Of a DNA stretch of 64,000 nucleotides, positions 1 through 64,000 are shown in pieces. Numbering within the stretch: the stretch's first letter is position 1; each line of letters begins with the position of its first letter. The notes under the pieces are model-generated. The model did no database searches. It was given only the letters and a program-made list of their open reading frames with translations, and was not told where the DNA came from. The DNA is from Acidocella aminolytica 101 = DSM 11237. GTDB taxonomy: Bacteria; Pseudomonadota; Alphaproteobacteria; Acetobacterales; Acetobacteraceae. The translations under genes were made by a program, and so were the position numbers. The stretch spans positions 1 to 64,000 of the forward strand of contig NZ_FQVJ01000012.1 in the NCBI RefSeq assembly GCF_900129125.1. Direction: 5' to 3'.

Positions 1-106
1 GCGGAATCCCGCACAAGCCAAACCCGCCAGACATAATCGTCATACCATCAAATAGCTTGCCACTCAGGGCCTCAACGGCATTGGAAGAAACTTTACTTAC
101 GGCCAT
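1..106 (-). CDS. scoA: 3-oxoacid CoA-transferase subunit A, N-terminal part
   Basis: Only the first 35 codons lie in the window; the gene continues to the left. The visible residues contain SGGFGLCGIP, the glycine-rich start of CoA-transferase family I alpha subunits, which bind CoA. ScoA/AtoD-type enzymes move CoA from succinyl-CoA to acetoacetate, linking ketone-body or PHB breakdown to the TCA cycle. The start at 106 follows a good GAGGA ribosome site at about 113-117. It runs in the same direction as the PHB genes upstream but is separated from them by a hairpin terminator. The metabolic fit with the thiolase next door supports the assignment. Confidence 0.85.
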   Translation of the reverse strand, partial: MAVSKVSSNAVEALSGKLFDGMTIMSGGFGLCGIP

Positions 107-283
107 GATTCCTCGCTTTTTCTGCTGGGCCTACCCGCAACCAAGCCTGACTTGCCGCCACAAACCGCCCCGGCCGCCAAACAGCCGGGCAGGACGACAA
201 AATACATTTCTGCAGGTTCATCCTGAGAGTTTCAGGTTCTTTCGATCTTTCACTCGGACTGCACCATAGACTGGAACCACCCA

Positions 284-318
284 AGAAAAAACCCCAGGCC
301 GCAAGCCTGGGGTTTTTG
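284..318. terminator. Intrinsic terminator after phaA
   Basis: Perfect 8-bp stem (292-299 with 305-312) with A-rich sequence on one side and T-rich on the other, so it can work in both directions. It lies just past the thiolase stop and separates the PHB operon from scoA. Confidence 0.85.
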
Positions 319-330
319 TTAAACCGCGCC

Positions 331-1503
331 TTAGCGCTCCAGGCACATCGCAACGCCCATGCCACCACCGATGCACAGCGTGGCCAGCCCCTTCTTGGCA
401 TCGCGCCGCTTCATCTCATGCAGCAGCGTGGTGAGAATACGCGCACCGGACGCACCGATGGGATGCCCAATGGCGATCGCGCCGCCATTCACGTTCACCT
501 TCGCCGGGTCCAGCCCCAACTCCTTGTTTACCGCCGCCGCCTGCGCCGCAAACGCCTCATTGGCTTCGATCAGGTCAAGGTCCCCAACCTTCCAGCCCGC
601 GCGCTCCAGCGCCTTACGGGAGGACGGGATCGGCCCCGAGCCCATCAGCGCCGGGTCCACGCCAGCGGTGGCGAAGCTGGCAATGCGCGCCAGCGGGGTC
701 AGCCCGCGCGCGGCGGCTTCCTTAGCGCTCATCACCACCAAGGCGGCGGCACCGTCATTGATGCCGGAGGCATTCCCGGCAGTCACCGTGCCGTCCTTGG
801 TGAAGGCGGGGCGCAGCTTGGCCATGGTTTCGGGGGAGGCATCGTGACGGATATATTCGTCATTCTCCACCACCACTTCACCCTTGCGGGTGGTCAGCGT
901 CACAGGTGCAATCTCGTCCTTGAACTTGCCCGCCTTCTGCGCGGCGGACGCCTTCTGCTGGGAGCCTAGCGCCAGCGCGTCCTGCTCCTCACGGGTGATC
1001 TGCCAGTGCTTGGCCACGTTCTCGGCGGTGACACCCATGTGATAGCCGTTAAAGGCATCCCACAGCCCGTCTTTAATCATCGTGTCGATGAAGCTCATAT
1101 CGCCCATCTTCTGCCCGGCGCGCAGATATGCCGCATGGGCAGAAAGGCTCATGCTCTCCTGCCCACCCGCAACCACAATCTTGCTTTCACCGGACATCAC
1201 CTGCTGCGCCGCCAGCGCCACTGTGCGCAAGCCTGAGCCGCAGACCTGGTTGATGCCAAAGGCGGTCTTGCTGTCCGGCACCCCGGCGGCATGGGCGGCC
1301 TGACGGGCCGGGTTCTGCCCCTGACCGGCCGTAAGCACCTGGCCCAGAATTACTTCGTCGATATCTTCAGGGGAGAGCCCGGCGCGCTCAATCGCGGCCT
1401 TCAACGCCACCGTGCCAAGCACATGCGCGGGGGTGGTGCCAAACGCACCATTAAAGCTGCCGACAGGGGTGCGGGCCGCGGAGACGATGACGATATCTTC
1501 CAT
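331..1503 (-). CDS. phaA: Acetyl-CoA acetyltransferase (beta-ketothiolase)
   Basis: A 390-residue thiolase that condenses two acetyl-CoA to acetoacetyl-CoA, the first step of PHB synthesis, and can also run in reverse. It begins [17 protein letters not shown], a classic thiolase start. The acylated cysteine lies in NQVCGSGLR (about residue 89), the histidine in [12 protein letters not shown] and the second cysteine in CIGGGMG near the C-terminus. The reading frame is open further upstream, but the start at 1503 is preceded by AAAGGAA and matches the family. It lies 38 bases behind the PhaC-like gene, so the two are probably co-transcribed. No phaB reductase is in the window. Confidence 0.95.
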
Positions 1504-1541
1504 GTCCTGGTTCCTTTTTGCCAGTCTCGTAGTCATTACGC

Positions 1542-2588
1542 TCAAGATAGACCGAGCACCCAATCCTTGAAAGGCCGCCAGAGCGACGTTTCCGCACGAG
1601 TGCCCGCTACCATGCCAATATGCCCGGCTTTGGGCTCAATAACCGTGACATTCCTCAACCTCGCAGCCAACCCCCGCGCCGAGGCCGCAGGCACCAGCCG
1701 GTCCTTCGCGGGGATGGCGCAGAAGCACGGCATCGCCAGCGCCTCGGGCTGCACCGGCAACCCCGCCACGCGCCACTGCCCTTGCACGGGCGTGTTCGCG
1801 CCATACCAACCGGAGAGCGCCTCCCGCGCCACTGGGGCTGCCAGCGGCACGCCATCGGCAAGCCAATCCTCCATCGCCACAAACCGGCGCGCTCGCGGGC
1901 TAAGCTTATCCTGCCCGGCAAAGTCCCGATATTTCTCGCCCACGCCGTAAGGGTCCACCATCGCGAACATCGTGTTCAGCGCATCAATCGGCAGCGTGCC
2001 GGAAAATTGCATCGCCCCTTCCATAAAGGGCACACTCTCCGCCACGCGCTTGGCGGCATCCGGGTCCTCGGCATGAAAATCCCAGGGCGTGGCGAATAAT
2101 CCCAGCGCGCTCACCCGCTTTGCCCCAAAGGTCTCGGCTCGCAAGGCAGCGGCCAGCGCCAGCATACCGCCCATGCAATAGCCCACCAGCACCACCGGCC
2201 CTGGCATGGCGGCCAGGGCGCGCTCCAGCCGCCCGGCAATATAATCCGTTAGGGAAAACCGCCGCTCCACCTCACCCGGCCAGCCCCAATCCAGCAGATA
2301 AGGATGCACCCCCTGCCCGCTTAACCAGCGCAGCATCGAGGCATTTTCCATCAGATCTAGGATATAGGCCCGGTTGATCAGACTCGGCACAAACAGCACC
2401 GCCGGGCCCTCCCCGCCATAATCGAGCACCCGGCTTTCACCTTCCTCCCAGATCGCGGGCGGATCTCGCATCTCGCGCACGTAAACATCGCACCGGTACG
2501 CTGCGATGCCCGCAATCAGCGCCTTGTCCCGGCACTGGATCTCCTCAAACAGCCTCCCCCTCGCCTGCTGGTCCGGCGCTGTCTCCAT
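1542..2588 (-). CDS. phaC: Poly(3-hydroxyalkanoate) synthase catalytic subunit (PhaC-like)
   Basis: An alpha/beta-hydrolase-fold enzyme of about 348 residues, the size of class III PHA synthase catalytic subunits (class I enzymes are nearer 600). The nucleophile is cysteine 138 in the lipase-like box GYCMGG, as in PHA synthases. The rest of the triad is visible as D296 in AKDRLVP and H323 in AGHIGMVAG. It would polymerise 3-hydroxyacyl-CoA on the granule surface. The start chosen (METAPDQQ) lies inside the preceding small gene, a 44-base overlap that suggests translational coupling; the ribosome site is weak, so the start is less certain than the function. Confidence 0.85.
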
Positions 2589-2889
2589 CCCGCCGGTCAA
2601 GGAACTGAGCCAAACGCTGCTCAAGTTCAGCGACGCGGCGACTGAGCTGCTCGACCTCATCCATGCTAGTCCGAGATGCAGCAGCAGCGGCCGCGGTCCA
2701 CGGCGGCTCAGCGGGGCGGGTGCTTCCGGGCGTTTGCTCATGCGGCAACATCGCGGCGGCGGCATTGGCCGCTTGCGCCCAAAGGCCCAACGTGGCGGCC
2801 CATGTCTCGCGCAACTCGCGGTCCGCCGCCATGGCTGTCAACTCGCTCTGCCACACGGCCACAAAGTCTTTGGCCAAATTTTCGTCCAT
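2545..2889 (-). CDS. Small PhaE-like accessory subunit of PHA synthase
   Basis: A 114-residue protein directly upstream of and overlapping the PhaC-like gene. The N-terminal part (FVAVWQSELTAMAADRE, then an Ala/Trp-rich stretch) looks like the helical start of PhaE or phasin-like proteins. The middle is Pro/Ala-rich. The last 35 residues form a short coiled coil (VEQLSRRVAELEQRLAQFL), as at the C-terminus of PhaE. Class III synthases need PhaE for activity, but PhaE is normally around 350 residues, so this would be a strongly reduced version. The assignment rests on position and composition rather than clear similarity; it could also be an unrelated phasin-type protein. Confidence 0.55.
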   Translation of the reverse strand: MDENLAKDFVAVWQSELTAMAADRELRETWAATLGLWAQAANAAAAMLPHEQTPGSTRPAEPPWTAAAAAASRTSMDEVEQLSRRVAELEQRLAQFLDRRDGDSAGPAGEGEAV

Positions 2890-2967
2890 TCGCCATCACG
2901 CCCCTGCTGGCCCTTGCGCCATACCTAACGCGCCCCTGGTCAAACTGCCATAAGCCATATGCATAGA

Positions 2968-3030
2968 CACAGGCTGTGCATCGCACAAAATTCATGGTTC
3001 TATACATAGGCAGCACAATGTCTGTGCATC
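2968..3030. promoter_or_regulatory. Candidate PhaR operator between phaE/phaC and phaR
   Basis: The divergent intergenic region holds the palindrome CACAGGCTGTG (2968-2978) and two copies of CTGTGCATC (2974-2982 and 3022-3030). PhaR proteins are known to bind TGC/GCA-containing repeats near pha genes and their own promoter. The link is inferred from position and repeat pattern only. Confidence 0.4.
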
Positions 3031-3060
3031 TGTCACCGAACCGGGATGGAAGACAAAACC

Positions 3061-3645
3061 ATGAATGAAACGGCCCAGTCCACGCCACAGCCCGTTGTCG
3101 TCAAAAAATACGCCAACCGCCGCCTTTATAACACGGAAAGCTCCAGTTACATCACGCTGGATAATCTGGCCGAAATGGTTCGGAATAATCGCGATTTCGT
3201 GGTTTATGACGCCAAAAGCGGCGACGACATCACCCGCTCTGTGCTCACCCAGATCATCGTGGAAGAGGAAGGCAAGGGCAACGCCTTGCTACCAGTGAAT
3301 TTTTTACGCCAGCTTATCGGCGTTTACCATACTGACATGCCGAACCTCATGCCCAAATATCTTGAGCAGGCGATGGCGCATTTCATGCGGCAGCAGGAAA
3401 ATATGCGCGAAACAGTCAGCAAGACCTTCGGCACCTTCATGCCGCCGGGCATGGAAGACGTCAGCCGCAAGAATATGGAAATGATGGAACGCGCGATGAC
3501 CTTGTTCTCGCCCTTCTATGGCGGCACGGAAGCCAAGTCCGAGGCCGCCCCCGCACAAGCCTATCAAGACGAAATCACCACCTTGCGGGCCGAGGTCACG
3601 CGCCTTCAGACCGAGCTGACGGCGTTAAAGACCAAGGAAAAGTAA
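3061..3645 (+). CDS. phaR: Polyhydroxyalkanoate synthesis repressor
   Basis: PhaR binds both DNA and PHB granules and represses phasin and pha genes until polymer is present. The N-terminal DNA-binding domain is clear (KKYANRRLYNTESSSYITL near residues 15-35), followed by the accumulation-regulator domain containing FLRQLIGVYH. The last 25 residues form a coiled coil. I chose the ATG at 3061 because GGAAG lies 8 bases before it; an in-frame ATG at 3046 would add five residues. It is divergent from the PHB synthase genes across a repeat-containing spacer, the usual arrangement for a local repressor. Confidence 0.92.
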   Translation: MNETAQSTPQPVVVKKYANRRLYNTESSSYITLDNLAEMVRNNRDFVVYDAKSGDDITRSVLTQIIVEEEGKGNALLPVNFLRQLIGVYHTDMPNLMPKYLEQAMAHFMRQQENMRETVSKTFGTFMPPGMEDVSRKNMEMMERAMTLFSPFYGGTEAKSEAAPAQAYQDEITTLRAEVTRLQTELTALKTKEK

Positions 3646-3688
3646 TCCCGCATAGACGGCCCTGCACGCTTGCGGTAGAGAGCAAGCC

Positions 3689-4300
3689 ATGAAATTTGCT
3701 TTCCCCTTGGCTTTGGGCTTGGCGCTGGGTGCCGCTGTGGCGCCAGCCTCCGCACAGCTTGCTCCCGGCGGCATGGGCTCCGGCATGAGTATGGGTGGTG
3801 CGGGCGGCGCACCAGCCCCAAAAGCCAAGCCCCGCACGCCTGACCTTGCCCCCTCCGGCCTGCCCGGCGTGGGGGGTAGCGCGCCCTTGAGCACCGGCCC
3901 GCAACTGCAAAAGAACACTAGTGGCGACCCGACCCAGGAGCTTTTCAAAGCAATTAACGATAACGACTACGGCGCTGCACAGGATGCGGTAAGCCGTGGC
4001 GCGAATTTGCAGGCCAAGGACCAGTTCGGCGAAACCCCGCTGGACCTTGCCATCGCTCTCAACCGCAACAACATCACCTTCATGCTGCTGGGCTCCCGGA
4101 ATGAGATGAGCGCCCAAGGTGGCGGTGGCACCATGGGCGCTCCCTGGACCCTGAACAATGTCAGCAGCCAAGCTGGCAAGAGCAGCAGCCCCCACAAAGC
4201 CACTCCCGCCAAAACCGTGCCACATGTCACCATCCCCACCGGGGAAACCGGCACACCGGACCCACAAGCCGGGTTCCTGGGGTTTGGCGTCAAGAATTGA
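3689..4300 (+). CDS. Secreted ankyrin-repeat protein
   Basis: A 203-residue protein with a typical Sec signal peptide (residues 1-22, ending ASA). A low-complexity Gly/Met/Pro-rich linker follows, then one and a half ankyrin repeats at about residues 80-130, with the hallmark DQFGETPLDLAIALNRNN. The C-terminal third is Gly/Pro/Thr-rich and probably disordered. It likely acts in the periplasm as a binding protein; no enzyme motif is visible. It follows phaR by 43 bases and converges on mltG. The function is unknown. Confidence 0.8.
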   Translation: MKFAFPLALGLALGAAVAPASAQLAPGGMGSGMSMGGAGGAPAPKAKPRTPDLAPSGLPGVGGSAPLSTGPQLQKNTSGDPTQELFKAINDNDYGAAQDAVSRGANLQAKDQFGETPLDLAIALNRNNITFMLLGSRNEMSAQGGGGTMGAPWTLNNVSSQAGKSSSPHKATPAKTVPHVTIPTGETGTPDPQAGFLGFGVKN

Positions 4301-4315
4301 CAATCAGCCAGGGGT

Positions 4316-5278
4316 TCACCGCCCCTGATAGCGCTCGATATTCTGAAGCTGCTGCTTGAACCCGCGTGAGAATACGCTCTTGTGGGTTCCATCGTTGGTC
4401 GCCACAAAATACAGCGCATCGCTCTTGGCCGGGTGCAGCACCGCTTTCAACGCCGCCGCGCCGGGCGCACAGATGGGCCCTGGCGGCAAACCATAATGCA
4501 CATACGTGTTGTACGGCGAGGCCAGCTGTAAATCCGCCTTGGTGATCACCACTCCACCGGACTGTTTGCCATCCGTCGCGGCAAAAATTACCGTCGGGTC
4601 CGCTTGCAGCTTCATCTTCGCTTTCAGCCGGTTCTCATAAACGGCCGCAATCGCGGGCATATCCGCCGTCAAGGGCGTTTCCTGCTGCACGATAGAAGCC
4701 AGAATCAACGCCTGCCGAGGACTGTACAACGGCACATCCGGATCACGTCCGGCCCATAGCTTTGTCAGTTCCGCCTTCATCGCCGCCTGTGCCCGCGCCA
4801 GAATTGCGGTGCGCGGTGTACCCCAGACATAGTCGTAGGTCTGCGGCAACACACTGCCATCCGCGGGCGGCGTTACCTTGCCGGTGGCAACCGGCAGGCT
4901 GTTCAGAATAGCCGCGATCTGCTTGCCCGTCAGCCCTTCGGCGATCGTCGCCTCATGCTGCACTTCCGCGCCATGACGCAAAATATTCAGGATCTGATGC
5001 ACACTGGCATGGGCTGGGAACAGATACTCCCCCGCGCGCAACGGCCCTTGCCCCCGCGTGAACCATGCAGCAGCCCGAAAAATCAGCGGATATTCGATAA
5101 CCCCGGCCTTTGCCAAGGTCTGCGCCAATTGGCTGACACTACCAGGCGGCACAACCAAGGTGGTATTGCTCTGGCCCGCCCCAGGGCCATCATAGCTTTG
5201 GTAAACCGCCACCTTGCCTGCCCGCGCCACCATCAGCAGCACGAGCAGGATCAGAAAAATACGGCTACGCCATCGCAA
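4316..5278 (-). CDS. mltG: Endolytic murein transglycosylase
   Basis: MltG cleaves nascent peptidoglycan strands at the inner membrane and sets glycan length. The protein has an N-terminal membrane anchor (residues 5-22), a LysM-like region, and the catalytic segment LILASIVQQETP, whose glutamate is the active-site residue. The later motif YNTYVHYGLPPGPICAPG is also typical. The start is the TTG at 5278, seven bases after the fabF stop; the only ATG nearby is out of frame, and a later start would remove the anchor. fabF-mltG adjacency is widely conserved, and this is the last gene of the fatty-acid operon. Confidence 0.93.
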   Translation of the reverse strand: MRWRSRIFLILLVLLMVARAGKVAVYQSYDGPGAGQSNTTLVVPPGSVSQLAQTLAKAGVIEYPLIFRAAAWFTRGQGPLRAGEYLFPAHASVHQILNILRHGAEVQHEATIAEGLTGKQIAAILNSLPVATGKVTPPADGSVLPQTYDYVWGTPRTAILARAQAAMKAELTKLWAGRDPDVPLYSPRQALILASIVQQETPLTADMPAIAAVYENRLKAKMKLQADPTVIFAATDGKQSGGVVITKADLQLASPYNTYVHYGLPPGPICAPGAAALKAVLHPAKSDALYFVATNDGTHKSVFSRGFKQQLQNIERYQGR

Positions 5279-5284
5279 TTTAGA

Positions 5285-6547
5285 TCAGGCAACCCGCTTG
5301 AAAATGATGGACGCGTTGGTGCCACCAAACCCGAAGGAATTGGACAGCGCCACGTCGATCTTGCGCTCCTGCGCCGTCAACGGCACCCGATTTACCACCG
5401 ACTCGCGGCTCGGCGCGTGCAGGTTTAGCGTCGGTGGCGCCACATTATCGCGGATCGCGAGGATGGAGAAAATCGTCTCCACCGCACCGGCAGCCCCCAG
5501 CAAATGGCCGACGGCGGATTTGGTGGAAGACATGGCGACCTTCTTCGCATGGTCCCCGAACATATTTTCAACCGCTTCCAGCTCCAGGTCATCGCCCAGC
5601 GGCGTGGAGGTGCCATGCGCGTTGATGTAATCCACGGCCTCAGGCGAAAGCCCGCCATTCTTGAACGCGGCCTTCATGGCGCGAAAAGCCCCATCATGAT
5701 GCTCAGCGGGCGCGGTAATGTGGTGAGCGTCGCCGGACATGCCGTAACCGCCAATCTCTGCGTAAATTTTGGCGCCACGGGCCTTGGCGTGCTCGTACTC
5801 TTCCAGCACCACCACACCAGACCCCTCGCCCATCACAAACCCGTCGCGATCCTTGTCCCATGGGCGGGAGCCCTCGGCAGGGCGGTCGTTAAACCCTGTG
5901 GACAGCGCGCGCGAGGCACAGAACCCAGCAATGCCAAGCGGGTTCACCGCCGCCTCAGCCCCACCCGCCACCATCACATCCGCATCGCCATAGGCAATCA
6001 GGCGCGAGGCATCGCCAATCGCGTGCACGCCAGTGGCGCACGCCGTCACGGCGGAGTGATTGGGACCCTTCAGGCCGTATCTGATGGAAACCTGGCCGGA
6101 GATCAGATTGATCAGCGCCGCCGGGATGAAGAAAGGCGAAACGCGCTTGGCGCGCCCCTCATGTACCATCACCGCGGTTTCATAGATGGTTTGCAGGCCA
6201 CCGATGCCGGAGCCGATCATTACACCGGCGCGGCATTTTTCGTCTTCCGTCTCGGGCACATAGCCGGAATCGGCCATCGCCTGCGCTGCAGCCACCATAC
6301 CGTGATGGATGAAGCGGTCCATCTTCTTGATTTCCTTAACCGGAATCCATTCCGGCAGGTCGAGCCCGCCCTCGGCCGCCGACCCCACCGGAACTTGTCC
6401 GGCGATTTTAGCCGCAAGCTCCGTGGTGTCGAAGGATTGGATGGCTGTAATCCCGGATTCTCCGTTAATCAGCCTCTTCCAGACATGTTCGACCCCCACC
6501 CCAAGCGGGCAGACGATCCCCATACCTGTAACGACAACACGGCGCAT
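5285..6547 (-). CDS. fabF: Beta-ketoacyl-ACP synthase II
   Basis: This enzyme elongates acyl-ACP by condensation with malonyl-ACP in the cytoplasm. At 420 residues it is full length for FabF. The Cys-His-His triad is intact: C170 in VTACATGVHA, a histidine in NAHGTSTPLGD and another in SAVGHLLGAAG. It starts MRRVVVTGMGIVCPLG. It is the fourth gene of fabD-fabG-acpP-fabF-mltG, a standard order in alphaproteobacteria. Confidence 0.97.
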   Translation of the reverse strand: MRRVVVTGMGIVCPLGVGVEHVWKRLINGESGITAIQSFDTTELAAKIAGQVPVGSAAEGGLDLPEWIPVKEIKKMDRFIHHGMVAAAQAMADSGYVPETEDEKCRAGVMIGSGIGGLQTIYETAVMVHEGRAKRVSPFFIPAALINLISGQVSIRYGLKGPNHSAVTACATGVHAIGDASRLIAYGDADVMVAGGAEAAVNPLGIAGFCASRALSTGFNDRPAEGSRPWDKDRDGFVMGEGSGVVVLEEYEHAKARGAKIYAEIGGYGMSGDAHHITAPAEHHDGAFRAMKAAFKNGGLSPEAVDYINAHGTSTPLGDDLELEAVENMFGDHAKKVAMSSTKSAVGHLLGAAGAVETIFSILAIRDNVAPPTLNLHAPSRESVVNRVPLTAQERKIDVALSNSFGFGGTNASIIFKRVA

Positions 6548-6589
6548 GCGAACTCCTCGGACGGATCTCAGATATAAGCGAAACGGCCC

Positions 6590-6829
6590 TTATTCGGCCT
6601 TTTGCTTCTCGATATAGTCGATCGCGTCTTTGACGGTGGTGATCTTCTCGGCGGCATCCTCGGGGATCTCCACGCCGAAGGCTTCCTCGAAAGCCATCAC
6701 CAGCTCAACGGTGTCCAGCGAGTCCGCGCCCAGGTCGTCGATGAAGGAAGCTTCCGGGGTCACCTTGGCTTCGTCCACGCCGAGATGCTCGACAACAATC
6801 TTCTTAACCTTGTCGGCGATTTCACTCAT
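6590..6829 (-). CDS. acpP: Acyl carrier protein of fatty acid synthesis
   Basis: A 79-residue acidic protein with the phosphopantetheine site serine 37 in [16 protein letters not shown], identical to the AcpP consensus. The ribosome site AGGAAAG precedes the start. It carries growing acyl chains for FabD, FabG and FabF, encoded around it. It is distinct from the second acyl carrier protein beside serine palmitoyltransferase at 53 kb, which has GLDSVAVMDF instead. Confidence 0.97.
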
Positions 6830-6961
6830 CGAAATTTCACTTTCCTGCTGGGTTGGCTAAACCCGGAACGGCTTTGCGGGCCGCAACCGGTTCAGAATTG
6901 TTAAAAACGTCACACGTCGCGGCGCTTAGCATGATTTTTCGCGCGGCGCCAAGCCAAGAGA

Positions 6962-7699
6962 TCAGGCCATAGCCATGCCACCATTCACATGCAGCGTGGC
7001 ACCGGTCACCCATCCCGCCTCCTCAGACGCAAGATACACCACAGCGGCGGCAATATCCTTAGGCACGCCCAGGCGTCCCAGCGGGATTTTACCCGAAAGA
7101 TCCGCCCGCTGCGCCTCGTTCAGTACATCGGTCATCGGCGTCTCGATAAAGCCGGGCGCCACCAGATTCACGGTAATCCCGCGCGAGGCGACTTCCTGCG
7201 CCAGCGACTTGGTCAACCCAATCAACCCTGCCTTGGCCGAGCAATAATTCGCCTGCCCAGGGTTGCCGGTGGTGCCAACGATGGAACCGATATTGATCAC
7301 CCGCCCAGCCTTTCGGCGGAGCATGAATTTCAGCGCCGCGCGGGAGAGCCGGAACGGAGCGGCGAGATCAACATTGATCACCTTCTCCCAATCCGCGTCG
7401 CTCATGCGCAACACCAACCCGTCCTTAGTCAGCCCTGCATTGTTCACCAGAACATCAACCTTGCCCATCGCGGCTTCCGCATCGGCAATCAGTTTCGCCG
7501 GTTCATCAGCCTGGGACAGATCGGCAGGCAGTACATGCACACGCTCACCTAGCTCGGCGGCTAAGGCATCCAACGCTTCACGGCGGGTGCCAGAGAGCGC
7601 CACAACCGCCCCTTGCGCGTGCAGCGCCCGGGCAATCTCCGCCCCAATCCCGCCGGACGCACCGGTCACAAGCGCGGCTTTACCAGTCAGATCAAACAT
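6962..7699 (-). CDS. fabG: 3-oxoacyl-ACP reductase
   Basis: A 245-residue short-chain dehydrogenase that reduces 3-oxoacyl-ACP with NADPH. The cofactor site is TGASGGIG near the N-terminus, NNAG follows, then the catalytic Ser in NIGSIVG, and YCSAK supplies Tyr and Lys. The C-terminus HVNGGMAMA is typical FabG. It begins immediately after the fabD stop, so coupling is likely. As no phaB is visible near the PHB genes, this enzyme or a paralogue may also feed PHB synthesis, but that is only a guess. Confidence 0.95.
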   Translation of the reverse strand: MFDLTGKAALVTGASGGIGAEIARALHAQGAVVALSGTRREALDALAAELGERVHVLPADLSQADEPAKLIADAEAAMGKVDVLVNNAGLTKDGLVLRMSDADWEKVINVDLAAPFRLSRAALKFMLRRKAGRVINIGSIVGTTGNPGQANYCSAKAGLIGLTKSLAQEVASRGITVNLVAPGFIETPMTDVLNEAQRADLSGKIPLGRLGVPKDIAAAVVYLASEEAGWVTGATLHVNGGMAMA

Positions 7700-8656
7700 T
7701 TACAGAACCTTCAACACGGCTTCGATATCGGCGGGACTACCCACCGGCGTCGCGGTGGCATCAGGCGTAATCCGCTTCACAAGGCCAGACAGCACCTTGC
7801 CGGACCCAATCTCGTAGAAATTGGTCACGCCCAGCTTCACCATCTCCTCCACGCTCTCGCGCCAGCGTACGGTGGCAGTCACCTGTTGCACCAACAGATC
7901 GCGGATTTCAGACGGGTCACTCGCCTTGGCGGCGGTCACATTAGCGATAATTGGCAAAACCGGCGCATGGGGTGGCGCATTAGCGAAGGCTTCGGCCATC
8001 GCATCCGCCGCCGGGGCCATCAGCGCGCAATGAAACGGTGCTGAGACCGGTAATAACATGGCGCGCTTCACGCCCTTGCCCTTGGCAATCTCAATCGCGC
8101 GCTCCACCGCCGCCCTATGGCCGGAAATCACCACCTGCCCGCCACCATTATCATTCGCGGCGGAGACGGTTTCGCGCCCATCCGGGCCAGTTTCGGCCTC
8201 GGCGCAAATTTCCCGGGCCAGATCCATATCCACACCCAGCAGCGCCGCCATGGCGCCCACTCCCGGGGCCACAGCCATCTGCATGGTCTGGCCACGCAGC
8301 TTCAACAATCGGGCCGCCTCGGCAATAGAGAACGCATCCACCGCCGCTAGCGCACTATACTCGCCCAGGCTATGCCCCGCCGCGAGCACAATCTTATCCT
8401 TCAGCACCACGCCGCCTTCCTGCTGCAACACGCGCAGCACGGCGAGAGAAACAGCCATCAGCGCAGGCTGGGCATTCTCGGTCAGGGTCAGCTCGTCAGA
8501 CGGCCCTTCGAACATCAATTTGGAGAGTTTCTGCTTCAGAACCTCGTCCACTTCCTCGAACACTTGCCGGGCCGGGGCGAAGGCCGCAGCCAAATCCTGG
8601 CCCATGCCGACAGCCTGGCTGCCCTGGCCGGGGAAGATAAAGGCGTTCACCGCCAT
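7700..8656 (-). CDS. fabD: Malonyl-CoA:ACP transacylase
   Basis: FabD transfers malonyl from CoA to ACP. The protein starts MAVNAFIFPGQGSQAVGMG, the family signature, and has the nucleophilic Ser96 in GHSLGEYSALAA. The partner histidine lies in SAPFHCALM. The start at 8656 follows AGGAG with good spacing; the open frame extends ten codons further, without support. It is the first gene of the fatty-acid operon. Confidence 0.96.
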   Translation of the reverse strand: MAVNAFIFPGQGSQAVGMGQDLAAAFAPARQVFEEVDEVLKQKLSKLMFEGPSDELTLTENAQPALMAVSLAVLRVLQQEGGVVLKDKIVLAAGHSLGEYSALAAVDAFSIAEAARLLKLRGQTMQMAVAPGVGAMAALLGVDMDLAREICAEAETGPDGRETVSAANDNGGGQVVISGHRAAVERAIEIAKGKGVKRAMLLPVSAPFHCALMAPAADAMAEAFANAPPHAPVLPIIANVTAAKASDPSEIRDLLVQQVTATVRWRESVEEMVKLGVTNFYEIGSGKVLSGLVKRITPDATATPVGSPADIEAVLKVL

Positions 8657-8738
8657 GAATCGTGTCTCCTTGTGTTGACGGCGCACCTAGCATGTGTGGA
8701 ACAGGACGCAAAATTTTGACGCGCCCTTAAGACATGCG

Positions 8739-8750
8739 CCCCCCCCCCCC
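8739..8750. repeat. Homopolymeric tract of 12 cytosines
   Basis: Twelve C in a row, between the fabD start and the end of the next gene upstream. It lies about 80 bases from the fabD start codon, so length changes could affect the operon promoter region, or it may simply be a sequencing-difficult neutral tract. Confidence 0.9.
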
Positions 8751-8760
8751 GCAACGCCAA

Positions 8761-8784
8761 CAAAAGCCCAGCCCTTAACGGGCT
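8761..8784 (-). terminator. Weak terminator after the amine oxidase gene
   Basis: On the minus strand a 5-bp stem (8780-8784 with 8770-8774) is followed by GGGCTTTTG. It sits just after the stop at 8791 and would isolate the amine oxidase from fabD. Confidence 0.5.
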
Positions 8785-8790
8785 GAAATC

Positions 8791-10026
8791 CTAGGCCAGA
8801 ATCTCCCGCACCGCCTGCCCGGCTGACAGCACCGCCCCTTCCATCCACCCCGCCCACTCAGCGGCCACGTCGCCGCCAATCACGCGCACCCGCCCGAACA
8901 CTTCCGCAAAGCAGGCCGGTGGATACGCCCCCAGAGCCGCCGCCATCCAACTGCCGCGGGCATAAGGGTCAGCCAGCCAATTCTGGGCGGAGGCGGACAG
9001 AATTTTTACCCCTGGCAACGCGGCAGCAAACAAGGCTGCCGGGTCCTGGCCCTCAACATCCCGGACCAACGCCTGGGCGCAAACCAGCAACTCGCCATCC
9101 CGCTCCCAGCTATAAACAAACCGCAGCGGCGGCGCGGTTTGCAAGCTTGTAACCGGCGCCGCGCCCTGTGCCCGCGCCCACAGCTTCACAACCTGCCCGG
9201 CATTCATCCGCGCCGACGCCTCCCGCCCGATTCCAGCAATCACCGGAGACATCTCGATCTGATGCAAAACCGCCACCGGCACGGCCAGCAGCACCCGCCC
9301 CGCCATAACCGAAACCCCGTCCCCCGTTATAGTGACCGTTTCACCCGCCTGCCGAATAGCCCGCACCGGCGTATTCAAGCGCAGGATACCCGCGGGCAAC
9401 TCCTGCGCGATCTTCTCCGCCAAGCCGCCAAATCCGCCAAACAGCCGTCGGGCCTCCGGTGAAAAGGTCAGATCAACGTTGCCCCCATGAAAACGGATCT
9501 CCTCTCGCAGCGCCTTCGCGGCCACCTCCGCCATATCCGCACCTAGAAGCGGAAACAAAGCGAGTTCTACCAAGGCGCGGCTCACGGAATCCTGAATCAG
9601 CGCCTCAAGCAGGGCCTGCACGGAAAGCCGAGTTTCATCTCCACTGGCCGGGCGTTCGAACCATGCCTGCAAGGCGGTCAGGCCATAATCGAATCCGGCA
9701 TGAGACCGACGCAGCTCATCATAGCTGGCCACAACCGAGAATCCGGGCGCACGCCACTCGACACTGGCACGCTCGGACTCCAGCTCCAGGCCATAACGCT
9801 CAATCAGCCCCATCATGTTCGCATGGAAGTCCGGCAGCACCCATTCCGCCCCCCAATCCACGGCACGCGCGCTTCCAGCCATGGCAGAGGCATAAGTCCG
9901 GCCGCCAACCCGCTCGCGCGCCTCCAAAACCAGCACACACTTGCCGGCCTGCGACAATTTTTGTGCGGCAATCAGGCCCGCCAAACCGGCGCCTATGATC
10001 GCCACATCAACAGTCACATCGGCCAT
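8791..10026 (-). CDS. FAD-dependent amine oxidase (monoamine oxidase family)
   Basis: A 411-residue flavoprotein. The N-terminal dinucleotide-binding motif is AIIGAGLAGLIAAQKL, followed by an acidic strand end and ARERVGGRTYA, the GG doublet typical of the monoamine oxidase/phytoene desaturase superfamily. The C-terminal FAD contact VRVIGGDVAAEWAGWMEGA is present with the usual final GA. Such enzymes oxidise amines to aldehydes with release of ammonia and peroxide; the substrate cannot be told. The start at 10026 is supported by GGAG at 9 bases; the open frame extends six codons upstream. A 26-base palindrome directly upstream suggests dedicated control. Confidence 0.85.
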   Translation of the reverse strand: MADVTVDVAIIGAGLAGLIAAQKLSQAGKCVLVLEARERVGGRTYASAMAGSARAVDWGAEWVLPDFHANMMGLIERYGLELESERASVEWRAPGFSVVASYDELRRSHAGFDYGLTALQAWFERPASGDETRLSVQALLEALIQDSVSRALVELALFPLLGADMAEVAAKALREEIRFHGGNVDLTFSPEARRLFGGFGGLAEKIAQELPAGILRLNTPVRAIRQAGETVTITGDGVSVMAGRVLLAVPVAVLHQIEMSPVIAGIGREASARMNAGQVVKLWARAQGAAPVTSLQTAPPLRFVYSWERDGELLVCAQALVRDVEGQDPAALFAAALPGVKILSASAQNWLADPYARGSWMAAALGAYPPACFAEVFGRVRVIGGDVAAEWAGWMEGAVLSAGQAVREILA

Positions 10027-10042
10027 ACAGCAAATCTCCGAC

Positions 10043-10068
10043 ATAAATACATGAATTCATTTATTTAT
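10043..10068. promoter_or_regulatory. Long AT-rich palindrome upstream of the amine oxidase
   Basis: A 26-base palindrome with a single mismatched pair, centred on ATGAATTCAT (10051-10060) with arms ATAAATA and TATTTAT. It sits 17 bases before the amine oxidase start, so a bound repressor would cover the promoter or ribosome site. It is unlike the GC-rich surroundings. The regulator is not identifiable. Confidence 0.55.
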
Positions 10069-10149
10069 GCGGACCAGCACCAAGGCTGTTCAAACGAATT
10101 TAACGCCCGGATCAAATGACTTGAAGTTATACAATCAACCGGATACGTC

Positions 10150-10568
10150 TCACAGCAGCGCCAAAGCCGCCAACTCCCGCCGCATCGCCTCCGGCATCTC
10201 CGCCGCACCGCCTGTTTGTTGCCCCAGATCCGGCGGCGCGTCTTTCGGGTCCAGATAGCGCCAGCCCTGAAAAGCACGCATCGCCCTCCCTTCCACCCGC
10301 ACCAGCTTTGGGTCCAGAACCAGGGCTGTACAGGGTGTGCCATCCGGCTCCTGGTCCTGCCACACATCCAGAATGCGCTGGCGCACCAGAACCACCCCGC
10401 CAACCACCCAATAGAGCGAGCCACCATCGGTCAGCTCCGCCGCGCGCTTGGGGAAATTACGGGTAAAATGACGCAAGGGCGGCATCTCGGCCGCCCTTTG
10501 TTTCTGCCAAGCCGTAAGGTGCGAAACATCTTTCGCCCCCACGGCCAGCTTGATCAGATGAACCGTAA

Positions 10569-10569
<1 letters not shown>
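10150..10569 (-). CDS. DUF1489 family protein, apparent ATT start
   Basis: A conserved alphaproteobacterial protein of unknown function. Family features seen are GGSLYWVVGGVVLVRQRILD, LVLDPKLVR and FQGWRYLDPKDAPPDL. The first ATG/GTG/TTG codon (GTG at 10542) would cut off the usual N-terminus; reading upstream gives xTVHLIKLAVGAKD, which matches the family if the ATT at 10569-10567 is the initiator. That ATT overlaps the ilvC stop as TAATT, the position where a TAATG overlap would be expected. GTT or CTG codons a few positions later are alternatives. It is probably coupled to ilvC. Confidence 0.75.
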
Positions 10570-11657
<1,088 letters not shown>

Positions 11658-11772
11658 TCACCCGCCCGGCGGCTGGATTCTGGCATGACTGCCTCCCGCT
11701 TCGCGCAATGTTATTTCTACAGAAGGCCATTTGACGTAATTTTTTCACAGCCCTCAAACCGCCATCTTTCGC

Positions 11773-11811
11773 AATTATTTTTGCAATCCAATTGATTCAG
11801 CAAAAATTATT
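11773..11811. promoter_or_regulatory. AT-rich inverted repeat upstream of iolG
   Basis: AATTATTTTTGC (11773-11784) faces GCAAAAATTATT (11800-11811) across 15 bases; 10 of 12 positions match. A plausible sigma-70-like pair (TTGATT, 17 bases, TACGCT) overlaps it at about 11793-11821. The rest of the 313-base gap between ilvC and iolG shows nothing else I can name. This is a candidate operator for the inositol dehydrogenase gene. Confidence 0.35.
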
Positions 11812-11901
11812 AAATACGCTGCCCCTGCGGCAAGGCAACGGCCCGGATCGGCCGCGAACACCAACAACAGACCCATTCCGGGGCGGAGGAAAACACTAAA
11901 T

Positions 11902-12909
11902 ATGAGCATCAGAATCGCAGTTCTTGGCGCTGGCATCATGGGCACCGACCATGCCCGGATCATCGCCCGGGATTTACCCGGCGCGGTCTTGCAGCTTGTT
12001 TGCGATGCCTCGCCCGACCGCGCTCGCGGCGTAGCCAACGCCTTTGGCGCCGTGGATGCCATCACCGACCCTCTGGCCGCCATCGCCCGGCCGGATGTTG
12101 ATGCCGTACTGATCGCCAGTCCTGACGAGACCCACGCCCCTCTGGCCCTGGCGGCCATCGCGGCTGGCAAACCGGCACTGTGCGAAAAACCACTCGCCCC
12201 CAGCACTGCAGACTGCCTCAAAGTCATCGAATCGGAAACCAAAAACGGACGGCGGTTCCTGCAGCTGGGCTTCATGCGGCGGTTCGACCCGTCTTATGGC
12301 GAGATGAAATCCGCCCTCACCGGCAGGCTGATCGGTAAAGCCGTGATGATGCACAACATCCACCGCAACGTCGAAGCCCCCGCCAATTTTACCGGCCAGA
12401 TGGCCATCACCAACTCAGCCCCGCATGAGTTCGACGCCGCCCGCTTCGTGCTGGACACGGACTACACGGCCATCTCAGTTTTCCAGCCGGAAAACATCGA
12501 AACCACCCGCATCGGCGCCCCGGTTTTCATGGTTCTGGAAACCGCCTCCGGCCCGCTGGTGAATATCGAGATCAATAATAACGCCACCTACGGTTATGAC
12601 GTGCGCAGTGAGCTGGTGGGCGAAACCGGGGCGGTGCAGCTTGCCGCCCCTACCCCCGCCCGATTCGACCTCGCGCTGCAATCCTTCCAACGCTACCCGG
12701 CGGATTGGCGCCCTCGCTTTGCCGAGGCGTACCGTTTGCAAAACCGCGCCTGGCTCGACGCCATCCGCACCGCCATGCCCTCGCCCATCGCCGCGACGGC
12801 CTGGGACGGCTATTGCGCCGCACGCATCGCCGAGGCGGGCGTTTTGTCCCTGGCAGAAAAACGCCGCGTCACCCTCCCCCGCCTTGAAACCCCCTCCTTC
12901 TACCGCTGA
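11902..12909 (+). CDS. iolG: Inositol 2-dehydrogenase-like oxidoreductase (Gfo/Idh/MocA)
   Basis: A 335-residue oxidoreductase with an N-terminal Rossmann fold (AVLGAGIMGTDHA) and the family motif CEKPLAPS, whose lysine is catalytic. The segments GFMRRFDPSY and NSAPHEFDAARF resemble inositol dehydrogenases, which oxidise myo-inositol to 2-keto-inositol with NAD+. GGAGG stands before the start. A sugar isomerase follows 13 bases downstream, as in inositol-catabolic clusters, but other iol genes are absent here. Another polyol substrate is possible. Confidence 0.8.
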   Translation: MSIRIAVLGAGIMGTDHARIIARDLPGAVLQLVCDASPDRARGVANAFGAVDAITDPLAAIARPDVDAVLIASPDETHAPLALAAIAAGKPALCEKPLAPSTADCLKVIESETKNGRRFLQLGFMRRFDPSYGEMKSALTGRLIGKAVMMHNIHRNVEAPANFTGQMAITNSAPHEFDAARFVLDTDYTAISVFQPENIETTRIGAPVFMVLETASGPLVNIEINNNATYGYDVRSELVGETGAVQLAAPTPARFDLALQSFQRYPADWRPRFAEAYRLQNRAWLDAIRTAMPSPIAATAWDGYCAARIAEAGVLSLAEKRRVTLPRLETPSFYR

Positions 12910-12922
12910 CAGGAACCGCGTC

Positions 12923-13882
12923 ATGAAACTTGGATTCGTATCCGACAGCCTCGGCACCATGAGCTTTGAGCAAATGTTGGACAATGCTGCGCGGCTTGGC
13001 GTCTCGGGTGTTGAGGTCAATACCGGCGGCTGGTCCACCGCCCCGCATTTCGACCTTACCGCCATGCGCCAAAGTGCCGATGCCCGCCGCACCTTCCAAC
13101 TGGCGTTCGAAACACGCGGGCTGGAGATCATTAGCCTCAACGCTAACGGCAACCCGCTTCACCCCACCGACCCCTCGCAGGCCACCTGCCTTGAGGACAC
13201 TATCCGCATCGCGGGCGACATGGGCATCCGCACCATCTGCGCCATGTCCGGCCTGCCCGCAGGCACCTCCGGGGACAGCATGCCTAACTGGGTCATCTCC
13301 TCCTGGCCGCCGGAGACGCGGAGCATCCTGCGTTATCAGTGGGAGGAAAAACTTTTCCCCTTCTGGCACAAAATCGTCGCCCTCGCGCTGGAGTACGGGA
13401 TAGAGCGGATCGCGCTCGAACTTCACGGCAATCAATGTGTTTACAACGTCCCCAGCCTGCTGCGCCTGCGCGCCGAAATCGGGGATGTCATCGGCGCCAA
13501 TCTCGACCCCTCCCATCTGTTCTGGATGGGCGCCGACCCGCTCGCCGCAGCGGATATGCTGGGGACCGCCCTCTATCACGTCCACGCCAAGGACACGATG
13601 CTCAATGCCCCCGTGCAGGCCACCACATCCTTGTTAGAAAATGGTGGGCTGATGGATATTCCCGCCCGCAGTTGGTCTTATGTCACGCTCGGATTTGGCC
13701 ATGGCGCGGAATGGTGGAGCCGCTTCTGCTACCGCCTGCGGATGGCGGGCTATGATGGCTGGCTGTCGATCGAGCATGAGGACGTGATGCTCAACAGCCT
13801 CGAAGGGCTTGAAAAATCCGTCGCCCTTCTGCAACGTGTCATGCCCTCTGCCGTCAGCAACTACAAACCCCAGGAAATCTGA
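12923..13882 (+). CDS. Sugar phosphate isomerase/epimerase (TIM-barrel, IolE/IolI-like)
   Basis: A 319-residue xylose-isomerase-like TIM barrel. Metal-ligand strands are visible: ALELHGNQCV, GANLDPSHLFWMG and WLSIEHEDVML, each ending a beta strand in an acidic residue or histidine. It starts MKLGFVSDSLGTM with AGGAA upstream. Being paired with the inositol-dehydrogenase-like gene, it likely acts next in the same pathway, for instance on 2-keto-inositol or a keto-sugar. An exact function cannot be assigned. Confidence 0.8.
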   Translation: MKLGFVSDSLGTMSFEQMLDNAARLGVSGVEVNTGGWSTAPHFDLTAMRQSADARRTFQLAFETRGLEIISLNANGNPLHPTDPSQATCLEDTIRIAGDMGIRTICAMSGLPAGTSGDSMPNWVISSWPPETRSILRYQWEEKLFPFWHKIVALALEYGIERIALELHGNQCVYNVPSLLRLRAEIGDVIGANLDPSHLFWMGADPLAAADMLGTALYHVHAKDTMLNAPVQATTSLLENGGLMDIPARSWSYVTLGFGHGAEWWSRFCYRLRMAGYDGWLSIEHEDVMLNSLEGLEKSVALLQRVMPSAVSNYKPQEI

Positions 13883-13979
13883 TCCCCCATGGCGGCATTG
13901 CCGCCATTATTCCTCAACGCCCCGTCTTCCTCTAAAACGCTGGCACGGCCCCGCTTTGGGTCAAGGAGGAGCAAGATCA

Positions 13980-15080
13980 ATGACCCCCGAAGCAGATAAA
14001 AAGCCCTTCACGCTCAAATACCGAGCCAGTTTCACCATAACCATGCTCATTACCGGCGTATTGATGACACTCACGGGCGTTTTCATCGTCGTAGGCTCAC
14101 TCGTCCTGTTCCGCCCTTTTGCGATCTTCGCTGGAATCTTCATCGCAATTGGCGGCATCCGGCTGCTCCGCCGTTACGGGGCCGCCTTTGCACGCCGTCA
14201 TGCAGCCTATGAGGCGGACAGCAACGGCCTGCACTTTCTGTCCTCAAACAGTTACTGCATCCCCTGGCGTGACATATTGGGCCTGCATGTCCGCCACCTG
14301 CGCGGAAAACCAACGGACCTTTACATCTACCTCAAACATAACCCGGGGAGTTCTCTCTTCTACCCTGAGACCGACCCGCGCGCCGCCATATTCAGCAGTC
14401 ACCGGCCAGAATCCCCCAACCAACTACATCTGCGCCTGTCGCATTTCACCACGACCCACGCGGACGGCATCGAGGCTGGCCTCCGCGCCTGGGCCCCGCG
14501 CAATGGTGAGTTTCCCGAGAAGGCCCGAGTTCTGGACGGCCACCTTTCCCGCCTCAACTGGATGGCCTTCACCTTCGTTTTAACGGGGGCCTTCATCATT
14601 ATTGCGGTCTCCATCATGTACGGAATCATATCGCCGCGCACCATCGCCATTGTCTGCACATGTATGGCTCTTCCGGCTGCCCTGTTCTGGGCCATCGGTA
14701 AAATCCAGCCTTATTTTCAAAGCTGGTCCACTCCCCGGCTAATCACCTACGACGGCAAGCTCTACGCCCCCGGCTCAACAATCGGCGCGGTGGAACTCAC
14801 GGACATTCTGAACATCCGCTACCGCGTGGGCATGCTCACTGTCCTCTTCACCCAGCCCAAAGACATCGTTAAGGATTATCAGTTCAACCGCTATGGCGTC
14901 TTTGCCCAAGCCAGATTGCGCACCAAGGGTAGCACCCGTAAAACGCTGGCCGCCTTTTTCAAACCGCTGCGTCTTTGGGAAAACGGCAAACGGCTGGACT
15001 ACAAAAAAATTCAGGCAGATCAAAAACTTCTTCGGCAACAGAGGAAAGAGCGGCTTAGCAAACAAGTTGGCAAACACTAA
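13980..15080 (+). CDS. Unknown membrane protein with two TM hairpins
   Basis: I do not recognise this 366-residue protein. Two hydrophobic helices lie at about residues 17-38 and 42-60, followed by a roughly 120-residue soluble beta-rich part containing IPWRDILGLHVRHL. A second pair of helices (about 195-218 and 222-240) precedes another soluble part with the similar phrase VELTDILNIRYRVGML. This suggests an internal duplication of a 'two helices plus PH-like domain' unit. The C-terminus is strongly basic. A near-perfect Shine-Dalgarno (AAGGAGGAG) precedes the ATG. It lies alone before a terminator. Confidence 0.7.
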   Translation: MTPEADKKPFTLKYRASFTITMLITGVLMTLTGVFIVVGSLVLFRPFAIFAGIFIAIGGIRLLRRYGAAFARRHAAYEADSNGLHFLSSNSYCIPWRDILGLHVRHLRGKPTDLYIYLKHNPGSSLFYPETDPRAAIFSSHRPESPNQLHLRLSHFTTTHADGIEAGLRAWAPRNGEFPEKARVLDGHLSRLNWMAFTFVLTGAFIIIAVSIMYGIISPRTIAIVCTCMALPAALFWAIGKIQPYFQSWSTPRLITYDGKLYAPGSTIGAVELTDILNIRYRVGMLTVLFTQPKDIVKDYQFNRYGVFAQARLRTKGSTRKTLAAFFKPLRLWENGKRLDYKKIQADQKLLRQQRKERLSKQVGKH

Positions 15081-15082
15081 AC

Positions 15083-15117
15083 CCTGCCCCTGACACACAG
15101 GCGTCAGGGGTAGGTTT
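15083..15117. terminator. Intrinsic terminator between convergent genes
   Basis: Stem CCCCTGAC (15087-15094) with GTCAGGGG (15103-15110), extendable by four pairs with one G-T, then TTTT. It separates the unknown membrane protein (plus) from the end of ppc (minus). Confidence 0.8.
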
Positions 15118-15124
15118 TATAACG

Positions 15125-17917
15125 CTAACCGCTATTGCGCAGCGCCGCCGCCGCACCGTTGATGGAAATATGCACGCCCCGGCGAATCCGCTCAGAGGCT
15201 TCACCCTCTCCGCTCTGCGTGCGGTAACGGCGCAGCATCTCCACCTGCACATGGTTCAGCGGGTCAAGATACGGGAACCGGTTCACCACGGAGCGGCGCA
15301 TTACCGGGTTATGGTCAAGCAGCGACGCCTGTTCGGTAATCGCCAGCAGATAACGCTTGGAGCGTTCATATTCCCCCACAATCCGGGGAAATATCCGCGC
15401 CCGCAACGCCTCATCGTGCACCAGCGCCGCATAGCGAGCGGCAATGCCCATATCCGCCTTCGCCAGCACCATGTCCATATTCGACAAAAGCGTTGAGAAA
15501 ACCGGCCAGTTCTTGGACATGCCCTGCAGCAGCCGCATTCCTTCCGCCTCGCCGCGCGCGGCTAGCAACCGCTCCACCGCGCTGCCAAACCCATACCAGC
15601 CCGGCAGCATGATGCGGCATTGCGCCCAGGAGAACACCCAGGGAATCGCTCGCAAATCCTCAATCGAGCGGCTCTTGCTGCGGCTGGCGGGGCGGCTACC
15701 TAGATTCAGCGCGGAAATTTCGGAAATCACCGTGGATTGCCAGAAATAATCCTCAAACCCCTCGGTCTCATACACAAGGTTCCGGTACGCCGCGAAAGCG
15801 TAATCCGAAAGTTCGCCGAGTGTGGCAAGGAATTCCGCATCAGGCGGCTCGGCGGCGGCGGGGTCGGCGGTGGCCACCAGCGTCGCCGCGACAATCACCT
15901 CAAGGTTACGCCTGCCGACTTCTGCATTACCATATTTCGCGGCAATCACCTCGCCTTGTTCCGTCAGCCGGATCTGCCCCTGCACGGCCCCGCGCGGCTG
16001 CGCCAGAATCGCTTGGTAAGACGGTCCGCCGCCGCGCCCCACGGACCCGCCGCGGCCATGGAACAGCCTGATGCGCACACCATGCTTGGTGAACACCTCC
16101 ACCAGCCCAACTTCCGCGCGGTACAGCTCCCAGCCGGAGGTAATAAACCCGCCATCCTTGTTGCTGTCCGAATAGCCGAGCATCACCTCCTGCACATTGC
16201 CACGCCGCGCCAGCAGCGCGCGATAAACCGGGGCGGCGAACAGCATCTCCATAATCGCCGGTGCTGCCCGCAAATCCTCAATGGTTTCAAACAGCGGTAC
16301 GACATTTACATCCAGCTCGCCCTCGGCCGGGCGCAGCAACCCGGCTTCCTTCAGCAGCACCGCCAACTCCAGCATGTCCGAAAGACCATCGGTCTTGGAG
16401 ATGATCATGGTGCGAATGCAGCGCTTGCCATACCGCAGATGCGCGGCCCGCGCCTCATCAAAAATCGCCAACTCCTTGGCGGTCTCCGCGCTATAGGCTA
16501 CATGGCGCGAGACCAGCGGCCGCGCCGTCTCCAACTCTTTCAGCAACAGCGCGATCCGGGCCTGCTCATCCAGCGCCAGATAATCCGTGCCCGGCTGCGC
16601 CACCGCCAGCAACTCCGCCACCACACGTTCATGCACTGCCGCATTCTGCCGCAGATCCAGCGGCGCCAGCGTCCAGCCAAATGCCCGCGCGGCGCGCTGC
16701 AACGCGCCCAGTCGCCCTTGCGTAGCCAGCACCCCGGCGCCATGCCCTTCCAGGGAGTGCGCGATCACCGCGAGATCCGCGGAGAATTCCTCCACCGCCC
16801 CATAAGGTGCGGCGTCCGCCCCGCGCACGGAGGCTGAGAGCTCGCTCGTCGGTGCGCGGCCCAGAAGCGCCTCATGCGTCGCGGCCAGACGCCCCTGGAT
16901 TTTCGCCAGGGCCAAACGGTACGGCTCATCCATCCGGTGCGCGGATGTATCCGGCGAGCCATCCGCCAGCGCGCGCAATTCCGGCGTCACATCCACCAGC
17001 AGCATCGCGAAGGAGAATTCCTTCCGCAACGCCCGCACCTCGGTGATGTAATGGTTCAATGCCTTTTCCGCCTGCGTAGCCAAAGCCGACCGCAAGACCT
17101 GCGCATCCACAAACGGGTTCCCATCGCGGTCCCCGCCAATCCAGGTGCCGACTTCTAGAAACGCGGGCAACTCCGCGAGCCCGGCACCGGCGGCCTGCTC
17201 CACGGCGGCATAAAGCTTCGGCACCTCGGCAAAAAAGGTCGCGTCAAAAAAGGTCAGTGCATTGCTTACCTCGTCCAGCACGGAAAGCTTGGACATACGC
17301 AGCACCCGCGTCTGCCACAGCGTCAGCACCTTGGCCCGCAATTCCGTCTCAATCTCGTTGCGCTCATCCTGCGTATCCGCCAGCCGGTCGCGGCGGGTCA
17401 GCAAAGCGGCAATCGCATCCAGGCAATCGAGAATGGAGCGGCGCTGCACCTCCGTCGGGTGCGCGGTCAGCACCGGGGAGATATAGGCATCGCCAAAAAA
17501 CGCCTTCAGCCGGGCTTCATCAAACCCATGCGCCTTGGCACGGTTCAACGCGCCGGCCAGCGAACCCTCGCGCGGCGTCGCCCCCGCCACCATGCGGGCC
17601 CGCCAGCGCCTTGTATGGTGATGATCCTCGGCCAGATTGGCCAGGACCGAAAAATACCCAAAGGCACGGGTGATACGGTTGATATCAGGGTCGGACAGGC
17701 CAGCCAAAATCCGTTCTAACTCGACCTGGGCGGCTTTGTCCTCATTGCGGTGATACCGCACCGCAAGCTGGCGGATGGTCTCAATCAGTTCATACGTCGC
17801 GGGGCCATCTATGGCGCGGATCGTATCGCCGAGAATCCGTCCCAGCAGACGGATATCTTCACGCAAGGCTTCATCAAGGGACTCGGGACGGTGCTTTTGC
17901 ACTTCGAACGTAACCAT
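15125..17917 (-). CDS. ppc: Phosphoenolpyruvate carboxylase
   Basis: An anaplerotic enzyme making oxaloacetate from PEP and bicarbonate. At 930 residues it is full length. The catalytic histidine is H153 in SPVLTAHPTEVQRRS; other signatures are VMLGYSDSNKDGGFITS and FHGRGGSVGRGGGP. The C-terminus ends ALRNSG (family: ...RNTG). It is monocistronic, with a strong hairpin upstream separating it from acs. Confidence 0.97.
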   Translation of the reverse strand: MVTFEVQKHRPESLDEALREDIRLLGRILGDTIRAIDGPATYELIETIRQLAVRYHRNEDKAAQVELERILAGLSDPDINRITRAFGYFSVLANLAEDHHHTRRWRARMVAGATPREGSLAGALNRAKAHGFDEARLKAFFGDAYISPVLTAHPTEVQRRSILDCLDAIAALLTRRDRLADTQDERNEIETELRAKVLTLWQTRVLRMSKLSVLDEVSNALTFFDATFFAEVPKLYAAVEQAAGAGLAELPAFLEVGTWIGGDRDGNPFVDAQVLRSALATQAEKALNHYITEVRALRKEFSFAMLLVDVTPELRALADGSPDTSAHRMDEPYRLALAKIQGRLAATHEALLGRAPTSELSASVRGADAAPYGAVEEFSADLAVIAHSLEGHGAGVLATQGRLGALQRAARAFGWTLAPLDLRQNAAVHERVVAELLAVAQPGTDYLALDEQARIALLLKELETARPLVSRHVAYSAETAKELAIFDEARAAHLRYGKRCIRTMIISKTDGLSDMLELAVLLKEAGLLRPAEGELDVNVVPLFETIEDLRAAPAIMEMLFAAPVYRALLARRGNVQEVMLGYSDSNKDGGFITSGWELYRAEVGLVEVFTKHGVRIRLFHGRGGSVGRGGGPSYQAILAQPRGAVQGQIRLTEQGEVIAAKYGNAEVGRRNLEVIVAATLVATADPAAAEPPDAEFLATLGELSDYAFAAYRNLVYETEGFEDYFWQSTVISEISALNLGSRPASRSKSRSIEDLRAIPWVFSWAQCRIMLPGWYGFGSAVERLLAARGEAEGMRLLQGMSKNWPVFSTLLSNMDMVLAKADMGIAARYAALVHDEALRARIFPRIVGEYERSKRYLLAITEQASLLDHNPVMRRSVVNRFPYLDPLNHVQVEMLRRYRTQSGEGEASERIRRGVHISINGAAAALRNSG

Positions 17918-17968
17918 GCCCGTATGAAACGCATATCCGATATTCGCGCAAGCGCTTTTTGCAGCGCA

Positions 17969-18013
17969 GCAAAGGGCTGCCGAACAATGTTCTCCGGCAG
18001 CCCTTTGCTTTTT
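17969..18013. terminator. Strong hairpin between acs and ppc
   Basis: A perfect 14-bp stem (17969-17982 with 17995-18008) and a T run at 18009-18013. The T run is on the plus-strand side, while both flanking genes run on the minus strand; on the minus strand the hairpin comes right after the acs stop and would still terminate or protect the acs mRNA 3' end. Confidence 0.7.
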
Positions 18014-18025
18014 AAGCTTTTACAA

Positions 18026-19960
18026 TCATCCAGCGCGATTTTCGACCAGATCGGTCACCACGCCCGGATCCGCCAGGGTCGAGGTATCGCCCAGGCTCTC
18101 GGTCTCGTTGGCGGCAATCTTGCGTAGAATGCGGCGCATGATCTTGCCGGAGCGGGTCTTGGGCAGGCCCGGCGCCCACTGGATCACATCCGGCGCCGCA
18201 ATCGGGCCAATCTCCTTACGCACCCAGGTAATCAGCTCCTTGCGTAGCGCATCGGTGGGCTCCACATCCGCCACCAGGGTCACATAGGCGTAAATGCCCT
18301 GGCCCTTAATGTCATGCGGGAACCCAACCACCGCCGCCTCGGCTACCGCTTGATGCGCCACCAGAGCGGACTCTACCTCTGCCGTGCCCATGCGGTGCCC
18401 GGAGACGTTAATCACGTCATCCACGCGGCCGGTAATCCAGTAATAACCATCCTCATCCCGCCGCGCGCCGTCACCGGTGAAATACAACCCCTTGAAGGTA
18501 GAGAAGTAGGTTTGCACAAACCGCGCATGGTCACCATAAACGGTGCGCATCTGCCCCGGCCAGCTATCGGCGATGCAAAGATTGCCCTCGGTCGCCCCCC
18601 GCAGCTCATGACCTTCGCCATCCACCAGCATCGGCTTCACGCCCGGCAGCGGCAGCGTCGCGGAGCCCGGCTTCAGCGCCGTCGCGCCGGGCAGCGGGGT
18701 AATCAGAGCGCCGCCAGTCTCGGTCTGCCACCAAGTATCCACAATCGGGCAACGATGCTCGCCCACCACGCGGTCATACCAGTGCCAAGCTTCCGGGTTG
18801 ATCGGCTCACCCACGGACCCCAAAATCCGGAGCGACTTGCGGGAGGTTTTCTTCACCGGCTCCTCGCCGTCGCGCATCAAGGCGCGGATTGCCGTCGGCG
18901 CGGTGTAGAAAATATTGACCTTGTGCTTGTCGATTACCTCCCAGAACCGCGAGGTGGAAGGATAATTCGGCACGCCCTCGAACATCAGGGTCGTCGCGCC
19001 ATTCGCCAGCGGCCCATACACTATGTAGGTATGGCCGGTCACCCAGCCCACATCTGCCGTGCACCAGTAAACTTCACCGGGATGGTAATCGAACACATAT
19101 TGATGGGTGAAACTCGCCCACACCATGTAACCGCCGGTGGTGTGCAGCACACCCTTCGGCTTGCCGGTGGACCCGGAGGTGTACAGAATGAAGAGCGGGT
19201 CTTCCGCGTTCATTTCCACCGGCTCGTGGGTGGCGGGCACCTTCGCAGCTTCCTCATGCAGCCACACGTCGCGGCCGGGCTGCATCGCCACGTCACCGCC
19301 AGTGATTTTCACCACCACCACGCTCTTCACGCTCGGGCAGGTCTTCAGCGCCTCATCGGCATTCACCTTCAGCGCCACCTTGCGCCCGCCGCGACGGCCT
19401 TCATCGGCCGTAATCAGCGCCACAGAGCCGCAATCCTGCACGCGGCTGGCCAGAGAATCCGGTGAGAACCCGCCAAACACCACGGAATGCACCGCGCCAA
19501 TCCGAGCGCAAGCCAGCAGCGCCACGGCGGCTTCCACCACCATCGGCAGATACACAGTGACCACATCGCCCTTCTTCACACCCTGCGCCGTCAGCACATT
19601 GGCGAGGCGGCAGACCTGCTCATGCAGTTCGCGGTAGGTCACTTTTTTAGAATCGTTCGGGTCATCCCCCTCCCAGATGATCGCCACCTGGTCGCCGCGC
19701 TCCGCCAGATGCCGATCCAGGCAGTTGGCGGCGGCATTCAGTGTGCCGTCTTCAAACCATTTGATCGACACATCGCCAAAAAAGGTTGTGTTCTTAATCT
19801 TGGTCGGCTGCTTCATCCAGGTCAGACGTTTGCATTCCTCACCCCAGAATGCCTCAGGTTCGGAGCTGGCACGTAGGTACATCTCCTCATACCGCGCGCG
19901 GTTCGCCAACGCGTGAGCGGCAATTTCAGGTTTGACCGGGACAATATCGGCATCGGACAT
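18026..19960 (-). CDS. acs: Acetyl-CoA synthetase
   Basis: A 644-residue AMP-forming ligase converting acetate to acetyl-CoA. The AMP-binding motif [12 protein letters not shown], the hinge region and the C-terminal [18 protein letters not shown] are clear; the lysine there is the catalytic residue regulated by acetylation in this family. The start at 19960 has GGAGG upstream, whereas the open frame extends 38 codons more without support. It supplies acetyl-CoA for the PHB, fatty acid and TCA routes encoded nearby. Confidence 0.97.
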
Positions 19961-20250
19961 TACGGGGCCCTCCAGTTTTGTTTTGTAGCTTGTACTTATC
20001 ACAAAATTCCCGGCGGCGCGCCAAGACTGATCCGTTCTGACGCATTCCGTTATAACCCGGCTTTTCCGCCCCACCGACGCAGGATCGTTGACAAAACTTC
20101 ACGTTTCGTGCCTGCTGCGAACCGCAATCGACGATGGACTTGACTTGAGTTCCCGCGCTCCAGCCGCTGGATGCAGACAAGGCGGCCATAACCCGGTTGT
20201 CCCGGTATCCAAGGCCGGGCGGATTATCTGCTTAAGGAGCGACGAAGACT

Positions 20251-20454
20251 ATGCCGATTGGTACCGTGAAATGGTTTAATACAACAAAGGGTTTCGGATT
20301 CATTGTGCCGCAGGATGGCGGCAAGGATGTGTTCGTGCACATTACCGCGGTCCAGTCCGCCGGCATGCGCGGCCTGAATGAAGGCCAGAAGGTGAGCTTT
20401 GAGGTCACCAAGGAACGCGGCAAGGACGCCGCGGTGAATCTCAAGGCCATCTAA
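20251..20454 (+). CDS. cspA: Cold-shock domain protein
   Basis: A 67-residue single cold-shock domain that binds single-stranded RNA. Both RNA-binding motifs are intact: KGFGFI and VFVHI. It begins [14 protein letters not shown]. The spacer of 290 bases to the divergent acs start leaves room for a long 5' leader, which in Csp genes often folds as a thermosensor; I cannot define one by eye. AAGGAG lies before the start. Confidence 0.95.
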
Positions 20455-20468
20455 GCCGAAGGCAAGCG

Positions 20469-20498
20469 CGCCGCCCCTCATCAGACGGGCGGCGTTTT
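20469..20498 (+). terminator. Intrinsic terminator of the cold-shock gene
   Basis: Stem CGCCGCCC (20469-20476) with GGGCGGCG (20487-20494) followed by TTTT, directly after the csp stop and before the convergent aldolase gene. Confidence 0.85.
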
Positions 20499-20503
20499 CA
20501 TGT

Positions 20504-21157
20504 TCAGCCCCCTGTGTTCGGCCGGTAGGCGGTGGCAAACTGCTCAATCGCGCCATGAATCTCCTGGTCCGAGAGCAGTACAGGCCCGCCCGCCTGCAGA
20601 CTGAGCAGATATTGCTGCGCCAGCACCTCCAGCTCCGTCGCGGCCCCCAGCGCGGCAAACACATCGTGCCCCACCGCCAACCCACCATGATTCGCAATCA
20701 GGCAGGCCGTGCGCCCCACCAGCGCCCGCAGCACCGCATGTGAAAGATCCACCGTACCAAACAGCGCATAATCCGCGCAGCGCACCGTGCCCCCGCCAAA
20801 GCGCGTGATCATGTAATGGCAGGGCGGAATCTCCCGCCGTGCCATCGCCAGCGCCGTGCAATGCGGCGCATGATGATGCACCACCCCGCCCACCTCCGGC
20901 CGGGAGAGATAAATATCCAGATGAAACCGCCATTCCGAGGACGGCCTGAACCGCCCCTCATGGCTTCCATCCGCCCGCAACAGCGGAATCATCTCCGGCG
21001 TCAGCGCCTCATAATCCACCGCCGAGGGGGTGATGAGGACCCCCTCCTCCACCCGCAGCGACACATTGCCAGACGTACCCGCCGCCAGCCCCCGTGCCGC
21101 CATGGTCCGCGCCGCACGAATCAAGTCCAGCCGCGACTGCCTGTTGGCCTCCGTCAC
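20504..21157 (-). CDS. Class II aldolase/adducin family protein
   Basis: A 217-residue zinc aldolase of the L-fuculose-phosphate aldolase type. AAGTSGNVSLR binds the substrate phosphate, the glutamate of SSEWRFHLDIY is the catalytic acid position, and HHHAPHC plus the later NHGG histidine bind zinc. These enzymes cleave small sugar phosphates to dihydroxyacetone phosphate and an aldehyde; the exact substrate is unknown. Its start overlaps the stop of the preceding gene by four bases. Confidence 0.85.
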   Translation of the reverse strand: MTEANRQSRLDLIRAARTMAARGLAAGTSGNVSLRVEEGVLITPSAVDYEALTPEMIPLLRADGSHEGRFRPSSEWRFHLDIYLSRPEVGGVVHHHAPHCTALAMARREIPPCHYMITRFGGGTVRCADYALFGTVDLSHAVLRALVGRTACLIANHGGLAVGHDVFAALGAATELEVLAQQYLLSLQAGGPVLLSDQEIHGAIEQFATAYRPNTGG

Positions 21158-22026
21158 GGCGCGGACGCAAAATTAAGAGCGGGGGACATTTTCATTGAAT
21201 CATCATGCCAACGCAGCGTCAGCGTGGCTTTTTTCACCGGCGCATGCGCGAAATCATGCGCTGCGCAGGCGCTTTTGGCGGCCCCGGCGCTGACATAGGA
21301 AATCTCCGCCACCGCCCCGCCCGGCGCAGGACGCAAGCTGTCGATCGAAAGCAGCACCGCCTGCCCCGCATTCAACGTCTGGCAATTCGCATTGGGGTTC
21401 AAAGTGTCCCGCAAATCCCGCGCGCTCAAAATCGAAGGCGCCTCGCCCGCGGGAGGTGGCAGACTCTCAACCGAAAGCTGGCTATCCTCCTCCCCTTGCC
21501 CTTCCCAGCCAGAGAGACAAACAAACTGCGCCCTCCCGTCCGGGTTCAGCGACACGCAATGCGCCGCCTGCCCGCCCGGATACCAGCCTTTCAGCTTCCA
21601 ATGGCCCGGCCCGCCGGCAAACAAAATCCCGCCGCCAAAATTATTGGCGTGCGCTTCAAAGCTGCCCGCATAGGTCACATAAGCTTCATCCGCGTCCGCG
21701 CTGGTGAGATGCCCCATCACCACGCTCTTCAGCGTAATGCCCAGCCCCAGCCCCGCGCCGCCATAATCCTGCGACGGATAGCCGGGCAACGAGGTGCATT
21801 GATGCGCATAGCCGCCTCCCGGCCCGGAGGCGCCGCTGCAAACCAGCGGCAGAAAAGCCGTCTGCTCGGCATCCGTTAAAGCCCGCGGGTCATGGTTCGC
21901 CGCCTGGGTCTGCGGCGCCGGCACGGGTTTCGTCCCGGCGACATCCTGCTGCGCTCTCGGCCAGAACAGGAACACCCCCGCGCCAATAATGACAAGCACG
22001 GAAAACAGAGCTGCAAGGCGCCTCAT
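21154..22026 (-). CDS. Membrane-anchored or secreted protein of unknown function
   Basis: A 290-residue protein I do not recognise. The start at 22026 gives MRRLAALFSVLVIIGAG, an N-terminal signal anchor, behind a G-rich ribosome site; the open frame upstream is not supported. The rest is a Gly/Ala-rich periplasmic domain with about six cysteines, suggesting disulfides. Near the end a stretch 'LTLRWHDDSMKMSPALN' follows a probable beta domain. It is translationally coupled (ATGA overlap) to the class II aldolase, though a functional link is not obvious. Confidence 0.7.
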   Translation of the reverse strand: MRRLAALFSVLVIIGAGVFLFWPRAQQDVAGTKPVPAPQTQAANHDPRALTDAEQTAFLPLVCSGASGPGGGYAHQCTSLPGYPSQDYGGAGLGLGITLKSVVMGHLTSADADEAYVTYAGSFEAHANNFGGGILFAGGPGHWKLKGWYPGGQAAHCVSLNPDGRAQFVCLSGWEGQGEEDSQLSVESLPPPAGEAPSILSARDLRDTLNPNANCQTLNAGQAVLLSIDSLRPAPGGAVAEISYVSAGAAKSACAAHDFAHAPVKKATLTLRWHDDSMKMSPALNFASAP

Positions 22027-22219
22027 CCAAAACCCCCAAATCAGTCCAGATCGCGCTTTGCCCCTTTTCTTGGCTCGGGTAAACAGCTTGCACGGTAAGG
22101 TTTTGGAAAGCGTCCCCATGGTCTCAGGGCGAATCCTCCTAGGGGCTCTGCCCCTGCTGCTCTCCGGCTAAGCCTTCTAGCAGGCGCAAGGCTAAGGCTT
22201 ACCACGCCTGCCCCCGGCG

Positions 22220-22606
22220 CCAACCGACCTTTATCCACTCGACCCTGGAGACGTGCCGACCATCCGCGTCTACGACCAAGGCCAGATGTCTTGCACCTAT
22301 TATGTGGATGATTGCACCTATATCGGCATACTGTTGCTCGGCCTTGTGAAAGAACGCGAATGCACTCTTCGGCGCCGTTACCCAGGCTTTGCAGGCCAAA
22401 CAACTGATCCTGCCCCCTCCCATGGCGGTTGAGGTCTCCACCTACTACCCCTTCTATATTCGGGCGAGGTCAACAGTTCCGGCCAATACCCATACCCTCT
22501 CGGCATAACAGTTCTGACGGCGATTTCCATAGCGGGCGGGTTCACTTACCGGGTTGAGGCGGCCTATGTGAAAGTCACACGCAATATGGGCAGCAAAGCT
22601 GTCTAG
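22220..22606 (+). pseudogene. Decayed Wza/GumB-type polysaccharide export protein
   Basis: No intact frame exists, yet three consecutive stretches read like one polysaccharide export protein. From about 22232 comes YPLDPGD...IRVYDQGQMS...YYVDD, the start of the export domain. From about 22362, in another frame, comes GAVTQALQAKQL...MAVEVSTYYPFYIR. From about 22463, back in the first frame, comes GEVNSSGQYPYPLGITVLTA then IAGGFTYRVE...YVKVTR, an SLBB-like domain, ending at TAG 22604-22606. At least two frameshifts are therefore needed. Intact family members form the outer-membrane exit for capsule or EPS and start with a lipoprotein signal, not found here. Confidence 0.75.
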
Positions 22607-22643
22607 TATGGCCCAACAACTTCCGCATTGGTGCAGCCGGGTG

Positions 22644-23840
22644 ATGTCATCACAGTCCTTGAACGCCGTTTCTGAAGCCGGCCCCACCGCCATCCCCCGC
22701 ACGACCGCCTTGGCCTTGGTGGTTGCCGGGTTCGTAACTTTCGTGAATATGTGGTGCACCCAGGCCATTCTGCCGGTGCTGGCGAAAAGCCTACAGGTTT
22801 CGCCAGCTTTAACCGGCTACACCGTCACCGCCCCGCTGGTGGCCACCGCCGTCATGGCCCCGCTCATCGGCATGATTTCAGACCGGTTTGGGCGGCGCAT
22901 CTTCATTCGCGGCGCGGCTTTGCTGCTGGTCATCCCCACCGTGCTGGCGGCCTTTTCCTCGAGCCTTACCATGCTCATCGCCTGCCGGTTCGCGCAAGGG
23001 CTGTTGCTGCCCTTCATTTTCACCATCACCATCGCTTATATCAGCGACGAAATGACGCCCATCAACGCGATGAAGATGGTGGGCATCTACACCTCCGGCA
23101 CCATCAGCGGCGGCTTTTCTGGGCGGCTGATCGTGGGCTTCGTCACCGCCTTGGCAAATTGGCGCATAGGGTTTCTGGTCATTGGTGCAATCACCCTGGC
23201 CGCCGCCCTTACCATCACCTTCCTACTGCCCAAGGAGCGTCGCTTCCAGCCCACCCTGGGCATTAGCGGCGCGCTCAGCTCCTTTCCCAACCATCTTTCC
23301 AACAGGCGCCTGCTCGGCACCTATGCGGTGGGGTTTGGTGTGCTGTTCTCGCTGGTCAGCGTTTTCACCTTCATCAATTTTCGGCTGGCCGAGGCGCCTT
23401 ATAATCTCGGCCCCGCCGCGCTGGGGGCCATTTTTGTCGTTTATCTGGGTGGCGTCGCGGCCAGCCCCGTGGCGGGGCGGCTGGGCGCGCGCATGAACCG
23501 GCGAATGTTGATGGCGGTCTGCGTCGGACTCATCCTCACCGGGCTGGCGCTCACCCTTGCCTCGCCGCTCTGGCTCATCTGCCTGGGGCTGCTGTTCGTG
23601 TGCTTCGGCGTATTTCCACAGCAAACGCTGGCCACCGGCTTTATCGGCGTAGCCGCGCGTGGCGCCAAATCCACCGCTGTCGGGCTTTATGTCACGACCT
23701 ATTATGTCGGCGGCAGCTTTGGCGGCATCCTCCCCGCCGCCGCTTGGCACGATACCGGCTGGCCGGGCTGCGCCGCCATCACCGCAATTGTGCAACTCGC
23801 CATGCTAGGGTTCGCGCTGAAAAGCTGGCGCGATACTTAA
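22644..23840 (+). CDS. MFS transporter, YnfM-like
   Basis: A major facilitator of about 398 residues with 12 hydrophobic helices. The signature loop between helices 2 and 3 reads GMISDRFGRR, and a second related loop GRLGARMNRR lies after helix 8. It resembles YnfM/drug:proton antiporters, with VNMWCTQAILPVLA in helix 1. The substrate is unknown. The start is uncertain: ATG at 22608 or 22644, neither with a good ribosome site. It directly follows the decayed export gene, so its original promoter may lie in or before that remnant. Confidence 0.85.
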   Translation: MSSQSLNAVSEAGPTAIPRTTALALVVAGFVTFVNMWCTQAILPVLAKSLQVSPALTGYTVTAPLVATAVMAPLIGMISDRFGRRIFIRGAALLLVIPTVLAAFSSSLTMLIACRFAQGLLLPFIFTITIAYISDEMTPINAMKMVGIYTSGTISGGFSGRLIVGFVTALANWRIGFLVIGAITLAAALTITFLLPKERRFQPTLGISGALSSFPNHLSNRRLLGTYAVGFGVLFSLVSVFTFINFRLAEAPYNLGPAALGAIFVVYLGGVAASPVAGRLGARMNRRMLMAVCVGLILTGLALTLASPLWLICLGLLFVCFGVFPQQTLATGFIGVAARGAKSTAVGLYVTTYYVGGSFGGILPAAAWHDTGWPGCAAITAIVQLAMLGFALKSWRDT

Positions 23841-23882
23841 AGGACTAGTTATTTGTTTCCGTCATAACCAAATAATCGCTTA

Positions 23883-24368
23883 TTACTTTTCCGGCGCGGA
23901 ATGGGTGGGGTCCACCCAGTACACTTCCTCCGGCGGCTCAACGGGGTCGATCGTATCAATATTCACCACCACCGCTTCGTTATCTGAGCGCACCAGCACG
24001 CATTGCAACACCTGAGCAGGGTCGGCGTTGATCTCCTGATGCGGCACGTAAGGCGGTACATAGATAAAATCGCCCGGCCCGGCCTCGGCCACGAATTCCA
24101 GCCGCTCCCCCCAGCGCAGCCGCGCCTTGCCGCTGACCACATAAATAACGCTTTCGAGCGCGCCATGATGGTGCACGCCGGTCTTGGCATTGGGGTCAAT
24201 TGCCACCGTTCCCGCCCAGATACGCTGTGCGCCCACCCGCGCCTGATTAATTGCCGCCTGCCGGAACATGCCTGGCGTCTGCGCGGTGTTCGGGTCTAAC
24301 TGGTCGCCTTTAATCACGCGCACGCCATCATGCTTCCAGTGCGGCTCGTGATGATGGTCATGCAGCAT
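23883..24368 (-). CDS. Cupin-domain protein
   Basis: A 161-residue single-domain cupin. Motif 1 is TGVHHHGALESVIYVVSGKA (metal histidines plus Glu) and motif 2 is GDFIYVPPYVPHQEIN with the last histidine. The N-terminus is His-rich (MLHDHHHEPHWKHDG). GAGGG precedes the chosen start. Cupins of this type include small dioxygenases and isomerases; I cannot tell which. It stands upstream of a terminator and not in an obvious operon. Confidence 0.8.
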   Translation of the reverse strand: MLHDHHHEPHWKHDGVRVIKGDQLDPNTAQTPGMFRQAAINQARVGAQRIWAGTVAIDPNAKTGVHHHGALESVIYVVSGKARLRWGERLEFVAEAGPGDFIYVPPYVPHQEINADPAQVLQCVLVRSDNEAVVVNIDTIDPVEPPEEVYWVDPTHSAPEK

Positions 24369-24411
24369 TATGTTTCCCTCTTGCTTCCGCGTGAAGGATG
24401 CCGTTTCCCCC

Positions 24412-24445
24412 CACAAAAGAAAAGGCCGGGGACGGCCCGGCCTTT
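24412..24445 (-). terminator. Intrinsic terminator of pyrC
   Basis: A 10-bp perfect stem (24421-24430 with 24436-24445) and, on the minus strand, a T-rich tail. It directly follows the dihydroorotase stop. Confidence 0.85.
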
Positions 24446-24451
24446 CATGGT

Positions 24452-25777
24452 TCAGGAGCGAAAGCGCACCGAGCGGCCCACCGGCTCACCTGTGACCTGC
24501 CCCTCATACATCACCACATTGCCGCGAATGATGGTGCCCACCGGCCAGCCCGTGCAGGCCACCCCGTCAAAGGGCGTCCAACCGCATTGGCTTGCGATCC
24601 AGTTATTTTCGATGGTCCGCTTGGCCTGCAAATCCACCACCGAGAAATCCGCGTCATTCCCGGCCACCAGCCGCCCTTTGCCGACCGCGCCATAAACCCG
24701 CGCCGGACCTTCGGACATCAGTTGCACCAGCCGCAGGAGCGAGAGCCGGCCTTCATTCACTTTGGTGAGCATCAACGGCAGCATGGTCTGCACGCCCGTT
24801 AAGCCAGCCGCCACGGCGGGCCAGGGTTTTTCCTTATTAGCGCGCGGGTGGGGCGCATGGTCGGAGCCGATATTATCCACCGTGCCATCCGCCACGGCGG
24901 CCCAGGCCGCATCCATGTGGCGCTTGTCGCGCAGCGGCGGGTTCATCACGCCATAGCCGCCCAGGCGCTCATATACATCCGGCGCGCATTGCAGCAGATG
25001 ATTCACCAGCACCTCGCACCCCACGAGGTCTTTATGCGCCTTCAGGAACTCAAATTCCTCGGCGGTGGAAACGTGCAGAATATGCGCCGGACGCCCAGTG
25101 CGCTCAGCAATGGCGGTGATCCGCCGTGTACCCTTGAAGGCACATTCCACATCGCGCCAGACATAATGGTCGCTATATGGCCCGCCTTTCTCGAACGCGG
25201 CCTTGCGCTCCTGCAGGCGCTCCTCGTCCTCGGAATGAAACGCCACGCGGCGGCGGCCTGAGCGCATCAGCCGCTCGATGCTCTCATCATCCGACACCAG
25301 GAGATTCCCCGTGGAAGACCCTGCAAACACCTTCATAGCGCAGACGCCCGGCAGACTTTCCAGCATCCCGGTTTCGTCCAGATTATCCATGGTGGCCCCG
25401 GCGAACATGCCGATATCGCACCAGCTATGCCCGGCCACATAATCATGCTTGGCCTGCAAGGTGGCCACATCCACCCCAGCCGGGTTGGTGTTGGGCATGT
25501 CAAATGCCGCCGTCACCCCGCCCAGCACCGCGCCCAGCGAACCGGAGCGCATATCCTCCACGCCCTCAATCCCGCCTTTGCCGCCATCGCGGAAATGCAC
25601 ATGCGGGTCGATCACGCCCGGCAACACATGCAGTCCCTTGGCATTGAAGCTTTCCGCCGCGGGGCCCAAATTCTTGCCAATCGCGGCAATCTTGCCGTTC
25701 TTCACGGCCACATCGGCCTCCGCCTCGCCCCAGGGCAGAACCAGCGTGCCGTTTTGCAGGATCAGATCATAGCTCAT
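24452..25777 (-). CDS. pyrC: Dihydroorotase (class I) or related cyclic amidohydrolase
   Basis: A 441-residue amidohydrolase. Metal-binding residues are clear: the HxH of VIDPHVHFRDGG, the carboxylated lysine of AMKVFAGSSTG, histidines in FHSEDE and ILHVSTAEE, and the aspartate in GSDHAPH. These match class I dihydroorotases, which close carbamoyl-aspartate to dihydroorotate in pyrimidine synthesis. Allantoinase and hydantoinase share the fold, so a different ring substrate is possible. AGGAA precedes the start. The GT9 gene upstream ends 8 bases before it. Confidence 0.85.
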   Translation of the reverse strand: MSYDLILQNGTLVLPWGEAEADVAVKNGKIAAIGKNLGPAAESFNAKGLHVLPGVIDPHVHFRDGGKGGIEGVEDMRSGSLGAVLGGVTAAFDMPNTNPAGVDVATLQAKHDYVAGHSWCDIGMFAGATMDNLDETGMLESLPGVCAMKVFAGSSTGNLLVSDDESIERLMRSGRRRVAFHSEDEERLQERKAAFEKGGPYSDHYVWRDVECAFKGTRRITAIAERTGRPAHILHVSTAEEFEFLKAHKDLVGCEVLVNHLLQCAPDVYERLGGYGVMNPPLRDKRHMDAAWAAVADGTVDNIGSDHAPHPRANKEKPWPAVAAGLTGVQTMLPLMLTKVNEGRLSLLRLVQLMSEGPARVYGAVGKGRLVAGNDADFSVVDLQAKRTIENNWIASQCGWTPFDGVACTGWPVGTIIRGNVVMYEGQVTGEPVGRSVRFRS

Positions 25778-25785
25778 GGCGTTTC

Positions 25786-26679
25786 CTATAAGCGCAGAAG
25801 TTCAAAAGCGGCAGAGGTCACGGTCTCAACACTGAGTCCCGTCATCGGCGCCTCGCCCTCCGGGCCTGGAGCCACGGCAATGGCGGTGCGCGGCCCGGCG
25901 GGGGCATATTCGCTGGCGCGGGATCGGCCGAACAGCCCCAAAGTCGGCGTCCCGGCCGCCGCGGAAAGATGCATCAGCCCGGAATCATTCCCCACGAACA
26001 AAACCGTCCGGCGCAAACACGCCGCCACCTCCGGCAAGGTCAGATTGCCCACTAAGTTTATCGCCCCGGGCAATGCCGCCAGCACGGGGGACGCCAACGC
26101 GGCTTCCATCGCCCCTGGCCCGCCAAACACCGCCGCGCGGGCACCGGGCAGTTTCGCCTGGAGAGCATAAAATAATTTTATAAACCGGTCGGCGGGCCAG
26201 ATCTTGCCCTCCCAGTTCGCGGTGGGCGCCAGGGCGATAACCGGGCCCTCGGTTATTAAGGTGGCGGCCTTGGCGTCATCCTCCGGCGCGGTCCAGGCAA
26301 CGGGCAAAGGCGGCGGGGCCAAGCCCAAGGCCGCGCCAAGCTGCGCGTAACGCCGCCCCGGCCTGCGCCCGCCTTTCAGGATATGCCGTTTGCGCGCCGC
26401 CAAGGCCAAGGTGATGATGGAACCCCGCACATCCACCGCGATATCCCAGACCTGCGGCACCAGCTTTGACCATAGCCGCAGCCAATGTCGGTCGAACCGC
26501 TCCTTCTCAAAAACGATCAACCGCTCCAGCGCCGGGAAGCGCGTGAACACCCCTTCCGCCACTGTGCCGCAGGCAATGGTGAAACGCGCCTGCGGATATT
26601 GAAGCCGCAATGCCTCCAGGATTCCGCAAGAGATCACGGCATCGCCGATGCGCGAGGAAGTGATGAACAAAATATTCAT
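25786..26679 (-). CDS. Glycosyltransferase family 9 (heptosyltransferase-like)
   Basis: A 297-residue GT-B enzyme beginning MNILFITSSRIGDAVISCG, the N-terminal signature of ADP-heptose:LPS heptosyltransferases, with the C-terminal nucleotide-binding motif VGNDSGLMHLSAAAGTPTLGLFG. It likely adds a core sugar to lipopolysaccharide on the cytoplasmic face. It appears co-transcribed with pyrC. At 297 residues it is slightly short for the family but complete at both ends. Confidence 0.9.
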   Translation of the reverse strand: MNILFITSSRIGDAVISCGILEALRLQYPQARFTIACGTVAEGVFTRFPALERLIVFEKERFDRHWLRLWSKLVPQVWDIAVDVRGSIITLALAARKRHILKGGRRPGRRYAQLGAALGLAPPPLPVAWTAPEDDAKAATLITEGPVIALAPTANWEGKIWPADRFIKLFYALQAKLPGARAAVFGGPGAMEAALASPVLAALPGAINLVGNLTLPEVAACLRRTVLFVGNDSGLMHLSAAAGTPTLGLFGRSRASEYAPAGPRTAIAVAPGPEGEAPMTGLSVETVTSAAFELLRL

Positions 26680-26762
26680 ATCTGCCGCCTCTAACCCGCC
26701 GGGGCGCCATCGGCAAATAAGGTGGACTTGCAGCTTCCGCCACGCCCCGCCATCTTGCGGTC

Positions 26763-27575
26763 ATGAGTAAGATTACGCCTCTGCCGCACCGTGGTGTTCT
26801 GGAATTGAGCGGGCCTGACCGCGTGTCGTTTCTGAACGGGCTGGTGAGCAATGATGTCACGAAAGCCGGGCCAGGCCGAGCTGTGTGGGCGGCTCTGCTC
26901 ACCCCCCAGGGTAAATATCTGATTGACTTTTTCATTCTCTCGGACGGTGAGCGGCTGCTGCTGGATGTGCCGCGTGAGGCGATCCCGGCTTTGATGCAGA
27001 AGCTGCGTCGCTATAAGTTGCGAGCGGCCGTTGAGATGAAGGATCTCTCGGACGAACTCATGGTCTATGCCACCTGGAATGGCGTGCCACCACAAATTCC
27101 GCTCACTGCCGCCGACCCGCGCTTGCATGAGGCCGGCTACCGCTGCCTCAGCGGCGATAAAGTGACCGCCAACGCCACGCCGGAGGACTATGCGGCGCAC
27201 CGCATCGCCCTTGGCCTGCCGGACGGCCCGCCGGACCTGGAACCAGATAAGACCCTGCTGTTGGAAGCCGGGTTTGATGAGCTGGGCGGCGTGGACTGGG
27301 ATAAGGGCTGCTATATGGGCCAGGAATTGACCGCGCGGACGAAATATCGCGGCCTGATTAAACGCCGCCTGTTGCCCGTGGCGTTGGAACATCCCGGCGT
27401 CACGGCGGGCACGCCCATCTTCGCGGACGGGCTGGAGGTGGGGACGATCCGCTCCGCCGCGGGCAGGATTGCGCTTGCCACCTTGCGTCTGGATGCCTTG
27501 AACAAACCACTCTCAGCCGCGGATACAGAGCTTGCGCCACACCCGCCGAGCTGGTTGAAACAGCCAGAAGGCTAA
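26763..27575 (+). CDS. ygfZ: YgfZ/GcvT-like folate-binding protein
   Basis: A 270-residue protein with the invariant motif DKGCYMGQELTARTKYRG around residue 180, the YgfZ signature with a redox-relevant cysteine. These tetrahydrofolate-binding proteins help assemble or repair Fe-S clusters. The N-terminal GcvT-like part includes LSGPDRVSFLNGLVSNDV. It is divergent from the GT9 gene across an 83-base spacer. Confidence 0.92.
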   Translation: MSKITPLPHRGVLELSGPDRVSFLNGLVSNDVTKAGPGRAVWAALLTPQGKYLIDFFILSDGERLLLDVPREAIPALMQKLRRYKLRAAVEMKDLSDELMVYATWNGVPPQIPLTAADPRLHEAGYRCLSGDKVTANATPEDYAAHRIALGLPDGPPDLEPDKTLLLEAGFDELGGVDWDKGCYMGQELTARTKYRGLIKRRLLPVALEHPGVTAGTPIFADGLEVGTIRSAAGRIALATLRLDALNKPLSAADTELAPHPPSWLKQPEG

Positions 27576-27580
27576 CGCTC

Positions 27581-28030
27581 TCAGACTGTGGCGACAGAGC
27601 GGCTGGCAGGGACCTCGGCGTCACTGTCATGGTCGTTATCCTTCAGGATGGACCAGCCTTTATGCGGCAGGCGACCCTCCATAAACCCCGCCTGCTCAAA
27701 ATGAGAGGACGCGGAGGCCACAGCACCTGAGCGGAGCGCCTCCGCAACGTCCGGATATTCGGCCAGATACCAAGCTTCATCAACCTTGGCAGGCCGAGGC
27801 AAACGATTTTCAAAATAACCAGCTTTTATGTAATGGTCCTTAGCAGATTTGAGCCCGCCCGCGCGAATGGCCATCGCGACATCTGGATTGGTTTTCAAAT
27901 ACCATGTCTCATCAATATCAGCCCCGGCCAACAGGGTTCTGATTAGGTCGAGCAGCTTACTTTCCTGAAGCTCGACATAATGACCGGGGACCGAGCCGGA
28001 ATCGCTCATCAGATAACGATATGAGCGCAT
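27581..28030 (-). CDS. Protein with two PDVA-type repeats
   Basis: A 149-residue soluble protein with no signal peptide. It contains two copies of a roughly 42-residue repeat: WYLKTNPDVAMAIRAGGLKS...HYIKAGYFENRLP, then WYLAEYPDVAEALRSGAVAS...HFEQAGFMEGRLP. This WYL-x3-PDV-x-A repeat occurs in proteins near glycosyltransferases and as an extra domain in them, but its role is unknown to me. The start at 28030 has an excellent GGAGAGAGG site. It is divergent from the large glycosyltransferase and likely belongs functionally with it. Confidence 0.75.
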   Translation of the reverse strand: MRSYRYLMSDSGSVPGHYVELQESKLLDLIRTLLAGADIDETWYLKTNPDVAMAIRAGGLKSAKDHYIKAGYFENRLPRPAKVDEAWYLAEYPDVAEALRSGAVASASSHFEQAGFMEGRLPHKGWSILKDNDHDSDAEVPASRSVATV

Positions 28031-28283
28031 CTTGCCTCTCTCCACCAATTATAACCACCGGGAAAAACCTAACCAAAACCCATCCCGCAGCGCAACAAAG
28101 ACACCCCTATGCAACATTACTTTAGTATTAAAATTTTACGCCAAGCCAGCGCGGAAGATACTGTCGTCTTATAATTTTTTGCAGATGGAAAGCTTGAGCC
28201 GCATGTCCTGATGCGTAACAAGACATTATTACCAGTTCGCCTCCGCGGCAGGCGCGGGCGCGGCATGACCATACGGAGTCTTG

Positions 28284-31200
28284 ATGGCGGTCCAGGGACA
28301 CGTGGATACGATGAAAGGCAGCTACATCACAGGATGGGCTGTCTCCATACCCGACAATGGCAATTGCGCCATCACCATCACGGACATGGGCGGCAAGCAG
28401 CTCGCCAAGGGCCGGGCATCACGCCACCGGGAGGACCTCGTCGCGCTTGGGCTGGGGCGGACCACGCTAGCGTACCAGATCGCCGTGCCGCTTGGGACCG
28501 AGGCGCAGCTTTTACGCGTATTCGGCAATGGCGAAGAGTTGACGGGCTCGCCCTTCAAAACCGGTCCGGGTCTATTTGACGGCCTCTTTTCCGTTGAGGC
28601 GGACCGTGTCACCGGCTGGGTGACTGAACGCGTAAAAGGCAGCCAAGCACCCTACATCACGGTTCGCACCCAAGCCGGCCTTGAAGTGGCCCGGGGCGCC
28701 AGCGCGTTCGATGACAAACCCGCTGATCCGCTTTTCAACCCAGCGCGGTTCAGCCTGGAACTCGATGCGGATTGCTTCGGCGCCGGTGAGCTTCTGCTCA
28801 GCATCCATGCCGATGGCATGTTTGTGGGCCATGCCGCCTGTAATCTGGAATTGCACGGCAATCTTGACCGCATCTCCCCGGACCAGGCCACGGGCTGGCT
28901 CTATGCACCGGAAGCATCGAAGCGTATCTTTGAACTTTCCGTCTATCGGAATGGAAAGCTAGCCGAGACCGCCCCTTGCGAGCTGGAACGCACAGATGTT
29001 GAGGCGCATTACCCAGATTGCGGCAAGCCGGGCTTTGACATCCGGGTTCCTTATGAGCGCGTAGCGGCGGATGAAACCGTGTCACTCAGCATCCGCTTCG
29101 CAGACGGTCAACGAGAATTGTTCGACGGCCCTTACCGTTTTGCTAGCCGCTCTGCGGCGGTAGCGGCCATTCACAAAGTGGCGCATCTCGCTCATGCTGA
29201 CCTGCCAGGGCTGGAGGCCGGGGAACGCGCGCTGCTGACCGAGGCGCTGAAAGATTATCTCGCCAAAGTACGTGGCCAGGATGGGGTTGTGCTGCGCAAA
29301 CAGCCTTCCAGCGGGCCTCAAAGCAAGCTGCGCATGGCCATCATCGTACCCATTTACCGGGGCGTGGCGGTGACGCAAGCTTGTATCGAGTCCGTGCTGA
29401 CCCACCGTAACCCGGACACCGATCAACTGGTGCTGATCAATGATTGTTCACCCGATGCCGACATGGGGCCGATGCTCGCCGCCTACCGGCAGATGCGGAA
29501 TGTGATCGTGCTGGATAACGGGCAGAATCTTGGCTTTGTCAGCACCGTGAATCGCGGCATGGCACTGACCAGAGGCACGGACGTGCTGCTGTTGAATTCT
29601 GACACCGTACTTCATGCTGGCGGGTTGGATGAGCTGGTACGTGTGGCCTATGCGCACCAGGATGTCGGCACCGTGACCGCCATGTCCAACAATGCCACCA
29701 TCTTCTCTTACCCCTGCGCGGAACTGCGCGAAGCGTCGCTGCCGGATGTCAACTGGCCGGAACTGGCGGCGCTGGCCCTGCGGGAAAATCAGGGACTGTG
29801 CGTGGATGTACCGACAGGCCATGGCTTCTGCATGTTGATTAAGCGGGAGGTAATAAGCCGAATCGGCTTCTTGGATGAAGCGTTCGGGCGCGGCTATGGC
29901 GAGGAAAATGATTTCTGCGCCCGCACGGCTGGCATCGGCTACCGCAATGTCGCGGCGGGCGGCGTAATTGTGGAGCATAAGGAAAGCATTTCCTTCGGCA
30001 ATGAACGCGCCAGCCTGCTGGCACAGAACCAGCCGCGGCTGAACGCGCTCTACCCCGAACTGACGCCGCTGATCATGCAATATGAGGCCGAGGACGGGCT
30101 GCGCGGAATGCGCTGGCCACTTGACTGCGCGCGGCTTGCCCAGGCCCGCGCGAACGGAACCAAGTTCGCGCTGGTCATGTCAAACGCGCTGGAAGGTGGC
30201 ACGCCCAAAGCCATCCGGGATATTGAACGGGAAGTCGGCTATGGCGAGGCCACCCGGCTGTCACTCAGCGTGACCAAGAGCGGGCTGATCGAGCTGAGCT
30301 GTGAGGCGCCGCTGCTGTGTGCGCATTTCAACGAGCACGAGGCGGAGGAGCTGTTCACGGTGCTGGACAGCGCCGCGCCGGAGCTGGTGCTGGCGCATCA
30401 ACTGCTCGGCTTCCCCGCCACGGTGCTCGCCGGGCTCCGGCATTGGCTGGGCGGACGCCGCAGCCTGTATTGGGCGCATGATTTCTATTCCTTCTGCCCG
30501 CGCGTGACGATGATCGACGCGATTGGACGGTTCTGCGGCGGGGCAGATGCAGCAACATGCGGACGCTGCGTGAAGATGGGCGGGGCGCACGAAACCTCGG
30601 TGCTGAACGAGTTGACGGCGGAAGAGCACCGCGCGCTATTTGGCGGGCTGCTGGAGGCTTTCACCCATGTGATTGCGCCTTCCGCCAATGCGGCGGGCTA
30701 TCTCGGTAAAATCTTCCCCCGGATCAAGATTGAGGCCGTGCCGCACCCTGAAGCCCCAAATGGAGTGGTCGCCACGTCGCGCACGGGCAGCGATGATGAG
30801 ATTGTGATGCTGGGCGCCATCGGCCCGCATAAAGGCTCGAAAAAACTGTTGGAAATAGCCCAGCGCGCCCGCCTCACCCACCCGCATCTGCATTTCCGTG
30901 TGATCGGCTACACGAATATCGACAAGGCGCTCAGAGCTGTTGGCAATGTCACCATCACCGGCAAATACGAGCCCGAAGAGCTGCCTGCTCTGCTAGCGGA
31001 AGCCAAGGGGCGGCTGGCATTGTTTCTACCCGCTTGGCCGGAGACATATTCCTACACCCTCTCTGAACTGGTGAAGCATGGCTTCATTCCGCTGGCGCCT
31101 GATATTGGCGCCCCGGCGGATCGCATCCGCAGTGTGAAATTTGGCGTGGTCTTCCCCTTCCCGGCAGATGCGGAAAGGCTGCTGGCGCTGATCGACGATA

Positions 31201-31367
31201 TCGCCACAGGCCGAGTGGAGCCCGTGGCCAAAGGGGCTGCGCCGGCGAACTTTTTCTCCCGGCCAGAAGATCTGGACAAGCTCTCGCGGATTATTCTGGG
31301 GACCGGTTCCGCCGCCAGCGCGGGGAGCAAGAAAAAAGCCAAACGGGCTGTGCCCGCCACGGCCTGA
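28284..31367 (+). CDS. Large GT2-GT4 fusion glycosyltransferase with N-terminal GWA modules
   Basis: A 1027-residue multidomain enzyme. Residues 1-300 hold about three beta-rich modules each opened by a GW phrase (ITGWAVSIP, VTGWVTE, ATGWLYAPE). Residues about 325-570 are a GT2 domain: MAIIVPIYRG, the acidic LLLNSDTVLHAGG, PTGHGFCMLIKREV and YGEENDFC. Residues about 640-1000 are a GT-B/GT4 domain: MLGAIGPHKGSKKLLE and PETYSYTLSELV, with an E-x7-E spacing. Such fusions add two sugars in turn to surface glycans or proteins. GGAG precedes the ATG at 28284. The end is Lys/Ala-rich. It converges on the Hint metalloprotease, which carries the same GWA module. Confidence 0.85.
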   Translation: MAVQGHVDTMKGSYITGWAVSIPDNGNCAITITDMGGKQLAKGRASRHREDLVALGLGRTTLAYQIAVPLGTEAQLLRVFGNGEELTGSPFKTGPGLFDGLFSVEADRVTGWVTERVKGSQAPYITVRTQAGLEVARGASAFDDKPADPLFNPARFSLELDADCFGAGELLLSIHADGMFVGHAACNLELHGNLDRISPDQATGWLYAPEASKRIFELSVYRNGKLAETAPCELERTDVEAHYPDCGKPGFDIRVPYERVAADETVSLSIRFADGQRELFDGPYRFASRSAAVAAIHKVAHLAHADLPGLEAGERALLTEALKDYLAKVRGQDGVVLRKQPSSGPQSKLRMAIIVPIYRGVAVTQACIESVLTHRNPDTDQLVLINDCSPDADMGPMLAAYRQMRNVIVLDNGQNLGFVSTVNRGMALTRGTDVLLLNSDTVLHAGGLDELVRVAYAHQDVGTVTAMSNNATIFSYPCAELREASLPDVNWPELAALALRENQGLCVDVPTGHGFCMLIKREVISRIGFLDEAFGRGYGEENDFCARTAGIGYRNVAAGGVIVEHKESISFGNERASLLAQNQPRLNALYPELTPLIMQYEAEDGLRGMRWPLDCARLAQARANGTKFALVMSNALEGGTPKAIRDIEREVGYGEATRLSLSVTKSGLIELSCEAPLLCAHFNEHEAEELFTVLDSAAPELVLAHQLLGFPATVLAGLRHWLGGRRSLYWAHDFYSFCPRVTMIDAIGRFCGGADAATCGRCVKMGGAHETSVLNELTAEEHRALFGGLLEAFTHVIAPSANAAGYLGKIFPRIKIEAVPHPEAPNGVVATSRTGSDDEIVMLGAIGPHKGSKKLLEIAQRARLTHPHLHFRVIGYTNIDKALRAVGNVTITGKYEPEELPALLAEAKGRLALFLPAWPETYSYTLSELVKHGFIPLAPDIGAPADRIRSVKFGVVFPFPADAERLLALIDDIATGRVEPVAKGAAPANFFSRPEDLDKLSRIILGTGSAASAGSKKKAKRAVPATA

Positions 31368-31374
31368 GCCGCCT

Positions 31375-33018
31375 TCAGGCCACGCGTTGAAATGCTCCGG
31401 CTATCCGCAATAGCGCTCCATCACTGGCGCGGCGCACGCTGATCTCGCCTGTTGTTCTGGCGGGTAGCGCCACAGCAAAACCGTGGCAGCCTTTGCCGAT
31501 TCCGGCCGCGCGCAGATCCTCCCGATAGAGATTGGCAACCACGCGGGCGAGAATCTCGCCCCCTGCCATGACAAACAAAGTCACGGGCTGGTCCGGGGCC
31601 TGCTGGCATTGCGCCCACCCGCGGCAAAGCTCAGGCCCGGCTTCATCCACGCAGCCCAACAGATCCCCCTTCGCTTCCGCCGCGCGGGGGAGGCCGGCTC
31701 GCTCATCCACCCAGGCGCGCAACGCTTCCAACGCCAGCCCATCTTCCACACGCGGAAGGCAAGGGGTGCCCGGATCGTCATCACCCGGATACAAGGCCGC
31801 ATATTCAGCGGCGTTCTGGAACCAACTGCGGGGCGTGACGTTGAGATAGCTCTCACTCAAAGCGCCATCGGCGGTCAGTAGGTCGTGACTATCCAGTTCC
31901 AGATGCAGATACTCAACCCGCCCGCTGCACGGGGCTTGCAGCACGTTCACCTGATTTACCAGCCTCCAGGCGGGCACCAGCACGCCATGCAAAAAGACGC
32001 CATGGCCCGGGGAAACCCGCATCGGCCGGTTCGGCACGCCCTCGCCCAGTGCACCGGGCAAGAAGGTGACGGGAAGCATCAGCGGGTTATCCCGCAAAAA
32101 CTTCCCTTCATAAGCGCTGCGGCCGATCCATTTGATGCGCCGTACGCCGTTGGGGGTGGTGACTTGGTCACCAATAGCCAACCGCTCCACCGGCACCTCG
32201 CCTTGCGGGGACAGGATCAGGCTTCCGGGGCAAAAACAGGCGACATCGAACCCCAGCACGCTCATCAAGGTGGTATCTACCGGCGAGATGGTGGTAGCGT
32301 AGCCTGGATATTCATAGGCGGCAAAAGCGTCCGTACGGTATTGGGTGGTATCCGCCCAGTCGCTAATATCGCTAGTCGTGTCGAAACTGGCGAGAGTAGT
32401 GGCACCGGCATCGAGAGAGAAATAGGACGCCGCATAGGGCGTGGATTGCAGCGTGCCGGGTGACGCATAGGCGTAGAGATCCATGAGGGTCAAATCCGAC
32501 CCGTTATTGAAATCCGCCCGTCCAAGCGCGTGAGACAGTTCATGCTCAGCAGTGCCTACAAAATCCAACTCCCCGGAAACCGCCCCGGTTGACGTGCTGA
32601 AATTCAGCACTCCGCCCCCCGTGCCGAATGTCACCGTGCCATCAACCCCACCGGACGCAGCGATGAGGCCGGTTGTGGGCAGGCCCAGCGCTTCCGCCTG
32701 GGCGACGGTGAGGTAAAGCCCCTTCCCGCCTGTCGGATCCGTGCTGGGCAAGGCGGCGACGGCGGCTTTTTGCGCGGTGGTCTGAGCGTTGGCGTGCAGG
32801 GCGGAGACAACAGTGGCATAGCCGTAAAGTCCGGCGGAGCTGAGATAAGGCGACGCCTCCCCCAGCACAGTGCCGGTGCTATCCCAGCTCACGTCAATGC
32901 TGACGGTGATATTGTTGGTAATCAGGCTATCGAGTTGCTGGGCGGCGTAGTCCAGCGCGGTGGTAAAGCTGCTTGGCGCCGCCGAGGTGGACGTGTCGAA
33001 AACAAGCTGAATATGCAT
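31375..33018 (-). CDS. Secreted-type metalloprotease with Hint domain and C-terminal GWA module
   Basis: A 547-residue three-part protein. Residues 1-255 are a protease-like region with a zinc motif HELSH at 159-163. Residues about 259-395 are a Hint_2 domain: ACFCPGSLILSPQGEVPVE opens it with the cysteine used in self-cleavage, and MRVSPGHGVFLHG supplies the later histidine block. The end (about 470-540) is a GWA module with VANLYREDLRAAGIGKG. There is no Sec signal peptide; type I export is likely but unproven. Hint domains splice or cleave themselves, so the protein may mature autocatalytically. No splice-type C-terminal Asn is obvious. Confidence 0.8.
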   Translation of the reverse strand: MHIQLVFDTSTSAAPSSFTTALDYAAQQLDSLITNNITVSIDVSWDSTGTVLGEASPYLSSAGLYGYATVVSALHANAQTTAQKAAVAALPSTDPTGGKGLYLTVAQAEALGLPTTGLIAASGGVDGTVTFGTGGGVLNFSTSTGAVSGELDFVGTAEHELSHALGRADFNNGSDLTLMDLYAYASPGTLQSTPYAASYFSLDAGATTLASFDTTSDISDWADTTQYRTDAFAAYEYPGYATTISPVDTTLMSVLGFDVACFCPGSLILSPQGEVPVERLAIGDQVTTPNGVRRIKWIGRSAYEGKFLRDNPLMLPVTFLPGALGEGVPNRPMRVSPGHGVFLHGVLVPAWRLVNQVNVLQAPCSGRVEYLHLELDSHDLLTADGALSESYLNVTPRSWFQNAAEYAALYPGDDDPGTPCLPRVEDGLALEALRAWVDERAGLPRAAEAKGDLLGCVDEAGPELCRGWAQCQQAPDQPVTLFVMAGGEILARVVANLYREDLRAAGIGKGCHGFAVALPARTTGEISVRRASDGALLRIAGAFQRVA

Positions 33019-33081
33019 ATCTCAAGCCCCCCCGCGCCGCTGGCGCCAGAGTGGCCCCGCAACAATGCATAAACCGTTAAT

Positions 33082-33927
33082 CTATGCTCGATGCAAAGCG
33101 GTTTTCAGTATTTCCGTTTCCTCTGGGGTGAACAAACCCTGGCGTAGCAACAGATCCAGCAGCACCAGCACCACGTTGAACTTGAACATGTCGGTGGTAA
33201 GCAAAGCCTCTTTCACCTGCGGCAGTGGCCAGAGCGCGAAGCTTTCCACCTCGCCATCCATAGGGCGCGGCACGAAATCTTTCGGCAGCTCCAGGTCATA
33301 AGCGTGGATTACATCGCGACGCAGCCCTTCCGGGCGTTCCATATTGTACCGGAACCGCGCCACAAGCTTTGCTTTGACGGCAGTGGATTCATCTAACCCA
33401 GCTTCCTCCTCGGCCTCTTTCAGCAAAGCCGCGAAAGGCGTGTAACCCGCCGGAACCCCGCCCGCCACCAGATGATCCAGCTTGCCGGGGTCAAGTTTTT
33501 TATTAGCGGCGCGCTTGGCCACCCAGAGATGCAGCCCACCCGGCTTACGGACCAACCCGTTGAGATGCACCCCCACCCCGATCACGCCAAAGCTGGGCAG
33601 AGCGCCACGGTCCAGCACGCCCAGCACAGGGCCGTCCGGCTCTGCCCGCACGTCAAAATCCTCCGCGCGGGTGGAGATGCCGATAGCGGCGGCCAACTCG
33701 TTCAACTGGGGCAGCAAGGCCACGGGCAAATCAACCCGGCCGGATGAAATTTTGATGGCGGCGTCTAGCCCGCGCAGCCGCTCCGCCAGCGCCGGCTTCA
33801 TATAACCGAAATGTTGCGGCCCGGCGGCCAGCGCCAGCCTGTCACCCGGCAGCATGGCAGAGTGGCAGAAATCAATCGCCGCGAGAAGCTTTGCAATTTG
33901 CGAGTCAGATGCCATGTGCAGGGTCAT
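33082..33927 (-). CDS. NUDIX hydrolase, DUF4743/YJR142W-like
   Basis: A roughly 281-residue protein with an N-terminal DUF4743 part and a NUDIX domain at about residues 110-250. The box reads GGVPAGYTPFAALLKEAEEE then AGL, with the REUxEExGU half intact (KEAEEEAGL). The family resembles the thiamine-pyrophosphokinase-associated NUDIX proteins that hydrolyse damaged thiamine diphosphate. The ATG at 33927 overlaps the opposite-strand ATG of the ABC exporter; an ATG at 33915 is an alternative. Confidence 0.85.
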   Translation of the reverse strand: MTLHMASDSQIAKLLAAIDFCHSAMLPGDRLALAAGPQHFGYMKPALAERLRGLDAAIKISSGRVDLPVALLPQLNELAAAIGISTRAEDFDVRAEPDGPVLGVLDRGALPSFGVIGVGVHLNGLVRKPGGLHLWVAKRAANKKLDPGKLDHLVAGGVPAGYTPFAALLKEAEEEAGLDESTAVKAKLVARFRYNMERPEGLRRDVIHAYDLELPKDFVPRPMDGEVESFALWPLPQVKEALLTTDMFKFNVVLVLLDLLLRQGLFTPEETEILKTALHRA

Positions 33928-35818
33928 GACCCGATCCGCCGCCCGTGCCAACCCCCATCTAGCGCCTAACGACGCAGCCAAGAAAGCCCGGGGGTCGCTA
34001 AAGACTGTTGTGTCTCTCCTGCCCTATCTCTGGCCCAAGGGCGAAACCGGCCTGCGCGTGAAGCTGGTGCTGGCCTGCATTGCCATGCTGCTGGCAAAGT
34101 TGGGCACTGTTTATGTACCCGTGGTGTATGGCCATCTGGTTGACAAGCTCACCCACACGGCCGGGCCGCTGGCGCTGCCTTTGGCTCTGATTGGCGGCTA
34201 TGTGGCGGTGCGTATTGCCTCCGCCGCCTTTGGGGAACTGCGCGATGCGCTGTTCGCGGGCGTGCAGATGCGCGCCTCCCGCGTGGTGGCGCGCAAGACG
34301 TTCGAGCATCTGCACGCGCTCTCCATGCGCTTCCATCTGGACCGGCAGACGGGCGGGCTTTCCAACATCATTCTCCGCGGTACGCTGGGGATTCAGTCCG
34401 TGCTGCGCCTAGCCACGTTCAATCTGGTCCCGACGATCATCGAACTGCTGCTGACCACGGCTATGCTCTGGTATCTGTTCAATATCTGGTACGGGCTGAT
34501 CGCCTTTGTGGCCATCGGGTTTTACATCGGCTTCACCCTCATCTTCACCACTTGGCGGACGAAGTTCCGCCGCACGATGAACGAGACCGATAACGAGGCC
34601 CAAACCAAGGCGATCGACTCGCTGCTGAATTTCGAGACAGTAAAATATTTCGGCAACGAGACCCACGAATCCAGCCGCTTCGATGAAAGTCTGGCGCGGT
34701 ATGAGACGGCCTCAGTGAAGTCTCAGGTCACGCTGAACATGCTGAATATCGGCCAAGCGGTGATTATCTCGCTAGCGCTGGGCGTGATGATGGTAATGGC
34801 CGCGCATAGCGTGTTGCAGCATAAAATGACGGTCGGCAGCTTTGTGCTGGTGAACACCTATCTGCTGCAGCTTTATGTGCCGCTGAATTTTCTGGGCTTC
34901 GCATATCTCAGCCTTAATCAAGGCTTGGTGGATATGGAGCAAATGTTCACCCTGATGCGCGTGAATCAGGAGGTGCAGGACAAGCCCGGCGCGCTGCCCA
35001 TCGCCTCGCATGGAGTCCCAGCGGAAATCCGGTTTGAGGATGTGCGCTTTGCCTACAACCCCGACCGGCAGATTCTTAAAGGCGTGAGCTTCACCGCCAC
35101 GCCGGGCAAAAAGATCGCCATTGTCGGCCCTACCGGCTCGGGCAAATCCACCATCTCACGCCTTGTTTTCCGGTTTTACGATGTCACTGGAGGGCGCGTG
35201 CTGGTGGACGGGCATGATGTGCGCGACATTAAACAGCACGCTTTGCGCGCCGCCATCGGCGTGGTGCCGCAGGATACTGTGCTATTCAATGACAGCATTT
35301 TCTACAACATCGCCTACGGCCGCCCCGGCGCCACGCGGGCTGAGGTGGAGCACGCCGCACGACTGGCACAGATTCACGGCTTTATTGAGTCTCTGCCGCA
35401 AGGGTACGAGACCAAGGTGGGCGAGCGCGGCTTGAAGCTCTCCGGCGGTGAGAAGCAACGCGTGGCCATTGCCCGCACCATCCTGAAAGACCCGCGCATC
35501 CTGATTCTGGACGAAGCCACCAGCGCGCTGGACACGGCGACCGAGCAAGGTATCTCCGCCGCTCTGCGCTCCGTAGCGCAGCACCGCACCACGCTGGTGA
35601 TCGCCCATCGGCTTTCCACCGTCACCGACTCCGACGAGATTTTGGTGCTGCGAGAAGGCGCGGTGGTGGAACGCGGCACCCATACCGCCCTGCTGGCCGA
35701 GGACGGGATTTACGCCTCCATGTGGGCCGCCCAGGCGGTGATGGAGCATGAAGAAGCCGCGGCGGATGGTGCAAATGCCACGCCGCCTGAAAAAACCCCG
35801 GAAAACGCGGCTGAGTGA
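33926..35818 (+). CDS. ATM1-type ABC exporter (AtmA/ABCB7 family)
   Basis: A half-transporter of about 630 residues with a six-helix membrane domain (about 45-310) followed by an ATPase. Walker A is GPTGSGKSTISR, the signature is LSGGEKQRVAIARTI and Walker B is ILILDEATSALD. The membrane part (DRQTGGLSNIILRGT, ETVKYFGNE) is typical of ATM1/AtmA, which export glutathione-linked sulfur or metal compounds. AGGG precedes the ATG at 33926. The small gene after it follows at 67 bases. Confidence 0.92.
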   Translation: MTRSAARANPHLAPNDAAKKARGSLKTVVSLLPYLWPKGETGLRVKLVLACIAMLLAKLGTVYVPVVYGHLVDKLTHTAGPLALPLALIGGYVAVRIASAAFGELRDALFAGVQMRASRVVARKTFEHLHALSMRFHLDRQTGGLSNIILRGTLGIQSVLRLATFNLVPTIIELLLTTAMLWYLFNIWYGLIAFVAIGFYIGFTLIFTTWRTKFRRTMNETDNEAQTKAIDSLLNFETVKYFGNETHESSRFDESLARYETASVKSQVTLNMLNIGQAVIISLALGVMMVMAAHSVLQHKMTVGSFVLVNTYLLQLYVPLNFLGFAYLSLNQGLVDMEQMFTLMRVNQEVQDKPGALPIASHGVPAEIRFEDVRFAYNPDRQILKGVSFTATPGKKIAIVGPTGSGKSTISRLVFRFYDVTGGRVLVDGHDVRDIKQHALRAAIGVVPQDTVLFNDSIFYNIAYGRPGATRAEVEHAARLAQIHGFIESLPQGYETKVGERGLKLSGGEKQRVAIARTILKDPRILILDEATSALDTATEQGISAALRSVAQHRTTLVIAHRLSTVTDSDEILVLREGAVVERGTHTALLAEDGIYASMWAAQAVMEHEEAAADGANATPPEKTPENAAE

Positions 35819-35885
35819 CCCCGGGTTGGTGGCGCCCCCCGGACCCACCAGATAAGACAAAACGACATTTTGGATTAATAGTGAG

Positions 35886-36143
35886 ATGACAGACAGACAA
35901 TCCCCCCCCGAACGCGAGCTGAGCCATGCGGGCTCGGTGGTGGATAAGGCCATTGAATTCATGATCGGCCAGGATCTTTCAGAACTGGCCATCGCCTCGG
36001 CCCTGCTGGGCGGCGCCATGGGGCTGCTGACCCGCTCTTTGCCGGATACGGTGGTCGTGCAGATACTACAAAATGCCATCCAGAGCATCGAAAATGGCGA
36101 GATGAACGCCGCCTCCGGGGAGGACCGCGCCGGTAATGCCTAA
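35886..36143 (+). CDS. Small hypothetical protein
   Basis: An 85-residue protein I do not recognise. A weakly hydrophobic helix runs through ELAIASALLGGAMGLLTRSL (about 32-51), and the ends are charged. A run of eight C near the start codes for Ser-Pro-Pro. It lies between the ATM1 exporter and rpmB in the same direction and ends before a terminator, so it probably belongs to the exporter's transcript. Confidence 0.6.
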   Translation: MTDRQSPPERELSHAGSVVDKAIEFMIGQDLSELAIASALLGGAMGLLTRSLPDTVVVQILQNAIQSIENGEMNAASGEDRAGNA

Positions 36144-36228
36144 GAGGCAGGCTGAATCTTAAGCCCAGCCCCGCGCTGAATGGCTTGACGAGGCCCTCCC
36201 CTTCGGCCATAAGCCGCCCCGATATTCC

Positions 36229-36255
36229 GGGCTGGCCCCTGCCAGCCCGCTTTTG
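36229..36255 (+). terminator. Hairpin just upstream of rpmB
   Basis: Stem GGGCTGGC (36229-36236) with GCCAGCCC (36241-36248), a 4-base loop, then GCTTTTG. It closes the upstream gene, but it sits only about 25 bases before the rpmB start, so it could also lie in the rpmB leader. Confidence 0.6.
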
Positions 36256-36278
36256 CGTTTCTTTGAGGAAGAGTAACC

Positions 36279-36578
36279 ATGGCCCGCCGTTGCGACCTGA
36301 CCGGAAAGACCGTGCAAGCTGGCAATAACGTCAGCCACGCGAACAATAAGAGCCGCCGCCGGTTCCTGCCCAACCTGCAGGTCACCACGCTGCTGTCTGA
36401 AACGCTGGGTGCCGTGCGCCTGCGTCTCTCTACCCGCGCGATCCGCACGATCGAGCATAATGGTGGGCTGGACGCGTATCTGCTGTCTCACACCGACGCC
36501 AAGTTGACCACCGAAGGTCTGGCACTGAAGCGCCGCCTGCAGCGCGCTCAGGCCAAGAAAGAAGCGGCGGCCGCCTGA
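36279..36578 (+). CDS. rpmB: 50S ribosomal protein L28
   Basis: A 99-residue basic ribosomal protein beginning [20 protein letters not shown], the L28 signature, with [11 protein letters not shown] and [19 protein letters not shown]. It is part of the large subunit. The start follows GAGGAAGAG. L33 is not adjacent; the ribosome-rescue gene arfB follows 35 bases downstream. Confidence 0.97.
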
Positions 36579-36613
36579 ATTCCAGTTCCGGGGCCTGACA
36601 TTTAGAGGCTCCC

Positions 36614-37033
36614 ATGCTGATTAGAATTTCAAGGAACCTCCAGATCAGTGACGCTGATCTGGAGGAATTTTTTACGCCCGCATCCGGCCCGGGCGGGCAG
36701 AATGTGAACAAAGTTTCAACCGCCGTGCAGCTGCGGTTCAATCTGGCGGACAATACCACCCTGCCTGATACCGTGAAGGCCCGCCTCGCCCGGCTGGCGG
36801 GCAAAAGGCTGACCCAGGCCGGTATTTTGCTTATCGAGTCGGAGGAGCACCGTTCCCAACTCCGCAACCGGGAGGATGCGCGAGAAAAGCTGTTTGCGCT
36901 GATCCGGGAAGCGGCAGTGGTGCCCAAGGCCCGCCGCGCGACCAAGCCCACCAGAGCCAGCCAAAAGCGCCGCCTGGACGAGAAATCCCACCGAGGGGAC
37001 ATTAAACGCCAACGCCGCGACCGGGATTTCTGA
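36614..37033 (+). CDS. arfB: Ribosome-rescue peptidyl-tRNA hydrolase
   Basis: A 139-residue release-factor-like protein with the catalytic GGQ in ASGPGGQNVNKVST near residue 28 and a basic C-terminal tail (SQKRRLDEKSHRGDIKRQRR) that enters the empty mRNA channel. ArfB frees peptides from ribosomes stalled on non-stop mRNA. AGAGG precedes the start. Its pairing with rpmB makes a short translation cluster. Confidence 0.95.
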   Translation: MLIRISRNLQISDADLEEFFTPASGPGGQNVNKVSTAVQLRFNLADNTTLPDTVKARLARLAGKRLTQAGILLIESEEHRSQLRNREDAREKLFALIREAAVVPKARRATKPTRASQKRRLDEKSHRGDIKRQRRDRDF

Positions 37034-37079
37034 CCCCGCCCCTTGCCTGCCGGTAACATGCCGGTTACGCAGCAGCGCA

Positions 37080-37241
37080 GATGCAGGTGATCCGGCCAGC
37101 CGGATTGAAACGGGAACGCGGTGCGATGCCGCGGCTGCCCTCGCAACTGTAAGCGGCCGGACCGCCCCTTTGAGGCCATTGCCATACGGCGAGAAGGCGG
37201 GGCGGCAACAAACACCGCGAGCCAGGAGACCGGCCGGCATC
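37080..37241 (+). promoter_or_regulatory. Cobalamin riboswitch
   Basis: The core elements of the B12 riboswitch are visible: GATGC (37080-37084) pairs with GCATC (37237-37241) as P1; the central GAAACGGGAA and GCGGCTGCCCTCGCAACTGT segments lie at about 37107-37150; the B12 box GCCAGGAGACCGGCC lies at 37221-37235. The btuB ribosome site (GAGGTG, about 37265) follows 24 bases later, so control of translation start by sequestration is likely. Confidence 0.93.
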
Positions 37242-37278
37242 GAGACATTCGCGCATATCCGGGCGAGGTGAACCGGGC

Positions 37279-39321
37279 ATGAAGGGGTTGCAAGTCCCCA
37301 AGCTTCTGTCGCTGCTATGGTTTTTCGCGATGGGGGGCTCGCCCTTGTTTAAATCTCTTCTTCTGGGCGCCGTGGGCAGTACCGCCCTGGCTGGCGCTGC
37401 CTTTGCCAGCACCCAGACTGCAAACCAGGTGCCCATTACCGTTTCCGCAACACGCATCGCCACGCCGGAAAACCAGGTCGCGGCCAGCGTCACGGTGCTT
37501 ACCGCCCAGGACTTCAAGGAGCGCGGGGACATCACGCTGGTGGATGCGCTGCAAGGCGTGCCGGGGCTGAATGTGGTGCAGTCCGGCGGGCCGGGGAATG
37601 TCGCCAGCGTGTTCATTCAGGGCAGCAACTCAGAGGATGTGCTGGTGCTGCTGGATGGCGTGCCGGTCAATGATCCCTCCACACCCAACGGCGCCTTTAA
37701 TTTCGGCATCTATTCCTTGCAGGATATCGCGCGGATCGAGGTGGTACGCGGCCCGATGTCGGGCCTGTACGGGTCCGGCGCCATTGGCGGGGTGATCGAC
37801 ATCATTACCAAGCGCGGCACGCCGCAGACTCATGCCAGCCTCACCGCCGCTGGCGGCTGGCCCGCCCAGGGGCAAGGCAGCGCCAGCATCTCCGGCATGA
37901 TCGGACATCTGGATTACGCGCTGACAGCCGCCATTAATGAACAAGCCGGGTGGGATGCGGTGCCGCCCCGCATGGGCAGCATCCGGCGGAACATTCAGGA
38001 CCCGTACCGCTCGCGGCTCGGCTCGCTCCAGCTGGGTTATACCTTCGGGGACGGCACACGCATCTACGCTATTCTACGCGGGCAATCGACGGATTCAGCC
38101 TTCCCGGATCTCGGCTACCCCGTTTTCGATGACCCGAATGATTACAGCTACAACGATAATTTCTTCTCCAAATTTGGCCTCTCCACCACCAAGCTGAACG
38201 GCCATCTTCATAGCGATCTATTCGTGTCCTGGCAGCAAAATCGGCTGTTCAACAGCAACCTGCTGGACGCGAACGACCCCAACCAGGCCAGCGCGCACGA
38301 CACCTATCACGGCACCCGGACCGATACGCAGTGGAACAACAATCTCCGCCTGCCGGACCACGGCGCGTTTACGCATTCTAACATCCTGTTCGGCGCCGAA
38401 TACACCAACGACACGGCGGATGAGACCGTGAACGAGACCAGCTATAGCTACCCGTTCATCGAGACCGTACACGGCTCGCAACATAACTGGTCAGGCCATC
38501 TCGGCGTGCAGACGACCATCGATAACCGGCTGACGCTGACCGGCGCGTTGCGGGATGATGTGGTCTCCAGCTTCGGCCACGCCATCACTTGGCGCGCGGG
38601 CGCGGTGCTGGCCCTACCAGAGATTGACGCGGACCTAAAAGCCTCGGTCGGCACGGGGTTCCACGCCCCTTCGTTGTTCGACCTGTATTACGTTGACAGC
38701 TATGGCGACCGAGGCAACCCCAACCTGAAACCGGAATATTCAACCGGCTGGGAGATTGGCCCGGAATTCATAATTCCCGCATTCGGCCAGTCTGATTTCG
38801 CGGATGTTTCGGCTAATTATTTCTGGTCCTCAGTGCGCGGACTCATCCAGTCGGTCGAACTGCCGGACTACACCTATACGGAAGAAAATGTCAGCTGCGC
38901 TTATCTCAACGGCATCGAGACAGATTTCAAATTTCATCCCGCTTTTTGGCTGAGCGCCGAATTCACCTACACCTATACCCGCGCAGTGCAGGGAGATAAC
39001 GGTCCCGCCTTGCTGCGCCGGCCGCAAAATACCGGCAGTGCCTCGGCCACCATCCGGCCCGTGCCACGCCTGACCATCACGCCGATGGTGCAATATACCG
39101 GGCGGTTTTACGATTACATCTACAATAACAGCGGCTATTCCACGGGCACCGGCAGTTCGGCCCCCGGCACAGTGGTGAATTTAAATGTCAGCTACCGGAT
39201 GAACCGGCATTTCACCGTTTTCGTCACCGGGCGGAATATTCTGGACTCGCATTTTGAAGCCTCGAATGGGCTGCAAATTCCCGGTGCCTCGGTACTGATG
39301 GGGGTACGGGCGCAGATGTGA
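37279..39321 (+). CDS. btuB: TonB-dependent vitamin B12 receptor
   Basis: A 680-residue outer-membrane receptor. After a signal region, the TonB box region (ITVSATRI) and plug domain (residues about 50-170, with DALQGVPGLNVVQSGG and VEVVRGPMSGLYGSGAIGGV) are followed by a 22-strand barrel ending with an aromatic-poor GVRAQM rather than a terminal Phe. The start at 37279 follows GAGGTG; an internal ATG at 37330 gives a more classical signal peptide but has no ribosome site. The riboswitch upstream identifies cobalamin as the likely ligand. No other B12 transport gene is near. Confidence 0.9.
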   Translation: MKGLQVPKLLSLLWFFAMGGSPLFKSLLLGAVGSTALAGAAFASTQTANQVPITVSATRIATPENQVAASVTVLTAQDFKERGDITLVDALQGVPGLNVVQSGGPGNVASVFIQGSNSEDVLVLLDGVPVNDPSTPNGAFNFGIYSLQDIARIEVVRGPMSGLYGSGAIGGVIDIITKRGTPQTHASLTAAGGWPAQGQGSASISGMIGHLDYALTAAINEQAGWDAVPPRMGSIRRNIQDPYRSRLGSLQLGYTFGDGTRIYAILRGQSTDSAFPDLGYPVFDDPNDYSYNDNFFSKFGLSTTKLNGHLHSDLFVSWQQNRLFNSNLLDANDPNQASAHDTYHGTRTDTQWNNNLRLPDHGAFTHSNILFGAEYTNDTADETVNETSYSYPFIETVHGSQHNWSGHLGVQTTIDNRLTLTGALRDDVVSSFGHAITWRAGAVLALPEIDADLKASVGTGFHAPSLFDLYYVDSYGDRGNPNLKPEYSTGWEIGPEFIIPAFGQSDFADVSANYFWSSVRGLIQSVELPDYTYTEENVSCAYLNGIETDFKFHPAFWLSAEFTYTYTRAVQGDNGPALLRRPQNTGSASATIRPVPRLTITPMVQYTGRFYDYIYNNSGYSTGTGSSAPGTVVNLNVSYRMNRHFTVFVTGRNILDSHFEASNGLQIPGASVLMGVRAQM

Positions 39322-39325
39322 CGCA

Positions 39326-39365
39326 AAGCTTGCTGGGACGTTTTGCACGCCCCGCAAGCTTGTTT
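39326..39365. terminator. Possible terminator between convergent btuB and purK
   Basis: AAGCTTGC (39326-39333) faces GCAAGCTT (39354-39361) across a 20-base loop, then GTTT. The long loop makes it a modest candidate. Confidence 0.4.
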
Positions 39366-40497
39366 AGTCTTTCAAGGGCGGCATGGGGGCGAGGTGCAGC
39401 GCGTCCTCTATCCCCAGCTCACCCGGCAGCGCGCCTTTCGGGAACAGCCGGTTGAAATGTCCCATCTTGCGGCCAGGGCGAGCTTCCGCCTTGCCGTAAT
39501 GATGCGGGATCAGCCCCGGTGTCGCCAGAATTTGCGGCCACAGCTCTATGTCATCCGGGCCGATCAGATTTTTCATCACAGCGTCTGAATGGCGGACCGC
39601 GGGCGGCAAGGGTAGCCCCGCGACGGCGCGGATATGCATTTCAAACTGGCTGCAAGGACACGCATCCATGGTCCAATGCCCGGAATTATGCGGGCGAGGC
39701 GCGATTTCGTTCACCACCACCTTACCCTTGGCGGTGACAAACATCTCCACCCCCAACAGCCCGACCAGCTTCAGCTTCTCCGCCACCACACGGGCGATGG
39801 TCTGCGCTTCCTCCAGAATATCCGGCCCCAGCGGCGCGGGCGCCAGAGTAAGGTCGAGGATATGGTGCTTATGGCGGTTTTCCACCGTGTCGAAACAACG
39901 GACCGTGCCGTCCACCCCGCGCGCAACCATCACCGAGATTTCTGCGCCGAATTCCACGAACCCTTCCAGCACTAGTGGCTTCGGACTGAGCCGTTCGAAG
40001 GCCGGAGCCAGATCTTTCGGTGTGCGCAGCATCGCCTGGCCTTTACCGTCATAGCCAAGGCGGGTGGTTTTCAGCACGGCGGGCAGGCCCAGCTTCGCCA
40101 CCGCCGCTTCCAGCTCCCCGAGACTTTCCACCTTCGCCCAGGGAGCGGTGGCGATGCCGGCATCGTTGAGGAATTGCTTCTCCAGAATCCGGTCCTGGCT
40201 GATCGCCAAAATCTTCGCCCCGGGTCGCACCGGCTTCAGGCTTTCCAGCAATTCAAGAGAGGAGGCAGGCAGATTCTCAAACTCGAAGGTGATTACATCC
40301 ACCGCCTCCGCGAAGGTGCGCAGCGCGGCGAGATCATCATACGCCGCCACGGTATTGCGCGCGGCCACCTGGGCGGCGGGGCCGTCCTGCTCAGGCGAAA
40401 ACACATGCACCAGAAACCCCAGCCGCGCCGCCGCCTGGGCGGACATGCGCCCCAGTTGCCCGCCGCCGATAATGCCGATCACCGCGCCAGGGTTCAT
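39364..40497 (-). CDS. purK: 5-(carboxyamino)imidazole ribonucleotide synthase
   Basis: A 377-residue ATP-grasp enzyme that carboxylates AIR with ATP and bicarbonate in purine synthesis. It starts [18 protein letters not shown], the PurK signature; the ATP-grasp acids appear in VEMFVT and [16 protein letters not shown]. It overlaps purE by four bases (ATGA), so the two subsequent pathway enzymes are coupled. Confidence 0.96.
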
Positions 40498-40976
40498 ACC
40501 GGGGACTCCGGCACGCTCGCCGTCTGCTCAGCCCGCAGCGCCGCCACGCGGTCCCGCAAGGCAGGGTCCGAAAGCGCCAGGATGGAGGCGGCGAAGATGC
40601 CTGCGTTGATGGCGCCCGGCTTGCCGATGGCCAGCGTGCCCACGGGAATGCCGCCCGGCATTTGCACGATGGACAGCAGCGAATCCTGCCCGTTCAACGC
40701 AGTGACCGCCACTGGCACGCCCAGCACGGGTAGATTGGTCATGGACGCCGCCATGCCCGGCAGATGCGCCGCCCCACCTGCCCCGGCGATGATGAGTTTA
40801 AGGCCCCGCGCCTCAGCGCCGGAAGCGTATTCATAAAGCCGTTGCGGCGTGCGATGCGCGGAAACCACTTTTGCTTCATACGGCACGCCCAGCCTGTCCA
40901 ACATCTGCGCGGCATGCTCCATCACGGGCCAGTCCGAGCGGCTGCCCATTATAATCCCGACCAGTGGCGCGGTCAT
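40494..40976 (-). CDS. purE: N5-CAIR mutase
   Basis: A 160-residue class I PurE that shifts the carboxylate from N5 to C4 of [30 protein letters not shown] and [13 protein letters not shown] are family signatures, with the catalytic histidine in SAHRTP. It overlaps both ydcH upstream and purK downstream by four bases, giving a tight three-gene operon. Confidence 0.97.
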
Positions 40977-41176
40977 GCCGTGCGGTCCGGAATCAACCGG
41001 CTTTCCAGCCGGGAAATCTCATCTTTCAACCCTAATTTCCGCTTCTTCAATCTCTGTAAATGCAGCTGATCCACCGGACCATTCTCGGAGATCCGTGTAA
41101 TGACGGTATCAAGGTCCCGGTGCTCGCTGCGCAAGGCATGCAGCCGGCGCAGCAGATTGTCTTTGTCGGTCAGCAT
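40973..41176 (-). CDS. DUF465/YdcH family small protein
   Basis: A 67-residue charged helical-hairpin protein ([20 protein letters not shown] opening, then [21 protein letters not shown]). This is the DUF465 family, common in alphaproteobacteria and often near purE. The function is unknown. The frame is open for 16 more codons upstream from a GTG, but the ATG at 41176 matches the family length. The stop overlaps the purE start. Confidence 0.85.
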
Positions 41177-41270
41177 GGGCGAGCAATAGAGAAAATCGCG
41201 CCGCACTGAAACCGGAATTTTCACCTTGGCCGCGTTTTCCCGCCGCGCACGGCCCGGAACGGCTTTCCCG

Positions 41271-41852
41271 TCAATTCAAGACGTTCGAGAGAATGTGCTG
41301 ACGGCAATTTTCCAGCGGGGCGGACATGCGCAGCACCTTGGCAATCAAAATAGCACCTTGCAGGGCGGAATAGATAAAGCCCGCTGTGGCTTCGCAATCT
41401 AAATCGGCCTGCAGCTCACCAGATTGCACGCCCTCACGCAGCAAAACCGTCAGCGCGTCGCGCATGTCGCGGAAGATTTTGCCCAAGCGCAAGCGCAGCA
41501 CCTCGGACTGGTCCGCGACCTCAGCGCAGAAATTCCCCACCATGCAGCCGCCGCGCATATCGTGGCTGCACAGCCTCTGGATCACATGGTCGAAATAAGC
41601 GTTGATCCGCTCATGCACAGTGCGGGTAGAATCCGCCAGAATATCCGTCATCACCTCCCGGTTCATCTCGTAATAACGTTCGAGAATCTCCAGCCCGAAC
41701 GCCTCTTTCGAGGGAAAATGGTTAGTGAAGGACCCCAGCGGCACCTGGGCGGCCTGGGCGATATCGCGCACCGAGGCTCCGGCAAACCCCCGCTCATGAA
41801 CGACACGGAGGCCTTCTATGAGAATTTTCTCGCGGTTGGACGGTCTGGCCAT
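41271..41852 (-). CDS. TetR-family transcriptional regulator
   Basis: A 193-residue regulator. The N-terminal helix-turn-helix is clear: GFAGASVRDIAQAAQVPLGS then FTNHFPSKEAFGLEIL (residues about 22-60). The C-terminal ligand domain resembles YxaF/LmrA-type regulators, with a GGCMVGNFCAE motif containing two cysteines. It is divergent from a small secreted protein, and the spacer contains three related palindromic sites, so it probably represses itself and that gene. The inducer is unknown. Confidence 0.88.
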   Translation of the reverse strand: MARPSNREKILIEGLRVVHERGFAGASVRDIAQAAQVPLGSFTNHFPSKEAFGLEILERYYEMNREVMTDILADSTRTVHERINAYFDHVIQRLCSHDMRGGCMVGNFCAEVADQSEVLRLRLGKIFRDMRDALTVLLREGVQSGELQADLDCEATAGFIYSALQGAILIAKVLRMSAPLENCRQHILSNVLN

Positions 41853-41892
41853 GATGACGAATAAAATTCCAAATGATGAAGGTGAGTTTGAA

Positions 41893-42051
41893 GTACGATC
41901 GTACGCTTTAGATTACAAGACAAAGTCATGATTTTTAACCTTGGCAACAGCCTGACAAAATTCGCATAGATCAGCCAAAAGCCATGCGTAAAGCGCAGCC
42001 CTGAGTAAAAGGACGAACGTACACAATCCCGTTGAATGAGGACGTACGTCC
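41893..42051. promoter_or_regulatory. Three TetR-operator-like sites
   Basis: The spacer between the tetR gene and the small secreted protein holds GTACGATCGTAC (41893-41904, perfect palindrome), GGACGAACGTAC (42011-42022) and GGACGTACGTCC (42040-42051, perfect palindrome). All share the core ACGNNCGT. Clustering of three such sites within 160 bases next to a TetR gene points to autoregulation and control of the divergent gene. Confidence 0.65.
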
Positions 42052-42110
42052 GTATAGATAACCCTCATCAGCAGAGCGCTAATGCCCTGCCGCAAAATCA
42101 CGGAGTTATC

Positions 42111-42356
42111 ATGTCACGTTTTGGAAAATTCCTGTCCGCCGCTGTTCTGGCCGCATCCCTGGCACCATTTGCCGCCCATGCCCGCCCGGCTGATGTCAAC
42201 ACCGCGGCTCCGGCACAGCATCTGGTCCGCGTTAGCAACACCCAATCCCAGCACGGCCGCCTCGCGGAAAATAGCAAAGTGCCCGCAACCTTCGTCATCG
42301 CCCCGACCGCCAGCGCGTTTGCCAACAGCACGCCGCATAATTGTGTGTCCGGCTAG
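42111..42356 (+). CDS. Small secreted protein
   Basis: An 81-residue protein with a Sec signal peptide (residues 1-24, cut after AHA). The mature part, about 57 residues, is Ala/Asn/Thr-rich with one cysteine four residues from the end. I do not recognise it. GGAG precedes the ATG; the frame is open upstream but unsupported. It probably answers to the divergent TetR regulator. Confidence 0.65.
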   Translation: MSRFGKFLSAAVLAASLAPFAAHARPADVNTAAPAQHLVRVSNTQSQHGRLAENSKVPATFVIAPTASAFANSTPHNCVSG

Positions 42357-42465
42357 AAAGCCGCCCCCGACCGGCCGCGCGAGGCCGTAAAAACCGCCAT
42401 TCTTAGACCTCCCACCGCCCGTTGAAGGACGGCGCGGAGGCCGCGATCTTCCAAGGAACAAGTCG

Positions 42466-42981
42466 ATGTCGAGCGAACGTTTCGCGGCCCTGTTATCCTG
42501 GACCGGCGTGGCTTTTGTGCTGCTACTTTGCCTGGGCCTTTCCATTCTCCCCGCCCGCGCGGCCACCATCACCCCGGTGGGCAACTGGGTCACTGCCAGC
42601 CAGGATGCGGTCATTCAAATTCGCCCCTGCGGTGACCACCTCTGCGGCGCCATTCAGGGCATGGTTCTCAGCCCCACCGATAAAACGCCCACGGATTGGG
42701 TCGGGCAAAGCCAATGCGGGCTGGTGATTTTAAAAACCAGCGCCACCGCCCAGCCGGAAGCTGACGGCACCCGGGCCTGGTATGGGCACATCACCAATCC
42801 TCGTAACGGTTCACGCTACCATATCCGCCTGACGCTGGACGCGCAGGGGCATTTGCTGCTGCGCGGCTATGTCGGGCTTCCGCTTTTTGGCCGCACCCAA
42901 AGCTGGCACAGCTATCAGGGCAAATTGGGCACGCAGGATTGCCGACTGAACAATATTCCTGCCACGGTCCAAGCGGGCTAA
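42466..42981 (+). CDS. DUF2147 family secreted protein
   Basis: A 171-residue exported protein with an N-terminal hydrophobic signal (about 8-32, ending ARA). The mature domain follows the DUF2147 pattern: GNWVTASQDAVIQIRPCGD, LCGAIQGM, then WYGHITNPRNGSRYHIRLTL and LLLRGYVGLPLFGRTQSW. Two of the cysteines (CGDHLCG) are the conserved pair. The family binds small ligands in the periplasm, but the role is unsettled. Confidence 0.88.
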   Translation: MSSERFAALLSWTGVAFVLLLCLGLSILPARAATITPVGNWVTASQDAVIQIRPCGDHLCGAIQGMVLSPTDKTPTDWVGQSQCGLVILKTSATAQPEADGTRAWYGHITNPRNGSRYHIRLTLDAQGHLLLRGYVGLPLFGRTQSWHSYQGKLGTQDCRLNNIPATVQAG

Positions 42982-43010
42982 CCGCCGTCTTTAACGGGTT
43001 TTGCATCGCG

Positions 43011-43041
43011 GGGCGTTCATGCACGGTGAACGCCCTTTTTT
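43011..43041 (+). terminator. Intrinsic terminator after the DUF2147 gene
   Basis: Stem GGGCGTTCA (43011-43019) with TGAACGCCC (43027-43035) followed by six T. It separates the gene from the convergent bfr. Confidence 0.9.
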
Positions 43042-43045
43042 GTGG

Positions 43046-43531
43046 CTATTCCTGTTCCGGCGCGGGGGCGGCGTGAAGCTGAATATAGCGTTCAATCCCG
43101 ATCACCTTGATCAGGTCGAACTGGCGTTCCAGGAAATCCACATGCTCCTCCTCATTATCGAGGATCCGACGCAGCAGGTCGCGTGACACATAGTCGCGCA
43201 CGCTCTCGCAATAGGCGATGCCTTCGCGCAAATCGACCATCGCCTTTTCTTCTAGCGCCAGATCGGATTGCAGGATCTCCTCCACGCTCTCCCCCACCTG
43301 GATCTGATTGAGGCGCTGCACGTTGGGCAGCCCATCCAGGAACAAAATTCGCTCGATCAGCCAGTCGGCGTGGTGCATTTCCTCAATGGATTCATCATAT
43401 TCATGCTTGCCGAGCTTGGTGACCCCCCAATGACGCAGCGTGCGGGCATGCAGGAAATATTGATTGATGGCTGTCAGCTCGTTGGTGAGCTGCGTGTTCA
43501 GATAGTCAATAACCTTCGGATCGCGCAACAT
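43046..43531 (-). CDS. bfr: Bacterioferritin
   Basis: A 161-residue iron-storage subunit. Ferroxidase ligands fall at the classical numbers: E18, Y25, E51 and H54 in IEEMHHAD, and the later glutamates in ALEEKA and DNEEEHVDFLE. Met52, the haem ligand, is present. A strong GAGGAGGAA site precedes the start. The bfd gene 67 bases upstream is in the same direction and probably the same transcript. Confidence 0.96.
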   Translation of the reverse strand: MLRDPKVIDYLNTQLTNELTAINQYFLHARTLRHWGVTKLGKHEYDESIEEMHHADWLIERILFLDGLPNVQRLNQIQVGESVEEILQSDLALEEKAMVDLREGIAYCESVRDYVSRDLLRRILDNEEEHVDFLERQFDLIKVIGIERYIQLHAAPAPEQE

Positions 43532-43598
43532 AAGCTGGTTCCTCCTCTTGGTCCGAACCAGTATGCCGGGGAAGCTCCCTGCCGTCGAGCCGGAAGAC

Positions 43599-43787
43599 TC
43601 AGCCCGGCTGGGGCGTGCCGCCGGGAGTCAGCTCCTGCATCATGGTCTTGATCAGTTTCACGCATTCACCGCATTTGGCCCGGCATCCGCAAGCCTCGTA
43701 AACCTCCGCCGCGTTGGCATTGTTGCCCTGAGTAATGACTTCTTTCAGCTTGCGGTCGGTTAAGGCGTTACAAATACACAGATACAC
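43599..43787 (-). CDS. bfd: Bacterioferritin-associated ferredoxin, GTG start
   Basis: A 62-residue [2Fe-2S] protein that reduces iron inside bacterioferritin for release. Cysteines form CIC near the N-terminus and CRAKCGEC later, the BFD pattern. I place the start at GTG 43787, because AGGAG lies six bases before it and the family starts with (M)YLCICNALTD; the frame is open to 43823 from an ATG without support. The promoter side carries two Fur-box-like palindromes. Confidence 0.9.
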   Translation of the reverse strand: MYLCICNALTDRKLKEVITQGNNANAAEVYEACGCRAKCGECVKLIKTMMQELTPGGTPQPG

Positions 43788-43826
43788 GGCGTCTCCTGGG
43801 GATAATTCGCACTCCCTTAGCATGGA

Positions 43827-43863
43827 TGAGAATAAATCTCAATTAAGTTGAGAATAATTTTCA
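43827..43863. promoter_or_regulatory. Tandem Fur-box-like sites upstream of bfd-bfr
   Basis: TGAGAATAATTTTCA (43849-43863) matches 13 of 15 positions of the 7-1-7 Fur consensus, and TGAGAATAAATCTCA (43827-43841) matches 12 of 15. They lie 40-76 bases before the bfd GTG. Fur, or in alphaproteobacteria possibly Irr, would couple ferritin expression to iron. Confidence 0.7.
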
Positions 43864-44787
43864 AACGGCCAGCATCTGCTGCTGGCCAAGCCAGTTTTTA
43901 TACCACCCCGGCCATTCCGCCGTGGGCGCATCCTGCCGCCCCATGCCAAAGCCATGCCCGCCGCTGGGCAGCTGATGAAACGCTACCGGCACCCCCGCCC
44001 GCAAACAGGCGCGGTCCATCATCACTGTGTTAACAGGGTTAGAGACTGGATCGTCTTTCGCCTGCACCAGAAATATGGGCGGTGCGTCCGAGCGCAGATG
44101 CGTCTGGACAGACCATTCCGCGCTGGCCTGCGGTGTCGGGTGCTCCCCGATCAGCGCCTTGCGGGTGCTGGTGTGCTGGTAAGGTGGCTCTAGCGTGATC
44201 ACGGGGTAGATCAGCGCCGCGTTATTGGGCCGGGCAGATAGAAAATCCGCTGAATCCACGGGGGCGTAGGAACGGAAATCCCACCAATCCGCTGCGAGCC
44301 CCATCAAATGCCCGCCGGCTGAAAACCCCAGCACGCCAAGCCGCTCAGGGTTCAACCCATACCGCCCAGCCCTGGCGCGAATGAGGCGGATGGCCCGTTG
44401 CGCGTCCTGCAAGGGCACCGCCGGCCCATCCGCCCAGCCTTCGCCCGGCAGGCGATACGCCAGGGTAAAAGCTGTAATGCCTTGCGCCACCAGCCAGGAT
44501 GCGGCGGGGGTTGCCTCCATCCCCATCTCCACCCGCCTGTACCCACCGCCGCCCGCCACCAGCACCGCCGCGCCATTGGGGGTTCGCGGTCGGTATGCCA
44601 GGAGATAAGGCCGGGCGATGTTTCGCAACGCGCCGCTGGCGCTCACATGCACCGCCCCTTGTGGCCCGGCGCCGCCGGGTGAGGCGCCCGGCCAGAGCGG
44701 TATCCCCTCGGGCATTGGGCCCGCCAATGCCGCCGGAGCAATTAAAGAGGAGGCGGCGGCAATCAGCAGCGTGCGGCGGTCGGTCAT
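43861..44787 (-). CDS. Secreted alpha/beta-hydrolase (acetylxylan esterase-like)
   Basis: A 308-residue esterase with an N-terminal signal peptide (residues 1-23, ending ALA). The nucleophile is in LGVLGFSAGGHLMG, an oxyanion element is in VAGGGGYRRVEMG, and the histidine lies in LPSGGHGFGMG. The family (pectin/xylan acetyl esterases, 'BD-FAE' type lipases) removes acetyl or acyl groups from polysaccharides. GGAG precedes the start at 44787; the frame upstream is open but unsupported. Its stop overlaps the Fur box of bfd. Confidence 0.87.
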   Translation of the reverse strand: MTDRRTLLIAAASSLIAPAALAGPMPEGIPLWPGASPGGAGPQGAVHVSASGALRNIARPYLLAYRPRTPNGAAVLVAGGGGYRRVEMGMEATPAASWLVAQGITAFTLAYRLPGEGWADGPAVPLQDAQRAIRLIRARAGRYGLNPERLGVLGFSAGGHLMGLAADWWDFRSYAPVDSADFLSARPNNAALIYPVITLEPPYQHTSTRKALIGEHPTPQASAEWSVQTHLRSDAPPIFLVQAKDDPVSNPVNTVMMDRACLRAGVPVAFHQLPSGGHGFGMGRQDAPTAEWPGWYKNWLGQQQMLAV

Positions 44788-44894
44788 GCAAAATCTCCAC
44801 AGAGACGCGGATCCCCGCCATGGATTATGCCAACCTCCTGTGTCTGCCTGCACCAGTTTGCAACGGAAGGTCACAGGCTGGCGCGCAACGACCT

Positions 44895-46253
44895 TCAGCT
44901 ATAGCTGCGGAACCATGCCACCGCGTTGGCAAACCCCGCCAGAGATGAGCCCGTGCCGTAAAGGCTGGCCAGGAAGGTGCCACGATGGCTACCCCCGGCC
45001 ACTTTAACGCCCTGCGTCATCATCCCACCCGCCGCCAGGGCGCGATAGACCATCGCCGGATGCACGGCTTCATCGGCCAGCCCGTAATGAAAGCGGATGG
45101 GGGAATCGTACTTCCAGAAACACGCGTCATTGGCGGCGAACTGGCGCAGGAAGGCGCTGTTGACCGGGCTTGTCGCATGTTCGTAAAATCCGGGCACCAG
45201 CAGGGTTTTGCTGGTGGGCAGCTGGCTGAGCTGATTTGTCTCCAGCTTGTAATCCTTCCAGTATTTCACGGCGAACTCACGAAATTCCGGCCGCACCGCG
45301 TTCTCCAGCAGGCCCTTCATGCCATATTGGCGCTCATAGCTTCCCAGCGCCAGAATCATGCAAAGGGGAATCCAGCTTGCCAGCTGGGGGTAAGAGGACA
45401 CGCCCTGCGGCAAAGGAAATGTGAGTGCCCCGCCCCAGTAGCTCCATGCCTCACTGAGATCACTGAACGCGCTGGCCACCGCCGTTGCCGTGATGGGGCG
45501 GGATTGTTTGCGCAAAGCCTGATGCAGCCACAACGTATTTAACGCGCCTTGCGACCAGCCATTCAAAAATAATTTCGAGGGCTTCACCCCCAGCGAACCC
45601 ATGGCTGCCTGCCCCGCCGCCAGAATATCGAGGCAGGTCTGCACCGTGGTGCCTTTCACGACATACGCCTCGCCGTGCTCCTCACGGAACGGCCCTTTAC
45701 CGACATAATCAGCCGCCACCACCGCGAACCCGCGCCCGGCGAAACGCTGCACGTTGAAGAGCGTTTCCAGTGAATCCGCCTCATCGGTGAGTTCATAATC
45801 AGGATCGGAGAGTTTGGTGAGGTTGGAGGGTACCTGATCGAACGACAAAATCGTGCCGTGCTGCCAGGAGACGAGCGGCAGTTCACCCTTTGCCCCGGCG
45901 GGCAAGGCCAGCAGGCCGCTGACTTTCAGACGCTCGCCGGTTTCAGGCGACACGGTATGGGTAACAATGCGGTGCAGCTCAACATCGTTGAGCGCGCCGT
46001 GCGTTTTAGCATTGAAGGCAGGCAAAATAACCGGCCTGTTGAAGGCGGAAAATGCCTTGGCCACCTGGGCATCGAGCTGAGCAGCACTCACTTTGCAGGA
46101 CAGGTCAATATAAGACGCTCCAGAGGGGTGAGAGGCTGCGCTTTGTGCCCTGGCCACGCCGCCGGAAAGCTCCGCCCCCGCAGCCCCCGCCGCGAAAATC
46201 AGCGCCCGGCGCAGTTGATTGACCTCATCCTTCACGGCGTCATGCTTCGTCAT
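44895..46253 (-). CDS. Secreted lipase-like alpha/beta-hydrolase
   Basis: A 452-residue hydrolase. The N-terminus QLRRALIFAAGAAGAELSGG looks like a signal or Tat-type leader. The nucleophile is in FLNGWSQGALNTLW, with an upstream PLVSWQHGTI and AADYVGKG typical of secretory lipases, and the histidine in AGGSHRGTF near the end. Substrate unknown. GGAGG precedes the start with ideal spacing. It lies in the same direction as the next esterase; the 107-base gap has no clear promoter or terminator. Confidence 0.82.
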   Translation of the reverse strand: MTKHDAVKDEVNQLRRALIFAAGAAGAELSGGVARAQSAASHPSGASYIDLSCKVSAAQLDAQVAKAFSAFNRPVILPAFNAKTHGALNDVELHRIVTHTVSPETGERLKVSGLLALPAGAKGELPLVSWQHGTILSFDQVPSNLTKLSDPDYELTDEADSLETLFNVQRFAGRGFAVVAADYVGKGPFREEHGEAYVVKGTTVQTCLDILAAGQAAMGSLGVKPSKLFLNGWSQGALNTLWLHQALRKQSRPITATAVASAFSDLSEAWSYWGGALTFPLPQGVSSYPQLASWIPLCMILALGSYERQYGMKGLLENAVRPEFREFAVKYWKDYKLETNQLSQLPTSKTLLVPGFYEHATSPVNSAFLRQFAANDACFWKYDSPIRFHYGLADEAVHPAMVYRALAAGGMMTQGVKVAGGSHRGTFLASLYGTGSSLAGFANAVAWFRSYS

Positions 46254-46345
46254 CCAGAGCCTCCTGCTAAATCCTGCTTTGCCTTATGATTCAACTCGTG
46301 GCTGTATGAGACGATTTGCGGCACTGCGCCAGGGAGGAGGGAGCC

Positions 46346-46447
46346 ATGAGTTCTTCCCGGCGCGAGGTTATTGATCCAACCCCGTGCTTGCGCCTAGTTT
46401 GCGCCGCCGGATGCCCGGCCTTATTTCCACTGCCGGGATCGCCATGA
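46346..46447 (+). CDS. Putative 33-residue leader ORF coupled to a glycosyltransferase
   Basis: A very short frame with the best ribosome site in this region (GGGAGGAGGGAG, five or fewer bases before its ATG). It ends in a TGA that overlaps the next gene's start as ATGA (46444-46447). The peptide has three cysteines and ends GSP. The downstream glycosyltransferase has only a weak ribosome site of its own, so translation of this frame could drive it by coupling. There is no homology I recognise, and it may be non-functional as a peptide. Confidence 0.45.
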   Translation: MSSSRREVIDPTPCLRLVCAAGCPALFPLPGSP

Positions 46448-47676
46448 AAATCCTCTTCGCCTTTGAGAACACCCTGCCCAACGCCGAGGCGGACGCGGAA
46501 GTGTTTGTGACCACCGCGCGCTATCTGGGCGCGCATCTGGACGAAAGCTGGCTGCATGTGCCCGTGGCGCGGCAAAATCGACATATTGCTTCTGGCCTGG
46601 CGAATATGCCGATTATCCGCGCTTTTGCCCCACTGAAACCCGCCGCTCTGCGGCATTTCATGTGCGGGCTGACAATCGGGCTGCGGCGGGAATTCCATAA
46701 GGCGGATCTGGTTTACACGCGTAATCTCTGGGTGGCGTGGATGTCGATCCTCTGCGGGCAGCGTGTGGTGTTTGACCATTATCGCCCCTGGCCGGACCAG
46801 ATTCCGCCGCTGCAACGCTGGCTGTATAAACTGTTCACCCATCCGCGGTTTTTGGGCAGCATCTGCCATTCAGACTATACGCGCCGGAAATATATCGAGC
46901 TGGGGGTGCCGGCGGAGAAGCTGCGCTGCATCCATAACGGGTTTGAGCCAAGGCGGTTTCAGGCACCTATGGCGCTGGAGGCCGCGAAGAAACTGATTGG
47001 CGTGGCACCGGACGCCAAGACCGTGATTTATACCGGGCGGGTGAACCACAAAAAGGGGCTGGAGCTGGTGATTGAGGCGGCGAAGCAGCTGCCGCAGCTC
47101 ACTTTTATGTTTGTCGGCTCTTATGGCGAGGGGCCGGTGGAGACGCTGGCACGCAAGGTGCCGAATATCATGATTGTGCCCTGGCAGACGGAGGCGACGC
47201 TGGGTCAATATATCTATGCCGCCGATGTGCTGCTGATTCCGCCCTCCTTACAGCCACTAGCGAAGTTTGGGTCCACCGTGCTGCCGTTGAAGCTGTTTTT
47301 CTATCTCGGCTCCGGGCGGCCAATTTTGGCGGGTAACACCCCGGATGTGGCGGAAGTGCTGAAACATGATGAAACCGCCTTGCTGGTGCAGCCGGATTCA
47401 CTGGAGGCGCTGGTGAACGGACTGACGGCGCTGACCGAGGATGGGGCACTGGCGGCGCGGCTTTCAGCCGGGGCGGCGGCGGATAGCCAGAATTATACCT
47501 GGAACGCGCGGGCCGGGAAGATTTTTGCCACCGTGCAGGGCTGGCTGGAGGATGCCGCCACGGCTAAGCCCGGCCATTGGGGCGCGGCGCAGGAAGGCGT
47601 GTGGAAGCGCGAGTCCCGCCGCTGGTTCGCGCATTTTGCCCGCACACGTTCGGTGATTCTGCCCCCCGGCCCATGA
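46444..47676 (+). CDS. Glycosyltransferase, GT-B/GT4-like
   Basis: A 410-residue glycosyltransferase. It starts MKILFAFENTLPNAEADAEV; the C-terminal half has VIYTGRVNHKKGLELVIEAA, then ILAGNTPDVAEVLKHDETAL, the donor-nucleotide region. The usual E-x7-E of GT4 is not clear, with a lysine near the first position, so the donor or mechanism may differ. The start overlaps a short leader frame, and the end overlaps the flippase by four bases, a tight operon for exporting a glycan. Confidence 0.85.
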   Translation: MKILFAFENTLPNAEADAEVFVTTARYLGAHLDESWLHVPVARQNRHIASGLANMPIIRAFAPLKPAALRHFMCGLTIGLRREFHKADLVYTRNLWVAWMSILCGQRVVFDHYRPWPDQIPPLQRWLYKLFTHPRFLGSICHSDYTRRKYIELGVPAEKLRCIHNGFEPRRFQAPMALEAAKKLIGVAPDAKTVIYTGRVNHKKGLELVIEAAKQLPQLTFMFVGSYGEGPVETLARKVPNIMIVPWQTEATLGQYIYAADVLLIPPSLQPLAKFGSTVLPLKLFFYLGSGRPILAGNTPDVAEVLKHDETALLVQPDSLEALVNGLTALTEDGALAARLSAGAAADSQNYTWNARAGKIFATVQGWLEDAATAKPGHWGAAQEGVWKRESRRWFAHFARTRSVILPPGP

Positions 47677-49121
47677 GCGAAGACGACCATAAGCGCCACT
47701 TGGGGCGCGGGTTTAACTGGCTGGGCGGGGCTGCGATTATCGCCAAGGTGACGGATTTCGTCACAATTATCGCGGTGCTGTTGTATCTGAGCAAGGTGCA
47801 GGTGGGCATTGGCTCGCTGGTGCTGTCCATCGGCATGGTGGTGGAGGCGTTTGATGGGCTGGGCACCAGTGAAGCGCTAGTGCAGGCCAAGGACACCAGC
47901 GAGCGGCAATTACAATCGCTGTTCTGGTTTATCATGGCCGCCGCATTGCTGGTGGGCGGGGTGGCGGTGGCGCTCTCGCCGGCCGTGGGCTGGATTTACG
48001 GCATGGCGGGTATACCGCTTTATTTTCTGGCGCTGGCGGCGAAGCAGCCTTTGGTGGGCGCGGCGGTGATTCCGCTGGCGTTGCTGAACCGCGAACTTAA
48101 ATACGAGAAAATCGCTACCGTGAATGTGGGCGCCACCTTTGGCGCGGCGATGGTGCGGCTGGCGATTGCGGTTTTGGGCGGCGGCACCTGGGCGCTGGTG
48201 GGCGGGTATTTTGCTTCCGGCGTGTTTATTCTGGCCGGGGCGTTGTGGGCGCGGCCGTTTAAGCCGGGGTGGCATTTTTCGTTTCCTGAGATAAAACCTT
48301 TGGTTTCGTTCGGCCTGCGCTCGGCCAGCGCGAATATTTTTGAGCAGATTTTCAAAAACATCGATTATCTGCTGGTGGGATGGTTTTACGGGGCAGCGTC
48401 GCTGGCGGTGTACCGAGTAGCGTTCGACATGGCGATGGAACCGGCAATGGCGGTGGGCACGATTATCAACCGCACCGCTCTACCGGTGTTCGCGAAAGTG
48501 GCGGCGGCACCTGGGCAATTGCGGGATGCGTTGTTCTGGGCGCTGCAAAGGCTGGCAACGCTGGTGGCGCCGCTGATGGCGGGGCTGGGGTTGATGGCGG
48601 TGCCACTGATGGGGCTGCTGCATGACAGCCAAGGGCATAGTTATGCAGCGGCAGCGCTGCCGTTGCAGATTTTGGCGGCGGCGGCGGTGTTGCGGATTGC
48701 TTCTCAGCTGATTACGCCGCTGCTGATGGGCACGGGGCAGCCGGGCAAGGCGGCGGGCCTTTCTTTCGCGACGCTGACGCTGCTGGGCGGGTTTATTCTG
48801 CTGGCGGGGCTTACCGTGCGCGGGCCTGTGGGGTTGATTGCGGTTGCCGCCGCGTGGCTGGGGATTTATCCGCTTTTGCTGGGCTGGAGTGTGAATTATC
48901 TGCGGCGGGTCTGGCAGATTTCACCGCTGGCATTGTTGAAGCCGTTTGTGACGCCGGGGCTGGCGGTGGCGTTTATGGTGGCGTTCACGCTGGGGGCGCG
49001 GACCTTGCCGTTTGGCAACGATGCGGTGACGCGGATTGCGGTGGCGGCGGTGGCGACGGGGTTGGCTTATGGCGGGCTGGTTTTGTGGGGACGCAGGGTG
49101 GCGCAAAAAGGTTCCACGTAG
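47673..49121 (+). CDS. Polysaccharide flippase, Wzx/MOP superfamily
   Basis: A 482-residue membrane protein with about 12-14 hydrophobic helices and the N-terminal pattern GRGFNWLGGAAIIAKVTDFV of polysaccharide synthesis flippases. It would move lipid-linked glycans to the periplasmic face. It is coupled to the glycosyltransferase before it. The gene ends at the border of the AT-rich island, and codon use up to the end is ordinary. Confidence 0.9.
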   Translation: MSEDDHKRHLGRGFNWLGGAAIIAKVTDFVTIIAVLLYLSKVQVGIGSLVLSIGMVVEAFDGLGTSEALVQAKDTSERQLQSLFWFIMAAALLVGGVAVALSPAVGWIYGMAGIPLYFLALAAKQPLVGAAVIPLALLNRELKYEKIATVNVGATFGAAMVRLAIAVLGGGTWALVGGYFASGVFILAGALWARPFKPGWHFSFPEIKPLVSFGLRSASANIFEQIFKNIDYLLVGWFYGAASLAVYRVAFDMAMEPAMAVGTIINRTALPVFAKVAAAPGQLRDALFWALQRLATLVAPLMAGLGLMAVPLMGLLHDSQGHSYAAAALPLQILAAAAVLRIASQLITPLLMGTGQPGKAAGLSFATLTLLGGFILLAGLTVRGPVGLIAVAAAWLGIYPLLLGWSVNYLRRVWQISPLALLKPFVTPGLAVAFMVAFTLGARTLPFGNDAVTRIAVAAVATGLAYGGLVLWGRRVAQKGST

Positions 49122-49786
49122 AACATTAGCGAAGATTTTCTGCAATAACGACACGTTAGTTTTGACGATGCCGACCTTTTGATTTCGGAAGAAAACAGTC
49201 GATAGAGATTTGGTTTTAGCGTGGATTGATAATGGTAAATACTTTTCGTCTCGTTTACTTGCACCCGCTTAGACGGAAATTTTCTCATGGCACAAAAAAC
49301 TCGATACGAACACCGCACATACAAAATAACCAGCCATTACCTCAAATACACTACTGACCTTGCAAAAATTATTCGGCGGGACAAAATCGTCGTATCCAAA
49401 TGCAGTTATCGTCACCGAACCAAAATAGAGAGCGGCAAACCCGTCGTGCGTGATGCTCTTGCTAATCATGACGCGTAGACCAAAGCGCATTATACAATGT
49501 TTCGAAACGACAAACTATATAGAGTTGATAAAAAGCAAGCTGCAAAAATCGGCTTCGATAAAGCTTTCAATAAAATTGCACGAAACACCCGAGACTACAT
49601 AAGCAAAGGTGGTTATATAAAAAGCAAGCTCTCATGTCGTTGTAACTTGAAACGGCATGAGAGATCTCAGAGCAGCCACTTAAGCTAAAACCAAAAAGAG
49701 ATTAATGCCTTTTTGAAATAGAAGAAATTTTTCATCACTTTTTCCGTACACTTTGGGCAAAATGCTTGTCGCTTTGCACGCCCCCC
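49122..49786. other. AT-rich island of about 665 bases without an intact gene
   Basis: Base composition drops sharply compared with both flanks. Short open frames on both strands (for example 49287-49478 plus and 49497-49688 plus) lack ribosome sites and known motifs. It contains a 14-base direct repeat ATAAAAAGCAAGCT (49528-49541 and 49617-49630), an inverted repeat CTCTCATG/CATGAGAG (49629-49663), and the remnant of an ion-channel gene. It looks like decayed foreign DNA; no transposase or integrase is visible. Confidence 0.75.
49269..49490 (-). pseudogene. Remnant of a potassium-channel pore domain
   Basis: In one minus-strand frame the residues read ALYFGSVTITAFGYDDFVPP then FCKVSSVFEVMAGYF. 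This follows the pore-loop, filter and second helix of two-helix K+ channels (YFS-VTxTTxGYGDxxP...EVxxGY), but the filter is TAFGYDD instead of TxGYGD. A stop codon lies 11 codons before the first ATG, so the first helix is missing from this frame; stretches of hydrophobic sequence upstream sit in other frames. I take it as a broken gene, though a very short open reading frame remains. Confidence 0.5.
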
Positions 49787-50533
49787 TTAAACCTCCACTC
49801 TCGCCGCCCCATCCCCGCGCCACCAGCGTAGCTTTGTTACATCCACCAGCGTCTCACCGTCCAAATTGTGCCAGTCGTCACGTGTGCCTGGGGGCTGGGC
49901 GTAGAGCGTTTCAATAGCAGGCCAGCGGTGAAAGAGGGACCAGGTCCAGACGCGGTGGCGCAGATAGATGGCCCGTAGGCGCCGGGCGAGTCGAATGTCG
50001 GGGATGGCGGGGCGTTTTTCGGCCCAGAGCACGGTCGGGCTGAGGGCGCGGACGAGTGGCAAGGTGAGCGGGGCCATGTAGTTTGAAAACCAGATGGTGA
50101 AACCCAACTCTTTTTGAAGATCCGTGACGGCGCGGTGGAGTTGGATATGTTCCGGATGGCCATACTCGCCCCAGGGATTGTGGGTGTAAACATCCGTGAC
50201 GCCGGTCAGGATAGGCCGGAGTTTTGCGAGAAGGGTAGCGAAATTGGCGTCGTAACGGGACCTAGCCGCGGGATCTGTAATGGCGATGCCGGTTGGGGTG
50301 AGGGTTGGGGTTTGCCAATCCACAAATAAACGCGTGCCGCTCTCCGGGATGGCAAGGTTGATGAGACGCGGCAGCTTCAACGCTGCCACGGCGCGGGCGC
50401 GGGCTTCGGCTTTTTCCGGCCTGGCGTAGGGGGCACCGTAGCAGAGCACCACCGGATCCGCCGCCTCCATGGCGGAACTCAGCCAGAGAATCTCATCGTC
50501 GGGGTGGGCGGCGACGATGACAGCGCGGGTCAT
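49787..50533 (-). CDS. PIG-L family deacetylase
   Basis: A 248-residue zinc de-N-acetylase. The motif AAHPDDE (residues 9-14, supplying His and Asp ligands) and NPWGEYGHPEHIQLH (the third ligand His) are both intact. The family includes GlcNAc-phosphatidylinositol deacetylase of GPI anchors and MshB of mycothiol synthesis, both acting on GlcNAc linked to inositol. It is translationally coupled (ATGA) to the GT4 gene and lies in the same run as serine palmitoyltransferase and close to myo-inositol-phosphate synthase, which suggests a GlcNAc-inositol-lipid substrate. BshB and LmbE-type roles are alternatives. Confidence 0.88.
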   Translation of the reverse strand: MTRAVIVAAHPDDEILWLSSAMEAADPVVLCYGAPYARPEKAEARARAVAALKLPRLINLAIPESGTRLFVDWQTPTLTPTGIAITDPAARSRYDANFATLLAKLRPILTGVTDVYTHNPWGEYGHPEHIQLHRAVTDLQKELGFTIWFSNYMAPLTLPLVRALSPTVLWAEKRPAIPDIRLARRLRAIYLRHRVWTWSLFHRWPAIETLYAQPPGTRDDWHNLDGETLVDVTKLRWWRGDGAARVEV

Positions 50534-51699
50534 CTCGCGGCCTGCCGTGCGGCCGCGCCAGATGCTTCGCGCGAGATGAGCAGTTCGTCGTAAATATCCT
50601 CCAGCGCCGCGGTCTGGCGGCGAATGTCGAACAGATGTTCCACCCGGTTGCGGGCCGCCATGCCCATGCGGTGACGTAAGGGCGGGTTGGCCAGCAAAGT
50701 GCCCATGGCAATAGCCAGAGAGTCCGCGTCGCGCTCAGGCACCAGGAAGCCGGTTTCGCCCTCGGCAATGCCTTCCGGGATGCCACCCACACGCGCGCCG
50801 ATGCCGGGCACGCCAGTTGCGGCGGCTTCCAGCATCACCATGCCCAGACCTTCTTCCCGCCCGGAATGGGTTTTGATGCTGGGCAGGACGAGCATGGCGG
50901 CGCGGCGCATCCAACCCAGAACCTCGACGTGCGGGCGGGCGCCGAGAAAGTCGATCCGGTCGGCAAAGCCGGTTTCAGCCGCCAGCCTGTGCAGTTTTTT
51001 ACGCAGCTTGCCGTCACCGATGATGACTAGCCGGGCGAAGGGGTGCTGCGGAGCGATCTGGGCAAAGGCGCGGATGAGGCCGTCCGTGCCTTTCACCTCC
51101 TCCAGCCGAGCGACGTGGAGGATCAGTGGCTCCTCCTGTGCGGGGGTTCGCGGGGCGATGGCGCTGGTGTCTACACCAATATAATGCACGCGCACACGCT
51201 CGGGCGGGAAGTTGAGGGCAAGCAGCTTCTCACGCAGGAAACTGGAGGCGGCGAGGAACAGCCCACCTTGCTGCGCCAGACGCCCGCGCCCCATCGCGTA
51301 CCGGATCCAGGCCGGGTTGGCGAGGAGGCCGAGAGGGGAGAGCGTGGCATCAAACCCATGAAAGGTGGTAACGAGCGGCACGCCAAGCTGGGCGGCCAGA
51401 GGCAGGGCGTATACGCCCTCCACCCCGAAATGAGCGTGGAGGAGGTCCGGGCGGCGACCTTCCAGCCGGTAGAGGTACGGATGGGGACTGGCGGAGAGCA
51501 TGTGCCAGACGGCGGGAAGCAGGCGCATTTGCGGCGCGAGATCCTCCAGCGCCAGAGACTCAGCCTCGTTGGGCGCGGCGCCGTAGCGCAAACGGCCAAG
51601 GTAAAGCGGGCGGTAGCGCTGGAGCCGCTCCGCCTGCTGGGCAATGAAGGGCTCCGAGAGCTTGAACAAATTATGCCGGAAAATGCCGATCTGGCGCAT
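50530..51699 (-). CDS. Glycosyltransferase family 4
   Basis: A 389-residue GT-B retaining glycosyltransferase. The acceptor half has LLHAHFGVEGVYALPLAAQL and VTTFHGFDATLS; the donor half has LHVARLEEVKGTDGLI and EEGLGMVMLEAAATGVPGIG with the E-x7-E motif. It overlaps the PIG-L gene and begins 23 bases after serine palmitoyltransferase. A GT4 plus PIG-L pair recalls MshA-MshB and PIG-A/PIG-L, where GlcNAc is first added to inositol and then deacetylated. Confidence 0.88.
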   Translation of the reverse strand: MRQIGIFRHNLFKLSEPFIAQQAERLQRYRPLYLGRLRYGAAPNEAESLALEDLAPQMRLLPAVWHMLSASPHPYLYRLEGRRPDLLHAHFGVEGVYALPLAAQLGVPLVTTFHGFDATLSPLGLLANPAWIRYAMGRGRLAQQGGLFLAASSFLREKLLALNFPPERVRVHYIGVDTSAIAPRTPAQEEPLILHVARLEEVKGTDGLIRAFAQIAPQHPFARLVIIGDGKLRKKLHRLAAETGFADRIDFLGARPHVEVLGWMRRAAMLVLPSIKTHSGREEGLGMVMLEAAATGVPGIGARVGGIPEGIAEGETGFLVPERDADSLAIAMGTLLANPPLRHRMGMAARNRVEHLFDIRRQTAALEDIYDELLISREASGAAARQAAR

Positions 51700-51722
51700 C
51701 CGTACTTCGCGCGGGCCGGGGA

Positions 51723-52943
51723 TTATTTGGCCGCCGCGAGGGCCGGTGTCTCCGGCAGCAGCCCCAGCCCCTTACCGACGTCCGCGAAGAGGTTGATCGC
51801 ATGGTCGATCTGGGCCGGGCTGTGTGCCGCGCTAACGCTGGAGCGCAGCAAGGCAAGCCCTTTGGGCGTAGCCGGGGGCAGACTGACATTGGTGTAAAGT
51901 CCGGCCTTGAGCAAAGCCGCCCAGAAGCCGAACGCAGCCTCTGGCGAGGGCATTATGGCCGAGACGACGGGGCTGGGCTCGGGACCGAGCGTGAAGCCCA
52001 GCTGCGCCAGCCCCCGATAAAGACGCGCCGCGTTAGCGTTGAGGTCGGCGCGCAGCTCAGGCCGGGCGCGCAACTGCTGCAGGGCGGCCAAGGTGGCCGC
52101 GATGTTGGCGGGCGGCAGGGAGGCAGTGAACATATACGGGCGGGAGACGACGCGCAGGATATCTGCGCCCTCCATATCCGTGACCGCGAAGCCGCCGACG
52201 CCTGCGAGGCTCTTGGAGAAGGTGCCGACGATGAAATCCGCGTCCGCCTCAATGCCCGCCTGCTCGGCCAAGCCACGGCCGGTGGCGCCCAGCACGCCTA
52301 GGGAGTGAGCTTCGTCCACCACCAAATACGCGCCATATTCGCGTTTCACGGCGGCAAACTCGCGTAAGGGGGCAGTGTCGCCCAGCATGGAGTAAATGCC
52401 CTCGACGATGATGACTTTGTCGCCCGGCTCGTCCGCTAGGCGGCGGAGGCGGTTGGCGAGGTCGTCCGGGCTGTTATGGCGGAAACGCGTGACCTGGGCA
52501 TAGCCAAGGCGCGCGCCGTCATAGATGCTGGCGTGGGAGTCCGCGTCCAGCAGCAGATGGTCGCCCTTGCCCGCGAGGGCGGAGATAATGCCGAGATTGG
52601 CCTGGTAGCCGGTGGAGAACACCATGCCGTGCTTGCGGCCATAGAAATCCGCCAGCGCCTCCTCCAGCCGCTTGTGGCTGCCATAACTGCCATTGGCGAT
52701 GCGCGAGCCGGTGGTGCCGGTGCCCGCCGCGGTGGAGGCGGCGTTGGCGGCCTCAATCACCAGCGGGTCATACGTCAGGCCGAGATAGTTGTTGGTGCCG
52801 AGCAGCAGGGTTTGCCGCCCGGCAATAATGGCCTCGGTGGGGGAGAGTACATCGTCGAACGGCACGTTGAAGGGGTTTGCGCCAGCCTCCTCCAACTGGC
52901 GGTATTGGGCCGCCAGCGGGGCGTACTTATCGAGCAGCGCCAT
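51723..52943 (-). CDS. spt: Serine palmitoyltransferase
   Basis: A 406-residue PLP enzyme of the alpha-oxoamine synthase family, which condenses serine with an acyl thioester to 3-oxosphinganine, the first step of sphingolipid synthesis. The N-terminus DKYAPL...GANPFNVPFDDVLSPTEA and LLGTNNYLGLTYDP match bacterial Spt rather than BioF or HemA. D210 and H213 (VVDEAHS) hold the cofactor and K244 in GTFSKSLAGVGG forms the Schiff base. It starts four bases after the stop of a dedicated acyl carrier protein, as in Caulobacter and Sphingomonas relatives, which supports the Spt over the BioF reading. Confidence 0.92.
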   Translation of the reverse strand: MALLDKYAPLAAQYRQLEEAGANPFNVPFDDVLSPTEAIIAGRQTLLLGTNNYLGLTYDPLVIEAANAASTAAGTGTTGSRIANGSYGSHKRLEEALADFYGRKHGMVFSTGYQANLGIISALAGKGDHLLLDADSHASIYDGARLGYAQVTRFRHNSPDDLANRLRRLADEPGDKVIIVEGIYSMLGDTAPLREFAAVKREYGAYLVVDEAHSLGVLGATGRGLAEQAGIEADADFIVGTFSKSLAGVGGFAVTDMEGADILRVVSRPYMFTASLPPANIAATLAALQQLRARPELRADLNANAARLYRGLAQLGFTLGPEPSPVVSAIMPSPEAAFGFWAALLKAGLYTNVSLPPATPKGLALLRSSVSAAHSPAQIDHAINLFADVGKGLGLLPETPALAAAK

Positions 52944-52947
52944 GGTC

Positions 52948-53199
52948 TTAGGCGGCTTGTTTCAAACGCTGGACGGTGGCGATGAGGTCGCCCAGCGTCT
53001 CCACCTCGGCGATTTTGTCCAGGGGCACGGAGATATCGAGCTTGTCCTCGATCTCCATGACGAAATCCATCACGGCGACGGAGTCGAGGCCCAGATCCTC
53101 GATGATGTGGGTACTGTCGGAGAGCGGACGAGATTGCGGCAGGGCGGCACGCAGCGTCTCAAAGATGATCTCACGGATTTCGTTGGCCTGATCAGACAT
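52948..53199 (-). CDS. Acyl carrier protein of the sphingolipid pathway
   Basis: An 83-residue ACP with the attachment serine S40 in EDLGLDSVAVMDFVMEIED. It differs from the fatty-acid AcpP of this window and precedes spt in the same operon. In other bacteria an ACP next to spt supplies the acyl chain. It is the first gene of the minus-strand run acp-spt-GT4-PIG-L. The 225-base spacer to the divergent lptF gene must hold both promoters; I saw no clear motif in it. Confidence 0.9.
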   Translation of the reverse strand: MSDQANEIREIIFETLRAALPQSRPLSDSTHIIEDLGLDSVAVMDFVMEIEDKLDISVPLDKIAEVETLGDLIATVQRLKQAA

Positions 53200-53424
53200 A
53201 TGGCTGCGCGCAGCTCCTCTGCTGTTTCATGCACGCCAGCCACGCGGGGGGTGGCTCCTGACAATCGTGCAGGAAAAACTATACAATTCACCGGCACTTC
53301 TATTACTGAGCGTACACCGCATTGTCACGGGGCTTATGACCAGCTCATGGCGCCCTTGCATCCGCGTGTATGGTCTGGCTGGGTAGTTCGGACCACTTAA
53401 GCCGGAGAGATTTGGTTTGGCGCC

Positions 53425-54588
53425 TTGAAGACAGACAGATACTTGCTTGCTGAAATCGCGCGGCCCTTTGCGGCGGTGCTAGGGATTCTGGCCTTGCTGT
53501 TCGCGGGATACAGCCTGACGCGTATACTCTCGGACGCGGTGAGCGGGCTGTTGCCGGTGGGGGCCATTGCCGCGCTGACCTCGTTGAAGGTGCTGATCGC
53601 GCTGGATGTGCTAATCCCGATTTCGCTGTTTATCGCGGTGGTGGCGGGGTTTGGGCGGTTGCAGGCCGATAGCGAGGTAACAGCCATGCAGGCGCTGGGC
53701 ATGGGGCCGCGCCAGCTTTTGCGCCCGGTGCTGCGGCTGGCGCTGGGGCTGGCCGTGCTGGTGGCGTGCTTGTCGATTTTTGTGCGGCCCTGGGCATACG
53801 CCACCTCTCACAATATTACCCGCCACGCCGCCGTGGCGCTGAATGTCAACGCGATGGAGCCGGGGACCTTCTATGCCAGCCAGGATGGGCGGGAGGTGAT
53901 TTTTCTGGGCCGCCGGGCCGGGCCGCACGCCCCCGCGCAGAATGTGTTTGTGGCCAAGCGGCGTGGCAGCCATGTCGAGGTGATTTCCGCCGCCACCGCT
54001 ACCCCGGCTGTTAAGGGCGCGGACGGGCAGCGCAATGTACACCTCTCCGGCGCGCATGTGTATGAGTTCGACCGGAGCAATCCGGCCAGCGATGAGTCCC
54101 TGCAGGCGGCGGGGATGAATGTGAACCCGGACACCGCCAAGCTGGCCCCCGTGCGATACAGCCCGGTGGCGGCTAGCACGGGGCATTTGCTGGCCTCGCG
54201 CGACCCGGCGGATATTGCTGAGCGGCAATGGCGGTTTTCGACCGGGCTTTCCACCCTGCTCTTGGCTCTGCTGGGCGCGATTTTAAGCCGCGGCCGCCCG
54301 CGCCAGAACCGCTATGCGCGGTTTGGACCGGCGATTCTGGCATATTCGGCCTATTATCTGCTCTGCACCACGGCCCGTACCTGGGTGGAACATGGCCAAG
54401 TGGGGCGGTTGCCGGGGTTGTGGTGGGCGCCGGCTTTGCTGGTGCTGGCCATGCTGCTGGTCTGGTATGGCCCCGCCTTGCGGCGCCGGTTCCGCGCTCC
54501 TCCCAATGCACCGCCGCCCATGCCGAACCCGCGCCAGGCAGCCCAGCCCGTAAGCTGGCGCCCCGCCAGCAGCCAAGATGCTGCTTGA
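53425..54588 (+). CDS. lptF: LptF-like permease
   Basis: A 387-residue protein with helices 1-3 at the N-terminus (MKTDRYLLAEIARPF...), a periplasmic beta-jellyroll middle and three helices at the end, the layout of LptF/LptG. GSHVEVISAA and QWRFSTGLSTLLLALLGAILS are family-like. These subunits, with LptB and LptC, lift LPS from the inner membrane. The only plausible start is the TTG at 53425, since an in-frame stop lies 27 bases upstream; the ribosome site is poor. It overlaps lptG by 11 bases. The sphingolipid setting suggests another lipid cargo, but it could be the cell's normal LptF. Confidence 0.85.
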   Translation: MKTDRYLLAEIARPFAAVLGILALLFAGYSLTRILSDAVSGLLPVGAIAALTSLKVLIALDVLIPISLFIAVVAGFGRLQADSEVTAMQALGMGPRQLLRPVLRLALGLAVLVACLSIFVRPWAYATSHNITRHAAVALNVNAMEPGTFYASQDGREVIFLGRRAGPHAPAQNVFVAKRRGSHVEVISAATATPAVKGADGQRNVHLSGAHVYEFDRSNPASDESLQAAGMNVNPDTAKLAPVRYSPVAASTGHLLASRDPADIAERQWRFSTGLSTLLLALLGAILSRGRPRQNRYARFGPAILAYSAYYLLCTTARTWVEHGQVGRLPGLWWAPALLVLAMLLVWYGPALRRRFRAPPNAPPPMPNPRQAAQPVSWRPASSQDAA

Positions 54589-55672
54589 CCGTTATATCGG
54601 CTGGACGGTCTGCCGCGCCTTCCTGCTGATTACCGTCGGCCTCACGGCCTTGTTCAGCCTGCTCAGCTTTGTTGAGCAACTCGGGCTGATCGGCCAGGGC
54701 AATTACAAGCTACGGGATGCGCTGCTTTATACGCTGCTCACGGCGCCGGACCGGGTGCTGCAACTCGCCCCGGTATGCATGTTACTGGCCTCGTTGATGG
54801 GGCTAGGGGCGTTGGCCAAACATTCGGAACTCACGGCCTTCCGCAGTTTTGGCGCGTCGCAGGCGCGGATTATCGGCGCGGTGGTGAAGCTGTGCGTGCC
54901 GATTATTTTCGGGCTGTTCTTTCTGGCACAATTCGTGATTCCGCCCGCCCAGCAGGCCGCCCAGCGCGAGCAGGCCGCCGCTTTGGGGGATACGCTGCCG
55001 GGCCTCTCCAATGGCGGGTTCTGGGCGCAGAAAAACGGGGTGTTTTTGAATGTGCAGAGCTTCGCGGGCGGGGCGGTGCTGCATGGGGTCTCGATCTTCA
55101 CCTTCAAGCCGAAAGGGGAGCTGCACAGCTTTATTGAAGCCGATACGGCCGAGCCGCAGCCGGATGGCACCTGGAAGCTGAGCGGTGTGACCCGCGATGT
55201 GATCGCCAACGGTCAGACCCAGGAAGATACGCCCACCAGCCTGAGCTGGACGCCGTTTCTGACCACCAAGCAATTGAAATTACTGGCTCTGCCACCGGAG
55301 ACCATGCCGCCTTTGGCGCTTTACAGCTATGTGCGGCTGCTCAAGCACCAGCATCAGGAAGCGCTGCGTTATGAGCAGAGTTTCTGGAACATGGTGGCAA
55401 TTCCGCTCTCTTTGATTGGCATGGCGATCATCGCGGCACCGTTTGTGTTTGGGCCGCAGCGCTCCGGCGGAGCGGGGCGGCAGATTGTGATTGGCGCGCT
55501 GCTGGGCATGGTGTTTCTGCTGGTGCAGCAGATCACCGGTTATCTGGGGCTGCTGCTGGCGGTGAACCCGGCTTTTACAGCCCTGGCGCCTTCTATTTCA
55601 CTGCTGTTGCTGGGGGGCTGGATGCTGGAGCGCAACCATATCAAGCTGCGCCCCCGGATCAGCCGCGCATGA
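54578..55672 (+). CDS. lptG: LptG-like permease
   Basis: A 364-residue partner of the LptF-like protein. It has the same 3+3 helix layout: MLLDRYIGWTVCRAFLLITV at the start, a periplasmic domain around residues 110-240 and helices in NMVAIPLSLIGMAIIAAPFV and beyond. LptG couples to LptB through a cytoplasmic helix with the pattern AKHSELTAFRSFGASQ, which is intact. It converges with the CDP-alcohol phosphotransferase, overlapping its end by 14 bases. Confidence 0.88.
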   Translation: MLLDRYIGWTVCRAFLLITVGLTALFSLLSFVEQLGLIGQGNYKLRDALLYTLLTAPDRVLQLAPVCMLLASLMGLGALAKHSELTAFRSFGASQARIIGAVVKLCVPIIFGLFFLAQFVIPPAQQAAQREQAAALGDTLPGLSNGGFWAQKNGVFLNVQSFAGGAVLHGVSIFTFKPKGELHSFIEADTAEPQPDGTWKLSGVTRDVIANGQTQEDTPTSLSWTPFLTTKQLKLLALPPETMPPLALYSYVRLLKHQHQEALRYEQSFWNMVAIPLSLIGMAIIAAPFVFGPQRSGGAGRQIVIGALLGMVFLLVQQITGYLGLLLAVNPAFTALAPSISLLLLGGWMLERNHIKLRPRISRA

Positions 55673-56543
55673 CCTGCTTCAAGAAGCTGTTGTAATGCAC
55701 TTTCTGCGCTTCCAGAAGAATGAGCAGGATGGCGCTGAACCCAATGATCTCGAACAGGAAATAGAGCAGCGGCAGCTTTACCAGGGCCGCGAGAAACAGG
55801 CCCAGCGTGCGGTAATTGGCGCAGAGCACGCCCCAACGGCGGATGACCGGCGCGAAATATTCCCGATAGGCGGCGCGCAACGTAGCTTCTTGCCGGGGGC
55901 TGGCGATAAGCTGTGCGGCGAACGCCTGGTGAAAATCGGCCGCCCCTGCAGAAGCCCAGAGCTGCACGCGTGCATAAAGCTGGTGCAGATACCCGGCAAT
56001 GCCCCTGGGTTTTGCGTCCAGCTTGGGCAAGGCGGCGGATTGGCGGCCCCAGCCCAGAAAATTATAATCCTGGCGCTGCATCTCATAAGCGGCGGATTGC
56101 ACCGCGTGGGCGATGCCTGACAGCGCTACCAGCGCCCACACCCAGCCGCCCATCGAAGCGCTCATGGACAGGGCCAGTCCCACATAAACGGCGGTGAAGG
56201 TGACGTAGTCGCAGATGCCGTCCAGCACCTTGCCGAGCTCGGAATAGGTTTTGGTGAGGCGGGCAAGTTGGCCGTCTGCCCCGTCCATCACATGCCAGGC
56301 GAGCATTAGCGCGAAGCCGAGGCCCGCACAGCCACCAATACCATAGAAATGATATGCCACCCCGGCGAGGATGCCGCAGCCCATGCCGATGAGCGAGACC
56401 ATGTTGGGCGTGATGGCCAGCTGAGCGAAAAGCGGTACCAGCCGGGCGGAGATGGGGTGGATGAAATAAAGGTTCGTGGGGTCTTCTATCTCATAGGTCC
56501 GTCGGACCGGATCCGCGTCGACGCGCCCCGCGGTGTCGCTCAT
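55659..56543 (-). CDS. CDP-alcohol phosphotransferase, probable inositol-phosphate transfer to lipid
   Basis: A 294-residue membrane enzyme with about six helices. The full catalytic signature D-G-x2-A-R-x8-G-x3-D-x3-D is present at D90, G91, A94, R95, G104, D108, D112. The family moves a phospho-alcohol from a CDP carrier to a hydroxyl. The preceding two genes encode an inositol-1-phosphate cytidylyltransferase-like enzyme and inositol-phosphate synthase, so CDP-inositol is the likely donor, as for archaeal di-inositol-phosphate synthase. Ceramide is the inferred acceptor. A phosphatidylinositol-type enzyme using CDP-diacylglycerol is the main alternative. Confidence 0.85.
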   Translation of the reverse strand: MSDTAGRVDADPVRRTYEIEDPTNLYFIHPISARLVPLFAQLAITPNMVSLIGMGCGILAGVAYHFYGIGGCAGLGFALMLAWHVMDGADGQLARLTKTYSELGKVLDGICDYVTFTAVYVGLALSMSASMGGWVWALVALSGIAHAVQSAAYEMQRQDYNFLGWGRQSAALPKLDAKPRGIAGYLHQLYARVQLWASAGAADFHQAFAAQLIASPRQEATLRAAYREYFAPVIRRWGVLCANYRTLGLFLAALVKLPLLYFLFEIIGFSAILLILLEAQKVHYNSFLKQVMRG

Positions 56544-56545
56544 GA

Positions 56546-57262
56546 TTAGAGACGTCCTTCATCCAGCAGCGCTTCGGCCTTCCCGAAGGCGATCGGGTCA
56601 TCGACATCCACCCAGAGGCGGTCACCGATATCCAGCACACGCGCGCGCCCCCATTCGGCCAGCACATTCATGGCGCCGGAGATGCTGTCGTCACCGCGGG
56701 CCTGGGATTCTTCCAGCGCGTCGAACATAGCCGAGGTGCAGTGAAACACGCCGGTGTCGAAGCAGTTATAATCCCGGATGACCTTGCCGATATGTTTGAG
56801 CTCCGTGCCCTCGCATTTCACGCGGGTCACGTCGTCCGGGTCGTTCAGCGGGTTGTCGATATTGAAATCCACGCCTAGCGTGACCGTGCCCGGCTCAGGC
56901 GGGGTTGCGATCATGCGGCGCAGGATTTCCGGGTCCACCAGATGATCGCACATGGTGAGCAGAAAGGGCTCATCCAGATATTGCTTGGCGGTCAGCACGG
57001 AGACGCCGTTGGCCTTGGCCCAGGCGCGGTTATAGATGCGGGTGATATGAATGCCGGAACGGCGGGAAAACGCGCCCAGCCTCTCTTGCAATTCCTCGGC
57101 ATGGTAGCCGGTGACGACGAGAAACTCGTCGATCCCGGCTTCCTTGCCATTGGCGATCACGCGTTCGATTAGCGGCACGCCACGAATAGGGATCAGCGGC
57201 TTCAGCGCCCCCTTTTCACGCAGGCGTGTACCCTGCCCGGCCGCGACGATCAGCCCTTTCAT
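56546..57262 (-). CDS. Nucleotidyltransferase, likely CTP:inositol-1-phosphate cytidylyltransferase
   Basis: A 238-residue enzyme starting [18 protein letters not shown], then [15 protein letters not shown] (nucleotide-binding lysine). Later motifs [36 protein letters not shown] and RLWVDVDDP resemble inositol-1-phosphate cytidylyltransferases of hyperthermophiles. It would make CDP-inositol from CTP. It overlaps ino1 by four bases and abuts the CDP-alcohol phosphotransferase by two, so the three are one operon. A sugar-phosphate nucleotidyltransferase is the alternative, but the neighbours favour inositol phosphate. Confidence 0.8.
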
Positions 57263-58395
57263 TCGGCGGCGGTCACCGCCAGGGCCGGACGGCAGGTGCG
57301 GATAAACTCTTCCGTCATCTCGCAAGCAATATCGTCCGTGTATTGGGCGGGAGGGTGCTTACAGAAATAAGCGGAGGGGCCGGCGAGCACGCCGCCGACA
57401 CCGGCTTCCAACGCCAACTTGCAGCAACGGATCATGTCGATGACCACACCGGCGGAGTTTGGGCTGTCCTGTACGGAGAGGCGCAGCTCGATATCCATCG
57501 GCACGTCACCGAATTGCAGACCTTCCATGCGGATGAAGGCGATCTTGTTGTCGTTCTGCCAGGGCACGTAATCGGACGGGCCGATATGGATGTTCTCTTT
57601 CTCCATCCGCTTTTTGGTGACGGCCTGGACCGCCTCTGTCTTGGAGGTTTTCTTGGAGGCCAGACGGTCCTGGTTCTTCATGTTCAGGAAGTCTGTATTA
57701 CCGCCGGTATTGAGCTGGTAGGTGTGCAGCAGCTTGACGCCACGCTTAGCGAACAGGTCCGTCAGCACGCGGTGGGTGATGGTGGCGCCGACCTGGGATT
57801 TGATGTCATCACCGATGATCGGCAGATTGGCGGCGGCGAACCGATCCGCGTAGACTTTATCGCTGGCGATAAAAACCGGCATATTGTTGACGAAACCGCA
57901 GCCAGCTTCCAGCGCGCAATCCGCATAGAAGCGCGCGGCCTGCTCGGACCCAACAGGCATGTAGTTCAGCAGCACGTCGGCCTTGGTGGCCTTGAGTTCG
58001 GCGACGATCTCAGCCTTGGTCAGCTCCTGGGCCGAGGACCGCACGAAGGTCCGGTCCTCGTCGTAATTGGCCATATGCTCGGAAATACCGTCCAGCACCT
58101 GACCCATTTTCACGGTCACGCCCATCTCCGGGACGTTTGGCTCGAACACCTTGGTGCAGTTGGGCTTGGCGAAGATGGCGCGGCTGACATCCTGGCCGAC
58201 CTTGCGGGCATCCACGTCGAACGCGGCAACCACGCTGATATCGTTCGGCTGGTAGCCGCCGATCTCGGTATGCATCAGGCCCACCACACCCTCGGCGCAA
58301 CGCTCCGGCGTGTAATAATAAATTCCCTGGATCAGGGAGCTGGCACAATTGCCAATGCCAGCAATCGCGATGCGGATGCCGCCATTCTTTGCCAT
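57259..58395 (-). CDS. ino1: Myo-inositol-1-phosphate synthase
   Basis: A 378-residue NAD+-dependent enzyme turning glucose-6-phosphate into inositol-1-phosphate. It shows the cofactor site [18 protein letters not shown], the conserved [12 protein letters not shown] and [17 protein letters not shown], and the lysine-rich active segment [19 protein letters not shown]. It is the short prokaryotic form, not the 500-residue eukaryotic one. GAGG lies six bases before the ATG at 58395; a TTG two codons earlier is possible. It leads the operon ino1-cytidylyltransferase-CDP-alcohol phosphotransferase. Confidence 0.95.
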
Positions 58396-58736
58396 AATCA
58401 ACCTCGTCTCTCGCTAAAATCTGCCAGGGAGCAGGACGCCATCATACGCGCCAGGACCAGACACATAGGCGCAACCCAGCTACGACAGGGGGGCTGCCAA
58501 ATGAGCGGACCAATCCGGGATTTATCTCCGTACCTCAACCCTGAAACCAAAAGCCTCCTGCCGCTTGCAACCCTGCCGGAAAACGGCACCAGAGCCCCCG
58601 CTTTCACGGAAAAGCGTCCAGACGGACTGCGGGCAATCAGGATGAATCCGAACTCTGCGCGGTAAGTAATCCAGGGTCCTACCGCTTTCCAACTTGTGTC
58701 GCAAGTATGACATAGATGTAAGCGACGGAAGTTTCT
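58396..58736. other. Intergenic stretch upstream of ino1
   Basis: About 340 bases without a confident gene. One 54-codon plus-strand frame (58501-58665) has a G-rich ribosome site but no recognisable features; a minus-strand frame (58522-58740) starts with TTG and overlaps the preceding gene's stop. Either might be real, but nothing decides it. The ino1 promoter probably lies here. Confidence 0.5.
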
Positions 58737-59699
58737 TCAACCCATCTCAGGCAAAAGCGCGCACACTAGGGCGCTGTAGAGTTGAGTCTGGCGGTGGGCG
58801 CGGACGTAATCAGGGCTGATCCGGGCCACATAGGGCTTGGTGCGGACCGAGCCGTACCAATGCGCCACTCTTGTTTGCGGGCTGAGCACCCGGCCCACCG
58901 CGGCCGGGGCGTTACGGCACGGGCGGAACCAATGTTCTGAGATTTCAGGTGGTAACGGGTAGAAACAGGCGGGCTGGTGGATCACCAGGCCCGGCATGGG
59001 CGCGGCATCCAGAAGCGTTTGGTAGAGGTCTGGCCCCAGCGCGTAGGGACTGGGGGTCTCATGGTCCGGCAGGGCCGCCATGGCGCGCAGCACGGCGACG
59101 AAAAGCGGCGCGCCGGGGACAGCACCCATCACGGCATTATTGACGGCGGACACATACCACCCCTCCACTGCACGGAAGGCCCGCCAGCCGCCAGGGGTGC
59201 GGCGCAGAGTCTTGCGCAACACATCCAACCCCAGATGCTTGCTCCAGACCAGCGGCGAACGGGACTGATACACCCAATGCGGCCAGACGATCCGCTCCGC
59301 GCCGATGAACTGAGAGGCGTTCAGCAGCGGGGCAAGCGGGGCGGTGGTGAGGGTGTCAACATCCATATAAACGCCGCCCTCGGCATAAAGGATGGCTGCG
59401 CGCAGCAAATCCGCGCGCTGCACCGGGCTTTGCAGCCGGACATAAAGGCGGGTCAGCGCGTCATCCAGCTTCAGCGCTGCCTGTACGGGGGCCAGCAACG
59501 CTGGGGGCGAGAGACGCCTGAAGCGCACCCCTACCCTGGCCAAGGCGCGCGGCACCGGACCGTCGGCCAAGTCGTCCGTATGATGCAAAACCACCTCGCG
59601 CAGCCCGCTCTGAGCGGCGGCGGAGAGCAGCGCAAAGCCATGCGCCCACGCAAGCTCTGGGCCAATCCAGCAAAAATGCAGTATTCCGGGAACGGGCAT
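58737..59699 (-). CDS. DXD glycosyltransferase, GT32-like
   Basis: A 320-residue soluble transferase starting MPVPGILHFCWIGPELAW, typical of 'sugar-binding region containing DXD' enzymes. The donor site is RADLLRAAILYAEGGVYMDV with DTLTT after it; the DVD acids bind the metal and nucleotide-sugar. The family includes enzymes that glycosylate inositol-phosphoceramide in yeast (Sur1/Csg1 type, GT32). This fits the sphingolipid surroundings, although bacterial members also make capsule or LPS. The ribosome site is weak. Confidence 0.82.
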   Translation of the reverse strand: MPVPGILHFCWIGPELAWAHGFALLSAAAQSGLREVVLHHTDDLADGPVPRALARVGVRFRRLSPPALLAPVQAALKLDDALTRLYVRLQSPVQRADLLRAAILYAEGGVYMDVDTLTTAPLAPLLNASQFIGAERIVWPHWVYQSRSPLVWSKHLGLDVLRKTLRRTPGGWRAFRAVEGWYVSAVNNAVMGAVPGAPLFVAVLRAMAALPDHETPSPYALGPDLYQTLLDAAPMPGLVIHQPACFYPLPPEISEHWFRPCRNAPAAVGRVLSPQTRVAHWYGSVRTKPYVARISPDYVRAHRQTQLYSALVCALLPEMG

Positions 59700-59861
59700 G
59701 ACAGAAAAGCAATCCAGCAATCGGCAAGAGACGGGCTTGAATCAGCCTGCTAGGCGGCACGGCGCCGCACTGTCAACCGCGCCATACGGCAAAGCCATTG
59801 CCATTCCCATGCGACTCTGTTAGCGCCAACCAATGACCGTCAATGGTAAATTCCAGGCAAT

Positions 59862-61601
59862 ATGACTGAGCCTACCCCGACTCACCATAATGGGCTGGTT
59901 AAGCGACTCGCTGATTTCACGACCATCGCCGAGGCCCTGGATTATGCCGCGCAAGGCCGAACCGGGCTGAATTTCTATTCTGGCAAGGGGGTTCTCACCG
60001 AAACCTTGCCTTATGCCACCCTGCGCGCGCAGGCGCTTCTGCTGGCCCGGCAGCTGCTGGGCACCGGGCTGCAGCCGGGAGACCGGGTGGGGCTGCTGGC
60101 AGAAAGCGATGGGGATTTCGCCCGCGCCTTTTTTGCCTGCCAATATGCCGGGCTGGTGCCCGCTCCCCTGCCCTTGCCCGCCGCTTTTGGCGGGAAAGAG
60201 GGATATATCTCCTTTCTGCGCCGGATGATCCAGGGCGCTGACGCCCATGCCGTGTTTGGCCCCGCCGTGCTGGCCGACTGGCTGGCCGAGGCGGTTGAAG
60301 GGCTGGAGCTGAAATGCGCCGGTGTGGTTTCCGCGCTGGACGGCGCGCCGATGGTGCCCGAGGCCGCCCTGCCCGCGCCGGAATCGCTGGCGTATCTGCA
60401 ATTCTCCTCCGGCAGCACGCGCTTCCCGCTGGGGGTGGCGGTGACGCAGACGGCCTTTATGGCCAATGCCCATTACATGGCCAAATACGGCCTGCGGGTG
60501 AATGAGACCGACCGCTGCACAAGCTGGTTACCTTATTATCATGACATGGGGCTGGTCGGGTTTTTGCTGATGCCAATGGCCTGCCAGCTTTCAGTCGATA
60601 TTCTGCCCACGCGGGAATTCGCGCGCCGGCCGCTGCTGTGGCTGCAGTTGATCACCCGTAATAAGGGCAGCATCTCGTTCAGCCCGTCTTTTGGCTACGA
60701 ACTTTGTGCCCGGCGGGCGCGGACAGCCTCAACGGAGGGGATCGACCTGTCCTCCTGGCGGCGGGCCGGGATTGGTGGGGATATGATCCGCCCGGCGGTG
60801 CTGACGCGCTTTGCCGAGCGTTTTGCGGCCAATCTATTCCAGGAAACCGCGTTTATCCCCTGCTATGGCATGGCCGAGGCCACGCTGGCGCTGAGCTTTA
60901 GCCCGGATGGGCAAGGAGCGAGGGAAGACGCGGTGGATGGGCTCGTGCTGGAACGCGAGCATCGCGCCGTGCCCGCCAATGAGACCAGCAAGCGTACCCG
61001 GCATTTCGTGATTTGCGGCCAGATGCTCCCCGAACATGACGTGGAGGTGCGCGGCGCGGATGGCGCGCTGCTGGCCGAGCGCGAGGTAGGGCATATTTTC
61101 GTGCGCGGGCCGAGCCTGATGCTGGGCTATTTCGGCGCGCCGGAGGAAACCGCGCGCGTGCTCTCCGCCGAAGGCTGGCTGGATACGGGGGATCTTGGGT
61201 ATCTGATCGACGGCCAACTGGTGATTACCGGGCGGGCGAAGGATCTGGTGATCGTGAATGGCCGCAATGTATGGCCACAGGATCTGGAATGGGCCGCCGA
61301 GGCGGAAGTGCCCAGCCTGCGCAGTGGGGATGTGGCGGTGTTCTCGGTGGATAATGGCGAGGATGAGGAGGTTGTTGTTCTCGTCCAGTGCCGTGTGACC
61401 GACCCCGCCGCGCGTGAGGCGCTGGCATTGGAGCTGACGCGGTTTTTCCGCGGGCGGCAAGGGCTGGAAACGCGCGTGGTGCTGGTGCCGCCGCATAGCC
61501 TGCCACAGACATCGTCCGGTAAGCTCAGCCGCTCCCGCGCCCGAATGATGTATCTGGACGGCGCGTTTCTACCCCGCGCCACCGCCACCGCCGCGGAATG
61601 A
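59862..61601 (+). CDS. Fatty acyl-AMP ligase
   Basis: A 579-residue adenylating enzyme that activates a fatty acid, most likely for loading onto the nearby ACP. It has LQFSSGSTRFPLGVAVT (a variant of the phosphate loop), CYGMAEATLALS, DTGDLGYLIDGQLVITGRAK and the end LPQTSSGKLSRSRAR with the catalytic lysine. The large N-terminal domain and FLPYYHDMGL-like motif (SWLPYYHDMGLVGFLL) mark it as a fatty acyl-AMP/ACP ligase, like AasR of the Caulobacter sphingolipid cluster. It overlaps the reductase gene by four bases. Confidence 0.88.
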   Translation: MTEPTPTHHNGLVKRLADFTTIAEALDYAAQGRTGLNFYSGKGVLTETLPYATLRAQALLLARQLLGTGLQPGDRVGLLAESDGDFARAFFACQYAGLVPAPLPLPAAFGGKEGYISFLRRMIQGADAHAVFGPAVLADWLAEAVEGLELKCAGVVSALDGAPMVPEAALPAPESLAYLQFSSGSTRFPLGVAVTQTAFMANAHYMAKYGLRVNETDRCTSWLPYYHDMGLVGFLLMPMACQLSVDILPTREFARRPLLWLQLITRNKGSISFSPSFGYELCARRARTASTEGIDLSSWRRAGIGGDMIRPAVLTRFAERFAANLFQETAFIPCYGMAEATLALSFSPDGQGAREDAVDGLVLEREHRAVPANETSKRTRHFVICGQMLPEHDVEVRGADGALLAEREVGHIFVRGPSLMLGYFGAPEETARVLSAEGWLDTGDLGYLIDGQLVITGRAKDLVIVNGRNVWPQDLEWAAEAEVPSLRSGDVAVFSVDNGEDEEVVVLVQCRVTDPAAREALALELTRFFRGRQGLETRVVLVPPHSLPQTSSGKLSRSRARMMYLDGAFLPRATATAAE

Positions 61602-62539
61602 GCCCCTCCCCGCTGGCCGCCATAACCGGCGGAACGGGGTTTTTGGGGCTGCATCTGGTACCCGCCCTGGCACAAGCCGGGTTCCGGTTGCGACTGCTTG
61701 CCCGGCGTGACTTGGCACATCCGGCATTTAAGGACATTGCGTTTGAGAGCGTACGCGGCGCGCTGGAGGATGAAGCCGCCCTGGATGCGCTGGTGCGGGG
61801 CGCTGATGTGGTGATCCATGCCGCCGGGCTGACCAAGGCACGCGGGCGGGCGGCATTTTTGCGCGCCAACCGGGATGGCACAGAAGCTGTGGCCCATGCC
61901 GCGCGGCGCGGGGCGCCTGGGGCGCGGTTTCTGTTGGTTTCATCCCTGGCCGCGCGGGCACCGCGTCTTTCGAATTACGCGTTCAGCAAGGCTGAAGCGG
62001 AGGCTCGGACCCTGCGCATATTTGGCAATGCGGCGGCGCAGTGCGCAATTATTCGGCCGCCTGCGATCTATGGGCCGTGGGACCGGGATATCTTGCCGCT
62101 GATCCGGGCCAGCGCACGCGCGCTGACGCCGGTTCTGGGCAACGGCAGGGCGGCGGTGATTCATGCGCGCGATGCCGCTGGGGCAATTGCAGCGCTGGCG
62201 GGAGACAAATTCCGGCCGGGCTGCTTCACTTTGGCGGATGATACACCCGAGGGGTATGAGATGCGCGCCTTGATGGCGGCGGCGGCACAAGCCACGGGCG
62301 GACCGGGGCAGTTTATCCATTTACCTAAGGCGCTGGTGCTCTCCGCCGGGTTTCTGGCCGGGGTGGTGGGCAGGCCACCAATCTTCACGCTAGGCAAGGC
62401 GCGGGAGCTGCTATACCCGGATTGGTCCGTCTCGCCCGAGGAGTTGCTACCCCGGGAGATTTATACGCCACGTATCTCCCTGGCGGCCGGGTTCGCAGAG
62501 ACGGTGGCCTGGTACCGGCAGGCGGGCTGGATGAAATAG
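61598..62539 (+). CDS. NAD(P)-dependent epimerase-type reductase, CerR-like
   Basis: A 313-residue extended short-chain dehydrogenase starting PLAAITGGTGFLGLHLVPAL with a Rossmann site; ADVVIHAAGLTKARG and SNYAFSKAEAE (Tyr/Lys as YxxxK) are conserved. In Caulobacter a gene of this family beside the acyl-ACP ligase reduces 3-oxo-ceramide to ceramide. It is coupled to the ligase here, so I infer the same role. Sugar epimerisation is less likely in this context but not excluded. Confidence 0.82.
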   Translation: MSPSPLAAITGGTGFLGLHLVPALAQAGFRLRLLARRDLAHPAFKDIAFESVRGALEDEAALDALVRGADVVIHAAGLTKARGRAAFLRANRDGTEAVAHAARRGAPGARFLLVSSLAARAPRLSNYAFSKAEAEARTLRIFGNAAAQCAIIRPPAIYGPWDRDILPLIRASARALTPVLGNGRAAVIHARDAAGAIAALAGDKFRPGCFTLADDTPEGYEMRALMAAAAQATGGPGQFIHLPKALVLSAGFLAGVVGRPPIFTLGKARELLYPDWSVSPEELLPREIYTPRISLAAGFAETVAWYRQAGWMK

Positions 62540-62543
62540 TCGC

Positions 62544-63416
62544 TCAGACCTCGAAACTTTCGGGCGGCACGGGAGACTTCACACTCATTGCGCTGCCGGC
62601 GGAAGCGGCCATGATGCAGAGCATGGCACCCCATTGCAGCAGGGTCAGACTCTCCCCCAGCACCACGAACCCCGCGAGCGCGGCGATGGCGGGGGCAGCA
62701 CTGAGTAGAATGGAAAAGGCTCGAGAAGAGAGACGCTTCATCGCCTCCATCTCCAGCGAGTAAGGCACGGCGCTGGAGAGCAGCGCCACCGCCAAAGCGA
62801 GCCCCAGCTCCCACGGACGCAGGGCGGAAAAATGCAGAACCGAGATGCCGAGCGGCGCCACGATAAGGGCGGCCACAGCCATGCCCCAACTCACGGCATC
62901 CGCGCCCAGCTTACCGGCAACACGTTTGCCGGAGACGATGTAAAGTGCCCAGCACAAAGCTGCCCCCAGCGCGAAGGCGATGCCCACTGGGTTCAGCTTG
63001 CTATGCACATGCAAGGGTAGCAGCAGCGCCAAGCCGGCAGCCACCAGGGCCAGCCACCAAAAGTCCCGCGGGCGGCGGGAGTTGAGCAGCACGATGACCA
63101 GCGGCCCGGTGACTTCAATACCCACCGCAATGCCTATGGGGATCCGCAGAAACGCCTGGTAGATAAACAAATTCATACCCGCCAGCATGGTGCCGTACAG
63201 AATCAAGGCTGGGCGTGTGGCACCGGGAGGCACACGGCGCCAGGGGCGGCGCAGCATGGCCAGCAGGCAGGCTGCGAACACTACGCGCAGGGCCGTTACC
63301 CCCAGCGGATTGATCTCCGCGAACAAGAGCTTCGCGCAGGCTGCGCCGAGATTGACTGAAATCTGCGAGGCCAGCACCGCGCCCAGCCCCGCCAGTGTGG
63401 CACTGGGGCGCTTCAT
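62544..63416 (-). CDS. EamA/DMT transporter, RhtA-like
   Basis: A 290-residue permease with ten hydrophobic helices in two EamA repeats. NPLGVTALRVVFAACLLAML and ALCWALYIVSGKRVAGK match the RhtA threonine/homoserine exporter branch. Substrate unknown here. It sits between the reductase (converging, four bases apart) and the ceramide-synthase-like gene upstream, with which it may form an operon (8-base gap). Confidence 0.87.
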   Translation of the reverse strand: MKRPSATLAGLGAVLASQISVNLGAACAKLLFAEINPLGVTALRVVFAACLLAMLRRPWRRVPPGATRPALILYGTMLAGMNLFIYQAFLRIPIGIAVGIEVTGPLVIVLLNSRRPRDFWWLALVAAGLALLLPLHVHSKLNPVGIAFALGAALCWALYIVSGKRVAGKLGADAVSWGMAVAALIVAPLGISVLHFSALRPWELGLALAVALLSSAVPYSLEMEAMKRLSSRAFSILLSAAPAIAALAGFVVLGESLTLLQWGAMLCIMAASAGSAMSVKSPVPPESFEV

Positions 63417-63424
63417 GCGCTGGC

Positions 63425-64000
63425 TTACAACCCAGCTTCAAACACGCGGTAGGTTTTATACGGCTTGGCGTCCAGGCTCTCGATCATGCGACGCATGGGC
63501 ATGTTGTCTTCAAGAATCCAGGACAGCTCGATATGGGTGTAGCCCATTTTCAGCCCTTCGCGGCGGACCATGTCGATCATCAGATAGGGCAGCAGACTGC
63601 CGATCATGTCCTTGGCAGCGGCGCGGCGGACCCCCATCAGCGGCACGCGGGCGGTTTTGACACCCGCCACCTTCAGCCGCCAGAGCAGCTTGACCCAGCC
63701 GAAGGGAAGAATCTTGCCGTCCAGCCCATTGATGGCCTCATTCAAGTTGGGGAGGGCGATCATGAAGGCTACCGGCTCACCATTGCGCTCTACCAAGCTA
63801 GTCATACGCGGGTTGAGCAGCGGTTTCAGCGATTTGGCGAGATAATCCGTCTCGGTCTCGGTCAGCGGCACAAAGCCCCAATTATTCGCCCAGGCATCGT
63901 TGAAGATGGAGGTGACGTTCTTGATCTCCTCCTTGATGCGCTTCATGTCCAGGGGCCGCACGGTGATGCCCGATGGCAACTGGCGGGAGAGCAGGCGCTG
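63425..64000 (-). CDS. Bacterial ceramide synthase-like GNAT acyltransferase, C-terminal part
   Basis: The last 191 codons of a gene that continues beyond the right edge. The visible region has NDAWANNWGFVPLTETETDY, then VERNGEPVAFMIALPNLNEA, ILPFGWVKLLWRLKVAG and MGVRRAAAKDMIGSLLP, and ends with ELSWILEDNMPMRRMIESL and YRVFEAGL. This is the GNAT-like family that includes Caulobacter bCerS, which N-acylates 3-oxosphinganine. The substrate fits the neighbouring spt and reductase genes. Related GNAT proteins of unknown role exist, so the name remains an inference. Confidence 0.75.
   Translation of the reverse strand, partial: QRLLSRQLPSGITVRPLDMKRIKEEIKNVTSIFNDAWANNWGFVPLTETETDYLAKSLKPLLNPRMTSLVERNGEPVAFMIALPNLNEAINGLDGKILPFGWVKLLWRLKVAGVKTARVPLMGVRRAAAKDMIGSLLPYLMIDMVRREGLKMGYTHIELSWILEDNMPMRRMIESLDAKPYKTYRVFEAGL

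Follow-up and report, generated by a model that had tools for sequence, protein, structure and literature searches.

This locus raises the question of which lipid is made where genes for a bacterial ceramide adjoin genes for an inositol head group, and by which route the two halves would be joined. It lies in Acidocella aminolytica 101 = DSM 11237; the window, the whole stretch of DNA analysed, comprises 64,000 nucleotides (NZ_FQVJ01000012.1, 1-64,000, forward strand). An ino1-cytidylyltransferase-CDP-alcohol phosphotransferase operon has Spt, an acyl carrier protein (ACP), a fatty acyl-AMP ligase, an SDR and a tandem-GNAT protein all at most 15 kb away. Scanning of the locus proteins with Pfam and NCBIfam HMMs confirmed the gene content of the original prediction (spt, ACP, ligase, reductase-like SDR, LptF/LptG, GT4, PIG-L, GT32, ino1, cytidylyltransferase-like and CDP-alcohol phosphotransferase genes). 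GT4 and PIG-L had been placed between spt and ino1; LptF/LptG do stand there, but GT4 and PIG-L both lie to the left of spt. The features are:

46444..47676, + strand: GT4b, second GT4 glycosyltransferase (Pfam; start codon by eye, ORF opens at 46384)
47673..49121, + strand: Wzx-like polysaccharide/lipid flippase (PF13440, Pfam; start by eye)
49787..50533, - strand: PIG-L type N-deacetylase (PF02585)
50530..51699, - strand: GT4 glycosyltransferase, coupled to PIG-L (PF00534)
51723..52943, - strand: serine palmitoyltransferase Spt (NF047599)
52948..53199, - strand: dedicated ACP, AcpR-like (PF00550)
53425..54588, + strand: LptF of the inositol-linked pair (PF03739)
54578..55672, + strand: LptG of the inositol-linked pair (PF03739)
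55659..56543, - strand: CDP-alcohol phosphotransferase (CDPAP), proposed CDP-inositol:ceramide inositolphosphotransferase (PF01066)
56546..57262, - strand: CTP:inositol-1-phosphate cytidylyltransferase-like protein (IPCT; NF041135)
57259..58395, - strand: Ino1, myo-inositol-1-phosphate synthase (PF01658 / TIGR03450)
58737..59699, - strand: GT32-like glycosyltransferase with DxD (PF04488; start by eye)
59862..61601, + strand: fatty acyl-AMP ligase / acyl-ACP synthetase, AasR-like (NF006624)
61598..62539, + strand: SDR, CerR-like (PF01370, Epimerase family)
62544..63416, - strand: EamA/RhtA-like transporter (Pfam and NCBIfam)
63425..64000, - strand: bCerS/CerS-like tandem GNAT protein, C-terminal part (gene runs to window 64555)
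64555-65340, beyond the window end: fatty-acid hydroxylase

The module extends past the region originally predicted, on the left to the second GT4 and the Wzx-like flippase (46444-49121) and on the right to the fatty-acid hydroxylase. The EamA/RhtA-like transporter, matched in one of 30 CDPAP-locus stretches (L075), is probably a passenger.

Spt scores 651.8 bits on NCBIfam NF047599 and the fatty acyl-AMP ligase 852.9 bits on NF006624, both above the cut-offs (500 and 600); the dedicated ACP and the acyl-AMP ligase of the Caulobacter-type ceramide set are both present. Lysine 244 of Spt (in GTFSKSLAG) and the serine of the AcpR-like ACP (in DLGLDSVAV) are presumably functional residues. The SDR, whose start overlaps the ligase stop (ATGA), adjoins the ligase and is likened to CerR by family and position. 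The bCerS-like GNAT gene stood up in part: the C-terminal 191 aa fall within the window, the full gene (L002:3426-4556(-), window 63425 to 64555) gave a protein without matches in Pfam (E ≤ 0.001) or NCBIfam (E ≤ 0.1), and the AlphaFold model (mean pLDDT 86) has a tandem GNAT fold. bCerS itself belongs to the GNAT family.

The Ino1-IPCT-CDPAP cassette is translationally coupled, with an overlap of the Ino1 stop and IPCT start (ATGA) and a gap of 2 nt between IPCT and CDPAP. Ino1, the sole PF01658 match in the host genome, scores 443 bits on TIGR03450 (below the cut-off of 638). The best NCBIfam match of the cytidylyltransferase is the IPCT/DIPPS model NF041135 (115 bits, below the cut-off of 580); its top three PDB matches (2xme, 4mnd, and 4jd0) are inositol-phosphate cytidylyltransferases or a fusion containing one, 4jd0 being named as such an enzyme in PMC12275187. 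R13, K21, and D106 are conserved without exception in 19 aligned IPCT sequences and correspond to an R, a K, and a D of the A. fulgidus IPCT; the catalytic motif of CDPAP (D87, G88, D90, G91, A94, R95, G104, D108, and D112) is invariant in all 28 aligned. The host genome contains only three PF01066 proteins. Fold matches of the CDPAP model are AF2299, PIP synthases, DIPPS, and CEPT1, and these matches of a predicted structure are silent on the identity of the acceptor. CDPAP has weak NCBIfam matches to archaetidylinositol-phosphate synthase (50 bits, cut-off 180) and PIP synthase (39 bits, cut-off 170), and in the scan of the locus the PIPSynBT1523 model scored 21 bits (cut-off 350). The original prediction drew no line between CDP-inositol and CDP-DAG routes.

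Because the cytidylyltransferase most resembles inositol-1-phosphate cytidylyltransferases, the head-group route is likely of the Kennedy type, in which CDP-inositol would be formed and inositol phosphate then passed to ceramide. Judged from its genes, the locus probably makes and exports an inositol-phosphate ceramide by one-step transfer from CDP-inositol, and the product would probably be further glycosylated. We infer all substrates, the order of steps, and the exported cargo as follows. Spt would form the 3-oxo base together with the dedicated ACP and the acyl-ACP synthetase; the GNAT protein would add the second chain and the SDR would then reduce the product, in the order proposed for Caulobacter. 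Ino1 would supply inositol-1-phosphate, the cytidylyltransferase would convert it to CDP-inositol, and the membrane-bound CDPAP would transfer inositol phosphate from CDP-inositol, at the cytoplasmic face and in one step, to ceramide (or 3-oxo-ceramide) at its C1 hydroxyl, without PI and without ceramide kinase. The inositol may then be decorated by GT32, GT4, and PIG-L, and a private LptF/LptG pair would pull the finished lipid out towards the outer membrane.

A survey of 299 family genomes (CDPAP called at E ≤ 1e-40) supports the co-occurrence that the original prediction had proposed to look for. CDPAP occurs in 26 genomes and Spt in 99; Spt is found in 25 of the 26 CDPAP genomes versus 74 of 273 others (Fisher 2e-12, uncorrected for kinship, and relatedness of the genomes inflates such counts), or, by genus, in 12 of 12 versus 38 of 102 (2e-6). 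In G512, the sole CDPAP genome lacking Spt, the CDPAP stretch is interrupted by a stop at residue 184. Ino1 is present in 25 of the 26 (22 in the stretch, three more by family search), and in 27 of the 30 loci CDPAP is accompanied by the cytidylyltransferase. IPCT and Ino1 are both missing from the CDPAP stretches of L014, G246, and G413, and a family search found no Ino1 anywhere in the G413 genome. Linkage was counted over the 30 CDPAP loci, with Spt or ligase in the fetched stretch taken as a ceramide gene. It exceeds chance, since 17 loci hold at least one ceramide gene in the same stretch as CDPAP (Spt in 15, leaving out G636, whose Spt is on another contig; ligase in 16; SDR in 16); the other 13 hold neither. 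Co-occurrence and linkage point to ceramide as the probable acceptor of CDPAP.

A DAGK_cat gene from the Spt locus of G503 served as a proxy for ceramide kinase and had no match in the host genome at E ≤ 1e-10. The proxy was also unmatched in 17 of the 26 CDPAP genomes, all six g1 genomes with CDPAP among them, and it was matched in 18 of 19 tested Spt-positive genomes without strong CDPAP; by coordinates, 25 of the 27 hits are no further than 4 kb from spt. Weak matches (E 6e-15 to 2e-37) occur on both sides (6 of 18 outside CDPAP genomes, 3 of 9 inside), so the counts overstate the sharpness of the split. In 16 Spt-positive genomes the inositol cassette is the only one present of the two phospho-head-group gene sets tested. 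The route here is likely neither the AUR1 type of Bacteroides nor the ceramide-kinase type of Caulobacter.

The host genome encodes four PF03739 proteins, as two pairs; by sequence, the LptF/LptG of the locus are a paralogous pair additional to the presumed LPS pair. LptG of family genomes forms three clades, with the inositol-linked LptG set apart from the presumed LPS and Spt-linked ones; the inositol-linked clade is represented in all 26 CDPAP genomes versus 1 of 273 others, and it tracks CDPAP, not spt. The pair looks like an exporter tied to the inositol head group, and its existence as a clade of its own following the inositol genes is new here. A paralogue bound to the inositol genes, and not to spt in general, lay beyond the view of the original prediction.

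The GT32-like protein has invariant D116 and D118 (DxD) in 17 of 17 aligned sequences and is encoded in 16 of 30 CDPAP loci; GT4b is found in 17, often linked to the inositol cassette, and the Wzx-like protein, a candidate flippase for the lipid, in 14. PIG-L occurs in 12 of the 30 versus none of 20 Spt-centred stretches (L083-L102). NCBIfam matches of the GT4 at 50530..51699 include the MshA and BshA models, all under cut-off. The GT32 and the GT4/PIG-L pair suggest glycosylation of the lipid, and from the locus as a whole, bacteria may have their own form of the inositol-ceramide lipids known from fungi and plants. It is possible, though doubtful, that the likeness extends to a full counterpart of their glycosyl-inositol-phosphoceramides, arrived at by other chemistry, with one-step CDPAP transfer, hexosylation by GT32, HexNAc addition and deacetylation by GT4/PIG-L (giving a GPI-anchor-like GlcN-inositol core), and head-group-specific LptF/LptG export; bacteria would then operate a number of Lpt bridges in parallel, each for its own class of lipid.

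Several other readings of the cassette have to be weighed. Following the proposals for Rhodothermus and Bacteroides vulgatus, it might combine CDP-inositol with DAG to make a diacylglycerol-based phosphatidylinositol or a glycosylated form, its position beside the sphingolipid genes then reflecting no more than a shared destination of both lipids, the outer membrane. Published CDP-inositol routes, as described in parts of PMC9246714 and PMC10191378, use DAG-type acceptors; the 13 loci without a ceramide gene in the fetched stretch make diacylglycerol possible as acceptor, and the inositol-type LptG follows CDPAP. Five g318 genomes have spt either on a different contig from the cassette or megabases away; they also match the kinase proxy, and the three examined carry Spt-linked LptFG as well, so the acceptor there could differ. 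Against these points stand the Spt counts in CDPAP genomes, the 16 genomes with the cassette alone of the two sets, and the same-stretch Spt, ligase, and SDR genes, and we regard this reading as unlikely. PI might instead be formed from CDP-inositol and DAG and its phosphoinositol then exchanged onto ceramide by an AUR1- or HAD-type enzyme, as proposed for the B. vulgatus cluster (PMC9246714, in the section on that cluster). Of 12 CDPAP genomes, three, including two with the genus code of the host, have a PAP2_3 (PF14378, AUR1-type) match above cut-off; the host genome has none, and no HAD or PAP2 family was found among the Pfam-scanned locus proteins. An exchange enzyme of unrecognised type might be encoded elsewhere. 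Such a two-step route is very improbable.

The weak matches to archaetidylinositol-phosphate and PIP synthases, and the PIP synthases among the fold matches, would fit a PIP synthase acting on CDP-DAG (or CDP-ceramide) and inositol-1-phosphate, with the cytidylyltransferase serving another purpose. That enzyme's gene, however, sits between ino1 and CDPAP and keeps company with CDPAP in nearly all loci, and the Pfam-scanned locus proteins include no phosphatase family, which leaves this reading slightly less probable still. That the cytidylyltransferase activates some other phosphate, such as phosphoglycerate in the manner of CpgD, with Ino1 serving only the glycosyltransferases or a soluble inositol product, is scarcely credible. 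The Caulobacter phosphoglycerate enzyme CpgD does share 24% identity with the T. maritima IPCT (as given in PMC12275187), but the best matches here are IPCT models and structures, and the gene is coupled with ino1, which itself accompanies CDPAP in all but one genome. An inositol operon making the ceramide head group, as originally predicted, is the best reading, favoured by genome-wide co-occurrence and by the kinase and AUR1-type results; the 13 loci, the distant g318 cassettes, and the DAG-type published routes keep it an inferred one.

Inositol phosphoceramides (PMC9246714, in the part on Bacteroides) and CDP-inositol lipids are already known in other bacteria. If the one-step reading is true, Alphaproteobacteria would gain a genetically defined route to inositol-phosphate ceramide, and a candidate one-step inositol-phosphoceramide synthase would result. 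The sphingolipid route to the outer membrane is described as unresolved, with second Lpt genes proposed in Caulobacter (PMC11324152, in part); an LptG clade that follows inositol genes makes such transport directly testable. Swapping of a head-group module within a conserved ceramide module may be how bacterial sphingolipids diversify.

Among known systems, Rhodothermus marinus reportedly activates inositol as CDP-inositol and converts it to dialkylether glycerophosphoinositol with dialkylglycerol as acceptor; to our knowledge, no sphingolipid genes are involved. Likened by description, it shares the making of CDP-inositol into lipid and differs in the acceptor; its synthesis is mentioned in PMC9246714 and PMC10191378. 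Yeast and fungal Csg1/Csh1 resemble the locus in having a PF04488 glycosyltransferase in an inositol-phosphoceramide pathway, and yeast mannosyl-inositol-phosphoceramide synthase belongs to that family (PMC5225481, in part); its similarity to the locus GT32 is confined to the short PF04488/DxD region, with no sign of common descent of the pathways. In the relevant section of PMC9246714, B. thetaiotaomicron BT_1522-BT_1526 shares MIPS and the inositol-phosphate dihydroceramide product class but uses a PIP synthase, PIP phosphatase, and AUR1-like enzyme. The alternative inositol lipid cluster of B. vulgatus, which makes phosphoinositol dihydroceramide, is likened by description: it combines MIPS, an NTP transferase, and a CDP-alcohol phosphotransferase with a proposed CDP-inositol intermediate, but the proposed exchange from PI to ceramide falls to a HAD hydrolase, and the same section names no spt, LptFG, or GT32 in it. 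Caulobacter crescentus CC_1168-CC_1152, in the part of PMC11324152 that describes it, has the five ceramide gene families, a second LptC/LptF/LptG, and a candidate flippase in one region, with nucleotidyltransferase and CDP-alcohol domain proteins for the head group. Among family genomes, the clade of the Acidocella LptG is distinct from that of the Spt-linked LptG. The Caulobacter head group is phosphoglycerate, begun by ceramide kinase, whereas the Acidocella module, with no kinase match, is Ino1-IPCT-CDPAP.

A gene module of Acidocella aminolytica 101 = DSM 11237 (the host) probably makes and exports an inositol-phosphate ceramide by way of CDP-inositol. The contig is 97,974 bases long and the window is its first 64,000 bases; the module reads from left to right as follows:

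GT4 glycosyltransferase
Wzx-like flippase
PIG-L protein
second GT4 glycosyltransferase
serine palmitoyltransferase (Spt)
ACP
LptF
LptG
CDP-alcohol phosphotransferase (CDPAP)
inositol-1-phosphate cytidylyltransferase-like protein (IPCT)
myo-inositol-1-phosphate synthase (Ino1)
PF04488 glycosyltransferase
fatty acyl-AMP ligase
CerR-like SDR
EamA transporter
tandem-GNAT protein (CerS-like)
L002:4556-5341 (window numbering 64555-65340), fatty-acid hydroxylase gene, beyond the window end and adjoining the GNAT gene

The Ino1, IPCT, and CDPAP genes (the cassette) are co-directional, the first two overlapping by ATGA and the last two standing two bases apart; the ligase and SDR genes overlap by ATGA, and the hydroxylase and GNAT genes by TGATG. 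The GC skew switches sign near 46 kb (window about 44000-48000), at the module's left border. Homologs of the hydroxylase adjoin spt both in genomes with CDPAP and in those lacking it, and the enzyme therefore probably hydroxylates sphingolipids in general. Since many genera share the arrangement, a chance neighborhood of genes was rejected.

Spt and the acyl-AMP ligase both exceed the curated model cut-offs in an NCBIfam profile search. The top NCBIfam model for IPCT is the IPCT/DIPPS enzyme (115 bits, under the cut-off of 580), and its closest solved relatives in the PDB (2xme, 4mnd, and 4jd0) are two inositol-1-phosphate cytidylyltransferases and one fusion holding such an enzyme; 4jd0, labelled in the PDB as a nucleotidyl transferase only, receives its enzyme name in a passage of PMC12275187. 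The same source lists three critical residues of the family, namely R, K, and D. R13, K21, and D106 of the host protein, which are invariant in 19/19 aligned sequences and stand opposite R, K, and D in A. fulgidus IPCT, are, we guess, the residues meant. The class motif of CDP-alcohol phosphotransferases is present in CDPAP (28/28 sequences), whose nearest relatives of a named genus are from Acidocella (79-80% identity), A. facilis with 80% among them. The best fold match of its predicted model (mean pLDDT 91.6) is AF2299, followed by PIP synthases, an IPCT-DIPPS fusion, and CEPT1; for the modeled protein these matches fix the class but leave the acceptor undecided. No family model matched the GNAT protein in profile searches; its predicted tandem GNAT fold fits, but does not prove, a Caulobacter-type ceramide N-acyltransferase.

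Co-occurrence was surveyed in even draws of 299 family genomes and 385 class genomes. With thresholds of E≤1e-40 for CDPAP and E≤1e-125 for Spt in the family draw, and with the weak CDPAP matches of G452 and G599 (E about 5e-11) excluded, CDPAP was found in 26/299 genomes, Spt in 99/299, and both in 25 (Fisher 2e-12, related genomes being treated as independent and kinship ignored). By genus, Spt is present in 12/12 CDPAP genera versus 38/102 overall (hypergeometric 2e-6). The sole CDPAP genome without Spt over the cut-off (G512) has a single match at E≤1e-20, scoring 220 bits, and its CDPAP stretch is interrupted by a stop at residue 184. Spt over the cut-off, CDPAP, and cassette-type LptG are all absent from G663, a genome with the host's genus code. 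In the class draw, 3/385 genomes, including the host, matched CDPAP at E≤1e-20; beyond the family, two class genomes (L072 and L073) hold CDPAP, Spt, ACP, ligase, and SDR in a single stretch.

Thirty CDPAP-bearing loci (26 family genomes, two class genomes, and two named contigs, omitting L006, L008, and L012 as duplicates of L075, L074, and L059) were compared gene by gene, a gene being scored only if it lay inside the stretch retrieved for that locus (7 to 23 kb) and reached 33% identity. The stretches of G636 and G479 are each composed of two contigs, so that in G636 Spt, ACP, LptF, LptG, GT4, and PIG-L come certainly or possibly from the contig without CDPAP. Spt lies in the same stretch in 15 loci, Spt or ligase in 17, and neither in 13; physical linkage is weaker than genome-level co-occurrence.

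Ino1 lies within the CDPAP stretch in 22/26 genomes, and three others (G432, G561, and G631) have it by family search. The Ino1 genes of G561 (L047, about 11106-11423) and G631 (L060, about 15985-16302), 6 to 9 kb from the cassette, were found by Pfam and missed by tblastn with the window's Ino1 (E≤1e-6), and loci of similar content may therefore rely on two distant types of Ino1. CDPAP stands without IPCT and Ino1 in the stretches of L014, G246, and G413; in G246 two Ino1 matches lie elsewhere, and the contig with one of them also bears most of a Spt match; a family search found no Ino1 anywhere in the G413 genome. G413 and G497, both of genus g306, have small genomes of about 2 Mb that encode cassette-type LptG (L069 7351-10498; G497:C1:1370613-1371665), G413 also carrying a divergent CDPAP (37%) and GT4 genes; their lipid may differ from the host's. 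In a Sphingomonadales MAG (L016, 6571-10720), Ino1 and IPCT adjoin two CDPAP-like genes on opposite strands, with no spt match within its 20 kb.

Second LptC/F/G genes have been proposed as outward carriers of Caulobacter sphingolipids (PMC11324152). The host has two LptF/LptG pairs, the other at C91, and the 15 genomes examined have two to four. The window LptG scores 241-798 bits against counterparts in CDPAP genomes (205 in G413) and at most 77 bits against presumed LPS or Spt-linked LptG. A 61-row LptG tree, from a quick search supported by SH-aLRT only and carrying a long-branch warning, separates presumed LPS (14 rows), Spt-linked (16), and CDPAP-type (31) proteins, each set apart by a branch of its own (SH-aLRT 99, 91, and 99), the CDPAP label being the default for rows outside the other two lists and three rows (L103, L109, and L122) being labelled by genome and not as neighbors of CDPAP; repeat entries of a locus were removed, and L110, the fourth pair of G421, is not included. 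Cassette-type LptG occurs in 26/26 CDPAP genomes and in 1/273 of the remaining genomes of the family draw, namely G497, from the genus of G413; it is inside the CDPAP stretch in 25/30 loci (that of G636 perhaps from the second contig), about 13 kb from CDPAP in three g373 genomes, and on another contig in G421. Within genus g318, G425, G595, and G627 have the cassette and three LptF/LptG pairs, whereas G503 has Spt, two pairs, and no cassette; the additional pair therefore accompanies the inositol genes rather than spt. An ordinary LPS pair was rejected for the window because the host has the other pair at C91, of a type presumed to serve LPS, and the tree separates the two; a general sphingolipid pair was rejected for this family because Spt-linked pairs form another group and those three g318 genomes hold three pairs. 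We read the window pair as a candidate exporter matched to the head group.

Among the 30 loci, a PF04488 gene is present in 16, GT4 in 19, and PIG-L in 12; PIG-L is found in 0/20 Spt-centred stretches (L083-L102). The catalytic subunits of mannosyl-inositol-phosphoceramide synthase in yeast also belong to PF04488 (PMC5225481). The similarity of the GT32-like protein to PDB entries, large-toxin and effector entries among them, is weak, local, and mostly in the DxD region, so a sugar chain on the lipid is a guess.

The Caulobacter head-group route starts with ceramide kinase (PMC11324152, PMC12275187), for which a DAGK_cat gene from the G503 Spt locus served as proxy. From the 74 Spt-positive genomes without strong CDPAP, 18 CDPAP-negative ones were chosen manually, as a rule a single genome from each genus, with G452 (weak CDPAP) as a nineteenth. 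The proxy was matched in 18/19 of these and unmatched in 17/26 CDPAP genomes and in all six genomes that share the host's genus code and carry CDPAP; weak matches (E 6e-15 to 2e-37) account for 6/18 outside CDPAP genomes and 3/9 inside, and by coordinates spt is no more than 4 kb away from 25/27 matches (exceptions G445 and G256). Sixteen Spt-positive genomes have the cassette alone of the two phospho-head-group gene sets tested, and nine have both (G413, G421, G425, G554, G595, G627, G629, G631, and G657). G405, the single tested Spt-positive genome with neither, has Ino1 near spt instead (L100: Ino1 187-1263, 51% identical; GNAT 6060-7226; Spt 7333-8544), perhaps a third inositol head-group arrangement. 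In L089 (12645-13361), from a Spt-positive genome with a weak kinase match, an IPCT-like gene (27%) adjoining the acyl-AMP ligase possibly encodes a CpgD-like phosphoglycerate cytidylyltransferase.

The Bacteroides thetaiotaomicron route requires an AUR1-like enzyme (PMC9246714). None over the PF14378 cut-off is present in the host genome; the cut-off is passed in 3/12 CDPAP genomes, including two that share the host's genus code. CDP-inositol is the one remaining for the host locus of three known phospho-head-group routes. Such a route is reportedly used by Rhodothermus with dialkylglycerol as acceptor. It is mentioned in PMC9246714 and PMC10191378, and for B. vulgatus CDP-inositol and DAG followed by a HAD exchanger has been proposed (PMC9246714); Pfam scans of proteins from the locus gave no match to a HAD family. 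Direct transfer from CDP-inositol to ceramide is the simplest reading. The 13/30 loci with no ceramide gene alongside the cassette would suit a diacylglycerol-based inositol lipid, which we consider an unlikely product, and these unlinked loci together with G413 make an acceptor other than ceramide possible. A soluble di-inositol phosphate was set aside on the predicted lipid-export genes and the ceramide linkage. If ceramide is the acceptor, it could be taken in its 3-oxo form: CerR of Caulobacter is periplasmic (PMC11087976), and provided that the host SDR is likewise, the head group may be joined to 3-oxo-ceramide.

Text searches of an open-access library found no paper linking CDP-inositol to an alphaproteobacterial ceramide and no alphaproteobacterial gene set for phosphoinositol ceramide; a text search found no mention of inositol in PMC11334938 or PMC13318209. 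Passages of PMC9246714 describe a Novosphingobium acidiphilum lipid consistent with phosphoinositol ceramide, no cluster being found there, and include an acetic acid bacterium, Acetobacter malorum, in a TLC figure. Phosphoinositol ceramides themselves are reported from Bacteroidetes and Myxococcus (PMC9246714).
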